Positions 1 through 50,403 of a stretch of 50,403 bases of DNA are shown here, piece after piece. Origin of the DNA: Acidobacteriota bacterium (GTDB taxonomy: Bacteria > Acidobacteriota > Vicinamibacteria > Vicinamibacterales > 2-12-FULL-66-21); the NCBI GenBank assembly GCA_003222675.1, contig QHWT01000092.1:1-50403 (forward strand), given 5' to 3'. Numbering within the stretch: position 1 is the first letter of the stretch; each line of letters begins with the position of its first letter. The notes below the pieces were generated by a model. It was given only the letters and a program-made list of their open reading frames with translations. It had not been told where the DNA came from and searched no databases. Made by a program: the position numbers and the translations under genes.

Positions 1-129
1 GTCCTCCGGCCGAACTGGTCCGCACTGCTCCCCGCCGCCGATTCGTTGCCGCGCTCCCTTCGCATCGTCCTCGATCAACTCGACGCCGAAATCCAGAAAC
101 TCCACCAGGAGGCCGCGCTTGCTGCCTGA
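1..129 (+). CDS. C-terminal end of an unidentified protein (cut by the window edge)
   Basis: Frame 1 is open from the first base to a TGA at 127-129 and encodes 42 residues ending in LDQLDAEIQKLHQEAALAA. The tail is a charged, heptad-like helix. Such ends occur in some transposases, but nothing here identifies the family. The start lies upstream of the window. Low certainty: a 42-codon open frame can occur by chance in GC-rich DNA. Confidence 0.35.
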   Translation, partial: VLRPNWSALLPAADSLPRSLRIVLDQLDAEIQKLHQEAALAA

Positions 130-538
130 AAAACTTGCTTCAACCCGTAAGATCTCATGCTTAGAAAGTGTCTAGTCTAGTTGTGCAGCCCGGCGACGTA
201 GTCGCTCACCTTCGTCCGCGTCGCCTCGGTGACGTCGCTCTTCCGGGAGAGTTCAGTCAGCCGAGGGCGATCCAGCATGAGGCCGCCGGTCATCGAAGAC
301 CGCCGAAAATCCTCGTGCCGCACGACGAAAGGTGTCGCGAAGAATCTCACAGGTGGAACCGCCCAATGGATATGTTCCATCCATAAGTGCGTCGTCAGTT
401 CCGCTTTCAGAACTCGCCATTTGAACCATGGTCACGATGCGGTGGGTTCGATCTCCGGTGGGTCATTCGTTTAGCCAGCATCACCGTTTTGTCGCCGCGG
501 AGTGAACGCGTCCATACCTGAACACTTGGAGAAGTGCC
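130..538. other. Intergenic region without a supported gene
   Basis: Short overlapping open frames occur on both strands, including a 67-codon minus-strand frame at 177-380. None has a ribosome binding site or a recognisable motif. The last bases before 539 carry the ribosome binding site of the GH13 gene. Confidence 0.5.
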
Positions 539-2617
539 ATGACCATCGACCTGCTGAATCGGCAATCGTCAAACTTTGTGCTGTGGGCACCGGCGCAGGA
601 CGCCCCCCAGCTGATCATTGGCACATTCCAGCCAGGTGCGCCTCCAATTCTTAAGGACAAAGGAACATTCAAGCTCTCGGCGGCCGCGGGAGTTTCCGGC
701 CTATTCGAGATTTCGCCTGCGACCTGCGGTCTGCAGAACGGCACCGTCTATCACTACTGGTTCGAGGTCGACGACACCCACGTCGGACATCAACCCGGAA
801 GTCGAATCGCCGTCTGCGATCCGTCGGCCTTGACGACAGATTGGCGTCTCACTGAAGGTGACCAGCCGGCGGCCGTCACCAAGTTCGAGAACGCGAAACT
901 CGTCCCATGCGATCCGGACGGTACGGTGGTAGCTGCCGCCGCGCTTCCAGATGCGCGGCGCCTTCCGCAGAACAATCAGATGGTTATCTACGAACTGCCG
1001 ACGGCTTGGGCGCGACGACCGCGTGGGGGCGGAGTCGAGCGCGGCGTCGGTACCTTTCGAGACATCGTGGCGATGTTAGACGTGGTAGCGCAGGGCGCCA
1101 ATTTCGCTGAACTCGAAGCAAGCCAGCGCGGCCGCGCCCACATCCTCGAACTCGGCATCAACGCGATCGAATTGCTGCCGCCGGCCGACAGCCTGTTCGA
1201 CCGCGAATGGGGATACGGCACGTCGCATCTGAATGCGCCTGACTACGAGCTCGGGTTCCCCGAGGGGAATTCCTGGCCGACCGCGAATGCCGACCTTTGT
1301 CGTCTCGTCGAGACCGCCCACGCCAAAGGCATCCGAATCATCGTCGACGTCGTGATGGGATTCTCCCGCAACGGTCCGTACCAGCACATTGACTTCGACG
1401 ACTTCCACATCGCATTCGACCCCAAACGTCCACCGAACGATCCAGACGCGTTTACCTCTCGGCCCGGCGAGGCGCGTCAGGACTTCGGCAGTCGCCTCTT
1501 CCGGTACGTCAAGCGCATTACTACGTACGATCCGATCGGAGGACAGAACGCGACCTTCACTCCGGCGCGGCATCTCCAGCTGGTGTCGCTCGCGCGCTGG
1601 ATGCGTGACTTTCATGTGGATGGATATCGCATCGACAGTGTGGAAACCGTGGCCAACTGGGACTTCATCCAGACCTTCATGGAGAACGGCCGCAGCGACT
1701 TCCGCGCGTTGTGCGCGGCGCAAGGGATGTCGCAGGCCGAAGCCGATGCACGCTACCTCGTTGTCGGCGAGGAACTGCAGGAGCCGCTCGACATCATCCG
1801 ACAGGGTCGGATCAATGCCTTGTGGCGCGAGAAGTTCCGCGAATACATTCGTGCCGCACTGCTCGGGCAGAACGCCGACGGCGAGTCTCTCGAATCGACG
1901 GTACGAAAGGCGGTCGACTGCCGCGAGTTTCAGTACAAAGACCTCGCCGAAGCGGTGATCTACCTCGGCACGCACGATGTGGAAGGGTTCCACAAAGAGC
2001 GCCTCGCGACCATGTTCCGATACCTGTTTCCGATCGATGATTCGATGAGCGACGCACAGAAAGACCGACAGAACCAAGCCATCGAGCGCCGGATGAAGCT
2101 CGGGTTTGTGTGCCTTCTGACGGCCGTGGGGATTCCCATGATTCTCGCCGGAGACGAGTTCGCGGACGAGCACGACCTGTTCAACATTCACGGCAGCGTC
2201 TCGAACCAGAACGGGAAGCAGGTGGATCCAGTCAACTTCAGCCGTCTGGAAGGCGGCGAAAACCAGTGGCGTCGCAACGTCCTAACGCACGTAAAGCGGC
2301 TGATCGAGTTGCGGACGACCCATCCGGCGCTCGCCTTGAACGAGACGAAATTTCTGCACGTGGACTTCACAGCGGGACGGCGGATTCTCGTGTGGCAGCG
2401 TGGTGATGACAATGATCCGGTCATCGTCGTTGCGAACTTCTCGGATTTCGAGACCGACCATCCGTTCGACGCTTCATCCGAGTACGTGGTTCCCAATTGG
2501 CCGCATCGGGGCGACTTCCTGTGGCGCGAGGTCTCCCAGAAACGCGATGTGCCGACGGCGTGCATCGGGAGGGAGCCGCTCTTCCCATGGGAAGCCAAGG
2601 TGTACGCGCGCCGATGA
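539..2617 (+). CDS. GH13 alpha-amylase-family glycoside hydrolase
   Basis: A 692-residue GH13 enzyme expected to act on alpha-glucans such as starch, glycogen or maltooligosaccharides. The N-terminal ~110 residues look like a CBM48/early-set beta domain (NFVLWAP, VYHYWFEV). The catalytic barrel follows from about residue 145, with strand-4 motif DGYRIDSVE (nucleophile D366), a VVGEEL acid/base motif (E411 or E412) and GTHD (D480). ILAGDEF (about 535-541) and a C-terminal beta domain complete it. Region I reads D270-VVMGFS and lacks the usual NH after the aspartate. No signal peptide is seen, so it is probably cytoplasmic. GGAGA lies about 8 bases before the ATG. Family is certain; exact substrate (debranching, trehalose-type or amylase) is not. 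Confidence 0.9.
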   Translation: MTIDLLNRQSSNFVLWAPAQDAPQLIIGTFQPGAPPILKDKGTFKLSAAAGVSGLFEISPATCGLQNGTVYHYWFEVDDTHVGHQPGSRIAVCDPSALTTDWRLTEGDQPAAVTKFENAKLVPCDPDGTVVAAAALPDARRLPQNNQMVIYELPTAWARRPRGGGVERGVGTFRDIVAMLDVVAQGANFAELEASQRGRAHILELGINAIELLPPADSLFDREWGYGTSHLNAPDYELGFPEGNSWPTANADLCRLVETAHAKGIRIIVDVVMGFSRNGPYQHIDFDDFHIAFDPKRPPNDPDAFTSRPGEARQDFGSRLFRYVKRITTYDPIGGQNATFTPARHLQLVSLARWMRDFHVDGYRIDSVETVANWDFIQTFMENGRSDFRALCAAQGMSQAEADARYLVVGEELQEPLDIIRQGRINALWREKFREYIRAALLGQNADGESLESTVRKAVDCREFQYKDLAEAVIYLGTHDVEGFHKERLATMFRYLFPIDDSMSDAQKDRQNQAIERRMKLGFVCLLTAVGIPMILAGDEFADEHDLFNIHGSVSNQNGKQVDPVNFSRLEGGENQWRRNVLTHVKRLIELRTTHPALALNETKFLHVDFTAGRRILVWQRGDDNDPVIVVANFSDFETDHPFDASSEYVVPNWPHRGDFLWREVSQKRDVPTACIGREPLFPWEAKVYARR

Positions 2618-3050
2618 GTCAGCGCGCACCTGCGCCGGCGATCTTCGCCGCGTCGATGTGGTGCACCCTCGACAGACCCGACCGTGGCACCAAGAGCAAC
2701 ACAGTGGTGAAGCCCTTCGCCTTGTACGGCCCCAGCTTAGTCATCTTGCGCCGTATCTGCTCTCCGACGCGCATGTGGAACATTTGTCGTCTGGCGCTGG
2801 CCGGCGAAGAAATATTCCAGGCGTACCAACGGAGTCCTTATTGGCTGTCAGGGGCAGGTGCGTTGATTGGATCACGAAGGTTGCGCGCGTCGAGTTTCAG
2901 AACGAGTCTCATTCCGAAGGCAGAACAATAGCGTTCCTTTCACAGCGAGGAGCCGTCGAGTGAGTCGCGAGTAGGCAATGAGTCCCCGACACCGCTACGA
3001 TTAACGCGTCGCGCGCACGTAGCGAACAACCGAGTCCACCAGATTCACGC
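2618..3050. other. Gene-poor stretch with weak coding traces
   Basis: Short frames occupy both strands. A minus-strand frame near 2626-2830 reads somewhat protein-like (for example KMTKLGPYKAKGFTTVLLLV) but has no start signal and is interrupted upstream. It may be a decayed small gene. No family was recognised. Confidence 0.3.
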
Positions 3051-3278
3051 TCATAAATGATGCGCCGACGTTTCCTTTCGTGCGGACAGATCCTCGGGAC
3101 CGACCGGCGCGTGTACGTGCAATGCGGCCGACCAGCGAAGTGTCGACAGCTCTCCAATCCTGAGTCCGCGCAGCGATGGGGCGAATGCGCCCAGCATAAA
3201 CGGCCGAAACTGAGCTGGTGCCGCAGCGCCAGCGGAGTGGAGGCCGCCAGGCGGGGTACAGAAGCCTCGCCGATTCAA
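3051..3278 (-). pseudogene. Remnant of a tyrosine recombinase (phage-type integrase)
   Basis: The minus strand encodes GLRIGELSTLRWS at about 3125-3170, which matches the first catalytic-arginine box of tyrosine recombinases (usually TGLRxGELLALRW). The surrounding frame is short, starts at an internal ATG and lacks the later HxLRH and Tyr motifs. This is therefore a decayed fragment. The identification rests on a single motif. Confidence 0.4.
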
Positions 3279-3442
3279 GAATGCAGGCGCCGCCCGATTC
3301 GAAGCGGGGATGGAGGTGTTTGCAGAACGAGCGGCGCCTCCGCCGCACTTCGCGATTTCGCCGAAATTTTCGTCGCGTAGGATCCTAGCGGCGAAAGCGT
3401 CCTAAGCAGCGTTATCCACAAAACTGCTACGATCTGTCCTCA

Positions 3443-4231
3443 ATGGCACCACTTTCAGGTCGGCTCAGTGAGGCACAGTACGAGTTCCGGATCGCCGTCC
3501 GCGTTAACAACGAATCGCGCGAAGTGATCGAGGGGCAGATCCCGCCCGACGAGTGGCGCGTGCTGCTCAATTACCTGGATTACTTCGACGATCTTGCGGC
3601 AACACAGCTCGGTGCGGGCGTGCAGATCCGGGCGCGGATTGTGTTCAATGCGGACGGGACGTTTTCGTGCGACGGCGAATTACCAGCAGCGGACGATCTC
3701 GCTGCCTTCCTTCATCGACTGCGTCCGTTCGTGCTGGAGAACGAGCCGACGTACTTTCTGCGCGTGTGCGCCATCATCGGGCGTCGGGTACGGCATCGAG
3801 CGATCCACGCGCTGTTGCGTCGTCAACGTGACGAATTCTCCGGCAAGACGTTCGAGTCGCAGATGCAGTTGACGACCAACGGTCAGCTTGTGAACTGCGA
3901 GCGCGTCGTTCGTCTGTGGCTCAACTCGTACGAATACCATCGCGCCGCCGACGGACGCGACCAATTGGCGCGGCTGCATACGTTGCTCCCGCTGGAGACC
4001 ACGAAGCCGCTGTTCGTGTCGATGATGATCGACAAAGCGCGGGCTATCCGCGAAATCGCGACGGTGATCCGTCTGCCGCCAAACGTGGCGAACGCGGTCG
4101 CGAGGTCAGGTTCGGAAAGCTGTCAAATCCGGAGAAACGCACTGAGCATCCGGCATCGGACGCAGCCGCAAGCGAGTGAAAGGAGCGACCGATGCGTTCG
4201 ATTCTCATTGCAGGTATTACAGGCGCTCTGA
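3443..4231 (+). CDS. Hypothetical protein, possibly frameshifted near its end
   Basis: An open frame of 262 codons. Residues 1-220 look like a soluble alpha/beta protein with no signal peptide, no membrane segment and no motif I recognise. It contains a beta-rich start (YEFRIAVRVNN) and a helical second half. The end is suspect. The frame runs through the ribosome binding site and start of the next gene at 4192. Another frame ends neatly at 4179, just before that site, with the protein-like tail FGKLSNPEKRTEHPASDAAA. A frameshift near 4090-4115 would explain this. No clear ribosome binding site precedes the ATG. Function unknown. Confidence 0.5.
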   Translation: MAPLSGRLSEAQYEFRIAVRVNNESREVIEGQIPPDEWRVLLNYLDYFDDLAATQLGAGVQIRARIVFNADGTFSCDGELPAADDLAAFLHRLRPFVLENEPTYFLRVCAIIGRRVRHRAIHALLRRQRDEFSGKTFESQMQLTTNGQLVNCERVVRLWLNSYEYHRAADGRDQLARLHTLLPLETTKPLFVSMMIDKARAIREIATVIRLPPNVANAVARSGSESCQIRRNALSIRHRTQPQASERSDRCVRFSLQVLQAL

Positions 4232-4802
4232 TCATTGCCGGGGCGCTTGCACACGCTCAGACGAAATCGTCCGGCGGACAGAAGCCTCGCGCGCGCAGCG
4301 GTGGACGGTCCTCCGGTAGGTGGGCAAGATGAGCGATGCCGAGCGGCTGGCGCTGGTCCTCCGTTCTGTGGAAGGCCACTCGTCGTTGCGCGTTCACTGC
4401 AACGATCAGCACTCGTACGTGGTCTTCCTCACGTTTCCAAAAACAATCAGCCTGACGGATCCGACGCTCGTCGAAGTGCGTTTCGCCAAAAAGGAGCCTG
4501 TCGGGTACACCATTTCCGCGATCAGTCACGATTTCCTCGTCACTGCGATGGGCGGATCGAAAACCGACGCGAATTACGGATTTATGACCTCCGATCCCGC
4601 GACGGGCGTTGCAGGCCAGTTCAGCGCCGAGGAAACAGCCAAAACCGGCGCGGAATTGGTGAAGGAAATTCAGAGCAGCGCGCGAATGGTGTACCGCCTG
4701 TCACTCGCGGAATCTGCGAGCGCGACCGAGGGGACGTTCAATCTCACCGGATTCAGTCGAGTTGTCGCGCCGTTAACGAAACTGTGTCCGATGCCGCAGT
4801 GA
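4192..4802 (+). pseudogene. Small secreted protein, reading frame broken after the signal peptide
   Basis: AGGAG precedes an ATG at 4192 that starts a textbook signal peptide (MRSILIAGITGALIIAGALA, cleavage after AHA). That frame stops at 4332. The body of the protein lies in a different frame, as 160 codons from a GTG at 4320 (VGKMSDAERLALVLRSVEG onward). It has two cysteines that could pair (HCND and LCPMP). The body frame is also protein-like just upstream of an in-frame TAG at 4317-4319. A frameshift near 4275 plus a CAG-to-TAG change would account for the arrangement. Alternatively the body is translated alone and stays cytoplasmic. Family not recognised. Confidence 0.45.
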
Positions 4803-5287
4803 GGGAGTACGTGCTGTACCGAGCCTGCGAGCCGGACTCATCGGGGTAGTAGCCCTCGTTCGAAAAGCAGGCGAGCGGCTGGCGGGTGCCTGGACATCTT
4901 GTCGGCTCGTCTGGCCGTACCGGCCCGACAGTACCGCGACGTCTCGATGTCCGCAGGCTGCCGTTCAGCCGCTCGATCGCCACGAACAACCGACTGAAAT
5001 AGACGCTCTTCATTGCCCTTTTGCAAGCCCATTTCATGTGGGTTGTTTCTCTTGTGGCGCCAACACTCGGATGCTCGCTGCAAATGCCCGCGTCGCGGGT
5101 GAATCTGGGGATCCGCGCCGCGCGATAGCAAGTTGAGGCACTCATCAGATGTTCATGCTCCAACGATGGCATCGCGCCGGGAAATCATGCGAGGGCTTCG
5201 CGATCGGGCGGAGTGACGTCCTGAGCCGGCCGGTCAACTGCGCGAGGCGCTTCGGCTGCAAGACGAGCCGACATTCCGATCCGCGGG
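4803..5287. other. Gene-poor region between convergent genes
   Basis: Minus-strand frames of 78-139 codons cross this stretch but overlap one another in different frames and carry no recognisable domain or ribosome binding site. It may be remnant sequence. I see no RNA gene and no clear terminator hairpin. Confidence 0.4.
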
Positions 5288-6625
5288 TTACGCGAATCGC
5301 TCGTAATGAACTCGCCATCCGTCCACTCGCAACGCGCGAAGCGCGCCGATTACGCTCTCCATCATCGCCGGCGGTCCACACAGGAACGTTTCACGCCCCT
5401 GAATGTCGGGGACGAGCTTCTCGAGCATTGCCCCGTCAATCCGGCCTTGTAGATAGCCGTCATCGGCTTTAGCCGTTTGAGACAGGATGAAATGGCAGCG
5501 CGGCGTCAGCGCGCGCAGTTCAGCAGCGAAGACCAGATCGTTGGCGGCCCTTGCCCCGTACACCAGCACAACATCACACTTGCCGGCGAGCGACTCGATG
5601 AGCGCCCGAATCGGCGTGATACCAATGCCTCCCGCGATCATCAGGAACTTGCAACCGTTCGATGGCCCGGCGGTGAACGCTCCGAGTGGACCCTCGAGCA
5701 GCACGAGGGTGCCCGGCGTGAGATGACGGATTCGACGGGTGAAGTCACCAACGGCTTTGATCGAGATCCTGAGGAATCGTCCATTCGGCGCGGCGGAGAA
5801 CGAAAACGGATGTGGGGCCCAGTGGCCTCTTGTGAGAAAGGCCACGTTCGCGTACTGCCCGGCACGGAATGAGAATCGCTCGAGCCGTCGCCCCTTCAAA
5901 TACACTGACGTGACGTCGTCGCTCTCCGACACGATTCTATCGATCCGGAATCTGTGTCGCGCAAGGTTGAACACCGGTCGGCCGGCGCGAAACGCCAGCA
6001 AGGCGCCGATGACCGCGACGTGCAACGTCACCCAATACCACCACCACCACGGTTGCTCGAGCATTTCTGCTCCGCTCGCCTGATGGATCGAGGCGAGGCC
6101 GATCGCCAAGTACATCGCAATATGACTGGCATGCCATGCGTCGTACGTCAGATGGCGCCTGATCGGTGGCAGCGACGACGTGACGACAAGCGCGATGATC
6201 ACGAGCGCCACGATTGCCAACCAGGCATGCGGCCAGCCCGACGCGATCTTGACGAATTGTTCGCTGAGCGAGACGCGATGCCGCCGCGCGTATCCGACCG
6301 TCAGCAATACCGGATGACTCACGAACAACGGTGCGATGACAACGCCGATGTACCGATGCAGACAGTACAGTCGGTCGCATCCCACGGAAGGCTCGATCCA
6401 GGGGAGACGGCTGACGAGGGCCAGTTGAAGCAGTACAGCCGACCCGACGAGCAAGCCGACCAACCTGCCGAGCGCCACAAGGCGATTACCCGGCACGCCG
6501 CTCGATATGAGGGGGCCGGAGATGTGCCACCACGCGACGCTGAGTGCGCAGGTGTGAAGCACGCACGCTGCAGCGAACCACTGAAGCGGCGTGATCCATC
6601 GCGCGCCTCCCGCGGACACAACCAA
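5288..6625 (-). CDS. Ferric-reductase-like membrane flavoprotein (cytochrome b-type oxidoreductase)
   Basis: A 445-residue protein that should pass electrons from NAD(P)H through FAD and membrane haem to an acceptor such as ferric iron or oxygen. About six hydrophobic helices fill residues 10-215, with candidate haem-ligand histidines H90, H104, H165, H168 and H181. The soluble half is ferredoxin-reductase-like: FAD motif HPFSFS (272-277), nucleotide-binding AGGIGITP (331-338) and LCGPPAMM (415-422). I chose the TTG at 6625 because GGAG lies seven bases before it; a GTG six bases downstream is an alternative. It stands alone, facing away from the upstream genes. The acceptor cannot be read from sequence. 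Confidence 0.85.
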   Translation of the reverse strand: MVVSAGGARWITPLQWFAAACVLHTCALSVAWWHISGPLISSGVPGNRLVALGRLVGLLVGSAVLLQLALVSRLPWIEPSVGCDRLYCLHRYIGVVIAPLFVSHPVLLTVGYARRHRVSLSEQFVKIASGWPHAWLAIVALVIIALVVTSSLPPIRRHLTYDAWHASHIAMYLAIGLASIHQASGAEMLEQPWWWWYWVTLHVAVIGALLAFRAGRPVFNLARHRFRIDRIVSESDDVTSVYLKGRRLERFSFRAGQYANVAFLTRGHWAPHPFSFSAAPNGRFLRISIKAVGDFTRRIRHLTPGTLVLLEGPLGAFTAGPSNGCKFLMIAGGIGITPIRALIESLAGKCDVVLVYGARAANDLVFAAELRALTPRCHFILSQTAKADDGYLQGRIDGAMLEKLVPDIQGRETFLCGPPAMMESVIGALRALRVDGWRVHYERFA

Positions 6626-6832
6626 GGGTTCACTCCTTCGCTGTGTAGACCGGCCGCACGCGTTGGATATTCCGCCGGTCTCGCGGCGCCCACGTGGCGG
6701 AATAACGGACTGGCGCGTTCAGTCTTGTTCAGTGAGTGGGGCTCGATTCGAGCGCCGGATCCAGACGTGGTTTTAACCCTGGCGATCTCAGTGGCGAGGA
6801 GTTCATCTATCGCAGGCACGCGAACCGAGGGC

Positions 6833-8752
6833 TCATGGACTGAGCCCAATCCGGCGTTCAAGATCCTGGAATCGCCGGTCGGCGCGGAGCGAATCGAACC
6901 CCGGCCGCAGGAGGACGCTGGGGTTGAATCGCTCTTCGTAGCCGGTCTCGAGCCACGTCATCGCTTGATCGTTGTCGCCAAGCGCCGCATAGACCACGGC
7001 AATCTCCGCGGCATTCGAATAGCTGGCACGCGCGCGCGTCTTCAGATCGCCCAGCAGTTGCAGCGCTTCGTTTCTCCTGCCCGATACGGCGAACGCACGG
7101 GCGAGATTCGCGACGCATGTCGGGCTGCCTGCGGAAAGCCGTACCGCCTTCTGGAGTTCCGCGATCGCTTCATCGTGCCGCTGACCTTGGAGATACGCGA
7201 CAGCCAATTGGTTGTGTGCAAGAGGGAAATTGACGTCCATTTCGATCGTCTTGCGGCTCTGTTGAATCGATTCGTCGGTGAGATGCGCAATGAGGAGAAG
7301 CTCCGCCAGATCAGCGTTGATGATCAGCGAGAGAGGATCGAGGGTCTGCGCCTTCTTCAGTTCGGCGATCGCCTCGCTATTTTTCCCCAATACGCTCAAG
7401 TGCCACGCATACCAATGATGGGCCGTCGCGTAGCCCGGGTTCAGCTCCATGCCGCGGCGGAATTCCGTCTCGGCAGACTTCAGATCCCAATCGAACGCAT
7501 CAAGGCAAAATGCCAGCGACGTGTGAGCCTCGCCGAGCATGTTATCGAGTTGCAGCGCTTTGACGGCCGCGGCCTTCGCTCGAGGAAGCGCATCCCTGGG
7601 AGCCAGCACTCCATATTCCCAGTCGCCCAACAAGGCATACGTGTCGGCCAGGCCACTGTACGGTTGCGCGTACGTCGGGTCGCGCTCAATCGCCCGGTTG
7701 AAATAGTCGACCGCCTTTTCAAGGTCATCACCCGTTCGCTTGTTCCAGAAGTATCGCCCCTTGAGATACGCCTCGTACGCCTCGGGGTCGACCACCTTTC
7801 TTCGCTTCAGCGTGGCCTGTTCCTGCGGGTTGAGGTTGATCCGGATCTGCTCGGCGATCGCCCGCGCAACCGTGTTCTGCAGCGTCAGCGTGTCACGCAG
7901 ATCGCCGTCGTAGGAATCGGACCACAAGTGCTTGTCGTCGCGCGCTTCGATCAACTGCGCCGTGATGCGAACCTGGCCGCCGGCGCGGAGGACGGTGCCT
8001 TCGATCACGGCGTCCACATTCAGCTCGCGCGCGATCTGGGGCAGGGGCTTGCGCGCACGTTTGTACGGCATCACCGACGTCCGCGAAATCACACGTAAGG
8101 CACTGATCTGACCGAGCGTCGCAATCAGCTCGTCGGTCATCCCGTCCGCGAAATATTCCTGCGAGCCATCGCCGGATAAATTCTCGAGCGGCAATACGGC
8201 AAGCGAGCGGATCGGACCCGGCTGCGAAGCTCTCGACTGAAGAGCCCACACGATGACGATTGACGCAAGTGCCAGCGCGACGCCCGTGATCGTCCACGGA
8301 TACCACCTGCGGAAACCCGCGGGCGATGTCGGCGCGGCAACGGTCGCACGCGACTCGTCGTCTACCCGAACGAGATCGGCAGCGGTTGCGTCACGTCCGA
8401 CAATGGGAGCGCCTTCGGCGACCCCAACGTCGGCGATGAAGCGGTAGCCGCGCCGAGCGACGGTTTCCACGAATCGAGGGCTCGTCGCCGAATCACCCAG
8501 CGCGTCCCGAATCCTGTTAACGGCTTTGTTCACCCCGTGGTCGAAATCGACGAAGGTCTCGGCAGTCCACAGCCGGTTGCGAAGCTCTTCCCGAGTCACG
8601 ATCTCACCCGGCCGCTCGAGCAGCATCGCGAGAACCTGAAACGGCTGTTCCGGAAGTCTGAGCTTCATACCGTGCTTTCTCAGCTCGCCGGCTCGAAGAT
8701 TGACCTCGAATACGCCGAAACGGAGGCGGACGGGACTGCTGGCCTCTGACAT
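6833..8752 (-). CDS. Winged-helix / TolB-like / TPR transmembrane regulator
   Basis: A 639-residue CadC/ToxR-like regulator of a type common in Acidobacteriota. Residues 8-108 form an OmpR/ToxR-type winged helix (LRLPEQPFQVLAMLLERPG through RRGYRFIADV). One membrane helix spans about 150-171, so the DNA-binding part is cytoplasmic and the rest is outside the inner membrane. Residues 182-305 resemble the TolB N-terminal/adenylate-cyclase-associated domain (SLAVLPLENLSGD, FADGMTDELI). TPR-like repeats fill about 320-600. It is divergent from the ECF sigma gene at 8968 across 215 bases, so a regulatory link is possible but not shown. Confidence 0.88.
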   Translation of the reverse strand: MSEASSPVRLRFGVFEVNLRAGELRKHGMKLRLPEQPFQVLAMLLERPGEIVTREELRNRLWTAETFVDFDHGVNKAVNRIRDALGDSATSPRFVETVARRGYRFIADVGVAEGAPIVGRDATAADLVRVDDESRATVAAPTSPAGFRRWYPWTITGVALALASIVIVWALQSRASQPGPIRSLAVLPLENLSGDGSQEYFADGMTDELIATLGQISALRVISRTSVMPYKRARKPLPQIARELNVDAVIEGTVLRAGGQVRITAQLIEARDDKHLWSDSYDGDLRDTLTLQNTVARAIAEQIRINLNPQEQATLKRRKVVDPEAYEAYLKGRYFWNKRTGDDLEKAVDYFNRAIERDPTYAQPYSGLADTYALLGDWEYGVLAPRDALPRAKAAAVKALQLDNMLGEAHTSLAFCLDAFDWDLKSAETEFRRGMELNPGYATAHHWYAWHLSVLGKNSEAIAELKKAQTLDPLSLIINADLAELLLIAHLTDESIQQSRKTIEMDVNFPLAHNQLAVAYLQGQRHDEAIAELQKAVRLSAGSPTCVANLARAFAVSGRRNEALQLLGDLKTRARASYSNAAEIAVVYAALGDNDQAMTWLETGYEERFNPSVLLRPGFDSLRADRRFQDLERRIGLSP

Positions 8753-8967
8753 GAGTGGCCGACCGACGCGAGTCTACCACTCGGTTGCAAAGCGCCGCAG
8801 GGGAGGATCTCGCGCAACCCCTTCGTCGTGAGCTACTTGTCCGGGGACCTGTAATCCAGCGGTTCAGGATTGCGATTCCATTGCCCTCGCCGCTCGCGGC
8901 GCGCACATTCGACACTCGAAGACAAAGTCTCGATCGATGTGCCCGGAATTCTCAGGAGAACGTGCCA

Positions 8968-9579
8968 ATGAGCGACAAAACACCCGTCCACCCTCAGGGT
9001 GGCGGGCTTGCTGAACTGCTCCTTTCGCATCTCGATTCCGCTTACAACCTCGCGCGCTGGCTGGTGCGAAACGGCGAAGACGCTGAGGACGTGGTGCAGG
9101 AGGCGTACCTCCGAGCGTTCCAATATTCTGGCGGGTTCCGCGGCGGCGATGCGCGCGCCTGGCTGCTCACGATTGTGCGCAATACCTCCTATCGGTGGGT
9201 CCGGAAAACGCGTGCGTACGAGCCTGTCACGCAATTCGACGAAAACAGACATACAAGCGACAGCGAGACATCGAATCCTGAAGTGCTGCTGCTTCAGAAG
9301 GCCGACAAGCAGCTCCTCGAGAAGGCGCTGAACGAGCTTCCCGTTCGGTTCCGGGAAATTCTGGTCCTGCGCGAACTGGAGGGCCTTGCCTACAAGGAGA
9401 TCGCGGAGATCATGGGCATGCCGATGGGCAGCGTCATGTCGACGTTATCGCGCGCACGCCACCGATTCAGTCGCGCAGCCGTCGACCTCCTCAAAACGGA
9501 TTCGCCGTCGCAATTGGATGCCCACGGCCTCATCGTAGCGTTTGCGAAGACTCGAGCGCCGGAGCGGCGCGATGCGTGA
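8968..9579 (+). CDS. ECF-type RNA polymerase sigma factor
   Basis: A 203-residue ECF sigma factor. Region 2 is LDSAYNLARWLVRNGEDAED with VVQEAYLRAF; region 4 is LPVRFREILVLRELEGLAYK with the helix-turn-helix around IAEIMGMPMGSVMSTLSRAR. The frame is open further upstream, but AGGAG at 8953-8957 and the length of the family fix the start at this ATG. No anti-sigma gene follows. Its 3' end overlaps the convergent VOC remnant by about 50 bases. It is related to the sigma genes at 10727 and 16474. Confidence 0.92.
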   Translation: MSDKTPVHPQGGGLAELLLSHLDSAYNLARWLVRNGEDAEDVVQEAYLRAFQYSGGFRGGDARAWLLTIVRNTSYRWVRKTRAYEPVTQFDENRHTSDSETSNPEVLLLQKADKQLLEKALNELPVRFREILVLRELEGLAYKEIAEIMGMPMGSVMSTLSRARHRFSRAAVDLLKTDSPSQLDAHGLIVAFAKTRAPERRDA

Positions 9580-9981
9580 GTTCCCAAACTCCCCACCGAA
9601 CGATACCCTGTTCAGGGCGCGGCGCGTGTGGGAGCATGGCGATGTACTCCAGTAGGTGGCCATCGGGGTCGCGGAAGAAGACGGACGCGGCCGGCATCCA
9701 GGCGAGGACCACGGGTTCGTCTGTCGGTTGCCCGTCGAAGTCGAGCCATCTGCGAGGCTCACGCGGAACGCCGTGTGCAGCGTCATTCTTTGGGGGCCCG
9801 CGCCGGAAGCCCACAATCCGAGCATCGCGTTTCCGGCAGGACCGATCCAGAAGAATGCGGCCTCCCGGGCGGACGTGACGTAGGCCAACCGAAGGCCGAC
9901 GACGTCTCGGTAGAACTCGAGGGCGCTGTCGAGATCGGTCACGGTCAGGTGTGTTTCGAAGAGGTCCTGGACGGGAATCAT
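9530..9981 (-). pseudogene. VOC/glyoxalase-family protein broken by internal deletion and frameshift
   Basis: The N-terminal half (MIPVQDLFETHLTVTDLDSA, then LEFYRDVVGLRL) reads in one frame from the ATG at 9981. The C-terminal half (DFDGQPTDEPVVLAWMPAAS, then VFFRDPDGHLLEYIAML) is in another. The junction is near 9745-9755, where frame 1 ends in FRVSLAD and frame 2 resumes at RRWLDFDG. In intact relatives a helix of roughly 15-20 residues separates these parts, so a deletion not divisible by three is the simplest explanation. The two pieces are otherwise well conserved, including the metal-site FRDPDGHLLEY strand. Enzyme class would be glyoxalase or dioxygenase-like. Confidence 0.75.
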
Positions 9982-10001
9982 TGAGGCGGTGTCTCGTTTG
10001 A

Positions 10002-10730
10002 CTATGATGCCTGGAGCGCGCGGGCGAACTCGGTCAGCTCGGCATCGTTCAAGTCGGAGACCGCCCAGAACGACATGCCGTCGCGGATCCAGTGATGAAT
10101 GTGGAATCCTCGAACCAATCGAACGTCGATCGCCGCGAAGGCCCCGTCGCGTTCGGGGGACACGAATACGTTGATCGTGTGCTGCTGTCGCTGATAGACG
10201 AGCGCGGCCACCGGCCGTCCGCCGAGGTAATCCAAGCGGCCACCAACGAGCGGAAAGCCGATCGAGGCGAGGTCGACGACCGGCGGCGAGAAATCGAGCT
10301 TGCCCAGAAACCACGGTTTCACCGTGTGTTGATCTGTGGAGCGGACATCGAACAAATGATCGGCCATCAGCGAGCGCACATGGCCGTTGACCACTTCATT
10401 GACCATCGCATCACCGCGCGTCGCCGTCGATCGCATGAGTGCGATCCCGCCGCCGACCGACACGACGAGCACCGCCGCGGCCGCCCACGTGACGAGACGA
10501 CGGACCGACGTCGAGCGGGTCGTCCGCGCTGACACGCGCGCGCGCAGACGATCCGGGGCCGGATAGTACGGAGCTGATCGGACGAGCCGGCCCAGCGCTT
10601 CGCGCTCGGCGACCCGCCGGCGGCAGGCCGCGCATCCGCTGAGGTGATCGCGGACGGCTGTCGCGCCATCGGGATCGAGCTCGTGATCGACGTAGGCATC
10701 CAGGTCGCGCTCGACGTTTTCGCAGCTCAC
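10002..10730 (-). CDS. Zinc-finger anti-sigma factor (transmembrane)
   Basis: A 242-residue membrane anti-sigma factor. The N-terminal zinc motif is complete: C3, H29, C33 and C36 (HLSGCAAC). A membrane helix spans about 78-99, followed by a periplasmic domain of about 140 residues containing several histidines (for example GFHIHHW). Its ATG overlaps the TGA of the upstream sigma gene by four bases, so the pair is translationally coupled. This is the standard arrangement for ECF control, and it presumably binds that sigma factor. What the periplasmic part senses is not known. Confidence 0.9.
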   Translation of the reverse strand: MSCENVERDLDAYVDHELDPDGATAVRDHLSGCAACRRRVAEREALGRLVRSAPYYPAPDRLRARVSARTTRSTSVRRLVTWAAAAVLVVSVGGGIALMRSTATRGDAMVNEVVNGHVRSLMADHLFDVRSTDQHTVKPWFLGKLDFSPPVVDLASIGFPLVGGRLDYLGGRPVAALVYQRQQHTINVFVSPERDGAFAAIDVRLVRGFHIHHWIRDGMSFWAVSDLNDAELTEFARALQAS

Positions 10731-11248
10731 GGCAGCGTCTCCATCCGCGTTGCCGGCTTCAGCACCGCCAGCAACCGTTCACGTGCGCGCGCCAGCCGCG
10801 ACATCACGGTGCCGATCGGCACGCGCACGACCGCGGCGATCTCCTTGTACGACAAGCCTTCGATCTCGCGCAGCACGATCACTTCGCGAAAATCGACCGG
10901 CAGCTGCTCGAGCGCCGCGCGCACGCGCGCCACGGTGTGCCGCTGCAGCAGCCGTTCTTCCGGATCGAGCGCGTCATCGGGTCGTTGATCTCGTGCACTG
11001 TCCAACGGTGTCGCCTCCGTCAGGCTCGGGCGACGCGAGACCCGGCTGTACCACGTGTTTCGCACGATCGCGAAGAGCCAGGGGCGCGCGTCGTCGTCTC
11101 GAAGTGACGAAAAGAAGCGCATCGCCCGCACGCAGGCATCCTGGACGACGTCTTCCGCATCGGCGTCATTTCTCGTGAGCCACCGCGCGTAGTTGAAGGC
11201 TGCGTCCAAGTGCGGGAGGACAGTCTCTTCAAACAACCGCGGAGGCAT
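10727..11248 (-). CDS. ECF-type RNA polymerase sigma factor, partner of the adjacent anti-sigma factor
   Basis: A 173-residue ECF sigma factor: region 2 (LDAAFNYARWLTRNDADAED with VVQDACVRAM) and region 4 (LPVDFREVIVLREIEGLSYK, then IAAVVRVPIGTVMSRLARAR). The open frame extends 28 codons further, but AAGGAG lies just before the ATG at 11248 and the shorter form fits the family. It is coupled to the anti-sigma gene and divergent from the metallophosphoesterase-cupredoxin gene. ECF-promoter-like sequences lie between the two, suggesting autoregulation and control of the divergent gene. Confidence 0.93.
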   Translation of the reverse strand: MPPRLFEETVLPHLDAAFNYARWLTRNDADAEDVVQDACVRAMRFFSSLRDDDARPWLFAIVRNTWYSRVSRRPSLTEATPLDSARDQRPDDALDPEERLLQRHTVARVRAALEQLPVDFREVIVLREIEGLSYKEIAAVVRVPIGTVMSRLARARERLLAVLKPATRMETLP

Positions 11249-11257
11249 CACTCTCCT

Positions 11258-11317
11258 TAAGACATACCGTGCGGCTGTTTTATTCCCAGGAATAGACCGC
11301 TCGTGCCCGCGGTCTGT
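11258..11317. promoter_or_regulatory. Divergent ECF-like promoter pair
   Basis: The palindrome TATTCC-CA-GGAATA (11281-11294) supplies a GGAATA box on each strand. On the plus strand GGAATA (11289-11294) is followed after 17 bases by GTCTGT (11312). On the minus strand GGAATA (11286-11281) is also followed after 17 bases by GTCTTA (from 11263). These resemble ECF -35/-10 elements (GGAAC and GTC). One caveat: on the minus side the -10 box touches the ribosome binding site, which would give an almost leaderless transcript. Predicted by eye only. Confidence 0.5.
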
Positions 11318-11419
11318 ATGGGCAGCTGGCACTCATAGAGCGGCTGCACCCGCCGATCGTGCCAGACGACGACCGCTGGTTTAGGGCGCGGGCTTCTTGC
11401 GCCCGTGAGGGAGGCACCT

Positions 11420-12628
11420 GTGGCACGAACAAATGACGACAAAGATTTTGGTCGACGACACTTCCTGAAATGCATGGCGTGGGTGGGGACCGGGGCGGTC
11501 TGGACGCTGTCGAGCGGCATCCTGAAGGGATCTCCGCTCGGCCAGTTGTCACCCGCCTCGATGATGTCGCACGGAGATGGCGCGCTCCGCTTCGTCCAGA
11601 TCAGCGACAGCCACATCGGATTCGACAAGCCGGCGAATTCCGACGTCACGGCGACCCTGCGGGCCGCGATCGCGAAGATCAAGGCTGAACCCGAACCGCC
11701 GGCGTTCGTTCTGCATACCGGCGATCTGACGCATCTCTCAAGGCCGGCGGAATTCGACACGCTTCAACAGGTGCTATCGGAGCTGTCGGTACCGGTCTTC
11801 TACGTTCCGGGCGAGCACGATGTGCTCGAAGACGATGGACAGAGTTACTTGCAGCGATTCGGCAAAGGGACGCTCGGCGCGGGGTGGCAGAGCTTCGATC
11901 GCGGCGCCGTGCACTTCATCGGGCTCGTCAACGTCGTGAACCTCAAAGCGGGCGGGCTCGGTACCCTCGGCAACGAACAGCTCGAATGGCTGGAAAAAGA
12001 CGTGAAGCGGCTCACGAGCAGCACGCCCATCGTCGTCTTCGCCCACATTCCGCTGTGGTCCATCTATCCCGACTGGGGATGGGGCACCGACGACAGCGAA
12101 CAGGCCTTGTCGTATCTGAAGCGGTTTGGTTCCGTGTCGGTGCTCAACGGTCACATTCATCAAGTGATGCAGAAGGTCGAAGGCCACGTCACGTTTCACA
12201 CGGCCATGTCGACCGCGTTTCCGCAGCCGGCGCCTGGTACCGCGCCGTCGCCCGGTCCGATGAAACTCGCCGACGACCGGCTGCGCAAAGTGCTCGGGCT
12301 CTCCCGCATGTCGTTTCACGACGTGAATCATCCGATCGCGATCACTGACCTGCCGCTCGAAGCTGAGATGCCAACCGCCGGCGCGCACGACGTCGTCGTC
12401 GACAATTTCAGCTTCGCGCCGGCAATGGCCTCGGTGCCGGTCGGCACGGTGATTACTTGGACGAACCGCGACGACGTGCCGCACACCATTGTCAGCACTG
12501 AGCAGAAGTTCAAGTCGCCGGTGCTCGATACCGACGGGCAGTTCGCGCATCGATTCGACGCGCCCGGAACCTACAAGTACTTCTGCTCGATTCACCCAAA
12601 AATGACCGGTCAGGTCGTGGTGGGTTGA
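11420..12628 (+). CDS. Tat-exported metallophosphoesterase fused to a C-terminal cupredoxin domain
   Basis: A 402-residue exported fusion. RR at 12-13 (GRRHFLKC) with a hydrophobic stretch indicates Tat export. Residues 55-260 are a calcineurin-type phosphoesterase with D63/H65 (SDSH), G101-D102 with LTH, G-E-H-D (131-134), H209 and GHIH (244-247). The usual GNHD asparagine is glutamate. Residues 320-402 are a plastocyanin-like domain with blue-copper ligands H355, C389, H392 and M395 (YFCSIHPKM). I chose the GTG at 11420 because GGGAGG precedes it. It is divergent from the sigma/anti-sigma operon and followed by a second cupredoxin. Substrate and electron partner are unknown. Confidence 0.9.
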   Translation: MARTNDDKDFGRRHFLKCMAWVGTGAVWTLSSGILKGSPLGQLSPASMMSHGDGALRFVQISDSHIGFDKPANSDVTATLRAAIAKIKAEPEPPAFVLHTGDLTHLSRPAEFDTLQQVLSELSVPVFYVPGEHDVLEDDGQSYLQRFGKGTLGAGWQSFDRGAVHFIGLVNVVNLKAGGLGTLGNEQLEWLEKDVKRLTSSTPIVVFAHIPLWSIYPDWGWGTDDSEQALSYLKRFGSVSVLNGHIHQVMQKVEGHVTFHTAMSTAFPQPAPGTAPSPGPMKLADDRLRKVLGLSRMSFHDVNHPIAITDLPLEAEMPTAGAHDVVVDNFSFAPAMASVPVGTVITWTNRDDVPHTIVSTEQKFKSPVLDTDGQFAHRFDAPGTYKYFCSIHPKMTGQVVVG

Positions 12629-12658
12629 GGCACTGCTGACCACGAAAGGATCAATGCC

Positions 12659-13033
12659 ATGTCCAGGTTTCTGACTGCCGCCGCTCTGGCGGCCATCGGC
12701 CTCAGTGTCGCCGCCTGCGGCGGCTACGGGAGCTCGTCGCGGACGCCGAGCGGCCCGTCGGCGCCACCGCCCCGCGCAATCGCGATAAACGTCATCGGCA
12801 TCAATGGTGCCCAGTCCTTCTCTCCGAATCCAGCGACGGTATCGGCTGGCCAGACCGTGGTGTGGCATAACATCGACACAACCACACACCGGGTGGTACT
12901 CAACGACGGCGAACTCGATACCGGCAACATCGCGCCAGGAGCGTTCAGTGCGGCGATGACGCTGGTTGCGCCGGGCCCGTACCACTGCTCGATTCATCCT
13001 CCGATGGTTGGCAGCATTGCCGGCGGTCAGTGA
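12659..13033 (+). CDS. Cupredoxin-domain lipoprotein
   Basis: A 124-residue lipoprotein: signal with lipobox LSVAAC (C20 lipidated), a Ser/Pro linker, then a plastocyanin/amicyanin-type domain. Copper ligands are H77 (TTTHR), C110, H113 and M116 (YHCSIHPPM), the same spacing as in the upstream fusion protein. It should bind a type 1 copper ion outside the inner membrane and carry electrons or buffer copper. It follows the fusion gene by 30 bases, with AAAGG before the ATG, so co-transcription is likely. Confidence 0.9.
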   Translation: MSRFLTAAALAAIGLSVAACGGYGSSSRTPSGPSAPPPRAIAINVIGINGAQSFSPNPATVSAGQTVVWHNIDTTTHRVVLNDGELDTGNIAPGAFSAAMTLVAPGPYHCSIHPPMVGSIAGGQ

Positions 13034-13419
13034 GTGCACATGCGATGTGTCGCCTCCTGCTTCGAGAGTCCGTGTGGCGATCGCGAACCAGTGTGCGAAA
13101 AGGATCTTCCGACGTGCGTCCGCGATGCACTAGCAGCGGCCCGCGCCTCGCGGCCGACAAGCGACCTGATGTGCATTTCGTTTCACACACAGGACAGCGG
13201 CCGCGAGATCGCGCGGATGGGACCGGCACCGGAGTTCGTGAACGCGCGCGGAGCCGGCGATACATGTTCGCGCTTGCGGCCGAAGGAGGTGCTCATTTTG
13301 TCGGTGGCCGTCACGGAGACAACCGTCGACACTGTCCAGACGGTCACTCGCGTACTGGTTGTTCGCATGCGACCACGACCGGGCGACTGACCGCCACCCG
13401 CCCGTTCAGCGTCCGCCTC
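13034..13419. other. Region with an unassigned plus-strand open frame
   Basis: An ATG at 13040 opens 116 codons to 13390 with several early cysteines (RCVASCFESPCGDREPVCEK). No ribosome binding site or family is recognisable, and it abuts the regulator remnant, so it may be a chance frame. No other feature is visible. Confidence 0.25.
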
Positions 13420-13763
13420 AGGATCAGCGAGCCAGAGGCGCAGCGTCTGCACGTCAGCATCGCGGCCGAGAAGGACAGTAAGGACCAGGGGCAGCGGGAC
13501 GCCGCTCAGTTCATCGACCGGCGTGTTCTGCGCCGGCGGCCCCGCGCACGCACGGAGCACGTCACGGGTCGGACCGGTCAAATCAACTGCCGCGGAGAGT
13601 GCCCGCGCGGTCTCGACGTGCGGCCGCCGTCGTTCCCCGCGCTCGAGCGCGCTGACAGCATGGACCGACAGGCCGGCAATCGTCGCGAGCTCCTCCTGCG
13701 TGAAGCCTGCGGCTTCAGAGTGCCTTAAGGCGCGCCAAATGACCGTGGAGCGCCCGCTTTCAT
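13420..13763 (-). pseudogene. 5' remnant of an XRE/ATPase regulator, copy of the gene at 17945
   Basis: The minus strand starts MKAGAPRSFGA at 13763, matching MKPGPAASFGA of the intact regulator. It then shifts frame near 13725-13735 and continues with TQEELATIAGLSVHAVSALE, GERRRPHVET and VDELSGVPLPLVLTVLLGRD, ending at LADPE. The intact gene reads on into its P-loop; here homology stops at about 13420. About 115 N-terminal codons survive, including the complete helix-turn-helix apart from the shift. The ATPase and TPR parts are lost. Confidence 0.85.
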
Positions 13764-13863
13764 GGTTGTTTCCAACTTACCGCTGCGGACGTACGGGCGT
13801 CGTACGAGTTCTGTGCGACTGCTGTGGGTGGTCGCCAGTTCGCCCCCGCTGCACACTGGCCGC

Positions 13864-13990
13864 ATGGCAAGTGATGCAGCCAGAACCGCGTTGATCACGG
13901 GCGCCGATCGGTTCATTAGCAGAGCTTTGGGTCCTCATGTCTGCGCGGTGCGCTAGACAGCGATCTGAAGCCGTCCGCATTTAGCGAGGA
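13864..13990 (+). pseudogene. 5' remnant of an SDR/epimerase gene, copy of the gene at 17063-17845
   Basis: MASDAARTALITGADRF aligns with the start MATDRQATFVTGADGF of the intact gene. The frame stops at 13956, and nucleotide similarity fades by about 13990 (shared CCGTCCGC block). The ~100-base spacer between this remnant and the regulator remnant also resembles the spacer between the intact divergent genes. The whole control region was therefore duplicated, in inverted orientation. Confidence 0.75.
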
Positions 13991-14135
13991 CGCACCTTCG
14001 AGAACAGGAGGCAGACGCGGTACTGGTCTCAACCGCGTGGACGAGACGAGAGGTCTGAAAGTAAACGGTAGAAGCGTCTGCGATTTCCGCAGCGTAGCCG
14101 TCAGGCTCCCATTTCACATGCAGGAAGGCAATCAT

Positions 14136-14762
14136 ATGAAGAACTGCAACGCAAACGACCGACAGATCACCAGGAAAATCCCGCTCATCGCGGGCGTTAC
14201 CGCGCTTGGCATGGCGTTCATGTTCGCGCTGCCGCAGGCGGCTTACCCTCAGAGCATCACCCCGCCACCGGTGCCCGCGAACCTCGAAGTGCCGGCGGGA
14301 AACGAAGCCTTCCTTCTCGGTCGGGGCGTCGGCACACAGAACTACGTCTGCGTCCCTTCACCGTCGATCGGACACGGCAACTGGACATTGTTCACGCCGC
14401 AGGCCACGTTGTTCAGCGATCAGAGAGAGCAACTCACCACCCACTTCTTCAGCCCCAACCCTGACGAGGGGGGCATCGTACGTGCGACGTGGGAGGACTC
14501 CGGGGATACGAGCACGGTCCGGGCGCGGGCGATCGGCACCGCCTCGGTGTCGCCGAACGCGATTGCCTGGGTTCTCTTGCAGGTGGTTGGAGCCCAGGAC
14601 GGACCAACGGGCGGCAACTCGCTCTCCGGAACGACATTCATCCAGCGGTTGAACACCGTCGGAGGCCTGGCACCTGCGACCGGCTGTGACCTGCCGACGG
14701 ACATCGGGCATGAGAGGTTCGTGCCCTACACGGCTGATTACTTCTTCTTCAAGAAGCAGTAA
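14136..14762 (+). CDS. DUF3455 family secreted protein
   Basis: A 208-residue protein with an N-terminal signal segment (about 14-36, cleavage near AAYPQS). The DUF3455 pattern follows: PPPVPANLEVPAGNEAFLLG, GVGTQNYVC, W-x-L-FTPQATLFSD, a second half with IQRLNTVGG and GCD, and a terminal VPYTADYFFFK. AGGAAGG lies about eight bases before this ATG, so I prefer it to earlier in-frame starts. The family occurs in soil bacteria and fungi; its function is unknown. Two cysteines (YVC and GCD) could form a disulfide outside the cell membrane. Confidence 0.88.
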   Translation: MKNCNANDRQITRKIPLIAGVTALGMAFMFALPQAAYPQSITPPPVPANLEVPAGNEAFLLGRGVGTQNYVCVPSPSIGHGNWTLFTPQATLFSDQREQLTTHFFSPNPDEGGIVRATWEDSGDTSTVRARAIGTASVSPNAIAWVLLQVVGAQDGPTGGNSLSGTTFIQRLNTVGGLAPATGCDLPTDIGHERFVPYTADYFFFKKQ

Positions 14763-14816
14763 CAACCGTTGAAGCAGTGCGCCTCGAATGAGGCCATCTG
14801 CGCGACAGACGCGAGG

Positions 14817-14856
14817 GTGGCGGCCGTGAGTTCATGAGCATCATTCGCGCCGCCAC
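14817..14856 (+). terminator. Possible hairpin after the DUF3455 gene
   Basis: GTGGCGGC (14817-14824) is complementary to GCCGCCAC (14849-14856) across a 24-base loop. No T-run follows, so function as a terminator is doubtful. Confidence 0.2.
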
Positions 14857-14919
14857 TCACACGCAAGGCCGCACCGATCGGGCATCAAATCACATTCTGA
14901 AAGGCAACGGTACAAGACG

Positions 14920-15444
14920 ATGATAAAGAAAGCAGCAGTGGTTCTATTCGCCCTGGGGATTGTCGGTCACGTCAGCGCCCAGGGGAACGACTCTCTCGCG
15001 AGATTCGCAGGCGGTATTGGCGTGATTCCGGTGTCGACCGTCTCCGGGCCAGTGAACCCGGATGGATCATTCCCGAACGCAAAGCTCAACATCGTCAGGG
15101 GCGTCTTCCCTGGCGCCGGGCCGTGGAGAATCGCCGATCTCCGAGCCGAGATCGACACCACCGGCCATATCAAGGTCAGAGGGCGCGGCTTGCTCCTGGC
15201 CAGCAGCAACAGCATCGGCCAGAACGCAAATCAAAGCGTCTTCGCGACTTTGATCTGTGAAACCGCGGCTCCTTTCGTCGAGCACAACACCGCCTTCAAA
15301 GTTCCCCTGGAACCCAACGGCGATTTTCGTATCGATGACACGCTGAATCCCGTGCCATCGGGCTGCCCCAGCCCGGTGCTGCTGATTCGCAACGGCGGCG
15401 GCGTGTGGTTCGCGGCCGGAATTCCGAAGCTCGGAGACAACTAG
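14920..15444 (+). CDS. Small secreted protein of unknown function
   Basis: A 174-residue protein with a clean signal peptide (MIKKAAVVLFALGIVGHVSA, cut before QGN). The mature part is beta-rich with glycine-containing turns (GGIGVIPVSTVSGPVNPDG) and two or three cysteines (ICETA, GCPSP). It resembles other short secreted proteins I cannot name. It follows the DUF3455 gene by about 160 bases in the same direction; both may be exported surface proteins. No strong ribosome binding site is seen. Confidence 0.7.
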   Translation: MIKKAAVVLFALGIVGHVSAQGNDSLARFAGGIGVIPVSTVSGPVNPDGSFPNAKLNIVRGVFPGAGPWRIADLRAEIDTTGHIKVRGRGLLLASSNSIGQNANQSVFATLICETAAPFVEHNTAFKVPLEPNGDFRIDDTLNPVPSGCPSPVLLIRNGGGVWFAAGIPKLGDN

Positions 15445-15455
15445 AAACGTGCGTT

Positions 15456-15491
15456 GCCTCGCCGCGTCAAAGCACGGCGCGACAGCGAGGC
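15456..15491 (+). terminator. Possible stem-loop downstream of the secreted protein gene
   Basis: GCCTCGC (15456-15462) pairs with GCGAGGC (15485-15491), with further GC-rich pairing inside. It sits 12 bases after the stop codon, a sensible place for a terminator, but no T-tract follows. Confidence 0.3.
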
Positions 15492-15734
15492 GTACGATGT
15501 TGCCGGGGAGCCGCACGGGGCAATTGAGGAATGAAGTCGTGCGGCTTCCCGCATGAGGTGCTGCAGCGCCCTCGCGCGACGGGGACTTGGCGGCGCATCG
15601 TCGTGCGGTTGAAAGAAGGGCTCTTCGGCGATTTGAGTACAGCCCTCAGTTGCATCACCATCGGCTTAATCGCATGCGATCGGGCGCGACTCGACGATTG
15701 CACGCATTCGAGCGGGTGGCTCCGTTATTCGCCT

Positions 15735-16406
15735 TCAAACGGCAATGACGACTTTACCTCGCGCGTGTCCTTGCTCAAGATACCGGACAGCCTCAGGCAC
15801 GTCGCTCATCCGAGAGCCGTTGTCGATAACGGGTGCGACGGTTCCAGTCGCCACTAGCTCGGGAATGATCGTCAACCCCCCTTACTCCGTCTCGGCATCA
15901 ACAAACCCAGCTGTTGGCTCACGAAACTCGATCAAACAAGTGCCGTGGATCACACGGGCCACCACACCGATCATCCACCGACCGCTCGGTCCTCCGACGA
16001 TAACGTATGCCCCCTCGGATTTAAGACGCGCCTGAATGCTGACAACGAATGGTTCCCAACACAATCGAGAATCACGTCGTAACACCGTCCGCTCTTAGTG
16101 AAATCCTCTTGTGTGTAATCAATGACGTGATCTGCGCTGATCGATCGGACCCATGTCCACATTCCTTGTACTGCACACCACGGTCACGTCAGCGCGGAAG
16201 GATTTGGCGATCTGCACTGCGAACGTACCCACGCCTCCCGCCGCACCGTTAATCAACACCGTCCGGCCTGCTTGGAGGTGTCCCTTATCGCGAAGACCTT
16301 GCCATGCAGTCATTGCCGCCACATTCACGGCGGCCGCTTGCTCAAACGTCACGTTCTCTGGCTTCATGAACCAATGTCGACGCGGACGTACACGCATCCC
16401 TTTCAT
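15735..16406 (-). pseudogene. Decayed NAD(P)-dependent alcohol dehydrogenase/quinone oxidoreductase (MDR family)
   Basis: Successive minus-strand segments in different frames spell an MDR enzyme. They are LQAGRTVLINGAAGGVGTFA (Rossmann GxGxxG), then ADHVIDYTQEDFTKSGRCYD with VILDCVG, then AYVIVGGPSGRWMIG, then TIIPELVATGTVAPVID with VPEAVRYLEQGHARGKVV. At least two frameshifts separate them, and the N-terminal catalytic third is missing upstream of 16406. The order is correct, so this is one gene in decay rather than scattered pieces. Confidence 0.85.
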
Positions 16407-16473
16407 ATCTGCGACTGGAATGTCTCGACGCTGCTATCGCCTACATGCCTTGCGTTCATATGGTCCACGCGGT

Positions 16474-17070
16474 TCACGGGACCGCGTCTGCCTCCTGTTC
16501 TCGAGGATGTGTCCTCTTTTGAATGCCGGACTGTTTCAGCTGGTTGTCCAAGGCATCGCGGAATGCCTGACGGCCGCGCGATAGGCTGGACATGACCGTT
16601 CCAATGGGAACGTCCATCACGCCGGCCAGCTCTCGGTACGACAAGCCGTCCAGCTCCCGGAGCACGAGCAGTTCGCGAAAGCGCTCCGGCACGTGGCTGA
16701 TCGCTTGCTGGATCAACGTGACGTCATCGGTTCGAAGCAATAAGGTTTCAGGATCGGACGCTGGTCGAGCGCCGCTGTGTTGCTGTTCATCGAACGGGTC
16801 GGTCAATGCTTCGAAGCGGTTGGCGCGCCAGCTCCAACAGGTGTTGCGAACGATTCTGAGGAACCAGGCGCGACTATTTCCGCCTGTAAATGTCCGAAAG
16901 TATCGAAGGGCCCGCAGCGACGCCTCCTGCACAACATCGTCCGCGTCGTGCTCATTCCGCATCAGCCAGCGCGCCAGCCGCGAGGCTGCGGCGAGATGGG
17001 GAAGGACGAGTTCGTCAAAACTCTCACCGGTCGCATGTATCGTGGCGAGTCGGAAAGGTCGGTTATTCAT
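16474..17070 (-). CDS. ECF-type RNA polymerase sigma factor
   Basis: A 198-residue ECF sigma factor: region 2 (LAAASRLARWLMRNEHDADD with VVQEASLRAL) and region 4 (VPERFRELLVLRELDGLSYR, then LAGVMDVPIGTVMSSLSRGR). Its start ATGAATAA overlaps the SDR gene's last codons and TAA, with GGAG just upstream, so the two are translationally coupled. No anti-sigma gene is adjacent. The C-terminal tail is rich in charged residues. Confidence 0.9.
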   Translation of the reverse strand: MNNRPFRLATIHATGESFDELVLPHLAAASRLARWLMRNEHDADDVVQEASLRALRYFRTFTGGNSRAWFLRIVRNTCWSWRANRFEALTDPFDEQQHSGARPASDPETLLLRTDDVTLIQQAISHVPERFRELLVLRELDGLSYRELAGVMDVPIGTVMSSLSRGRQAFRDALDNQLKQSGIQKRTHPREQEADAVP

Positions 17071-17845
17071 TGAGTGCTCCGAGGACTTGTTGGAGTCCCT
17101 GCTCGAGCGTGGGATAGCGATACCGGAACCCGATCCCACGCAGTCGGAGGTTCGAGAACACGGCGTCCGTCTGGAGGGAGTCGGCCAGGACCGGACCAAC
17201 GACGAATCGAGCCGTCGCCGCGGGCACTCGCCACACGCGCAGAGGACGGTTCGCGAGACGTGCAAACGTTCCCGCGGCGATGACCGGCTCGATGACGCGT
17301 TCGCGAAGCCATGAGCCGTTGCCGTAGACCCACCCGGAGAACGCGGTCACGATCGGCAGTCCCGCGATCACATAGCCATCGAGACGATCGAGCACGGGCG
17401 TGAAACAGCGTCCCCAGGCGGACGACCGAGGCGGTGCGTCTTCTGTGATTGGATGAGGCCCCGTCGCGCCGTAGCAGCCCGTGTCCGCGACGTGTACAAT
17501 CCGCTTCGTCGCGCCGTCCGCCACCGCGTCCACCAGGTGCGCATCCATCAACACGAGCCTCCGTGCAATGGATCTGGCGCGTCTCCGAGTCACGCGCGAT
17601 ACGCATGCTGCGTGCGGCGGAAGATGGAAGATCCAGTCAGCCGCCGCTTCGTCCTGCCACTGACCGGGCTCGAGCAGGTCGCCCATGACGGGTACTGCTC
17701 CGGCCCGACGCAGGCGGTAGGCTGCCTCCGCGGACGGTGTGAGACCGAACACCTGATGGCCCCGGGCCACGAAGACCTTGATCAACTCAGTGCCGACGAA
17801 CCCGTCGGCGCCCGTAACAAACGTGGCCTGTCGGTCGGTTGCCAT
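17063..17845 (-). CDS. NAD(P)-binding SDR/epimerase-family protein
   Basis: A 260-residue extended or atypical short-chain dehydrogenase. The dinucleotide fold starts with VTGADGFVGTEL (10-21). Mid-protein motifs (RIVHVADTGCYG, FSGWVYGNG) resemble nucleoside-sugar epimerases, and the C-terminus (RLRGIGFRYRYPTLEQGLQQ) is typical of this group. The standard YxxxK pair is not obvious, so catalysis is uncertain. I chose MATDRQ as start, leaving only 99 bases to the divergent regulator; no Shine-Dalgarno is visible. It is coupled to the downstream sigma gene. The regulator at 17945 probably controls it. Confidence 0.8.
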   Translation of the reverse strand: MATDRQATFVTGADGFVGTELIKVFVARGHQVFGLTPSAEAAYRLRRAGAVPVMGDLLEPGQWQDEAAADWIFHLPPHAACVSRVTRRRARSIARRLVLMDAHLVDAVADGATKRIVHVADTGCYGATGPHPITEDAPPRSSAWGRCFTPVLDRLDGYVIAGLPIVTAFSGWVYGNGSWLRERVIEPVIAAGTFARLANRPLRVWRVPAATARFVVGPVLADSLQTDAVFSNLRLRGIGFRYRYPTLEQGLQQVLGALNE

Positions 17846-17944
17846 CGGGCCAGTGTGGAGCGCGAGCGAGCTGGTGACCACCGACAGCACCCGCACAGGA
17901 TTCGTACGATGCCCGTACAGCCGCCGCAGTAAGATGAAAGGGCC

Positions 17945-20311
17945 ATGAAGCCTGGCCCTGCGGCGTCATTCGGCGCGCAACTAAAGGCGCTCCGCGAGGT
18001 CGCCGGTTTCACGCAGGAAGAGCTCGCGACGATAGCAGGCCTTTCGGTGCATGCCGTGAGCGCGCTCGAGCGGGGGGAACGACGGCGGCCGCATGTCGAG
18101 ACCGTGCGCGCGCTGTCCGCGGCACTGGACCTGACTGGCGCGGCCCGTGACGCGCTCGTTGGGAGCGCGCGCACACCTGCTCACCACCCCGCTGTCGATG
18201 AACTGAGCGGCATCTCGCTGCCGCTGGCTCTGACGGTTCTTGTCGGCCGGGATGCTGACGTGGAGACGCTGCGCCACTGGCTGGCCGATCCCGCGGCACG
18301 GCTCATCACGCTCACCGGACCAGGAGGAGTCGGAAAGACCCGGCTGGCGCTGGAGCTCGCACGCGCGATCGCGGAAGAAGGCTCAACCCGCGTGATTTTC
18401 GTATCGTTGGCGCCCATTCAAGATCCTGCGTTCGTCGCGTCGGCGATCGCCGAGGCTCTCGGACTGGTAGACGTCAGCGCGCTCGACCTGCCGAGGCGCG
18501 CTCGCGCCGCCTGCGAGGATCACCCTACATTATTGATGCTGGACAATTTCGAACACGTGTTGGACGCGGCGCCGTTGGTCGCCGATCTCCTAACGTCGGT
18601 CACAGCCCTCCGGCTGCTGGTCACCAGTCGCGCGCCGATCCGAGTGCGGGGAGAGCGGGAGTACACCCTCGCACCCCTCGCGTTGGAGCTGGATTCCGCT
18701 GCGGTGTCGGCCGCAGATCTGGCGCGCTCTCCCGCGATTCGACTATTCCTAGAGCGGGTTCGAGACGTCCGACCCGACTTTCGTCTCACGTCGGCGAACG
18801 GCCGCACTGTGACGGAGATTTGTCGACGGCTCGATGCACTGCCGCTCGCCCTAGAGTTGGCGGCTCCGTGGATCAAGGTTCTGACAGCTGAGAATCTGCT
18901 CCAGCGACTCGAGCATGACGTGTTGCTCTCGACTGTCGGCCACCCGCGCGACCTTCCCGAACGCCAACAGACGATGAACGCAACGGTCGCCTGGAGTTAT
19001 CAGCTGCTCGACTCGGAGGAGCAGCGCGCCTTCCGCCGCTTCGGCGCTCTGCCCGGTCTGTTTCCGATTGACGCGGCCGCGGCGGTCCTTGCCGGTCGTG
19101 AGAGTGGTTCGCCGGGGACCGATCAAGCGCTCCGTGCAGCGGCGAGTCTGATCGACAAGAGTCTTCTGCTGCGAGCCGACACCTCGGTAGTTGCGACGTG
19201 TCCGCTGTACTACATGCTCGAGACCGTGCGTGCGTACGGGGCGCTCGAGCTCGTCGCTGCGGGCGAGCGTGACGAGGCGCTGGAGGGGCTGGTCCGCTAT
19301 TGCACGGCGGAAGCCGTCCTCGCCGGGGAGGGGCTGGTTGGACCGGCGCAGGTCGAATGGTTGGATCGCGTACGTGAAGATCTTGAGAGCTACCGCGCCG
19401 GCCTGACTTGGCTCATCGAGCGCGACCGTCCCGCGGAAGCGTCCGAGATCGCGTGGCAGCTGATGTTCTTCTGGCTAATCCGCGGACACGCGGCCGAAGG
19501 CCTCCGATGGTACGAACAGATTCTGAGGCTGCCGTCGCTTGCGCCGGCCTCCGAGTTGAAAGGGCTGTCCGGCGCGGCGGTGATGTACTACACACAGGGA
19601 AAATCCGTCCTTGCGCGCACCGCCGCCACACGTGCCCTCGCGCTCGCACGGAGCGCGGGCGACATAGGTATGGTCGCGCAGGCTGAGAACCTCTTGGGAC
19701 ACATTGAACACGGCGTTGGGAATGTGGACGCAGCCCGCGAACGGTTTACCCGCAGCGTCGAAGTGTTCAAAGCGCTCGGGATCCGGTGGGGTATCGGGAA
19801 TGCGCTGAGCGGGATGGCAGAGGTCACCCTTGCCACCGGTGACGCTGCCCACGCTGAGCGGCTGCTGGATGAGGCCACATCAGTGCTTCAGCACGCCGGT
19901 CCGTGGTTCCTGGCCCTGACGCTGTACGTCCGAGGCATCCTGGCAGTGCGGCGCGGCAGCCCAGATGAGGCTATCGCGTCGGTGCGTGAGAGCCTCGCAC
20001 GCATCCGGGATCTCCAGGACAAGTTCGCGTTTGTGTACGCGCTAGTCCCGCTTGCCGCCGCAGCGGCACTCAAGGGTGACGACGCGTGGGCAGCCCGGAT
20101 TCTGGGCCTCCGGGACGCCGTCACCGATCGCACGGGCGCGACAGTTGTCGACACGTCCGTGGACGATCTGCAAGAACGGGCCGAACGCGACGCGCGCGCG
20201 CGCCTTGGACCGGATCGATGGACGCAGGCATATGCGGCAGGACGGAGTACGTCTATCGATTCGTTGATGAAGGACATTAACCGTGTCTTGGGAGAGCGCG
20301 CACGCACTTAG
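17945..20311 (+). CDS. XRE-type HTH regulator with NB-ARC-like ATPase and TPR domains
   Basis: A 788-residue signal-transduction ATPase. The XRE helix-turn-helix covers about 7-62 (FTQEELATIAGLSVHAVSAL). A predicted STAND/NB-ARC-type ATPase follows: Walker A GPGGVGKT (125-132), Walker B LLMLDNFEH (196-204) and a VTSRAPIRVRGE sensor segment, then a winged-helix-like part (VAWSYQLLDSEEQRAF). The last ~300 residues are helical TPR-like repeats that would bind ligand or partner. AAAGG precedes the ATG. It is divergent from the SDR/sigma pair and is the intact parent-type of the remnant at 13420. Confidence 0.88.
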   Translation: MKPGPAASFGAQLKALREVAGFTQEELATIAGLSVHAVSALERGERRRPHVETVRALSAALDLTGAARDALVGSARTPAHHPAVDELSGISLPLALTVLVGRDADVETLRHWLADPAARLITLTGPGGVGKTRLALELARAIAEEGSTRVIFVSLAPIQDPAFVASAIAEALGLVDVSALDLPRRARAACEDHPTLLMLDNFEHVLDAAPLVADLLTSVTALRLLVTSRAPIRVRGEREYTLAPLALELDSAAVSAADLARSPAIRLFLERVRDVRPDFRLTSANGRTVTEICRRLDALPLALELAAPWIKVLTAENLLQRLEHDVLLSTVGHPRDLPERQQTMNATVAWSYQLLDSEEQRAFRRFGALPGLFPIDAAAAVLAGRESGSPGTDQALRAAASLIDKSLLLRADTSVVATCPLYYMLETVRAYGALELVAAGERDEALEGLVRYCTAEAVLAGEGLVGPAQVEWLDRVREDLESYRAGLTWLIERDRPAEASEIAWQLMFFWLIRGHAAEGLRWYEQILRLPSLAPASELKGLSGAAVMYYTQGKSVLARTAATRALALARSAGDIGMVAQAENLLGHIEHGVGNVDAARERFTRSVEVFKALGIRWGIGNALSGMAEVTLATGDAAHAERLLDEATSVLQHAGPWFLALTLYVRGILAVRRGSPDEAIASVRESLARIRDLQDKFAFVYALVPLAAAAALKGDDAWAARILGLRDAVTDRTGATVVDTSVDDLQERAERDARARLGPDRWTQAYAAGRSTSIDSLMKDINRVLGERART

Positions 20312-21007
20312 AGGCGCGCCCGTAGCGCCATCACAAGCCAGTCTGTAAATTGCAGACCTCAGCACGGTTGCAATCGCGGCGTCCGCAACGATGCCGTCCG
20401 TTTCAGCGTCCTGCCGCCAAACGAACGGTAATCGACGCGTCGAGTACCACGCACGCCAACACGCCCGACAATGTCTCCGCCAACGATGCCCGTGTGTGTG
20501 TCGCGCGCGCGGATGTGTTGATCAAGGCGAAGGGCTCGTCGACCAGCTCACCGATGCGACCAGCCAGTCCGGCGCGTTCTTCAGGACCCCGGTACTCCCC
20601 GGGCGTACTCCGCACTCGATATCGGGGCCGCATCGCACGCCTGCAGCCTGACTCGAAGTTTCGTGACTGCCTCTGGTGCGTGTCGCCGCCGATATCCGGA
20701 TTGAAGAGTGAAGCGTCTCGACCTCGCGGTAGATGGACACTTCCACCGCGTCCGGACCGAGACGTGCGAGGCCTCCGACTAGCGCATTGTTGGAGGATGC
20801 CGCCCAAGATTTCCTGAAATCGCCACGGCGCGGATAGGTCCTTTGTTCGCCGACGAAGGTGCAAACGCACTGACGCGTCGGTTTATTCAGTGCCCATCAC
20901 ATCTTCGCGCGAACAACGGCACGCGGCGCTGCGGCTTCCTGATGTGCCGGCAGCTATCTCCTGAGATCCTGCCCGCTCAGCCTGGAATATTCGAGGGTAT
21001 CTAGAGA
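20312..21007. other. Gene-poor region between the regulator and a transposase remnant
   Basis: Overlapping frames of 60-155 codons occur on both strands without ribosome binding sites or motifs I recognise. A minus-strand frame at 20403-20870 has a protein-like end (LSGVLACVVLDASITVRLAA) but is otherwise unconvincing. Probably old, eroded coding DNA. Confidence 0.35.
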
Positions 21008-21250
21008 TTAGGCCAAACGTGTGGGCGCTGTCCGTCGCATGCCGCCGGTTTCGTAGAGATGCGCGAACGAGCGTTCGATTCGCTCGCCGCGTTGCCGCAT
21101 GAATCGCCGTCGGCGTGCCCCGCGGATTCGCCGCCGATTGCGAGCACCGAGACGTGCGCCTCCGGCTGCTGGACCAGTCACGTCGTCCGCGATCACGCGC
21201 GCCGATGTAAAAGCGGATGCCCACCGCGTCCAAGTCCATCAAGGTTGGCC
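21008..21250 (-). mobile_element. Remnant of a DDE transposase (IS5/IS1182-like)
   Basis: The minus strand encodes LMDLDAVGIRFYI (about 21205-21243). In another frame it encodes RRFMRQRGERIERSFAHLYE followed by TGGMRR. This is the C-terminal signature with the catalytic glutamate region seen in IS5/IS1182-type transposases. The frames are shifted relative to each other, the N-terminal part is missing, and no terminal inverted repeats were found by eye. Inactive debris. Confidence 0.6.
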
Positions 21251-21424
21251 GAAGGACGTTGGTTCGCTGTAAGGGGGCGAAAGACAGGAGGGTCCTTCGC
21301 TCGGCCGATGTGTCACGTCGGCACGCAGCAACCGACGGACATCGGACCGCAGGCCAGATGGAGCGACTCGATCGCGTTCCACGGATTTGCCGCATCAACG
21401 CGGTCGTGATATAACGCACTCCTT

Positions 21425-21593
21425 GTTTGGGTGCCCACGACGGGTATAACAGGGAAGTCCGGTGCGAATCCGGCGCGGTCCCGCCACTGTGAGTGAGGGC
21501 GCTGCTTCGATCGACCACTCGGCCATCGGCCGGGGAAGGTGAAGCAGCCGCAGAGCACGCTCTGCACCTCCGAGCCAGGAGACCTACCCAAAC
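21425..21593 (+). promoter_or_regulatory. Cobalamin (B12) riboswitch
   Basis: The closing helix pairs GTTTGGG (21425-21431) with CCCAAAC (21587-21593). Inside lie the conserved core AGTCCGGTGCGAATCCGG, followed by CGCGGTCCCGCCACTGT (the B12-box region), and the 3' element GCCAGGAGACC. All parts are in canonical order. It ends about 125 bases before the btuB-like start, so adenosylcobalamin or a related corrinoid should repress the whole transport and salvage operon. Confidence 0.95.
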
Positions 21594-21719
21594 GTTCTGC
21601 GGTCGACTTTCTGCGACGACAGAAGGTATGCACTGGAACGTCCGGCCTCCGGCCGTCTCTTCCGCGCACACGGTTGTTGTCGACGTGAGTCCACCGCTTC
21701 GCCCGCGGAGGCTCTCGTC

Positions 21720-24158
21720 ATGCTGCGTACGTCCTCTCGTCGCACTGCCCGTCTCCGTCCATTCCTTACCCTGCTCGCCACTCTGCTTTGCAGCGCGCCA
21801 CGCGTTTCGGCCCAGGACGCGTCAGCGTCGATCGCCGGCAGCGTCGTAGATCCGCTCGGAGCTCGAGTCGCTGGCGCCGTCGTCACACTGCTCCGAGACC
21901 GCGAGGTTGCGAGAGGAACCACGACCGATACGCAAGGCGACTTCTCATTCGAAGCGTTGCCTGAAGGCCGCTACAGGATTCAGGCGAGCGCCGATGGATT
22001 TCAGCTCCGCAGGACGACGCAGATGTTCCTGCCGGCCGGAGCTAGAAGGAGCGTTGACGTATCGCTGCCGCTTGGCCCGCTCGAAACCGACGTGACGGTA
22101 ACGGCAGCCGCGAATGACGTCCTGCCTTCACAGATCGGCGCACCGGTCACGGTACTCGACGCCCATACGTTGAACGTCATCGGCAAGACCGACGTGCTCG
22201 AGGCGTTGCGACTGGTGCCTGGAAGCTCGCTGGTCCAGACCGGCGGCCGCGGCGGCACGACGTCGGTCTTCATCAGGGGCGGGAACTCCAATTTCAACAA
22301 GATGCTGATCGACGGCATTCCCGCCAACGACATCGGGGGCGGCATCGATCTCTCGCCGTTTGCGACGATCGGTATCGAGCGGATCGAGGTGCTTCGCGAA
22401 GCCAACAGCGTGATCGCCGGCACCGACGCCCTCGCGGGCGTCATCAGCATCACGTCGCGCCGCGGGCAGACGCGCATCCCGAACGCATCGCTGTCGCTCG
22501 ACGCCGGCAACCTGGGCACGAACCACGAGTCAGCCTCGCTTGGCGGCGTCGCGAAGCGCTTCGACTACTTCAGCGAGTTCTCTCGGTTGGTCACCGACAA
22601 CGATTTACCGAACAACCAGTACCGCAACAACACGTATGCAGGCCGGTTCGGTCTCGCGGTAGGCCACAACACTGACGTGAGCGGCACGGTGCGGTGGATC
22701 GACAAGTACTACGGAGCGCCGAACGGCGTCAGCCTCTACGGCATGCCGGATGATGCATTTCAAACCAACCGAACGCATCTTCTTGGACTGGGCAGCCAGA
22801 TGCAGTTCGCCGATAAGTGGCAAGGTTCGGTCCGCATCGGGTTGAGCGATCAGCGTGCGCACTTCATGAACCCGACACTCAGCGGGCAGAACATCTCAGG
22901 TGCGGGCTTTGGGGATACGGTCACGATCACCGGCGCGAACGGCTATTCGACGACCGGGCGCGGCGTCTTGGATTTCGGCACGTACGACTCGCAGAGCCGG
23001 TCGGCGCGGCAGGGTGTCTACGGGCAGACGACGTACCAGCTGACCCAGGGCGTGAGCCTTTCCGGCGGCGGTGACTACGAGGGGGAACACGCGTTCACCG
23101 ATCCCGATGCAGATCCAACGACGACGCGGCACAACGGAGCGGTGTGGATGGAAGGACGCGGCTCGTTCGTCGATCGCATCAGCATCACGGCAGGCCTCGG
23201 CTACGCGCGCATCGAAGGGTACGCATCCCGGTACTCGCCGCGGCTCTCCGTCGCCATCGCCGGGCGCAAGCCGGCTCCTCATGCCGTCTGGAGTGACACG
23301 CGGCTCACCTTCAACGGCGGCCGGGGAATCAAAGCGACGAGCGCGACGACGGTCGACCGATCGCTCTACAACCTTCTGCGGAAGACCGTGGCGGGTGCGG
23401 CGCTGGCCGCGAGTGAGGGCATCGGGCCGATCGGACCAGAGCGCGGCCGGAATTTGGACATTGGCATCGAACAGGGCCTGTGGGGTGGCCGCGCCCGGGC
23501 GCGAGTCGCCTACTTCCACAACGAGTTCGTCGACCTCGTCGAATTCGTCAGCAGGAACCTGCTGCCGCAGTTCGGCGTCGCGCCAGAAATCGCGGCGGCC
23601 GTGGGGACGGGCGCCTACGTCAATTCGCAGTCGTTCAAGGCGCAGGGTGCCGAGGTATCAGTTGATGCGATGTTCGGCGGTGTGCGCTTCGCCGGCTCGT
23701 ACATATACCTCGATGCCGTCGTGACGAGGTCCCTCAGCAGCTCCGTCACACCCCAATTCAATCCGCTGTTCCCAGGCATTCCGATCGGCGGCTTTACGGC
23801 GCTGGTCGGCCAGCGTCCATTCCGGCGACCGGGAAATACCGGCAACTTGCTAATTGCATACACACATCGACGGGTCGACGTGGCGCTGACCGGCTATTTC
23901 GCGGGCAAGTCCGACGACAGCACGTTCATCGTCGGCTCGGACATCAACTTCGGCAACAGCCTCCTTCTGCCCAACCACGATCTGAATTCCGGATACCAGA
24001 AGGCGGACCTGAGCGGAGCGTACCGGGTTCATCGGAGAATCAAGTGGTACGCGACCGTTGAGAACCTGCTGAATCAGCATTACGCGCCAACGTTCGGATT
24101 CCCCGCGCTGCCGATCAACCTGCGAACCGGCGTGACGATCGCCGTCGGCGGACGGTAG
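21720..24158 (+). CDS. btuB: TonB-dependent outer-membrane receptor, BtuB-like (corrinoid uptake)
   Basis: An 812-residue TonB-dependent receptor. Signal peptide to about residue 32 (PRVSAQ). A carboxypeptidase-regulatory-like beta domain follows at about 36-115 (IAGSVVDPLGARVAGAVVTL), then the plug domain at about 130-235 (VLEALRLVPGSSLVQTGGRG, FIRGGNSNFNKMLIDGIP). The remainder is a beta barrel, ending in VTIAVGGR without the usual terminal aromatic residue. CGGAGG precedes the ATG. It is directly downstream of the B12 riboswitch and upstream of BtuF/C/D-like genes, so the cargo is cobalamin or another corrinoid. The extra N-terminal domain is not in E. coli BtuB. Confidence 0.92.
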   Translation: MLRTSSRRTARLRPFLTLLATLLCSAPRVSAQDASASIAGSVVDPLGARVAGAVVTLLRDREVARGTTTDTQGDFSFEALPEGRYRIQASADGFQLRRTTQMFLPAGARRSVDVSLPLGPLETDVTVTAAANDVLPSQIGAPVTVLDAHTLNVIGKTDVLEALRLVPGSSLVQTGGRGGTTSVFIRGGNSNFNKMLIDGIPANDIGGGIDLSPFATIGIERIEVLREANSVIAGTDALAGVISITSRRGQTRIPNASLSLDAGNLGTNHESASLGGVAKRFDYFSEFSRLVTDNDLPNNQYRNNTYAGRFGLAVGHNTDVSGTVRWIDKYYGAPNGVSLYGMPDDAFQTNRTHLLGLGSQMQFADKWQGSVRIGLSDQRAHFMNPTLSGQNISGAGFGDTVTITGANGYSTTGRGVLDFGTYDSQSRSARQGVYGQTTYQLTQGVSLSGGGDYEGEHAFTDPDADPTTTRHNGAVWMEGRGSFVDRISITAGLGYARIEGYASRYSPRLSVAIAGRKPAPHAVWSDTRLTFNGGRGIKATSATTVDRSLYNLLRKTVAGAALAASEGIGPIGPERGRNLDIGIEQGLWGGRARARVAYFHNEFVDLVEFVSRNLLPQFGVAPEIAAAVGTGAYVNSQSFKAQGAEVSVDAMFGGVRFAGSYIYLDAVVTRSLSSSVTPQFNPLFPGIPIGGFTALVGQRPFRRPGNTGNLLIAYTHRRVDVALTGYFAGKSDDSTFIVGSDINFGNSLLLPNHDLNSGYQKADLSGAYRVHRRIKWYATVENLLNQHYAPTFGFPALPINLRTGVTIAVGGR

Positions 24159-24165
24159 GCGCGGC

Positions 24166-25356
24166 ATGTTTCGCGCACTCGCCGGTGTCGCATTGCTATG
24201 CGCAGTCGCCACGAGCGCACACACCTCAGACCGCCGCGCCGCGAACGTTACGACGGGGTGTGTCGATCGCTTCGATCCGATGGCTGACTACTTTCCCGAC
24301 AAGCTCGCGATCGAAGACGCCCTCGACTTCAGCGTCGAGTACCGGCGGTCCTACAAGGTGGTCACGGTCAGAGATGCAACCGAGGGTGGATTACCCGAAC
24401 GATATGTCCTCGCGCAGTGCGGGACGCCGGCGCCTCCTCTCACGGGAGGGCTCGCCGGCGCGCAGCTCGTCACCGTGCCGCTCTCGTCGTTCTTCGCGTT
24501 TTCGACCACGCATCTTCCGCTCCTGGCCGATCTCGACCGGATGGACGTGCTCACCGGCGTCGCGCAACACGATGCGGTGATGGATCCCAAGGCCAAGGCG
24601 CGGATCAAGGCAGGACACGTCGTCGAGTTCGCCAGGGTCGGCCTCGTAATCGACGTCGAGCGCGTCGTCGCCGCGAAGCCGTCGCTGCTGATGGCGACCG
24701 GAACGTCCAACGCGACGCTATCCGTGATCCGACAGGCCGGCGTCCCCGTGGTCGCGAACAGTGAATGGCGCGAGCCGACAGCCCTTGGCCGCGCTGAGTG
24801 GCTGAAGTACATGGCGCTCTTTCTCAACGAAGAACGAAAGGCGCAGGCGGTCTATGGCGACATGAAGCATCGATACCGGGGGCTGAGCGCGCGGGCCACC
24901 ACGCGGTCCGTGGCCGAGCGGCCGCTGGTGATGACCGGTCGCAGCACCCGTGGCCTCTTCACCATTGCCGGCGGTCGTTCGTACGTCGCGGCACTGATCA
25001 AGGATGCGGGCGGCCGGTACGTGTGGGCCGACAACCCCTCGGTCGGATTCGCGTCGGTGGATCTGGAAGCGCAGATTCATCGGGCGGCCGACGCCGACGT
25101 CTGGATCAACGGCGGAGGGTGGAAGAACCTTGCAGCGATGGCGGAAGACGAGCCGCGGTATGCCGCGTTCAAGGCGTTTCGACAAGGCCAGGTCTGGGTG
25201 TACGAGCGGCGTCAGACGCCGACCGGAGCAAATGACTACTGGTCGCGCAGCGTGACCCGGCCCGATCTGGTGCTCGCGGATCTCGTCAAGATCTTTCATC
25301 CAGCACTGACGCCCGAACGCGCGTTCGAGTGGTACATGCGCGTCCCGGCGCGCTGA
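24166..25356 (+). CDS. btuF: Periplasmic corrinoid-binding protein of an ABC importer (BtuF-like)
   Basis: A 396-residue class III (helical-backbone) solute-binding protein with a signal peptide (about 1-19). Two lobes are recognisable: AQLVTVPLSSFFAFSTTHLP in the first and LLMATGTSNATLSVIRQAGV joining to the second, with a long helix around ALGRAEWLKYMALFLNEERK. It is larger than E. coli BtuF (about 266 residues) and closer in length to iron-complex binding proteins. Its position between the receptor and the permease identifies its role. It starts seven bases after the receptor stop. Confidence 0.88.
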   Translation: MFRALAGVALLCAVATSAHTSDRRAANVTTGCVDRFDPMADYFPDKLAIEDALDFSVEYRRSYKVVTVRDATEGGLPERYVLAQCGTPAPPLTGGLAGAQLVTVPLSSFFAFSTTHLPLLADLDRMDVLTGVAQHDAVMDPKAKARIKAGHVVEFARVGLVIDVERVVAAKPSLLMATGTSNATLSVIRQAGVPVVANSEWREPTALGRAEWLKYMALFLNEERKAQAVYGDMKHRYRGLSARATTRSVAERPLVMTGRSTRGLFTIAGGRSYVAALIKDAGGRYVWADNPSVGFASVDLEAQIHRAADADVWINGGGWKNLAAMAEDEPRYAAFKAFRQGQVWVYERRQTPTGANDYWSRSVTRPDLVLADLVKIFHPALTPERAFEWYMRVPAR

Positions 25357-25361
25357 GCGGC

Positions 25362-26399
25362 ATGACGAAACGCGAAGCGATGACGCTCGTTGGTCTGGTG
25401 ACGCTGCTGTGTGTCGTGTTCCTGCTGTCGCTGGTGCTGGGTTCCACGGCGATATCGCTGCACCGCGTTCTTATGGCGCTGCTGGGCACGCCATCAGACG
25501 GAACTTCGGCGATCGTGGTGAGGACGATTCGCCTGCCACGTTCTGTCACAGCCATGCTGGCTGGCGCGTCGCTCGGCATTGCCGGCCTCCAGATGCAGAC
25601 GCTGTTCAGGAATCCGCTCGCGGATCCGTTCGCGCTCGGCATTTCTTCGGGAGCGAGCCTCGGCGTAGCTCTCGTCGTGCTCAGCTCGGGCTACGGCGCA
25701 GCGGCGGCGTTCGGCTCTGCCACCGGCATCCGCGGCGACGCGCTCATCACGGCGGCGGCCATCGTCGGCGCCGCGCTGGTGCTCGGATTGGTCCTCATCG
25801 TATCGAGCCGTATCGTCAACCCGACAACGGTGCTGATCCTCGGCCTGATGTTTGGCTACGCGGTGTCGGCGGTCGTAACGGTTCTCGTTGGTGCAAGCCA
25901 GCCGGAGCGGCTGGCGCAATGGGCGCAATGGGGATTCGGATCGTTCTCCGGCGTGACGTGGCAGCGGTTGCAACTGTTTGGTCCGCTGACCTTCTTCGGT
26001 GTGCTGATCGCGGCCGCGACGACCAAGCAACTCAACGCGCTGCTGCTCGGCGAGAGTTACGCGCGATCGATGGGGCTCGCGGTGAGACGCGCCCGGCTCC
26101 TGACCATGCTCTCTGCGTCCGTGCTTGGTGCCGTCGTGACCGCGTTTTGCGGCCCGATTTCGTTTCTCGGCATTGCCGTCCCGCACGTGTGCCGCGGCCT
26201 TTTGAGCACCTCGGATCATCGCGTTCTGGTGCCGGCCGTCGTGCTGATGGGAAGCGCGGGCGCCCTGTTCGCCGAGATCGTGTCGCTCCTACCGGGCAGC
26301 GCGGGCGTGCTGCCGCTCAATGCCGTGACCTCACTCATGGGCGCACCCGTCGTGGTGGCCGTGCTGCTCCGCAGCCGGCGTGGAGTGGTTGTCGGATGA
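25362..26399 (+). CDS. btuC: FecCD/BtuC-type ABC transporter permease
   Basis: A 345-residue inner-membrane permease with about ten hydrophobic helices. Family hallmarks are IRLPRSVTAMLAGASLGIAG (helix 2 region), QTLFRNPLADPFALGISSGA, and the coupling segment FCGPISFLGIAVPHVCR. It should form a homodimer moving corrinoid from the binding protein to the cytoplasm with the next gene's ATPase. I chose the ATG at 25362, five bases after the upstream stop; an earlier in-frame GTG lies inside btuF. Its stop overlaps the ATPase start (ATGA). Confidence 0.93.
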   Translation: MTKREAMTLVGLVTLLCVVFLLSLVLGSTAISLHRVLMALLGTPSDGTSAIVVRTIRLPRSVTAMLAGASLGIAGLQMQTLFRNPLADPFALGISSGASLGVALVVLSSGYGAAAAFGSATGIRGDALITAAAIVGAALVLGLVLIVSSRIVNPTTVLILGLMFGYAVSAVVTVLVGASQPERLAQWAQWGFGSFSGVTWQRLQLFGPLTFFGVLIAAATTKQLNALLLGESYARSMGLAVRRARLLTMLSASVLGAVVTAFCGPISFLGIAVPHVCRGLLSTSDHRVLVPAVVLMGSAGALFAEIVSLLPGSAGVLPLNAVTSLMGAPVVVAVLLRSRRGVVVG

Positions 26400-27403
26400 C
26401 GGCCGCGCTGCGCACGCGTGATCTGGCTGTCGGGTATCGCACGCGCCGGACCCGGCGCGCGGTCCTCGAGCACGTGAATCTTGCCGTGCATCCCGGTGAG
26501 CTCGTGTGCCTTCTCGGTCCGAACGGCATCGGGAAGTCGACGCTGCTGCGGACGCTCGCGAGGATGCAGCCGGCGTTGTGGGGCAGCGTTCACCTGGGCG
26601 GCTCGGATCTTCGCTCGATCACGAACATCGAACTCGCGCGGTGTCTGGGCGTCGTCCTCACCGAACGCGTCGCCGTCGAGGCCCTGTCCGTTCGCCGCCT
26701 CGTCGAGCTGGGGCGTTATCCGCACTCGGGATGGTTCCGCCGTATTACCGATAGCGATCGGACTGCAGTCGAGTGGGCGATTGATGCCGTCGGCGCGCGC
26801 CATCTCGCCGAGCGCGACTTCAGCCGCCTCTCCGACGGAGAGCGGCAGCGCGTCATGATCGGTCGCGCCCTCGCGCAGGAACCGGTGCTGCTGATCCTGG
26901 ACGAACCGACCGCGTTTCTCGACGTGCCGTCGCGCGTCGAGTTGATCGGTCTGCTGCGCCGGCTGACACGGGAACGTCCCCTGGCGGTTGTCGTCTCCAC
27001 GCACGATCTCGAGCTGGCGCTGCGAACCGCTGATGTCGTCTGGCTCTTCATGCCCGGCGGCGAGCTGGTGACCGGTGCTCCGGAAGACGTCGTCCTGGCC
27101 GGCAACCTCGCTCGCGCCTTCGAGGGCCGGCAGATTCGCTTTCATCCGGAAGAGCGCAGCTTCAGGCTGGTCACCGGCGATCGCGGCGAGGCGGTGGTTC
27201 ACGGCGCCGGCCTGCGTGCGAGGTTGGCCGCGGCCGTGCTCGAGCGCGAGGGCTACGCCGTGACGAACGCCACAGCTGCCGATGGGCTCGTGGTTCACGC
27301 GCGTGAGACTGGATGGCGAGTCACGAACGATCACACGGAGCGCAGCGGCGCGGACTTCGCCTCGCTCGCCGCGTTCCTGCGCGGAAGGAGAACAGCGTCA
27401 TGA
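26396..27403 (+). CDS. btuD: ABC transporter ATPase, BtuD-like, with C-terminal extension
   Basis: A 335-residue nucleotide-binding subunit: Walker A GPNGIGKST (41-49), signature LSDGE (145-149), Walker B LLILDEP (165-171) and switch histidine H203 (STHD). It powers the permease encoded just upstream, whose stop it overlaps by four bases. FecE/BtuD ATPases are usually about 250-270 residues. Here about 70 extra residues follow (from around GDRGEAVVHGAG), with an alpha/beta pattern I cannot assign. The next gene again overlaps its stop by four bases. Confidence 0.93.
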   Translation: MTAALRTRDLAVGYRTRRTRRAVLEHVNLAVHPGELVCLLGPNGIGKSTLLRTLARMQPALWGSVHLGGSDLRSITNIELARCLGVVLTERVAVEALSVRRLVELGRYPHSGWFRRITDSDRTAVEWAIDAVGARHLAERDFSRLSDGERQRVMIGRALAQEPVLLILDEPTAFLDVPSRVELIGLLRRLTRERPLAVVVSTHDLELALRTADVVWLFMPGGELVTGAPEDVVLAGNLARAFEGRQIRFHPEERSFRLVTGDRGEAVVHGAGLRARLAAAVLEREGYAVTNATAADGLVVHARETGWRVTNDHTERSGADFASLAAFLRGRRTAS

Positions 27404-27978
27404 GTATCAGCACGAAGCGGGGAGACAGTGGGGAAACCAGCCTTGCGGGCGGGGTGCGCGTGTCGAAGGGCTCCGTGCGCGTTGAGACCTACGGGACGAT
27501 CGACGAGCTGAACGCGAGCCTCGGATTTGCGCGATCGATCTGCGAGCACGTCGAGATCGCCGCATTCGCGAAGAGCATCCAGCAGGATCTCTTCAAGATT
27601 GGATCGTCGCTCGCGACGCCAACGGAGAGCCCGAAGCCGCAGATTCCGATCGACGCCGCGATGGCCGATCGTCTGACCGCCGAGGTCCATCGCCTCGAAG
27701 CCGTCGAGGGCATCCTGGCGGACTGGTCGATTGCCGGCGAGCACCGCGCCGCGGCGGCGTTCGACGTCGCGCGGACCATCTGCCGGCGGGCCGAGCGCGC
27801 GCTGGTGCGGCTGCAGGAAGCCGGCGCCGTCGTGCAGCCCGCGATCCTTGCGTACGTCAATCGCTTGTCCGACTTGTTGTGGCTGTTCGGTCGCAAACTG
27901 GAGCTCGACGCGGGCGTCAGCGGCTCTCTGCGTGAAATGACCGGTAAGGCCGGCAACCGCTTCTCGCGTGCTTGGTGA
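27400..27978 (+). CDS. pduO: ATP:cob(I)alamin adenosyltransferase (PduO type)
   Basis: A 192-residue cytoplasmic enzyme that transfers the adenosyl group of ATP to reduced corrinoid, giving adenosylcobalamin or adenosylcobinamide. Motifs are TKRGDSGETSL (nucleotide-binding N-terminus), VETYGTIDELNASLGFAR, and the C-terminal helices CRRAERALVRLQE with NRLSDLLWLFGR. AAGGAG precedes the ATG, which overlaps the ATPase stop (ATGA), so it is part of the same operon. Length matches the PduO family. Confidence 0.94.
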   Translation: MSISTKRGDSGETSLAGGVRVSKGSVRVETYGTIDELNASLGFARSICEHVEIAAFAKSIQQDLFKIGSSLATPTESPKPQIPIDAAMADRLTAEVHRLEAVEGILADWSIAGEHRAAAAFDVARTICRRAERALVRLQEAGAVVQPAILAYVNRLSDLLWLFGRKLELDAGVSGSLREMTGKAGNRFSRAW

Positions 27979-28036
27979 CGCGCCGACTCGTGCATCCTGC
28001 GGCACCGTGGCTCGTTCTGCGAGATCAAGCGAAGCC

Positions 28037-29452
28037 GTGAAGGCACGTCCGCTCTTCATCGGCGGCACGTCGTCGAACGCCGGCAAGAGCTGGATGGCGA
28101 CGGCGATCTGCGCACACCTCCGACGCAAGGGTGTGTCCGTTGCGCCCTTCAAGGCGCAGAACATGTCCAACAACTCCTATCCGTGCCGATCGGGCGGGGA
28201 AATTGGCCGGGCGCAAGTGGCCCAGGCAGAAGCTTGTGGGCTTGAACCAGAGCCGGCGATGAATCCGATCCTGCTGAAACCGAACGGCAATGGCGCAAGC
28301 CAGGTCGTCGTCGATGGACGGGTGTGGAAGACGCTGTCCGCACGCGACTACTACGCGCATGCCGACGAGCTCCGGATCAAAGTGCTGGCGGCGTATGAGA
28401 GCTTGTCGCGCCGCTTCGACGTGATCGTCATCGAAGGCGCCGGGAGCGTGACCGAGTTGAATCTTCGCGACCACGATCTCGTCAATCTGGGGCTCGTCAC
28501 GCGGATTCGCGCCCCCTGGCTGCTCGTCGCCGACATCGAGCGCGGCGGTGTCTTCGCGTCTGTCGTGGGCTCGGTTCATCTGTTGAGCGCCGAGGAGCGC
28601 TCGCTGTTTCGCGGCTTTGCGATCAACAAGTTCCGCGGGGATACGTCGCTCTTCGATGACGGCGTGCGGATCCTCGAAGAACGGACGGACTCAACCTGCT
28701 TCGGCGTGTTTCCGTACGCCTCCGATCTGCACCTCGACGTGGAAGACAGCCTCGCGCTGCAGACTCGACCGACGACTCCGCCGCCAGCCGGCGGAACGAT
28801 CGCGATCGTCCACTTCCCGCACGTGTCGAACGCGACCGACTTTCGTCTGCTGACGTGGGCCGACTGGATCGACGCACCACGCGCCCAGCCGTACGACTTC
28901 ATCATCCTGCCGGGCAGCAAGAACACGCTGGCGGATCTCTCGTGGCTGCGCGAACGAGGCCTGGCGGACTGGGTTCTCGGGCAGGCCCGTTCCGGCACGA
29001 CGATCATCGGGATCTGCGGTGGCTATCAGATGCTGGGCCGAGCCATTCACGATCCCCACTGGATGGAATCGTCGATGGGACAAGCCGAAGGGCTTGGCCT
29101 GCTGCCGACCGCGACGTGTCTCAGTCCCGAAAAGCAAACGCGCACGGTAATAGCGACGACGACCGGTGGCGTTGAATTTCCCGGCTACGAGATCCACCTT
29201 GGCGTCACCACGCTCGATCCGGACGACGAATCCCCGCCATTCGCGCGATTGAGTGACGGGCGCACCGACGGCGTGCGTCGTGCCGGCGTGATCGGCACGT
29301 ATCTGCACGGCGCGTTCGAGCATCCGGACGTCTGTGCCGAAGTCTTCGGCATCGACGCGCCGTCGGCGAGTTCGAAGGCGGTTCAGTATCAGCGTCTGGC
29401 CTGCTGGTTCGAGAGGCATGTTCGTCATCTCGACCGACTCGGCTTGGCCTAG
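28037..29452 (+). CDS. cobQ: Cobyric acid synthase
   Basis: A 471-residue glutamine-dependent amidase that amidates adenosylcobyrinic acid a,c-diamide at four side chains to give adenosylcobyric acid. The N-terminal dethiobiotin-synthetase-like ATP domain has GGTSSNAGKSW (9-19) and PFKAQNMSNNSYP. The C-terminal type I glutaminase domain has nucleophile C327 (GICGGYQMLG) and H424 (GTYLHGAFEHP). LPGSKNT also fits the family. I chose the GTG giving MKARPLFIGG, as relatives start there; the open frame extends 23 codons upstream to a GTG at 27968. Confidence 0.93.
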   Translation: MKARPLFIGGTSSNAGKSWMATAICAHLRRKGVSVAPFKAQNMSNNSYPCRSGGEIGRAQVAQAEACGLEPEPAMNPILLKPNGNGASQVVVDGRVWKTLSARDYYAHADELRIKVLAAYESLSRRFDVIVIEGAGSVTELNLRDHDLVNLGLVTRIRAPWLLVADIERGGVFASVVGSVHLLSAEERSLFRGFAINKFRGDTSLFDDGVRILEERTDSTCFGVFPYASDLHLDVEDSLALQTRPTTPPPAGGTIAIVHFPHVSNATDFRLLTWADWIDAPRAQPYDFIILPGSKNTLADLSWLRERGLADWVLGQARSGTTIIGICGGYQMLGRAIHDPHWMESSMGQAEGLGLLPTATCLSPEKQTRTVIATTTGGVEFPGYEIHLGVTTLDPDDESPPFARLSDGRTDGVRRAGVIGTYLHGAFEHPDVCAEVFGIDAPSASSKAVQYQRLACWFERHVRHLDRLGLA

Positions 29453-29466
29453 ACGATTGACGTGTC

Positions 29467-30612
29467 GTGGAGCACCACATGCACTGGGAACTTCTTCTGC
29501 AGCAATCGTTGCTCGACGTTCGACGATCCGGCCGCTTCGTCGTAGCCGACTTGAATGAGCCGCACGCCGTGCTTAGTACGTCGGTTCGCAACGGCGGTCA
29601 GGCCGATCACGTGCGTCATCTACTGAATCACCAAAGCTGCGAAGGAACCGCTCATCTCGAACGGCATCGCGTGATGACCGAGAAAGGGTTAGACGCCTAT
29701 CACGACAGGGTCTGCGCGGAAGTGGCGGTGCCGCCGGAGTGCACGGCGGTGATGGGGACGGCGGCGAACATGAACTACATCGCACTGGTCACCCAAGTCG
29801 ACGACGAATTGTCGGTGACGGCGGTGGTGACCGCCGGCGTTGAAGGGAACGCGACGACGGCGGGCGAGCCGGCGACGTGGCGCGAGAGCCACTTAGGCAT
29901 GCAGAAGGTGCCCGCCTATGCTGGCACGATCAACACGATGCTGTTGATCAACCAGCCCGTGACGTCTGCAGCGCTGGCGCGCGTGGTCGTGACGATGACC
30001 GAAGGGAAGAGCGCGGCGCTGCACCGGCTGGCGGTGCCGAGCAAGCGGCATATCGATCTCGCCACGGGGACCGGCACTGATCAGTACTGCATCGCGGCCC
30101 CGTTGTCAGGTCCACGTCCGCTCACTTCGGCGAGTCCGCACATGAAGCTCGGCGAGCTTGTCGGGCTCGCGACCCGCAATGCGACGATCGAGGCGCTGCG
30201 CTGGCAGAACGGTCTCGAAGCCAGCTACACGCGGGGGGTGTTTCACGCGCTCGGGCGATACGGCGTCAAGGAAGCGACGTTGTTCGACGACATCGCGCCG
30301 CTGCTCGGCGAGGCGGATCTCGAGCTGTTGAAAAAGAACGCGAAGGCGGCACTCTACGAGCCGCTCGTTGGCGCGGCGGCGCACGCGCTGGCGACGGTCT
30401 GCGATCGTGTCCGCTACGGCACGATTCCGGAAACCGTTGCCGCCGACGCGACCGCGCAGCAGGCGGCGGCGCTCGCGGCGAACCTGGCCGCCCAGGTTCA
30501 TCGCTGGCCGGAGTTCCGCTCGCAGCTGCGGCCGTATGCGAATTCCGACGTGAAGGCGCTCGTACTCAGAGCGCTGGCGCTCGGTTGGTCGGAAAAGTGG
30601 AGGGTGCGGTAA
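29467..30612 (+). CDS. cbiZ: Adenosylcobinamide amidohydrolase (CbiZ) with a C-terminal extension
   Basis: A 381-residue protein. Residues about 20-225 match CbiZ (VRNGGQADHVRHLLNHQSCE, AVVTAGVEGNATTAGEP, INTMLLINQPVTSAALARVV, TGTGTDQYCIA). This enzyme removes the aminopropanol side chain of adenosylcobinamide to give adenosylcobyric acid, which allows scavenged foreign corrinoids to be rebuilt. The last ~150 residues are mostly helical (from about KEATLFDDIAPL), are not part of the core domain, and I cannot name them. The start is a GTG at 29467; an ATG four codons later is an alternative. Its end overlaps the cbiB start. Confidence 0.9.
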   Translation: MEHHMHWELLLQQSLLDVRRSGRFVVADLNEPHAVLSTSVRNGGQADHVRHLLNHQSCEGTAHLERHRVMTEKGLDAYHDRVCAEVAVPPECTAVMGTAANMNYIALVTQVDDELSVTAVVTAGVEGNATTAGEPATWRESHLGMQKVPAYAGTINTMLLINQPVTSAALARVVVTMTEGKSAALHRLAVPSKRHIDLATGTGTDQYCIAAPLSGPRPLTSASPHMKLGELVGLATRNATIEALRWQNGLEASYTRGVFHALGRYGVKEATLFDDIAPLLGEADLELLKKNAKAALYEPLVGAAAHALATVCDRVRYGTIPETVAADATAQQAAALAANLAAQVHRWPEFRSQLRPYANSDVKALVLRALALGWSEKWRVR

Positions 30613-31598
30613 TCGCGCTCGCTCGGCTGCTGGCGCCCGACGCGGTATTGCTGATCGTAGCGGTCACCGCCGATCTTGCTCTCGGGGATCCTGCCTACTG
30701 CTGGCACCCGATCCGGCTCGTCGGCGCGGCGTTGACGTGGACGGAAGGCCGACTGCGCGCCGCCGGTTGTGACAGCTGCGGCGGGGGCATCCTGCTCTTC
30801 GCCGCGCTTGCGACGGTATCGGTCGTCGTAATCGTGGCCATGCTCGCCGCGGCGAGTGCGGCGTCCGAGTTTCTGCTCTGGATGGTCCACGGATTCTTTC
30901 TCTACAGCCTGCTCGCGCTCGGGGAGCTTGTTCGCTACGTCCGCCGGATCGAGACCGCGGTCCGCGAGGACGACCTGCCCCGCGCACGCCGCAGCCTGAG
31001 CGAGCTCGTCGGACGGGACACCGCTGCCATGGACGGGCCTGCGTGCCGCCGTGCGGCGGTCGAGAGCCTCAGCGAAAACCTCACGGACGGTTTCGTGAGT
31101 CCCTTGTTCTGGTATGTGATCGCCGGCCTCCCCGGAATCGTCGTGTTCAAAGTCGTGAGCACGATGGACTCGATGGTCGGCTACAAGACGCCGCGCTACC
31201 TGGGCTTCGGCTGGTGCGGCGCCCGGCTGGACGACGTGATGAACTACGTGCCGGCGCGCGTCACCTGGCTGGTCATCGCGGCAATTGCCGCAGTGCTGCC
31301 GGCCTTCTCGGGCCGGAAGGCTTGGCGCGTCGGCCTGAGACAACACGGAGTGCTGCTCGGTCCGAATTCGGGTTGGAGCGAAGCCGCGACCGCCGGCGCG
31401 CTGCAGCGACAGATCGTTGGCCCGATTTGGTACGAGGGTGTGCTGGTGACCGATGTATGGGTTGGCGACGCCTGTGATCCTCCACTGGAAACCGCTGGAG
31501 ACGTGTCTCGTGCCGTGCTGCTCGCGGTCTCGAGTGGTTTGGCGATCGCGGTCGCGAGTGTTGTAGTGCTATGGCTTCGCTGGACGACGGTGACATGA
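30597..31598 (+). CDS. cbiB: Adenosylcobinamide-phosphate synthase (CbiB/CobD)
   Basis: A 333-residue inner-membrane protein with several hydrophobic helices. It joins aminopropanol or its phosphate to adenosylcobyric acid, the step that reverses CbiZ cleavage. Family motifs are GDPAYCWHPIRLVGA near the start, ESLSENLTDGFVSPLFWYVI, STMDSMVGYKTPRYLGFGW and the PARVTWL segment. GTG at 30597 is the likely start (alternative TTG at 30585) and overlaps the end of cbiZ by 16 bases. It is the last recognisable B12 gene here. Confidence 0.92.
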   Translation: MEGAVIALARLLAPDAVLLIVAVTADLALGDPAYCWHPIRLVGAALTWTEGRLRAAGCDSCGGGILLFAALATVSVVVIVAMLAAASAASEFLLWMVHGFFLYSLLALGELVRYVRRIETAVREDDLPRARRSLSELVGRDTAAMDGPACRRAAVESLSENLTDGFVSPLFWYVIAGLPGIVVFKVVSTMDSMVGYKTPRYLGFGWCGARLDDVMNYVPARVTWLVIAAIAAVLPAFSGRKAWRVGLRQHGVLLGPNSGWSEAATAGALQRQIVGPIWYEGVLVTDVWVGDACDPPLETAGDVSRAVLLAVSSGLAIAVASVVVLWLRWTTVT

Positions 31599-32008
31599 AC
31601 ACGCAGCAAGGCCAATCATCCCGTTTCCGGTCAACACCGATGGTGATCGAATTGTGACGACATGCGCGGAGAGTGGTCGGGCGTGGTTCCAGTATTCGTG
31701 GCGCGCGTCAACACATAGTGTGCCCGCCGCGACTGCCGGCCGCGACGTCGTCCGGACTTCGCGAGCTCACGTGTGATGCGACCGGTCGTCTGAGCAACCA
31801 GGAGGATCGGAGTGCGCCGCTCAGGACTCGACCCTGTGTTTTGGGTCGCGGATCGCCGGCGCCCGTCGCATGATCGATTGAACGACCTGCACCGTGTCAT
31901 CGAATCGTCGTCGGGCATCGCCCGACGTCGGGAGACCATGCGTGCGGCTTCGTCCCCGGAGTGTTTGGGCTCAAAGTCATTGCCGGTGCAGCGACGAGGA
32001 GACAACAG
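31599..32008. other. Gene-poor region after the B12 operon
   Basis: No supported gene. Frames on both strands overlap without start signals. CACCGATGGTG near 31638 is a tiny inverted repeat but not a convincing terminator. AGGAG at about 31997 belongs to the next small ORF. Confidence 0.35.
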
Positions 32009-32233
32009 ATGGCTGACGAGAAGGACAAACCGCCCCATCCGCCGCACCCTCCACATCCACCGAAGCCGCCGGGTCCGCCGAACCCGCCCGGACCCCCGGA
32101 CGGGGCGTCTCGATTTCGAGTTGGAGGCACCTTCGCAAGCTGCTCCCGAATCAGGTCGGCCAGCGTCATCTCGGGCAACCAGGCATCCGACCGCCGACCT
32201 AGTAGACACAAATTCTTGCCGAACGGGTTTTGA
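32009..32233 (+). CDS. Small Pro/His-rich ORF, possibly a truncated gene
   Basis: GAGGAGA seven bases upstream makes this ATG a credible start. The first 31 residues are charged then repetitive (MADEKDKPPHPPHPPHPPKP followed by PGPPNPPGPPD). The remaining 43 residues are unremarkable and end in LPNGF. The change in character after residue 31 suggests a frameshift or truncation of a longer protein, with the tail out of frame. The same frame becomes acidic and protein-like again further on (LNWDDEVEDEDSARK, about 32318-32362), after three stops. No function assigned. Confidence 0.4.
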   Translation: MADEKDKPPHPPHPPHPPKPPGPPNPPGPPDGASRFRVGGTFASCSRIRSASVISGNQASDRRPSRHKFLPNGF

Positions 32234-32408
32234 TGGCGCGCGAGGTCCAATGCCGGTGCATAGACCTCAGGTCGAACGTAGGGGAAACGCCGCAACGAGT
32301 GCGATCGGCGCGTCGTTCTCAATTGGGACGATGAAGTCGAGGACGAGGATTCCGCGCGCAAAATCCTCCGCGCGCTGCTCGAAGTTGATGCCGTCGCGCC
32401 GGAGCGTG

Positions 32409-32885
32409 GAGGAAGCCACAATCGGTTGCACCTCGGGTATGCTGCTGTGCCTCGATCGCGAGCAACGGCTGATTTACATCCTCGGCGATATTTTCGGCGT
32501 GACCGATCTCGTTGGTGCCGAGCTCCTGGAGATCAGTCGCGAGAACTTCCGGCAGAAGCTCGCGCGGGCCCGGCACGATCTCCACAACTTCTTGCACGAC
32601 AAGTGCGGTCTGGTCAACGAAGCGAATCCTTGCCGGTGCGCGAAGAAGACCCAGGGCTTCATGAAAGCCGGTTTCGTGGATCCGCAGAACCTCCTGTTTG
32701 CCCGGGAGCATGTGACGCGCGTGCGGGACGTGGCCGAGAAGAAGTGCGAGGACCTCGACGCCCTCGACGAAGCGTACGCGGAGCTTCACCGCGATCATCC
32801 GTTTCAAGAGCCGGCGGACTTCGTAACCTCGTTGAGGACGCTCATCAACGGAACGGCTTTTAAGTCAACGCTGGAGTTGGAGTGA
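32409..32885 (+). pseudogene. Sigma-70-family factor lacking its N-terminal domain
   Basis: From EEATIGCTSGMLLCLDREQR the frame matches the C-terminal two thirds of an acidobacterial/proteobacterial sigma-like protein: VTDLVGAELLEISRENFRQK, LARARHDLHNF, then the Cys-rich KCGLVNEANPCRCAKKTQGF and a helical tail ending FVTSLRTLI. Region 2, which binds core polymerase and the -10 element, is absent. The upstream part of the open frame has no similarity to it. The TGA overlaps the start of the lipoprotein gene (TGATG). Confidence 0.7.
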
Positions 32886-33364
32886 TGCGAATACTCGCGA
32901 TTCTTCTGATTGCCTCGGTGTGCGGGATCTCGTGCAGCCGCTCGACGGACGACTTTCAGCCAGAAACCATCGTCGCTCTCGAACGCGGTGCCCTTGATCG
33001 GTGGGGCAAGGGCGATCCGCAGGGGTTCTTTGACGTCATGGCGTCGGATCAGACCTATTTCGATCCGATGACAGCCAAGCGCATCGATGGCCAGGACGCG
33101 CTCAAGAAATACTTCGCGCCCTTTAACGGCAAGATCAAGATCGAGAAGGCTGAGATGATCGACCCAAAGGTCCAGCGCAGCGGCGATCTCGCGGTGCTCA
33201 CGTTCAACCTCGTCGACTACGGAGCGCAGGTGGGCGACGGCCCGAAGACCACCGCGAGGTGGAACTCGACCGAGGTCTATCAACGCCTCAACGGAGGTTG
33301 GAAGATCGTCCACTCCCATTGGTCGTACGTGAAGCCTGTGCTCAAAGAAGCTGGCGCGAATTAG
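32885..33364 (+). CDS. NTF2/SnoaL-like (DUF4440-type) lipoprotein
   Basis: A 159-residue protein with a lipoprotein signal (MRILAILLIASVCGISC, Cys lipidated). The single NTF2-like cone domain has IVALERGALDRWGKGDPQGF and then VMASDQTYFDP, TAKRIDGQDALKKYF, and a C-terminal sheet with VYQRLNGGWKIVHSHWSYV. Such domains bind small ligands or act as simple enzymes; no catalytic residues can be assigned. The ATG overlaps the TGA of the truncated sigma gene, with GGAG upstream, so the two were once co-translated. Confidence 0.85.
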   Translation: MRILAILLIASVCGISCSRSTDDFQPETIVALERGALDRWGKGDPQGFFDVMASDQTYFDPMTAKRIDGQDALKKYFAPFNGKIKIEKAEMIDPKVQRSGDLAVLTFNLVDYGAQVGDGPKTTARWNSTEVYQRLNGGWKIVHSHWSYVKPVLKEAGAN

Positions 33365-33406
33365 ACGTGGGGGTGCGCTGCTGAGCGCGGCTTTATCCGC
33401 CTCAGT

Positions 33407-33460
33407 GGTGGGCGCGCGTGGTGCACGCACCTCGACTTCACCCGCATAAACAGTGATGTC
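33407..33460 (+). repeat. Dispersed repeat, left part (split copy)
   Basis: These 54 bases match 37427-37480 without gaps at 46 of 54 positions, including the block ACCCGCATAAACA. The next part of the same repeat lies 515 bases downstream at 33976, whereas the two parts are contiguous in the other copy. Confidence 0.75.
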
Positions 33461-33540
33461 ATAACGACGTCGACCTCGATCGATCCGCGTAAAGTGTGCG
33501 GCGTCCACGCTCGCCGCGCTCGGGTTGAAGGAGGCCGAGA

Positions 33541-33710
33541 TGAGATTGATCGGGTGCGACTTGCATGCGAGCCAGCAATCGATTGCGATGCTGGATCGCG
33601 ACACCGGTTCAACTGCGCGGAGTTCTGCCGTCGTGGTCTGGCGCGGCAGTCGTAAGGGCGGCGTCCGTGCGGGAGTGCCCGTGTTGGCGTTGGTCCTCGC
33701 TGGCGAGTGA
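33541..33710 (+). mobile_element. 5' remnant of an IS110-family transposase gene
   Basis: GAAGGAGG precedes an ATG encoding MRLIGCDLHASQQSIAMLD, the start of IS110-type DEDD transposases with the first catalytic aspartate in GCDLH. Similarity ends after about 23 codons and the frame closes at 33710. Only the 5' tip of the element survives. Confidence 0.6.
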
Positions 33711-34180
33711 CCGGAACATTGATTGGGCGACCCGCCTCCCTCACGTGGAGGGAGTTCGCACGCGTCATCATGGTCCGCAGGTGACCGAAGAGATGTTTGA
33801 TGGGTGACACCGTCGTGACGCAGTGACACGGATCGAGCGCAGAGCGTGGACACCGACACGTTTCGCGACCACCGGGGTACGGCCGCCTCCACCGACTCTG
33901 GCTTATGAGAGCCGGTTCCGGCGGCCTACACGGAGAAGGTGTGTCTTGACTTCGCCGACGTCGTTAGAGAGACGCCAACTATCCTCCCCAAAAAGATCGA
34001 GGATTTGCGCGAGGCGACGCGCGTCGGCGCGAATGACAGTTAAACATCCCGCGACGAGACAGAGCATCGTCGATCCGCAATAGACGTCATGGTGTCCGCC
34101 GGAAGTCGCGTTCTCGAGCCGCGCCGAAGCTCTTCTACACGCCTACCGCCCAATGTTGGGCGCATTGCGCACCCGTGTAG
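33711..34180. other. Gene-poor region with repeat debris
   Basis: No gene supported. It contains the right half of the split repeat at 33976-34010 and fragmentary frames. The last bases lead into the C-terminal end of the minus-strand ADOP remnant. Confidence 0.4.
33976..34010 (+). repeat. Dispersed repeat, right part (split copy)
   Basis: CAACTATCCTCCCCAAAAAG and the following 15 bases match 37481-37515 at 32 of 35 positions. In that copy the sequence directly follows the left part. Confidence 0.75.
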
Positions 34181-36952
34181 TCAGTCCTGCCGCAACGCGA
34201 TCATCGGATCGATTCGAGATGCTTTCCACGCAGGTATGTAACCGGCCAAAAGCGCGGCACCGAGCAGAGTTGTCATGGCCAAGATGAGGGCCGACGGATC
34301 ATTAGGCTTCATACCAAAAAGGAAGGATTCGACAAATTTGGAAGTGCCCAATGCCGTGGGCACGCTGATCGCGAGCCCGACCGCGGCCAGCATGAGGACT
34401 TCACGGAGCACCATCCAGACAACGGAGACCGGGTGCGCACCGAGTGCCATCCGAATGCCGATTTCAGCCGTGCGCCGCGCGACGGTATAGGTCATTGTGC
34501 CGTACAAGCCGACGCACGCGATGACCAGTGCCAGAATCGCAAAGACAGTGCAGAGCTTCGCAAAAACGATCTCCTGGTTGATCGTCTGGTCGATTTCCGC
34601 TGCTTGTGTCTTCACCTTCGCGAGGGGGATACGGTCGTCCGCCTGATGCACGGTGTCGCGCACGCTGTTGACGTAACGCAGAGGGTCCCCAGTCGTGCGC
34701 AAGGCGTAGGTCATCTGCTGGATGGGCGGGAACGTCCCCTGGTTGTATGGGATATACACTACCGGAGGAATCTCCCCCTTGAGTCCGCCATATCGCGCGT
34801 TCGCGGACACTCCGACGATTTCCATGTCGCGCGTCTCTGGCCCCCCGAGCGTGATGCGCCGACCCACCGCACTGTCATCACCGAAGTACTTCTTGGCGAA
34901 CAGTTCGTTCACCACGGCGACGGCCGGCGAACCCCGTCGATCACGTTGCTCGATTTCGCGGCCACGCAGGATTGGAATCTGCATGGTCGTAAAAAACGCC
35001 GGTCCAGTGTTCAGAATGCGTGTGCCCTCGGCTGGAGTACCGCACACGCTGATCGGCAAGCGCCTACCAGCTCCGATCAGAGACGAATGCGCGAGGGTTG
35101 CGTGGCGTACCCCAGGAATCGCTTCGAACCGTCTCTGCAGATCAGCGTAGAACGTTGCAATTTCCGGATCGCGATGTCCGGACTGGAGGGCGTTCAGTTC
35201 AAACAGCAGCACATTCTCACGATTGAAACCCAGTTGGATGGACTGCAGATTTGAAAGCGTCCGCACGAAGAGGCCCGCTGCCACTAGCAATAGCAATGAG
35301 ATGGCAATCTGCGAAATCACCAAAGCATGACTCAGGCTCATTCCAAGAAAGCGAGAGCGTGCGCGCCCGACATTTGCTCGCCCGGTTTCCTTCAGCGCCG
35401 GAATGACGTCGGCGCGAGTTGATTGAATGGCGGGAACCAAGCCGAACAAGGTGCCGCACAACAGCGAGACCGCAAGCGTCGTACCGAGGACGTGCCAGTT
35501 CAACTCCGCATGCAGAGTGAAGTTCTCCTGTCAGTTTGCCAGGAGAAGGGTGAGAAAGCGCAGCCCCCAGACGGCGAATGCGACTCCGAGTGCGCCGCCG
35601 AGAGAGGCCAAGAAAATGCTTTCGGTCAGGAGTTGACGGATCACTCGCAGGCGCCCGGCTCCCATGCTCAAGCGCACGGCCATTTCGCGCCTCCGCGCAC
35701 TGGCCCGTGCCAGCAAGAGATTGGCGATATTGGCACACGCAATCGCCAGGATCAGCACGACCATAGCCAGCAACACTGCCAGAGGCTTGGAATACTGGCG
35801 ACGGAGGCTGTCGAGTCCGCCGGCGCCTTCCTTGACCAGCAGGCCGGGAAGGTTTGCTCGCTCCTCGTCGTTAGCTGCGGTGCTCGCCACCCATTGCTGA
35901 AAGATCGGCGCGAGAACAGTCTGGGCTTGAGTGAGGGTGACGTCCGGACGCAGCCGTCCCATCATCTCGATCCAGTAGTAGTTCTGATCGATGTATGTCT
36001 GGGGCGTGACGCGACCTAAACCAGCCGCATTGACTAGCAGATTGCTGTGCATGGGGAGGTACAGATCCGGTGCAGCGCCAGGATCGACACCAAAGAATTC
36101 TGGCGGCGTGACGCCGACGACCGTGAACGGCACGTTGTTGATCGAAATGGATTGCCCCGCCGCGTTGGCCGCGCCTCCAAAGTATCGTCGACTGAGAGCA
36201 AAACTCACGACAGCGACCGCCGACGCCCCCGCGCGATCGTCATCGGCAACTAGCAGTCGGCCAGCAATGGGGGGAACCCCGAGTCCCCGGAAGTAGTCGG
36301 CCGAGACGTACTCTCCGCTAGCAACGTCGGCTTGTCCCCGCGCTATGACATTCAAACGTTCAGCGGGGTAATAGGCGAAGACACTGGAGAAGACTGCGTC
36401 GGCCTTTCCGACAAGCTCAAATGCGGGAAAGGTAAAAATGCCACTGGTCAATCCGGTCTTCGGATCGTTATACGAGCGGCCGTTCACCGAATGCATCACG
36501 AAAGCGCTCCGCTGGCCGTTTGGTCCACGATAGTCCTTGCTGTGCCAGTTCAGAACGACCAGCGATGCAGGATCCGACACCGGGAGCGCGCGCAGCAGAA
36601 TCGAGTCCATGATGCTGTAGATCGCGCAGTTGGCTCCGATGCCCAGCGCCAACGACAGTGCAGCCAGTGAGGTGAACGCTGGGTTCTTGATCATCACGCG
36701 CAGCGCGTAGCGAAGATCCTGCACAAGCTGTTCAAGGAGTGTCCAGGTCCACAGGACGCGGGTGTTCTCGTGCAACAACGTGACGTTTCCCAAGTCGCGG
36801 CGGGCAGCCCATCTCGCCTCGTCGTTCCCCAGTCCCTCGGCTCGACGCTGTTCAGTTTCTTCATTGAGGTGGAACTGAAGCTCCTCCCGAAGTTCGTCCT
36901 CTTTGCGACGGCGCTGAGTCCACCACCTCAACTTCTGAAAAAAGGAGGTCAT
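34181..36952 (-). pseudogene. ADOP-type orphan ABC permease interrupted by one in-frame TGA
   Basis: Two open pieces in the same frame, 473 and 449 residues, are separated only by TGA at 35531-35533. Reading through gives a complete 923-codon ADOP permease. It has the ADOP prefix domain ([20 protein letters not shown]), a first membrane helix after [16 protein letters not shown], MacB-like periplasmic domains, and two FtsX modules ([20 protein letters not shown] and the terminal YIPAWKASRIDPMIALRQD). The sequence either side of the stop is well conserved, suggesting a recent nonsense change (for example GGA to TGA), a sequencing error or readthrough. The start ATG overlaps the PadR stop, so the two are coupled. 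Confidence 0.85.
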
Positions 36953-37302
36953 CCCTTCTCCTCGACCGGATTCAGCAGCAATCCCATCGCGCGGGAGAAT
37001 GCCTGCCATTTGGATTGTTCAGCAAAGAGCTGTCTTCGGCCGAGCGCCGTCAGGCGATAGTACTTGGCCCGCTTACCTTTGTCGGAACGCTCCCAGGTGG
37101 CCGCGATCCAGCCTTTCGCCTCGAGCCGATGAACGCACGGATACAACGACCCGGTTTCGACCTGGAGAAGGTTTTCGGAGGTCCGCTGGATGTGCTTCGC
37201 GATCGCGTGTCCGTGCATCGGCCCAGGCAAGAGCGTTCGGAGGATTAGGAGATCAAGCGTGCCTTGAAGTAGCCCTACGCGAGAAGGTGCCTTTGGGCTC
37301 AT
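36949..37302 (-). CDS. PadR-family transcriptional regulator
   Basis: A 117-residue winged-helix regulator with [38 protein letters not shown] and [14 protein letters not shown], the standard PadR pattern. It is coupled to the downstream ADOP permease by an ATGA overlap. This PadR-permease pair is a known acidobacterial arrangement in which the regulator usually represses its own operon. Two perfect palindromes directly upstream are likely operators. The inducer is unknown. Confidence 0.93.
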
Positions 37303-37305
37303 TCC

Positions 37306-37341
37306 GTAGACAGTCTACTATAAGTTGTGTAGACGGTCTAC
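37306..37341. promoter_or_regulatory. Tandem palindromes, probable PadR operators
   Basis: GTAGAC-A-GTCTAC (37306-37318) and GTAGAC-G-GTCTAC (37329-37341) are perfect 13-base palindromes with centres 23 bases apart. They start four bases upstream of the PadR start codon, so a dimer on each would cover the promoter or leader. Confidence 0.75.
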
Positions 37342-37426
37342 GTTCCCTTCTTGCCCCTGGCGGGGTGGCGATGACCCTCGGCCACCGCACTCGCACCGGT
37401 CTATGACGGGCCACCAGTGCCCGGTT

Positions 37427-37515
37427 GGTGGGCGCACCTGGTGGGCGCACTTCGAGTTGACCCGCATAAACATTGATGTCCAACTATCCTCCGCAAAAAG
37501 ATCGAGGAGTTGCAC
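37427..37515 (+). repeat. Dispersed repeat, contiguous copy
   Basis: An 89-base unit of which 33407-33460 and 33976-34010 are the two halves. It lies between the PadR operators and the next ADOP gene. It could be the end of an insertion element; no coding match was recognised. Confidence 0.7.
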
Positions 37516-37570
37516 ACGCCGCGCTCATCTCGAAGGGGACTCGATTTGCGTGACGCCCGCTTGATCACTA

Positions 37571-40013
37571 CTACTCCTGACGCAACGCAAGCATCGGATC
37601 GATTCTGGAAGCGCGAGATGCTGGTACATAGATGGCCACCACGACGACCGCCGTCATGGTGGCTATCACGATGAAGATGGTCAGGCCATCTGACGCGGAG
37701 ATTCCGAACAAGAGACTGCGAAGAAAACGGGCAAGGAAGAGCGCGCCCACGAGACCAAGCGCAGTACCGGCAAGACACAGTCGCAGTCCCTGCGCCAGGA
37801 TCCCGCGCACCACCTGTGTCGGCCTCGCCCCGAGCGACACGCGAATGCCGATTTCTCGTGTGCGTTGCGCGACGGCATAGGCCGTCAAACCGTATACGCC
37901 AATCGCCGCCAGCGCCACGGCGAGAGCGCTGAATAGGATCAGCATCAACATGTTGAAGCGGTTTGATGAAATCGATCGTCCCAAGACCTCCGACATCGTC
38001 GCGAAGTCAGCGGGCGGCTGTGTCGGGTCGATGGCCAAAACGGCTTGCCGCACCGCTGGCACGAGATCCATTGGCTTGCGATCTGCGCGCACGACCCACT
38101 GCAACGGAATCTTCTCGAGAACCAGGCGCGTGATCAGTTCGGGCGATTGGGCCACCGGTACATACATGGTGAGAGTCGGCGAAAACCGCAATCCTTGCTC
38201 GCGCGTATCACCGACGATGCCGACGATTGTCCGCGGTCTCAGGTCTCGCGGGTCCGTCAGATATCCGCCGCCGATGAAGAGCGCCTGACCGAGGGCATCG
38301 CCGTTTGGGTATGCCGCGTGAGCCAGCGCCTGATTGATGACGATCACTGGAGCCGCACTCGCGGAATCGCTGTCGGTCAACACGCGGCCCCTCATGAGTG
38401 GCAGGTCCATCGCCGAAAAGTAGTGAGGATTGATGGCGCGGTACCAGGCATCGAGCTGGTCCGACCTCCCTGCGTTGGCCGATCGGCCCGAACGGCCCAC
38501 TGCGGATACTGGAAAGTCGATCGGAAACTGGGACGGGAGCGCAGTCGTCGAACTGGCTGCGACGACACCCGGTACGCGCTCCAAGCGCTGCGCGACCGCG
38601 TCCGTGTATGCCGCGAGCCGCGCCGAGTCGGGGTACTTCGCGGGCGTCACGCTGACCGACATCGTCAGCAGCCCATCAACCCGAAAACCCGGATCGACGG
38701 CGGCGAGATTCCAGAAGCTTCGGGTGAGTAATCCTGCGCCTGCGAGCAGGATCGTCGAGAGCGCGATCTGAGACAACGTCAGGGCTACGCGAACGCGGTG
38801 ACCAGCCGCACCGGAGCCGCCCTGCGCGCTGCCTTCCTTCATCCAGCGCAGAAAGTCACTGTTGGCGAGTTGCAACGCGGGCGGCAGACCGGCTACGAGG
38901 CCGGTTAGCGCCGCCATCGCCGCCACATAGAGCACTACGTACCCATCGATGTGAATCCTGTCCGCCTGCGGAAGGTTGGCGCCTGACAGCGCAGGAAGCG
39001 CTCGCACTCCCGCGTGTGCCAGTAAAAGTCCGGCGCCACCTCCGGCAACCGCGACAAGCATGTTCTCTGCGAGGACGCGCTGGGCGATACGCCAGCGCGA
39101 CGCTCCAAGCGCGGCCATGACCGCGATCTCTCGCCGCCGCGCCAGCGCACGGGCGAGCACAAGGTTCGCCACATTCGAGCACGCGATCAGGAGAACCAGG
39201 CCGACTGCCAGCAAGAGAGCCTGAAGCGCCGGCCGAACCGGTGCAACGAAGTCATCCTGCAGCGAGTGCAGCACGATCCCTTGCGGCATGTTCGTGAGTG
39301 ACGGACTCTCTTGGGCATGCCGACGAGCAATGGTGTCGATCTGGGCCTCGGCTTGCGCACGGCCGACGCCGGGTGGGACACGGCCAAGCACTTGAAACGA
39401 GTTCGTCCGGTCTGTACTCGCCTCAGGTATCGGAAGACTTAGATACACCTCCGCGGGACTAAACGCACGCACGGTATCCGGCACCACGCCGATGACGATG
39501 TACCGCTTGCCTCCAACCGTTAAGGCTGTGCCGATAATCGCAGGGTCGTTGGCAAAGCGTCGACTCCAAAACGCGCGCGTGATCACGGCCGTGAGCGTCC
39601 GACCCGGCGGGCGAGACGCCGAACACGGAGAAAAAGCCGGCGCTGACGCGGCACGCGGTGATTGGCTCCGCCGCGTTGGCGGTGATCAGGGTATAACGAC
39701 CGGCACTGATGACGTCGAGGATCGCAAGCGCTGAGAGCGCGCCCCGCTGCGTCGTGAGGGCAAGGTAATCGTGCATCGGGAAGCTGCCGCTGCTCCCAAG
39801 TGGTGTTCGTCGCCTGACCTGGACGACGTCGTCGGCCCGGTCGAAAGGCAAGGGCCGAAGCAGCAACGTGTTTACAATGGTGAAGACGGTCGTGTTGGCG
39901 CCGATGCCCAACCCGAGGACAAGAGCGGTCGTCAGCGCAAAGATTGGCGTCCGGCGCAACGAGCGAACAGCGAAACGGAGATCTGGCAAAACCCTGTCAA
40001 GCATGCGCGACAT
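37571..40013 (-). pseudogene. ADOP-type orphan ABC permease with internal deletion and frameshift
   Basis: The N-terminal part (from 40013: MSRMLDRVLPDLRFAVRSLR, then LVLGLGIGANTTVF) runs to FFSVFGVSPAG. The rest resumes in another frame at RTLTAVITRAFWSRRFANDP and continues for about 670 residues to YVPASRASRIDPMLALRQE. The junction is near 39592-39608. Relatives have roughly a dozen residues between VSPA and the xVI(S/T)xxFW motif, so a small deletion not divisible by three has occurred. Both FtsX domains are otherwise intact. It has no ADOP prefix domain and no ATPase partner nearby. Confidence 0.85.
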
Positions 40014-40143
40014 GTCTTGATCGCGAAGCGCCTCTTACGTCTGAGTGATGCCGCCGAACTGAAGCCAGCCACCTCCGACTTACAAGTTCGAGGCGCATCG
40101 AAAACGGATTGCGCCAATCCGAGAGTCGCTGGACCTGGCGAAC

Positions 40144-40220
40144 TGGCGCGCCCGGCAGGACTCGAACCTGCGACTTCCGACTTAGAAGGCCGGTGCTCTA
40201 TCCAACTGAGCTACGGGCGC
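40144..40220 (-). tRNA. tRNA-Arg (anticodon UCU)
   Basis: Acceptor stem GCGCCCG/CGGGCGC, D-loop TAGCTCAGTTGGATAGAGCA, anticodon loop CTTCTAA (anticodon TCT), T-arm CAGGTTCGAGTCCTG, discriminator G and an encoded CCA (40144-40146). All stems pair. It reads AGA/AGG-type arginine codons. Confidence 0.97.
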
Positions 40221-40324
40221 GTGACTCCATTGTACCCGCGCTTCGCATCACGCCCGATGGCGGGCGCGCGGCCGTGAGGCTTCAAGCGACGGCGTGTGGT
40301 GATCAGTGTGCGTCGCCATCGATG

Positions 40325-41539
40325 TCAACCTCGCGCGACAAACCGTGCGAGCGCGAAGAAGGGATCCGGTGATCCGTCCTCGCGAACCTGCCGTGCGAGC
40401 AGCTCGCCGAGGGCGGGACCCATCTTGTAGCCGTGGCCGCTGCCGCCGCCGGCGATCCAGACGTCAGGCATCGCGGGATGACGATCGATGATGAAGTGGC
40501 CGTCCGGACTGTTCTCGTATTGACAGACTTCCGCCCCGAGCACCGGTGCCTCCGTCAACGCGGGGAAGCGGCGGGTCAGAAACGCGCGGAGCGCGCGCTC
40601 GAGATCGGGCGATGGGGTGCGGTCGCCGTCCGTTGGATCGAACGCCGGCCCTCGTCCATCGTCGGCAACCTTGAACCCGCGGTGCAGGTTGCCGGGGATG
40701 CCGTAGATGAACCGGTCGCCTGCCTCGACCCACACCGGCAGGCGCGGCTCGATGAATCGATCGTCGCCTGCGGGCGTGCCGAAATAGATGACCTCTTGAC
40801 GCGTGGACTGTACGCGCGAGCCAATGACGTCCGGGAAGATGCGCCCAAGCCATGGGCCACACGCGAACACGTAGCGATCCGCGCGCAGGCTGGTGCCGTC
40901 GCTGAGGCCGATCTCCGGCCGCTGCCCGTCGGACCTCACCGATGTCACCGCAACCTGGCGGTAGGTTCCACCAATTCGCACCAGCTCGCGTGCGACCGCG
41001 TCGCACGCGTGCCTCGCCAGCAGATACCCACCTTCGTGTTCCAGATAGACTTTCGTGACCGAGTCGAAGCTGATTTGCGGCCAACGCTTCGCGCCAGCGG
41101 CGGCATCCATCTCCTCGTACTCCAGTTTGAGATCGCGGAGGAAGGGCAGCGACTGCCGCGCGTAGCTGTCATCTGCGCTCGTCATCATCCAGAGTACGCC
41201 GGTGCGTCTGTAGAACTGCTCGCTGCCGTTCCGATCCCACTCGCGCCACAGCGTGAGCGCTCTCGCCGCCATCTCGACGTATTTCCGTGTAGGACCGTAG
41301 ATCGTTCGGATGACCCGCGTTTCTCCGCCGGAGCTCGCACGGGCGTTTCCCGGACCCCACGCATCGACGAGCGTCACCTCCGCGCCAGCCCGGCGCAGGT
41401 GCAAAGCCGTCCAGCCCCCGAAGGCGCCTGCGCCAATAACGGCCACACGGATTGGCGCCGGGCCTCGGCGTCGTGCCGCAACGGCCGCAGATGCCGGGAG
41501 AATGACGGAAGACTTCAGAAACTCGCGACGCGAAACCAT
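40325..41539 (-). CDS. Tat-exported FAD-dependent amine oxidase of the sarcosine oxidase type
   Basis: A 404-residue flavoenzyme. SRREFLKSS (RR at 4-5) is a Tat signal, so it folds before export. The Rossmann motif is VIGAGAFGG (34-42). C339 (EVCQYENSPDGHFIIDRHP) matches the cysteine that binds FAD covalently in monomeric sarcosine/N-methyltryptophan oxidases, and GGGSGHGYKMGPALGE is the C-terminal FAD contact. It would oxidise a secondary amine or N-methyl amino acid with oxygen, releasing peroxide. An exported form is less usual. Substrate unknown. It stands alone, between the tRNA and an ADOP gene. Confidence 0.9.
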   Translation of the reverse strand: MVSRREFLKSSVILPASAAVAARRRGPAPIRVAVIGAGAFGGWTALHLRRAGAEVTLVDAWGPGNARASSGGETRVIRTIYGPTRKYVEMAARALTLWREWDRNGSEQFYRRTGVLWMMTSADDSYARQSLPFLRDLKLEYEEMDAAAGAKRWPQISFDSVTKVYLEHEGGYLLARHACDAVARELVRIGGTYRQVAVTSVRSDGQRPEIGLSDGTSLRADRYVFACGPWLGRIFPDVIGSRVQSTRQEVIYFGTPAGDDRFIEPRLPVWVEAGDRFIYGIPGNLHRGFKVADDGRGPAFDPTDGDRTPSPDLERALRAFLTRRFPALTEAPVLGAEVCQYENSPDGHFIIDRHPAMPDVWIAGGGSGHGYKMGPALGELLARQVREDGSPDPFFALARFVARG

Positions 41540-41637
41540 ATGGAGGTGCCTGGTGCAAGGTGCGACGTGCTGCGTGCCGGGAACTCGCTACGGCGAGGTG
41601 CCATCGTGGACCTTCAGCCGGCCGACGAAGCCCGGGT

Positions 41638-44109
<2,472 letters not shown>

Positions 44110-44170
44110 GTGAAGCTTCAACGGGACAAGTCCGCCGTCGCCGCAGCGCGACTACGACGGACACGCCGAT

Positions 44171-44728
44171 TCATTTCTTCGTGCTCTTGGATTCCATGAT
44201 CGGAGCCCACTTGCCATCAGGACCTTGAATCTCCAGTTTGAACGTGTAGGCAGTGGGGGAGAGTTCCTTGAGCGTGACGCGGGACTTGATCTTGTGGCCG
44301 CCCATCTGACTTTCATCGTCGTAGGTCCACGTGTCTCCCTGCACCGTGCCGTGAGGCACAGTCGTCATCGACATGTTGGAGTTGTCGACGCCGTAGTACG
44401 TGTAGACCTTTTCCTCCGTGCTGTAGCCCATGATCGCGATGCTCTTGCTGGGCCCCATCGGCGTGGTGCCGCTGTAATGGCAGACGACCGCAAAGCCGCC
44501 CTCGAACCACGCGCAGTCGTCCGTTGACGATATTTTTCCGCCAGGACCCATGGGACTCGGCTTCATTTCACCTTCGGTGGTCCACTTTCCCACGAAGTAC
44601 CCGAGACGCTTGTGCTCGGGACCGGGCGTCTGCGGTGGGGGCGCCTGGGCCGCGGCGACGACCTGAAATCCGACCGAGGCCACGACCAGGAGCGTGAGGA
44701 GTGCGGGCATGCTCGTCATCTTCTTCAT
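44171..44728 (-). CDS. DUF1579 family secreted protein
   Basis: A 185-residue exported protein with signal peptide (about 1-27, ending VVAAAQA). The DUF1579 beta-barrel pattern follows: GPEHKRLGYFVGKWTTEGEM, CAWFEGGFAVVCHYSG, MGYSTEEKVYTYYGVDNSN and GDTWTYDDE. GGAGG lies seven bases before the ATG. Relatives are small lipocalin-like beta proteins of unknown function. It sits between two ADOP permease genes in the same direction, so co-transcription with them is possible. Confidence 0.88.
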   Translation of the reverse strand: MKKMTSMPALLTLLVVASVGFQVVAAAQAPPPQTPGPEHKRLGYFVGKWTTEGEMKPSPMGPGGKISSTDDCAWFEGGFAVVCHYSGTTPMGPSKSIAIMGYSTEEKVYTYYGVDNSNMSMTTVPHGTVQGDTWTYDDESQMGGHKIKSRVTLKELSPTAYTFKLEIQGPDGKWAPIMESKSTKK

Positions 44729-44794
44729 TCGGCTTCCTCCAGTTGTCGGTGCGCGCATCCTAGCAAGGAGAAGCCGAACAGACAACGTGTCGGT

Positions 44795-47296
44795 CTACTC
44801 GTACCTGAGCGCGAGGATGGGATCGATCCGGCTCGCCCGATGCGCCGGGATCAAGCCGGCCGCCGCAGACACGAGGGTCAGCAGCAGCAGAGTCCAGCCC
44901 GCCATCCACGCGTCGTTGCCCTGGATTCCGTAAAGCTGCGCGGAAATGTAGCGGCCGAGCGCCATAGCAGCAGGAATGCCAATCGCCAGTCCGATCGCGA
45001 GCAGCAACAGCACCTCGCGCATCACCAGCCAGATCACGAACCCTGGCTGCGCCCCCAGGGCGAGCCGGATTCCCAGTTCCTTCCTGCGGCGCGCGACCAC
45101 GAACGCCATCACGCCGTAGAGACCGATCGAGGCGAGCATGGTCGCCAGCAGGCCGAAGCCGGCCGACAACAGCGCGATCAATCGATCGGTGAGGAGCGTT
45201 TCGTCGAGCTGCGACTCGAGCGTCTTCATCTCGTACACCGGCATCGAGGAGTCGAGTTGCTTCACCTCATTGCGGATCACGCTGTAGGCGGCCGACGATG
45301 CCGTCAGCATGCGCACGTAGAACGCCGCGCTGTTATTGCCCCAGTTCGCCAGGAACACCTGGCGATGGACGCCTTCGCGCGGCCCTTCGTAGAGCGAGTT
45401 GGCGACGACTCCGATGATCTCGATCGTCAGCTTGGACTTTGGCCCGCCGCCCCAGCCGATGTGTTTTCCAATTGCGCTTCTCCCCGCGAAGAAGTGTTCC
45501 GCGAACTGCCGATTGACGATCGCGACGTTGGCGTCTTTCTTGATCTCCATCAAGGTGAAGTCGCGCCCTTCCAGAAAGGGAATCTTCATCGTCTCGAAGT
45601 ATCCGGGCGAGAACGCGTTCATGAAGGCCTGCATGTCTTCGCCATCCGCGAAGCGATGCCCCTCGACCGCCACGGAGCTGTCCCACTCGTTGCCCGCGAG
45701 GATCGGCACGCTGGCGAGCGCCGCGGACTTCACGCCGGGCGCGGAGCGGAGACGTTCGAGCAGCTGGCTGTAGAACTGCACGGTGCGCGGTGCGTCGTAT
45801 CCGCTGAGCACCGGCGACAACTGGAAGGTGACGAGGTTGTCGAGCGCGACGCCGGTTTCCGTGGTCTTCAGGTTCTGCAGGCTGCGGACGAACAGGCCGG
45901 CGCCGAAGAGCAGCAGGAAGCTGAGGGCGACCTGCGCGGTCACGAGGCCCTTGCGCAGGAAGAGCGAACCGCCAGTGCCGGCGATCGATCCCACCGTGTC
46001 TTTCAGCGTGGTCCACGGATCCGGCCGGCTCGCGCGGAGCGCCGGCAGCAATCCAAAGATGATCCCGGTGGCGAACGTCAGCGTCAGCGTGAACGTCAGG
46101 ATGCGCCAGTCAGGACTCGCAGTGATGAGCAGCGGCTGAGTGTCGGCGGGGACGAGTGCGAGCAATCCGCGCGTCAGGAAAACGGCAAGGCCGAGCCCCA
46201 AGATGCCTCCGATGAACGACAGCACCAGACTTTCAACGAGCAGCTGCCGCACCAGCCGGCCGCGAGACGCACCGAGCGAGAGCCGTACGGCAAGCTCTTT
46301 CTGGCGCATGAACCCTCGCGCGATGAGAAGGTTCGCAACGTTGGCGCAGGCGATCAGCAGCACGAGTCCGACCATGCACATCAACACGAGCAGCGCGGTG
46401 GAGAAGTCGTTGCGAATATTCGAATATCCCATCGCCGCACTCTCGACGAGGAGTTGCCCCTTCATGAACTGCTCTCGCGAATACTGCGACCAGTCTTTCG
46501 CGGCGGGCAGCGTCATTTCGTAGGTGCGAATCTGCGTGAAAAGTCCCTGCAGCGGCGCTCTTGCGGATTCCACCGTGTAGCCTGGCTTCAGCCGGCCGAA
46601 CACCTGCACCCAGCGCGCGCGCCGATCGTCCATGTGCAGCCACTCCCAGCTGGGCACCATGATGTCCTTCATCAGGACCGGCACACGCATCTGCGGCGAT
46701 TCAGCGGGGTCGAGACCGGCGAATCCCTGCGCCGACACGCCGACGATCTCCATCGGGTAATCGTTGACGAGGACCTTCTTTCCAAGGACGCCTGGGTCGC
46801 GCGCGAAACGCGTGTTCCAGTAGTCGTAGCTGAGCACCACCACCGGATGTCCGCGAAACGTCTGGTCGTCTTCCCGGGAGTTGAACACGCGGCCGAGCGC
46901 GGGCTTGACGCCGAGCATGGAGAAGTAGTTCCCCGACACTATCTCGGCGCCGACGCGCTCCGTCCGGTTGTCTATGCTGACCGAGGCGGAGACGAGCCGG
47001 CGGCACAGAACTTCAGCGAGCGGCTCGGCGCGTTTCTGATAGTCCTGATAGATCGGATACGAGTGCATCCGCGATCCCATGTTGCTGCCGTTGTGGGAAC
47101 CGCGCTGGTAGAGCATCACCAGCTCGTCGGGCCTCGTCACCGGCAGCTTGCGGAGCAGGATCTGGTCGAGCAGCGTGAAGATCGCGGTATTGGCGCCGAT
47201 GCCCAGCGCCAGCGACAGGATCGCCACAACCGAGAACAAGGGGCTGCGGCGGAGGCCGCGGAACGCGAGGCGCAGATCGCCCAGGACGGTATTCAT
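44795..47296 (-). CDS. ADOP-type orphan ABC permease (MacB/FtsX fold), intact
   Basis: An 833-residue permease. First helix at [20 protein letters not shown]; periplasmic part with VVLSYDYWNTRFARDPGVLG and an ARWVQVFGRLKPGYT motif; first FtsX module around CANVANLLIARGFMRQKELA; second with GLYGVMAFVVARRRKELGIR and the end HRASRIDPILALRYE. It lacks the ADOP prefix domain. It is closely related in plan to the genes at 41638 and 47445 and probably arose by duplication. Substrate and ATPase partner are unknown. Confidence 0.9.
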   Translation of the reverse strand: MNTVLGDLRLAFRGLRRSPLFSVVAILSLALGIGANTAIFTLLDQILLRKLPVTRPDELVMLYQRGSHNGSNMGSRMHSYPIYQDYQKRAEPLAEVLCRRLVSASVSIDNRTERVGAEIVSGNYFSMLGVKPALGRVFNSREDDQTFRGHPVVVLSYDYWNTRFARDPGVLGKKVLVNDYPMEIVGVSAQGFAGLDPAESPQMRVPVLMKDIMVPSWEWLHMDDRRARWVQVFGRLKPGYTVESARAPLQGLFTQIRTYEMTLPAAKDWSQYSREQFMKGQLLVESAAMGYSNIRNDFSTALLVLMCMVGLVLLIACANVANLLIARGFMRQKELAVRLSLGASRGRLVRQLLVESLVLSFIGGILGLGLAVFLTRGLLALVPADTQPLLITASPDWRILTFTLTLTFATGIIFGLLPALRASRPDPWTTLKDTVGSIAGTGGSLFLRKGLVTAQVALSFLLLFGAGLFVRSLQNLKTTETGVALDNLVTFQLSPVLSGYDAPRTVQFYSQLLERLRSAPGVKSAALASVPILAGNEWDSSVAVEGHRFADGEDMQAFMNAFSPGYFETMKIPFLEGRDFTLMEIKKDANVAIVNRQFAEHFFAGRSAIGKHIGWGGGPKSKLTIEIIGVVANSLYEGPREGVHRQVFLANWGNNSAAFYVRMLTASSAAYSVIRNEVKQLDSSMPVYEMKTLESQLDETLLTDRLIALLSAGFGLLATMLASIGLYGVMAFVVARRRKELGIRLALGAQPGFVIWLVMREVLLLLAIGLAIGIPAAMALGRYISAQLYGIQGNDAWMAGWTLLLLTLVSAAAGLIPAHRASRIDPILALRYE

Positions 47297-47341
47297 AGTG
47301 CTCGTTTGACGGTGGGAAAGGGCCGGTGGTTGCTAAGCATT

Positions 47342-47420
47342 TGTAGGGCGGGTCTTCAGACCCGCCGGTTCGGTGACCCGCCGGGATTCGGTGACCCCGG
47401 GTCTAAAGACCCGGCCTACA
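47342..47420. repeat. Nested hairpin repeat element
   Basis: TGTAGG (47342-47347) pairs with CCTACA (47415-47420). Inside lie two perfect hairpins, GGCGGGTCTTCAGACCCGCC (47347-47366) and CCGGGTCTAAAGACCCGG (47397-47414), separated by two short GGTGACCC-like units. It lies between two ADOP genes and resembles a REP/BIME-type palindromic element; it could also act as a terminator. Confidence 0.8.
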
Positions 47421-47444
47421 TGCACGTCGTCGGCGCGCGATTGC

Positions 47445-50018
47445 TTACTCATATCTCAGCGCAACCATGGGATCCACTCTCGAGGCCCGGCGTGCCGGAA
47501 GGTAGCCCGCGACGGCGGACACCAGCACCATGACGCCGATGGCGACGAACATCGTTCGCGGGTCCGCCGGCGCAAGACCGAACAGCAGGGTGGTTACGAA
47601 CCGGCTCGCCGCGACGGCTATCGCGACGCCGGCCGCAACGCCAATGACGACCAGCACCATCGATTCGCGCATCACGAGGCGCAGCACGTCCTCACGCTGG
47701 GCGCCGAGCGCCATGCGGATGCCGATCTCGTTGGTGCGGCGCGAGACGCTGTAAGACATCAGACCGAACAGGCCCACCGACGCCAGCACCAGGGCAAGCG
47801 CGCCGAACAACGCGTACGCCTGCGCGAACACCTTCTCCTGCGCGAACCGCTTTTCGACCTGCTCGATCTGCGTCGAGACGTCCATGATCGGCAGCGTGGG
47901 GTCGACCTGCCTCACGGCTTCGCGGATTCCACTCACGACACTTGCCGTCGGTCCAGCGGTGCGCACCTCGAATACGCCGAACCGCCCCGGGTTCTGCAAC
48001 AACGGGACATACATCGTGGGAGGTGGCGCATCACGCACGCTGTCGTACTTCGCGTCGCGCAGCACGCCTACCACCTCGAGCTCGCTGCTGGTTTCCGGAC
48101 TGGAGCCAAAGTGCCGGCCGATTGGGTTCTCATTGGGAAAGTACTTTCGGACCGCCGCTTCGTTGATGACCACGACCTTTGGAGCCGTCTGGTTGTCTCG
48201 TTCCGTGAATGCACGACCCATCACCACCGGGATCGCCATCACCTCGAAGAAATTCGGCGAGATGACAAGGTAATGGATGCTGTTGCCCTCGCCGAAGTTC
48301 GTCCCTAGCGCGGCGCCCTGGGCGCGGCCCGCCGCATACACGCGCCCCTGCACGAAAATACCGGTCGAGCTCATGCTGCCGGACAACAGCGCCGGCTGCG
48401 ACATCGCGACCGCGCGCACGCCGGGGACCGTGCCGATCCGATCGACGAGATCTCGATACAGCGTGAACGTGCGCGCCTCGTCGTATCGGTTCAACTGCGG
48501 GTTCACGCGAAACAGCACGAGGTTCTGTGGGTTGAACCCTACGTCCACGCGACGCAGATTGCTCAACGTTCGAAGGAACAATCCGGCGCCGACGAGCAGT
48601 ACGAGCGAGATGGCAACCTGCACGATGAGCAGGGATTTCCCCAGGATGCTGCGCGAGCCGGCAACACTCCGGCTCGTGTCCTTGAGGGCCGCGCTGACGT
48701 TCATCCCCGTCGCGCGAATCGCCGGGGCGATGCCGAAGACGATGCCCGTCGCGCCGGTGATGAGCAGCACGAAGCCCAGGATTCGCCAGTCGAGCGCGGT
48801 CATCTGCGGGGCTGAGCCGGGCAGGAGCTGTTTGCCCCAGTAGCCCACGAGCACGCCGAGGGCGCCACCCATCGACGCCAGGAGCAGGCTCTCCGTCAGC
48901 AGCTGCCGGATCAGTCGTGGCCGCGTCGCGCCGAGCGAGAGCCGCACCGAGATCTCCTTCTGCCGCGCGGTCGCGCGCGACAGCAGCAGGTTCGCGACAT
49001 TCGCGCACACGATCAACAGGACGAGCGCGACGACGACGCTCAGGATGGTCATCGATCGAAGGTCGCTGGTGTTCACGTCGTAGATGCCGCGGTCGCCGCG
49101 CTCGACGCGCAGCCGCGGAACCTCGGTGCGCGTCCTGTTGGAGGAGAGCGAGCGGTCCTTCTCGGACAACGACTTGAGATAGGAATCGAGGCCCGCGCGC
49201 GCCGTATGCTGGAACACGCTTTCGAGGTTGCCCTGCACCTGCGCTGCCGTCGCTCCCGGCTTGAGGCGCCCCATCACCTGCAGCCACCAATAGGTGGGTT
49301 GGGTCAGTCTTGGAAGACCCCGCGGGCCCCTGTTGGTGTTCAACGGCTGATCGAGCGCAAGCGGCACGGAAATATCCGGTGCCTCCTCGAGCGGCTGCTG
49401 GACGCCCGTGAACTCCGGCGAGATAACGCCGACGATCGTGACGAGGACGTTGTTGATCCGGACGGTTTTTCCCACGACCGCGGGATCGGTCCCGAATCGC
49501 GCGTGCCAGTATTTCGAGCTGATCACCGCCACTGGTGGCGCCGCGGGGCGGTCGTCATCGGGCAGAATCGTACGCCCGATGCGCGCCTTGACCCCGAGCA
49601 TCTGGTAGTAGTTGCCCGTCGAGATGAATGCGTTCGCGATCTCTGCCGCGCCGTCCACGACCACGTTGACGCGCCCGAAGGGCGCACACGCAAAGAGATC
49701 CGTCATCGTCTGGTTGTCGGTCAGGAACTGCTCGAACATCGGGTACGAAAACGACGCGCGCACGTCCTGGCCGTCCGCAGTCTTTTTCAGGAACCCATAG
49801 CCGCTCGAACTGGTCACCATATCGTTGCGGCCGGCATATCGGAACCGCACGAGCGTGTCGGGATCCTTCACGGGGATCTTGGTCAGCAGCAGCCCGTTGA
49901 TCGCGCTGAAGAGCGCCGTGTTGGCGCCAATGCCGAGCGCCAGCGAGACGACGACCACCAGCGTCCATCCCCTCGCGCGCAACAGCATGCGCACCGCGTG
50001 ACGCAGATCCTTGAGCAT
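47445..50018 (-). CDS. ADOP-type orphan ABC permease (MacB/FtsX fold), intact
   Basis: An 857-residue permease with GGAGG before its ATG. First helix at [20 protein letters not shown]; periplasmic domains with AVISSKYWHARFGTDPAVVG and WWLQVMGRLKPGA; first FtsX bundle at CANVANLLLSRATARQKEIS; second half with GLFGLMSYSVSRRTNEIGIR, ending YLPARRASRVDPMVALRYE. It is the most upstream of the same-strand cluster. No PadR gene is seen upstream within the window, so its regulation cannot be judged. Confidence 0.92.
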   Translation of the reverse strand: MLKDLRHAVRMLLRARGWTLVVVVSLALGIGANTALFSAINGLLLTKIPVKDPDTLVRFRYAGRNDMVTSSSGYGFLKKTADGQDVRASFSYPMFEQFLTDNQTMTDLFACAPFGRVNVVVDGAAEIANAFISTGNYYQMLGVKARIGRTILPDDDRPAAPPVAVISSKYWHARFGTDPAVVGKTVRINNVLVTIVGVISPEFTGVQQPLEEAPDISVPLALDQPLNTNRGPRGLPRLTQPTYWWLQVMGRLKPGATAAQVQGNLESVFQHTARAGLDSYLKSLSEKDRSLSSNRTRTEVPRLRVERGDRGIYDVNTSDLRSMTILSVVVALVLLIVCANVANLLLSRATARQKEISVRLSLGATRPRLIRQLLTESLLLASMGGALGVLVGYWGKQLLPGSAPQMTALDWRILGFVLLITGATGIVFGIAPAIRATGMNVSAALKDTSRSVAGSRSILGKSLLIVQVAISLVLLVGAGLFLRTLSNLRRVDVGFNPQNLVLFRVNPQLNRYDEARTFTLYRDLVDRIGTVPGVRAVAMSQPALLSGSMSSTGIFVQGRVYAAGRAQGAALGTNFGEGNSIHYLVISPNFFEVMAIPVVMGRAFTERDNQTAPKVVVINEAAVRKYFPNENPIGRHFGSSPETSSELEVVGVLRDAKYDSVRDAPPPTMYVPLLQNPGRFGVFEVRTAGPTASVVSGIREAVRQVDPTLPIMDVSTQIEQVEKRFAQEKVFAQAYALFGALALVLASVGLFGLMSYSVSRRTNEIGIRMALGAQREDVLRLVMRESMVLVVIGVAAGVAIAVAASRFVTTLLFGLAPADPRTMFVAIGVMVLVSAVAGYLPARRASRVDPMVALRYE

Positions 50019-50403
50019 CGATGCCTCCGGGCGTGTTATCAGGCGGCAGCCTGAATGATCGCATTATCGATGATTGCCGCGTGTCGCGCGGACAATCTCA
50101 CGCAGAGCCCGATTCTTGTCTTGAGGCGCAGAGCCCGCGGAGCAGCCGCGCCTGAGCACGTCCGCCGTTGCCCGGCCTTCGGCCGCGCGAAGCGCGGCAC
50201 GGCGGACGTGCCGCGGCGCGCGGCGCTTCCTCAATTGTCCGCGCGTCACTGTGCTGTTCGTCGTTGTTGTCATTTTCTTTGTCTTTCTGTGTTTTTCTCT
50301 GGCCTTCCGTGACTGCTCTGCACTGCAAACGTCTGAGTTCGTGTTTTTCTGACACGAATTATGCTGCCAGTACTGCGATATCGGTGTCGCGGAATTTGAG
50401 CGC
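50019..50403. other. Upstream intergenic region of the last ADOP gene
   Basis: No gene supported. It holds the hairpin repeat at 50156-50211 and then a noticeably AT-richer, T-rich tract (about 50255-50350) unlike the rest of the window. Confidence 0.5.
50156..50211. repeat. Large palindromic element with internal hairpins
   Basis: GCACGTCCGCCGT (50156-50168) pairs perfectly with ACGGCGGACGTGC (50199-50211). The loop holds two further, overlapping hairpin arms, GGCCTTCGGCC (50174-50184) and CCGCGC-GAA-GCGCGG (50183-50197). This has the look of a mobile palindromic repeat rather than a simple terminator. Confidence 0.8.

Follow-up and report, generated by a model that had tools for sequence, protein, structure and literature searches.

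The window analyzed here, a stretch of 50,403 nucleotides from an Acidobacteriota bacterium (contig QHWT01000092.1), contains a 60-bp intergenic stretch (11258-11317) from which two gene sets diverge, i.e., an ECF sigma factor gene with its anti-sigma gene on one side, and a gene for a metallophosphoesterase (MPE)-cupredoxin fusion on the other. The features at issue are as follows:

5288..6625, minus strand: gene for a ferric-reductase-like membrane flavocytochrome, a candidate for the regulon (Pfam Ferric_reduct, FAD_binding_8, NAD_binding_1)
6647..6673, minus strand: third GGAATA-N17-GTCT site, 21 nt 5' of the TTG start of the ferric-reductase-like gene, with AAGGAG in between
6699..6725, plus strand: fourth GGAATA-N17-GTCT site, forming a head-to-head pair with 6647-6673, with no gene seen downstream on the plus strand
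10002..10730, minus strand: anti-sigma gene, with a zf-HC2 N-terminus (Pfam), a membrane helix (by eye) and an extracytoplasmic domain like the RseB/MucB C-terminal domain (structure model)
10727..11248, minus strand: ECF sigma factor gene, 173 aa, ATG at 11248 (Pfam Sigma70_r2 and r4_2; best NCBIfam model NF009185/PRK12533, under its cut-off)
11260..11286, minus strand: putative ECF promoter of the sigma/anti-sigma operon, GGAATA-N17-GTCT (sequence and upstream conservation at sigma)
11281..11294, both strands: two abutting -35 boxes, TATTCC-CA-GGAATA, one on each strand and 2 bp apart, a gap also of 2 bp at locus L011 (genome G003)
11289..11315, plus strand: putative ECF promoter of the MPE-cupredoxin operon, GGAATA-N17-GTCT, ~100 nt 5' of the GTG at 11420 (sequence and upstream conservation at MPE)
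11420..12628, plus strand: MPE-cupredoxin fusion gene, GTG start with GGAGG upstream, alternative start at 11405 (Pfam Metallophos, Cupredoxin_1, Copper-bind)
12659..13033, plus strand: gene for a small cupredoxin-like protein, a lipoprotein by eye (Cupredoxin_1, E 6e-4, under cut-off)

The phosphoesterase part of the fusion is calcineurin-like, and its N-terminus is twin-arginine-like (GRRHFLKCMAW, by eye); the protein is probably exported. The small cupredoxin-like gene follows after a 30-bp gap and probably belongs to the same operon, with a 52% relative adjoining the module in another genome (G133). In genome G091 (L014 and L015), the match to the fusion is spread over several reading frames, indicating either a broken gene or an assembly error. 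Further along the window, 21720-31600 holds genes that we take by eye to resemble those for a TonB receptor, ABC import and cobalamin metabolism.

A span of ~8 kb contains three related genes for ECF sigma factors (8968-9579, 10727-11248 and 16474-17076), the outer two being 48-49% identical to the middle one; it is beside this middle gene that an anti-sigma gene was seen. The structure model of the anti-sigma protein (pLDDT 85.5, pTM 0.58) aligns with the RseB/MucB C-terminal domain (PDB 2v42) over 94 residues with a Z of 8.0, an rmsd of 2.8 and 14% identity (Foldseek versus RseB, E 9e-4), while its N-terminal part resembles RsiW (5wuq, Z 7.3) as well as RslA and MucA. A single polypeptide would thus unite a zinc-finger part of the RsiW/MucA kind with a domain resembling RseB/MucB. 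Across an alignment of 45 of the 68 ORF references, 17 columns are invariant; H117, W140 and H184 are among these and lie past the membrane helix. The model suggests that the extracytoplasmic part is a periplasmic sensor-type domain, at a Z near 8 that is moderate and speaks to the fold only.

A preliminary description of this DNA had reported a palindrome with GGAATA on both strands, each copy followed after exactly 17 bases by GTCT. This proved exact in the window letters (TATTCC at 11281-11286, CA at 11287-11288, GGAATA at 11289-11294), the two elements running from 11286 to 11260 on the minus strand and from 11289 to 11315 on the plus strand. GGAATA occurs 10 times on the two strands of the window, and for spacers from 8 to 30, GTCT was found at spacer 17 alone, four times. 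These four sites compare with a mean of 0.01 in 200 Markov-1 simulations; with the spacer relaxed to N15-19, the count is still four versus 0.11 expected, a number reached in 0 of 100 shuffles. The genome scan proposed in the same description yielded seven N17 matches in 7.16 Mb, four of them inside the window; a short look at the other three found no convincing promoter context. For GGAATA-N16-18-GTCT, the whole genome holds nine matches and three for the reversed control pattern.

The remaining two window sites form a second head-to-head pair (6673..6647 on the minus strand and 6699..6725 on the plus strand, 25 bp between boxes), which the preliminary description did not contain. Its left member fits the ferric-reductase-like gene as a candidate promoter. 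The site at 6699-6725 points into the 3' end of a convergent regulator gene (8752..6833), where it may mark an antisense start. Among 149 genomes searched, the ferric-reductase-like gene matched in its own genome and two others, those two being 32-34% identical, and in 16 module genomes it had no match at 1e-30. A loose scan for GGAA-N18-20-GT at the two distant loci gave six matches, none of which begins with GGAATA.

Conservation of the putative promoter elements across module loci

A search of genome contigs with the MPE-cupredoxin protein returned at least 561 relatives among at least 594 matched stretches, of which the best 80 loci were kept; in the set of 149 relatives' genomes, the fusion occurs in five, its own genome counted. 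L001-L010 (own-genome sites and window copies) were dropped before counting, and the fragments L013-L015 were dropped from the upstream windows. Of 87 locus rows, among which two row pairs are overlapping pieces, 75 have a sigma gene (E <1e-15) next to MPE, and some of the 12 rows without one stop at a contig edge. The gene orders are MPE then sigma (53 rows), divergent (18), sigma then MPE (3) and convergent (1), with none found in 12. Apart from MPE, sigma and anti-sigma, the families recurring in at least three non-Bradyrhizobium flanks are led by a DUF2231-like gene (9 loci; the rest in 6 or fewer). By gene neighborhood, the MPE-cupredoxin gene is part of a widespread MPE/ECF sigma/anti-sigma module. 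Sites of the GGAATA type stand next to these genes in numerous soil bacteria.

Within 300 bp upstream, GGAATA is present at 69 of 84 MPE windows and 19 of 75 sigma windows, and the exact GGAATA-N17-GTCT pattern at 19 and 8 of these, respectively; GTCT at N22 was found three times for MPE and once for sigma, and at the other 11 spacers within 12-24 not at all. The loci were also split by record title. Among the 36 non-alphaproteobacterial MPE windows, 30 contain GGAATA, 22 have N17-GT (GT at the other spacers from 10 to 25 averages 1.2 windows) and 16 have N17-GTCT. The 29 non-alphaproteobacterial sigma windows give 19, 16 and 8 for the same three patterns. Of 48 alphaproteobacterial MPE windows, 39 contain GGAATA, three have N17-GTCT and 26 have GATC at N16-17, whereas none of the 46 alphaproteobacterial sigma windows contains GGAATA, fitting a gene order that mostly places sigma 3' of MPE in the same orientation. 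At spacers from 10 to 25 other than 17, GTCT was counted in four alphaproteobacterial MPE windows, one non-alphaproteobacterial sigma window and none of the remaining two classes. Judged from these windows, conservation is strongest in the -35 box; the Bradyrhizobium branch has a different -10, which is mostly not GTCT.

With respect to divergent loci, L013 and L016 represent one place and were treated as a single entry, leaving 17. In twelve of these, the interval from sigma to MPE has GGAATA-N17-GT on both strands (the window, L011, L012, L016, L024, L030, L033, L038, L040, L053, L087 and L094), while five lack one or both boxes in this form; both sides are therefore conserved in orthologous loci, the comparison on which the preliminary description had made its reading depend. 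The gaps between the -35 boxes are 2, 2, 12, 14, 22, 25, 53, 54, 54, 84, 173 and 226 bp. Beyond the window, the 2-bp gap is found at L011 alone, in a genome (G003) with an MPE 88% identical to that of the window. Because the gap varies from 2 to 226 bp, the palindrome is incidental, a by-product of close packing, and the "shared" -35 region of the preliminary description consists of two separate -35 boxes. At L016 (G133), the plus-strand box is separated from MPE by two genes, one for a Tat-type and one for a small cupredoxin; this box, more than 400 nt from the next called start, thus faces an operon rather than MPE itself. At 2020-2077 of L144 (G157), genes for a cupredoxin and an ECF sigma factor flank a further head-to-head pair, with -35 boxes 4 bp apart.

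The exact pattern occurs 125 times in 20 module-bearing genomes versus 14 times when reversed, module sites being included in the 125. From 14 genomes, 60 hand-chosen stretches gave 64 distinct sites beyond those counted at module loci. A called gene start lies within 300 nt of 38 of these 64, and of 30 of 35 sites at module loci and in the window, both counts being uncorrected for random positions; starts were called with a codon-position filter, which missed tatA at L029. As 26 of the 64 have no called start within 300 nt, some of the 125 may not act as promoters. At L029 (482-2701, Gemmatimonadetes), the motif stands ahead of four consecutive genes, tatA, tatC, sigma and anti-sigma (tatA and tatC by Pfam; site 49 nt away), an order that matches the twin-arginine-like N-terminus of MPE; there, the Tat translocase is apparently under the sigma factor predicted to control a Tat-type protein. 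Other sites precede genes for TatA and a DoxX-like protein (L140), cupredoxins (L144, L165) and a DUF2231 protein (L161), all named by Pfam. Pfam naming of nine site-downstream proteins left three without a family, including a TatC stretch read out of frame and named later. Many of the other targets are mixed, and may belong to other sigma factors of those genomes.

Proposed reading as divergent promoters, and its alternatives

We consider it highly likely that the 60-bp stretch comprises two divergent ECF26-type promoters for the sigma factor encoded at 11248..10727, which, once its anti-sigma factor is inactivated, would drive the sigma/anti-sigma and MPE-cupredoxin genes, with a third promoter copy at the ferric-reductase-like gene. 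What sequence and conservation establish is the presence, spacing and placement of the elements and the cross-phylum association of these with the module; that the encoded sigma factor is the user of the GGAATA-N17-GTCT sites is what we infer from them. A signal outside the cytoplasm would inactivate the membrane anti-sigma factor. Sigma-bound RNA polymerase would then read (i) the leftward site, producing sigma and anti-sigma in an autoregulatory manner, (ii) the rightward site, producing MPE-cupredoxin and the small cupredoxin-like protein, and (iii) the third copy, producing the ferric-reductase-like protein. With a gap of 2 bp, two holoenzymes could presumably not occupy both promoters together, and the two would be expected to compete. 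The signal itself may concern redox, copper or sulfite in the periplasm. GGAATA upstream of both genes across loci also supports the proposals of the preliminary description that one side serves sigma/anti-sigma and the other MPE-cupredoxin, and that the sigma factor controls itself along with the copper-protein module; the conserved motif at both genes makes autoregulation probable.

The promoters might instead be used mainly by a paralogous sigma factor (8968..9579 on the plus strand or 16474..17076 on the minus strand), or be shared among paralogs. Both paralogs lie within 6 kb at 48-49% identity, the genome contains 49 sigma region-4 matches (43 above cut-off), and ECF26 sigma factors of Sinorhizobium meliloti have overlapping targets and activate a foreign ECF26 promoter, as described in the available part of the source. 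Yet across phyla, the motif goes with the module's own sigma and anti-sigma genes, and none of the four exact window sites precedes a paralog gene, leaving this option unlikely. Far less probable is that TATTCC-CA-GGAATA constitutes the operator of a dimeric regulator, with the GTCT words incidental. Its 6-bp arms are perfect in the window and in G003; however, GTCT stands at exactly 17 bp in all four sites, and the other 10 two-box loci keep the -35/N17/-10 structure with boxes too far apart (12 to 226 bp) for the palindrome. With gaps between boxes this variable (2-226 bp), we rejected the operator. Coincidental word matches in a GC-rich genome, for which the three other N17 matches without convincing context and a number near that of the reversed control might speak, are a negligible prospect against four sites found versus 0.01-0.11 expected and a motif conserved across phyla.

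The same reading bears on the sigma transcript. The preliminary description had flagged the closeness of the minus-strand -10 to the Shine-Dalgarno sequence as its weak point, an observation that was right: the ATG at 11248 lies 11 nt past GTCT. In relatives, the sigma start follows the -10 at 12 nt (G003, where no Shine-Dalgarno sequence was seen between the two), 9 nt (G010) and 12 nt (G133). The remaining 12 of 16 loci compared have 20 to 65 nt before the homology-defined start, and the short distance is thus a local feature; by eye, L027 and L084 have an in-frame ATG 11 and 7 nt past the -10, respectively. For S. meliloti ECF26 promoters, the printed starts lie 8-9 nt past GTCT (PMC6180224, as available in part), if the final base printed is read as the start, a choice with which the table's lower-case rule and its lower-case final letters agree. 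Transferred to the window, this would leave a sigma leader of ~3-4 nt that excludes AAGGAG, and a sigma mRNA that is predicted to be nearly leaderless, in keeping with the flagged weak point.

These considerations tie a promoter code mapped in alphaproteobacteria to a module of copper protein and phosphoesterase found in Acidobacteria, Gemmatimonadetes and Rhizobiales. The MPE-cupredoxin family thereby gains a testable regulon, the module being open to study in culturable Bradyrhizobium or Xanthobacter, and the near-leaderless sigma gene offers a simple prediction for 5'-end mapping. A fuller picture, which we put forward only speculatively and hold to be rather doubtful as a whole, is that of a cross-phylum ECF26-type regulon centered on a phosphoesterase-cupredoxin fusion exported by Tat, for which the sigma operon sometimes supplies tatA-tatC genes, a regulon in which the sigma mRNA is (nearly) leaderless, abutting promoters compete in a trade-off between autoregulation and effector output, and the anti-sigma factor has a built-in RseB-like sensor domain.

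Comparison with known ECF systems

The literature searched yielded no description of an MPE/ECF sigma/anti-sigma module, though a large ECF classification paper may list it; the available parts of PMC8103513 and PMC8999054 contain nothing on it. The cross-species ECF26 consensus combines a -35 GGAATA with a -10 GT (PMC6180224), that of S. meliloti and Starkeya a -35 GGAAT with a -10 CGTC (PMC6527743), and the printed sequences of two S. meliloti promoters, those of rpoE4 and SMc01418-rpoE1, have the form GGAATA-N17-GTCT (PMC6180224); all are taken from the available portions of these papers. The window sites agree with this consensus in -35 GGAATA, -10 GT and a spacer of ~17 bp.

With regard to the sigma factor itself, RpoE6 was recognized on pSymA by its printed promoters, and RpoE7 of ECF16 likewise by its printed promoter. 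In pairwise comparison, the window sigma factor is 38.8% identical to RpoE6 (76 bits) and 37.8% to Escherichia coli RpoE (82 bits); a sigma profile (83 rows, including window copies and paralogs) scores RpoE6 at 130.8 bits, E. coli RpoE at 122.3 and RpoE7 at 33.3. In a tree with E. coli RpoE as root, read without regard to support values, RpoE6 nests among the module sigma factors. Since the window sigma factor cannot be placed clearly closer to RpoE6 than to E. coli RpoE, we term only the promoters ECF26-type. ECF16 (EcfF/BcrS) was dropped as a match, its promoter being different (GTAAC; available parts of PMC3420878 and PMC8315932). The anti-sigma layout of ECF26, i.e., an N-terminal anti-sigma domain, one membrane helix (by eye) and an extracytoplasmic domain, is present downstream of the window sigma gene. 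An anti-sigma profile (72 rows, three of them window copies) matches the ORF after rpoE6 on pSymA (E 5e-7), which tblastn with the window anti-sigma protein against pSymA did not match at E 1.

As far as the accessible text of the respective papers extends, the closest likeness is to S. meliloti RpoE1/RpoE4 (PMC6180224, PMC3511301), with which the window shares the -35 GGAATA, the -10 GT(CT), the 17-bp spacer, and an autoregulated sigma operon with a membrane anti-sigma gene downstream, autoregulation here being predicted from the sigma operon having the promoter type of its targets, by sequence and conservation. RpoE4 targets include sulfite oxidase, cytochrome c and pseudoazurin (azu2, a blue copper protein beside sulfite oxidase; PMC3511301), whereas those of the window are the MPE-cupredoxin fusion and, as a candidate, the ferric-reductase-like gene. 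A divergent target is also known for S. meliloti RpoE6, with the serine-protease gene SMa0142, an arrangement widely conserved among ECF26 (PMC6180224); there, the target differs and the putative rpoE6 promoter is described as RpoD/RpoH-like. Starkeya novella SigE/sorAB (PMC6527743) likewise places an ECF sigma and an anti-sigma gene beside a redox enzyme with a GGAAT/CGTC consensus, but SnSigE does not activate its own promoter, and its inducer is sulfite. Finally, the counterparts of E. coli RseA/RseB and Pseudomonas aeruginosa MucA/MucB would, according to the structure model, be joined in one polypeptide in the window anti-sigma factor.
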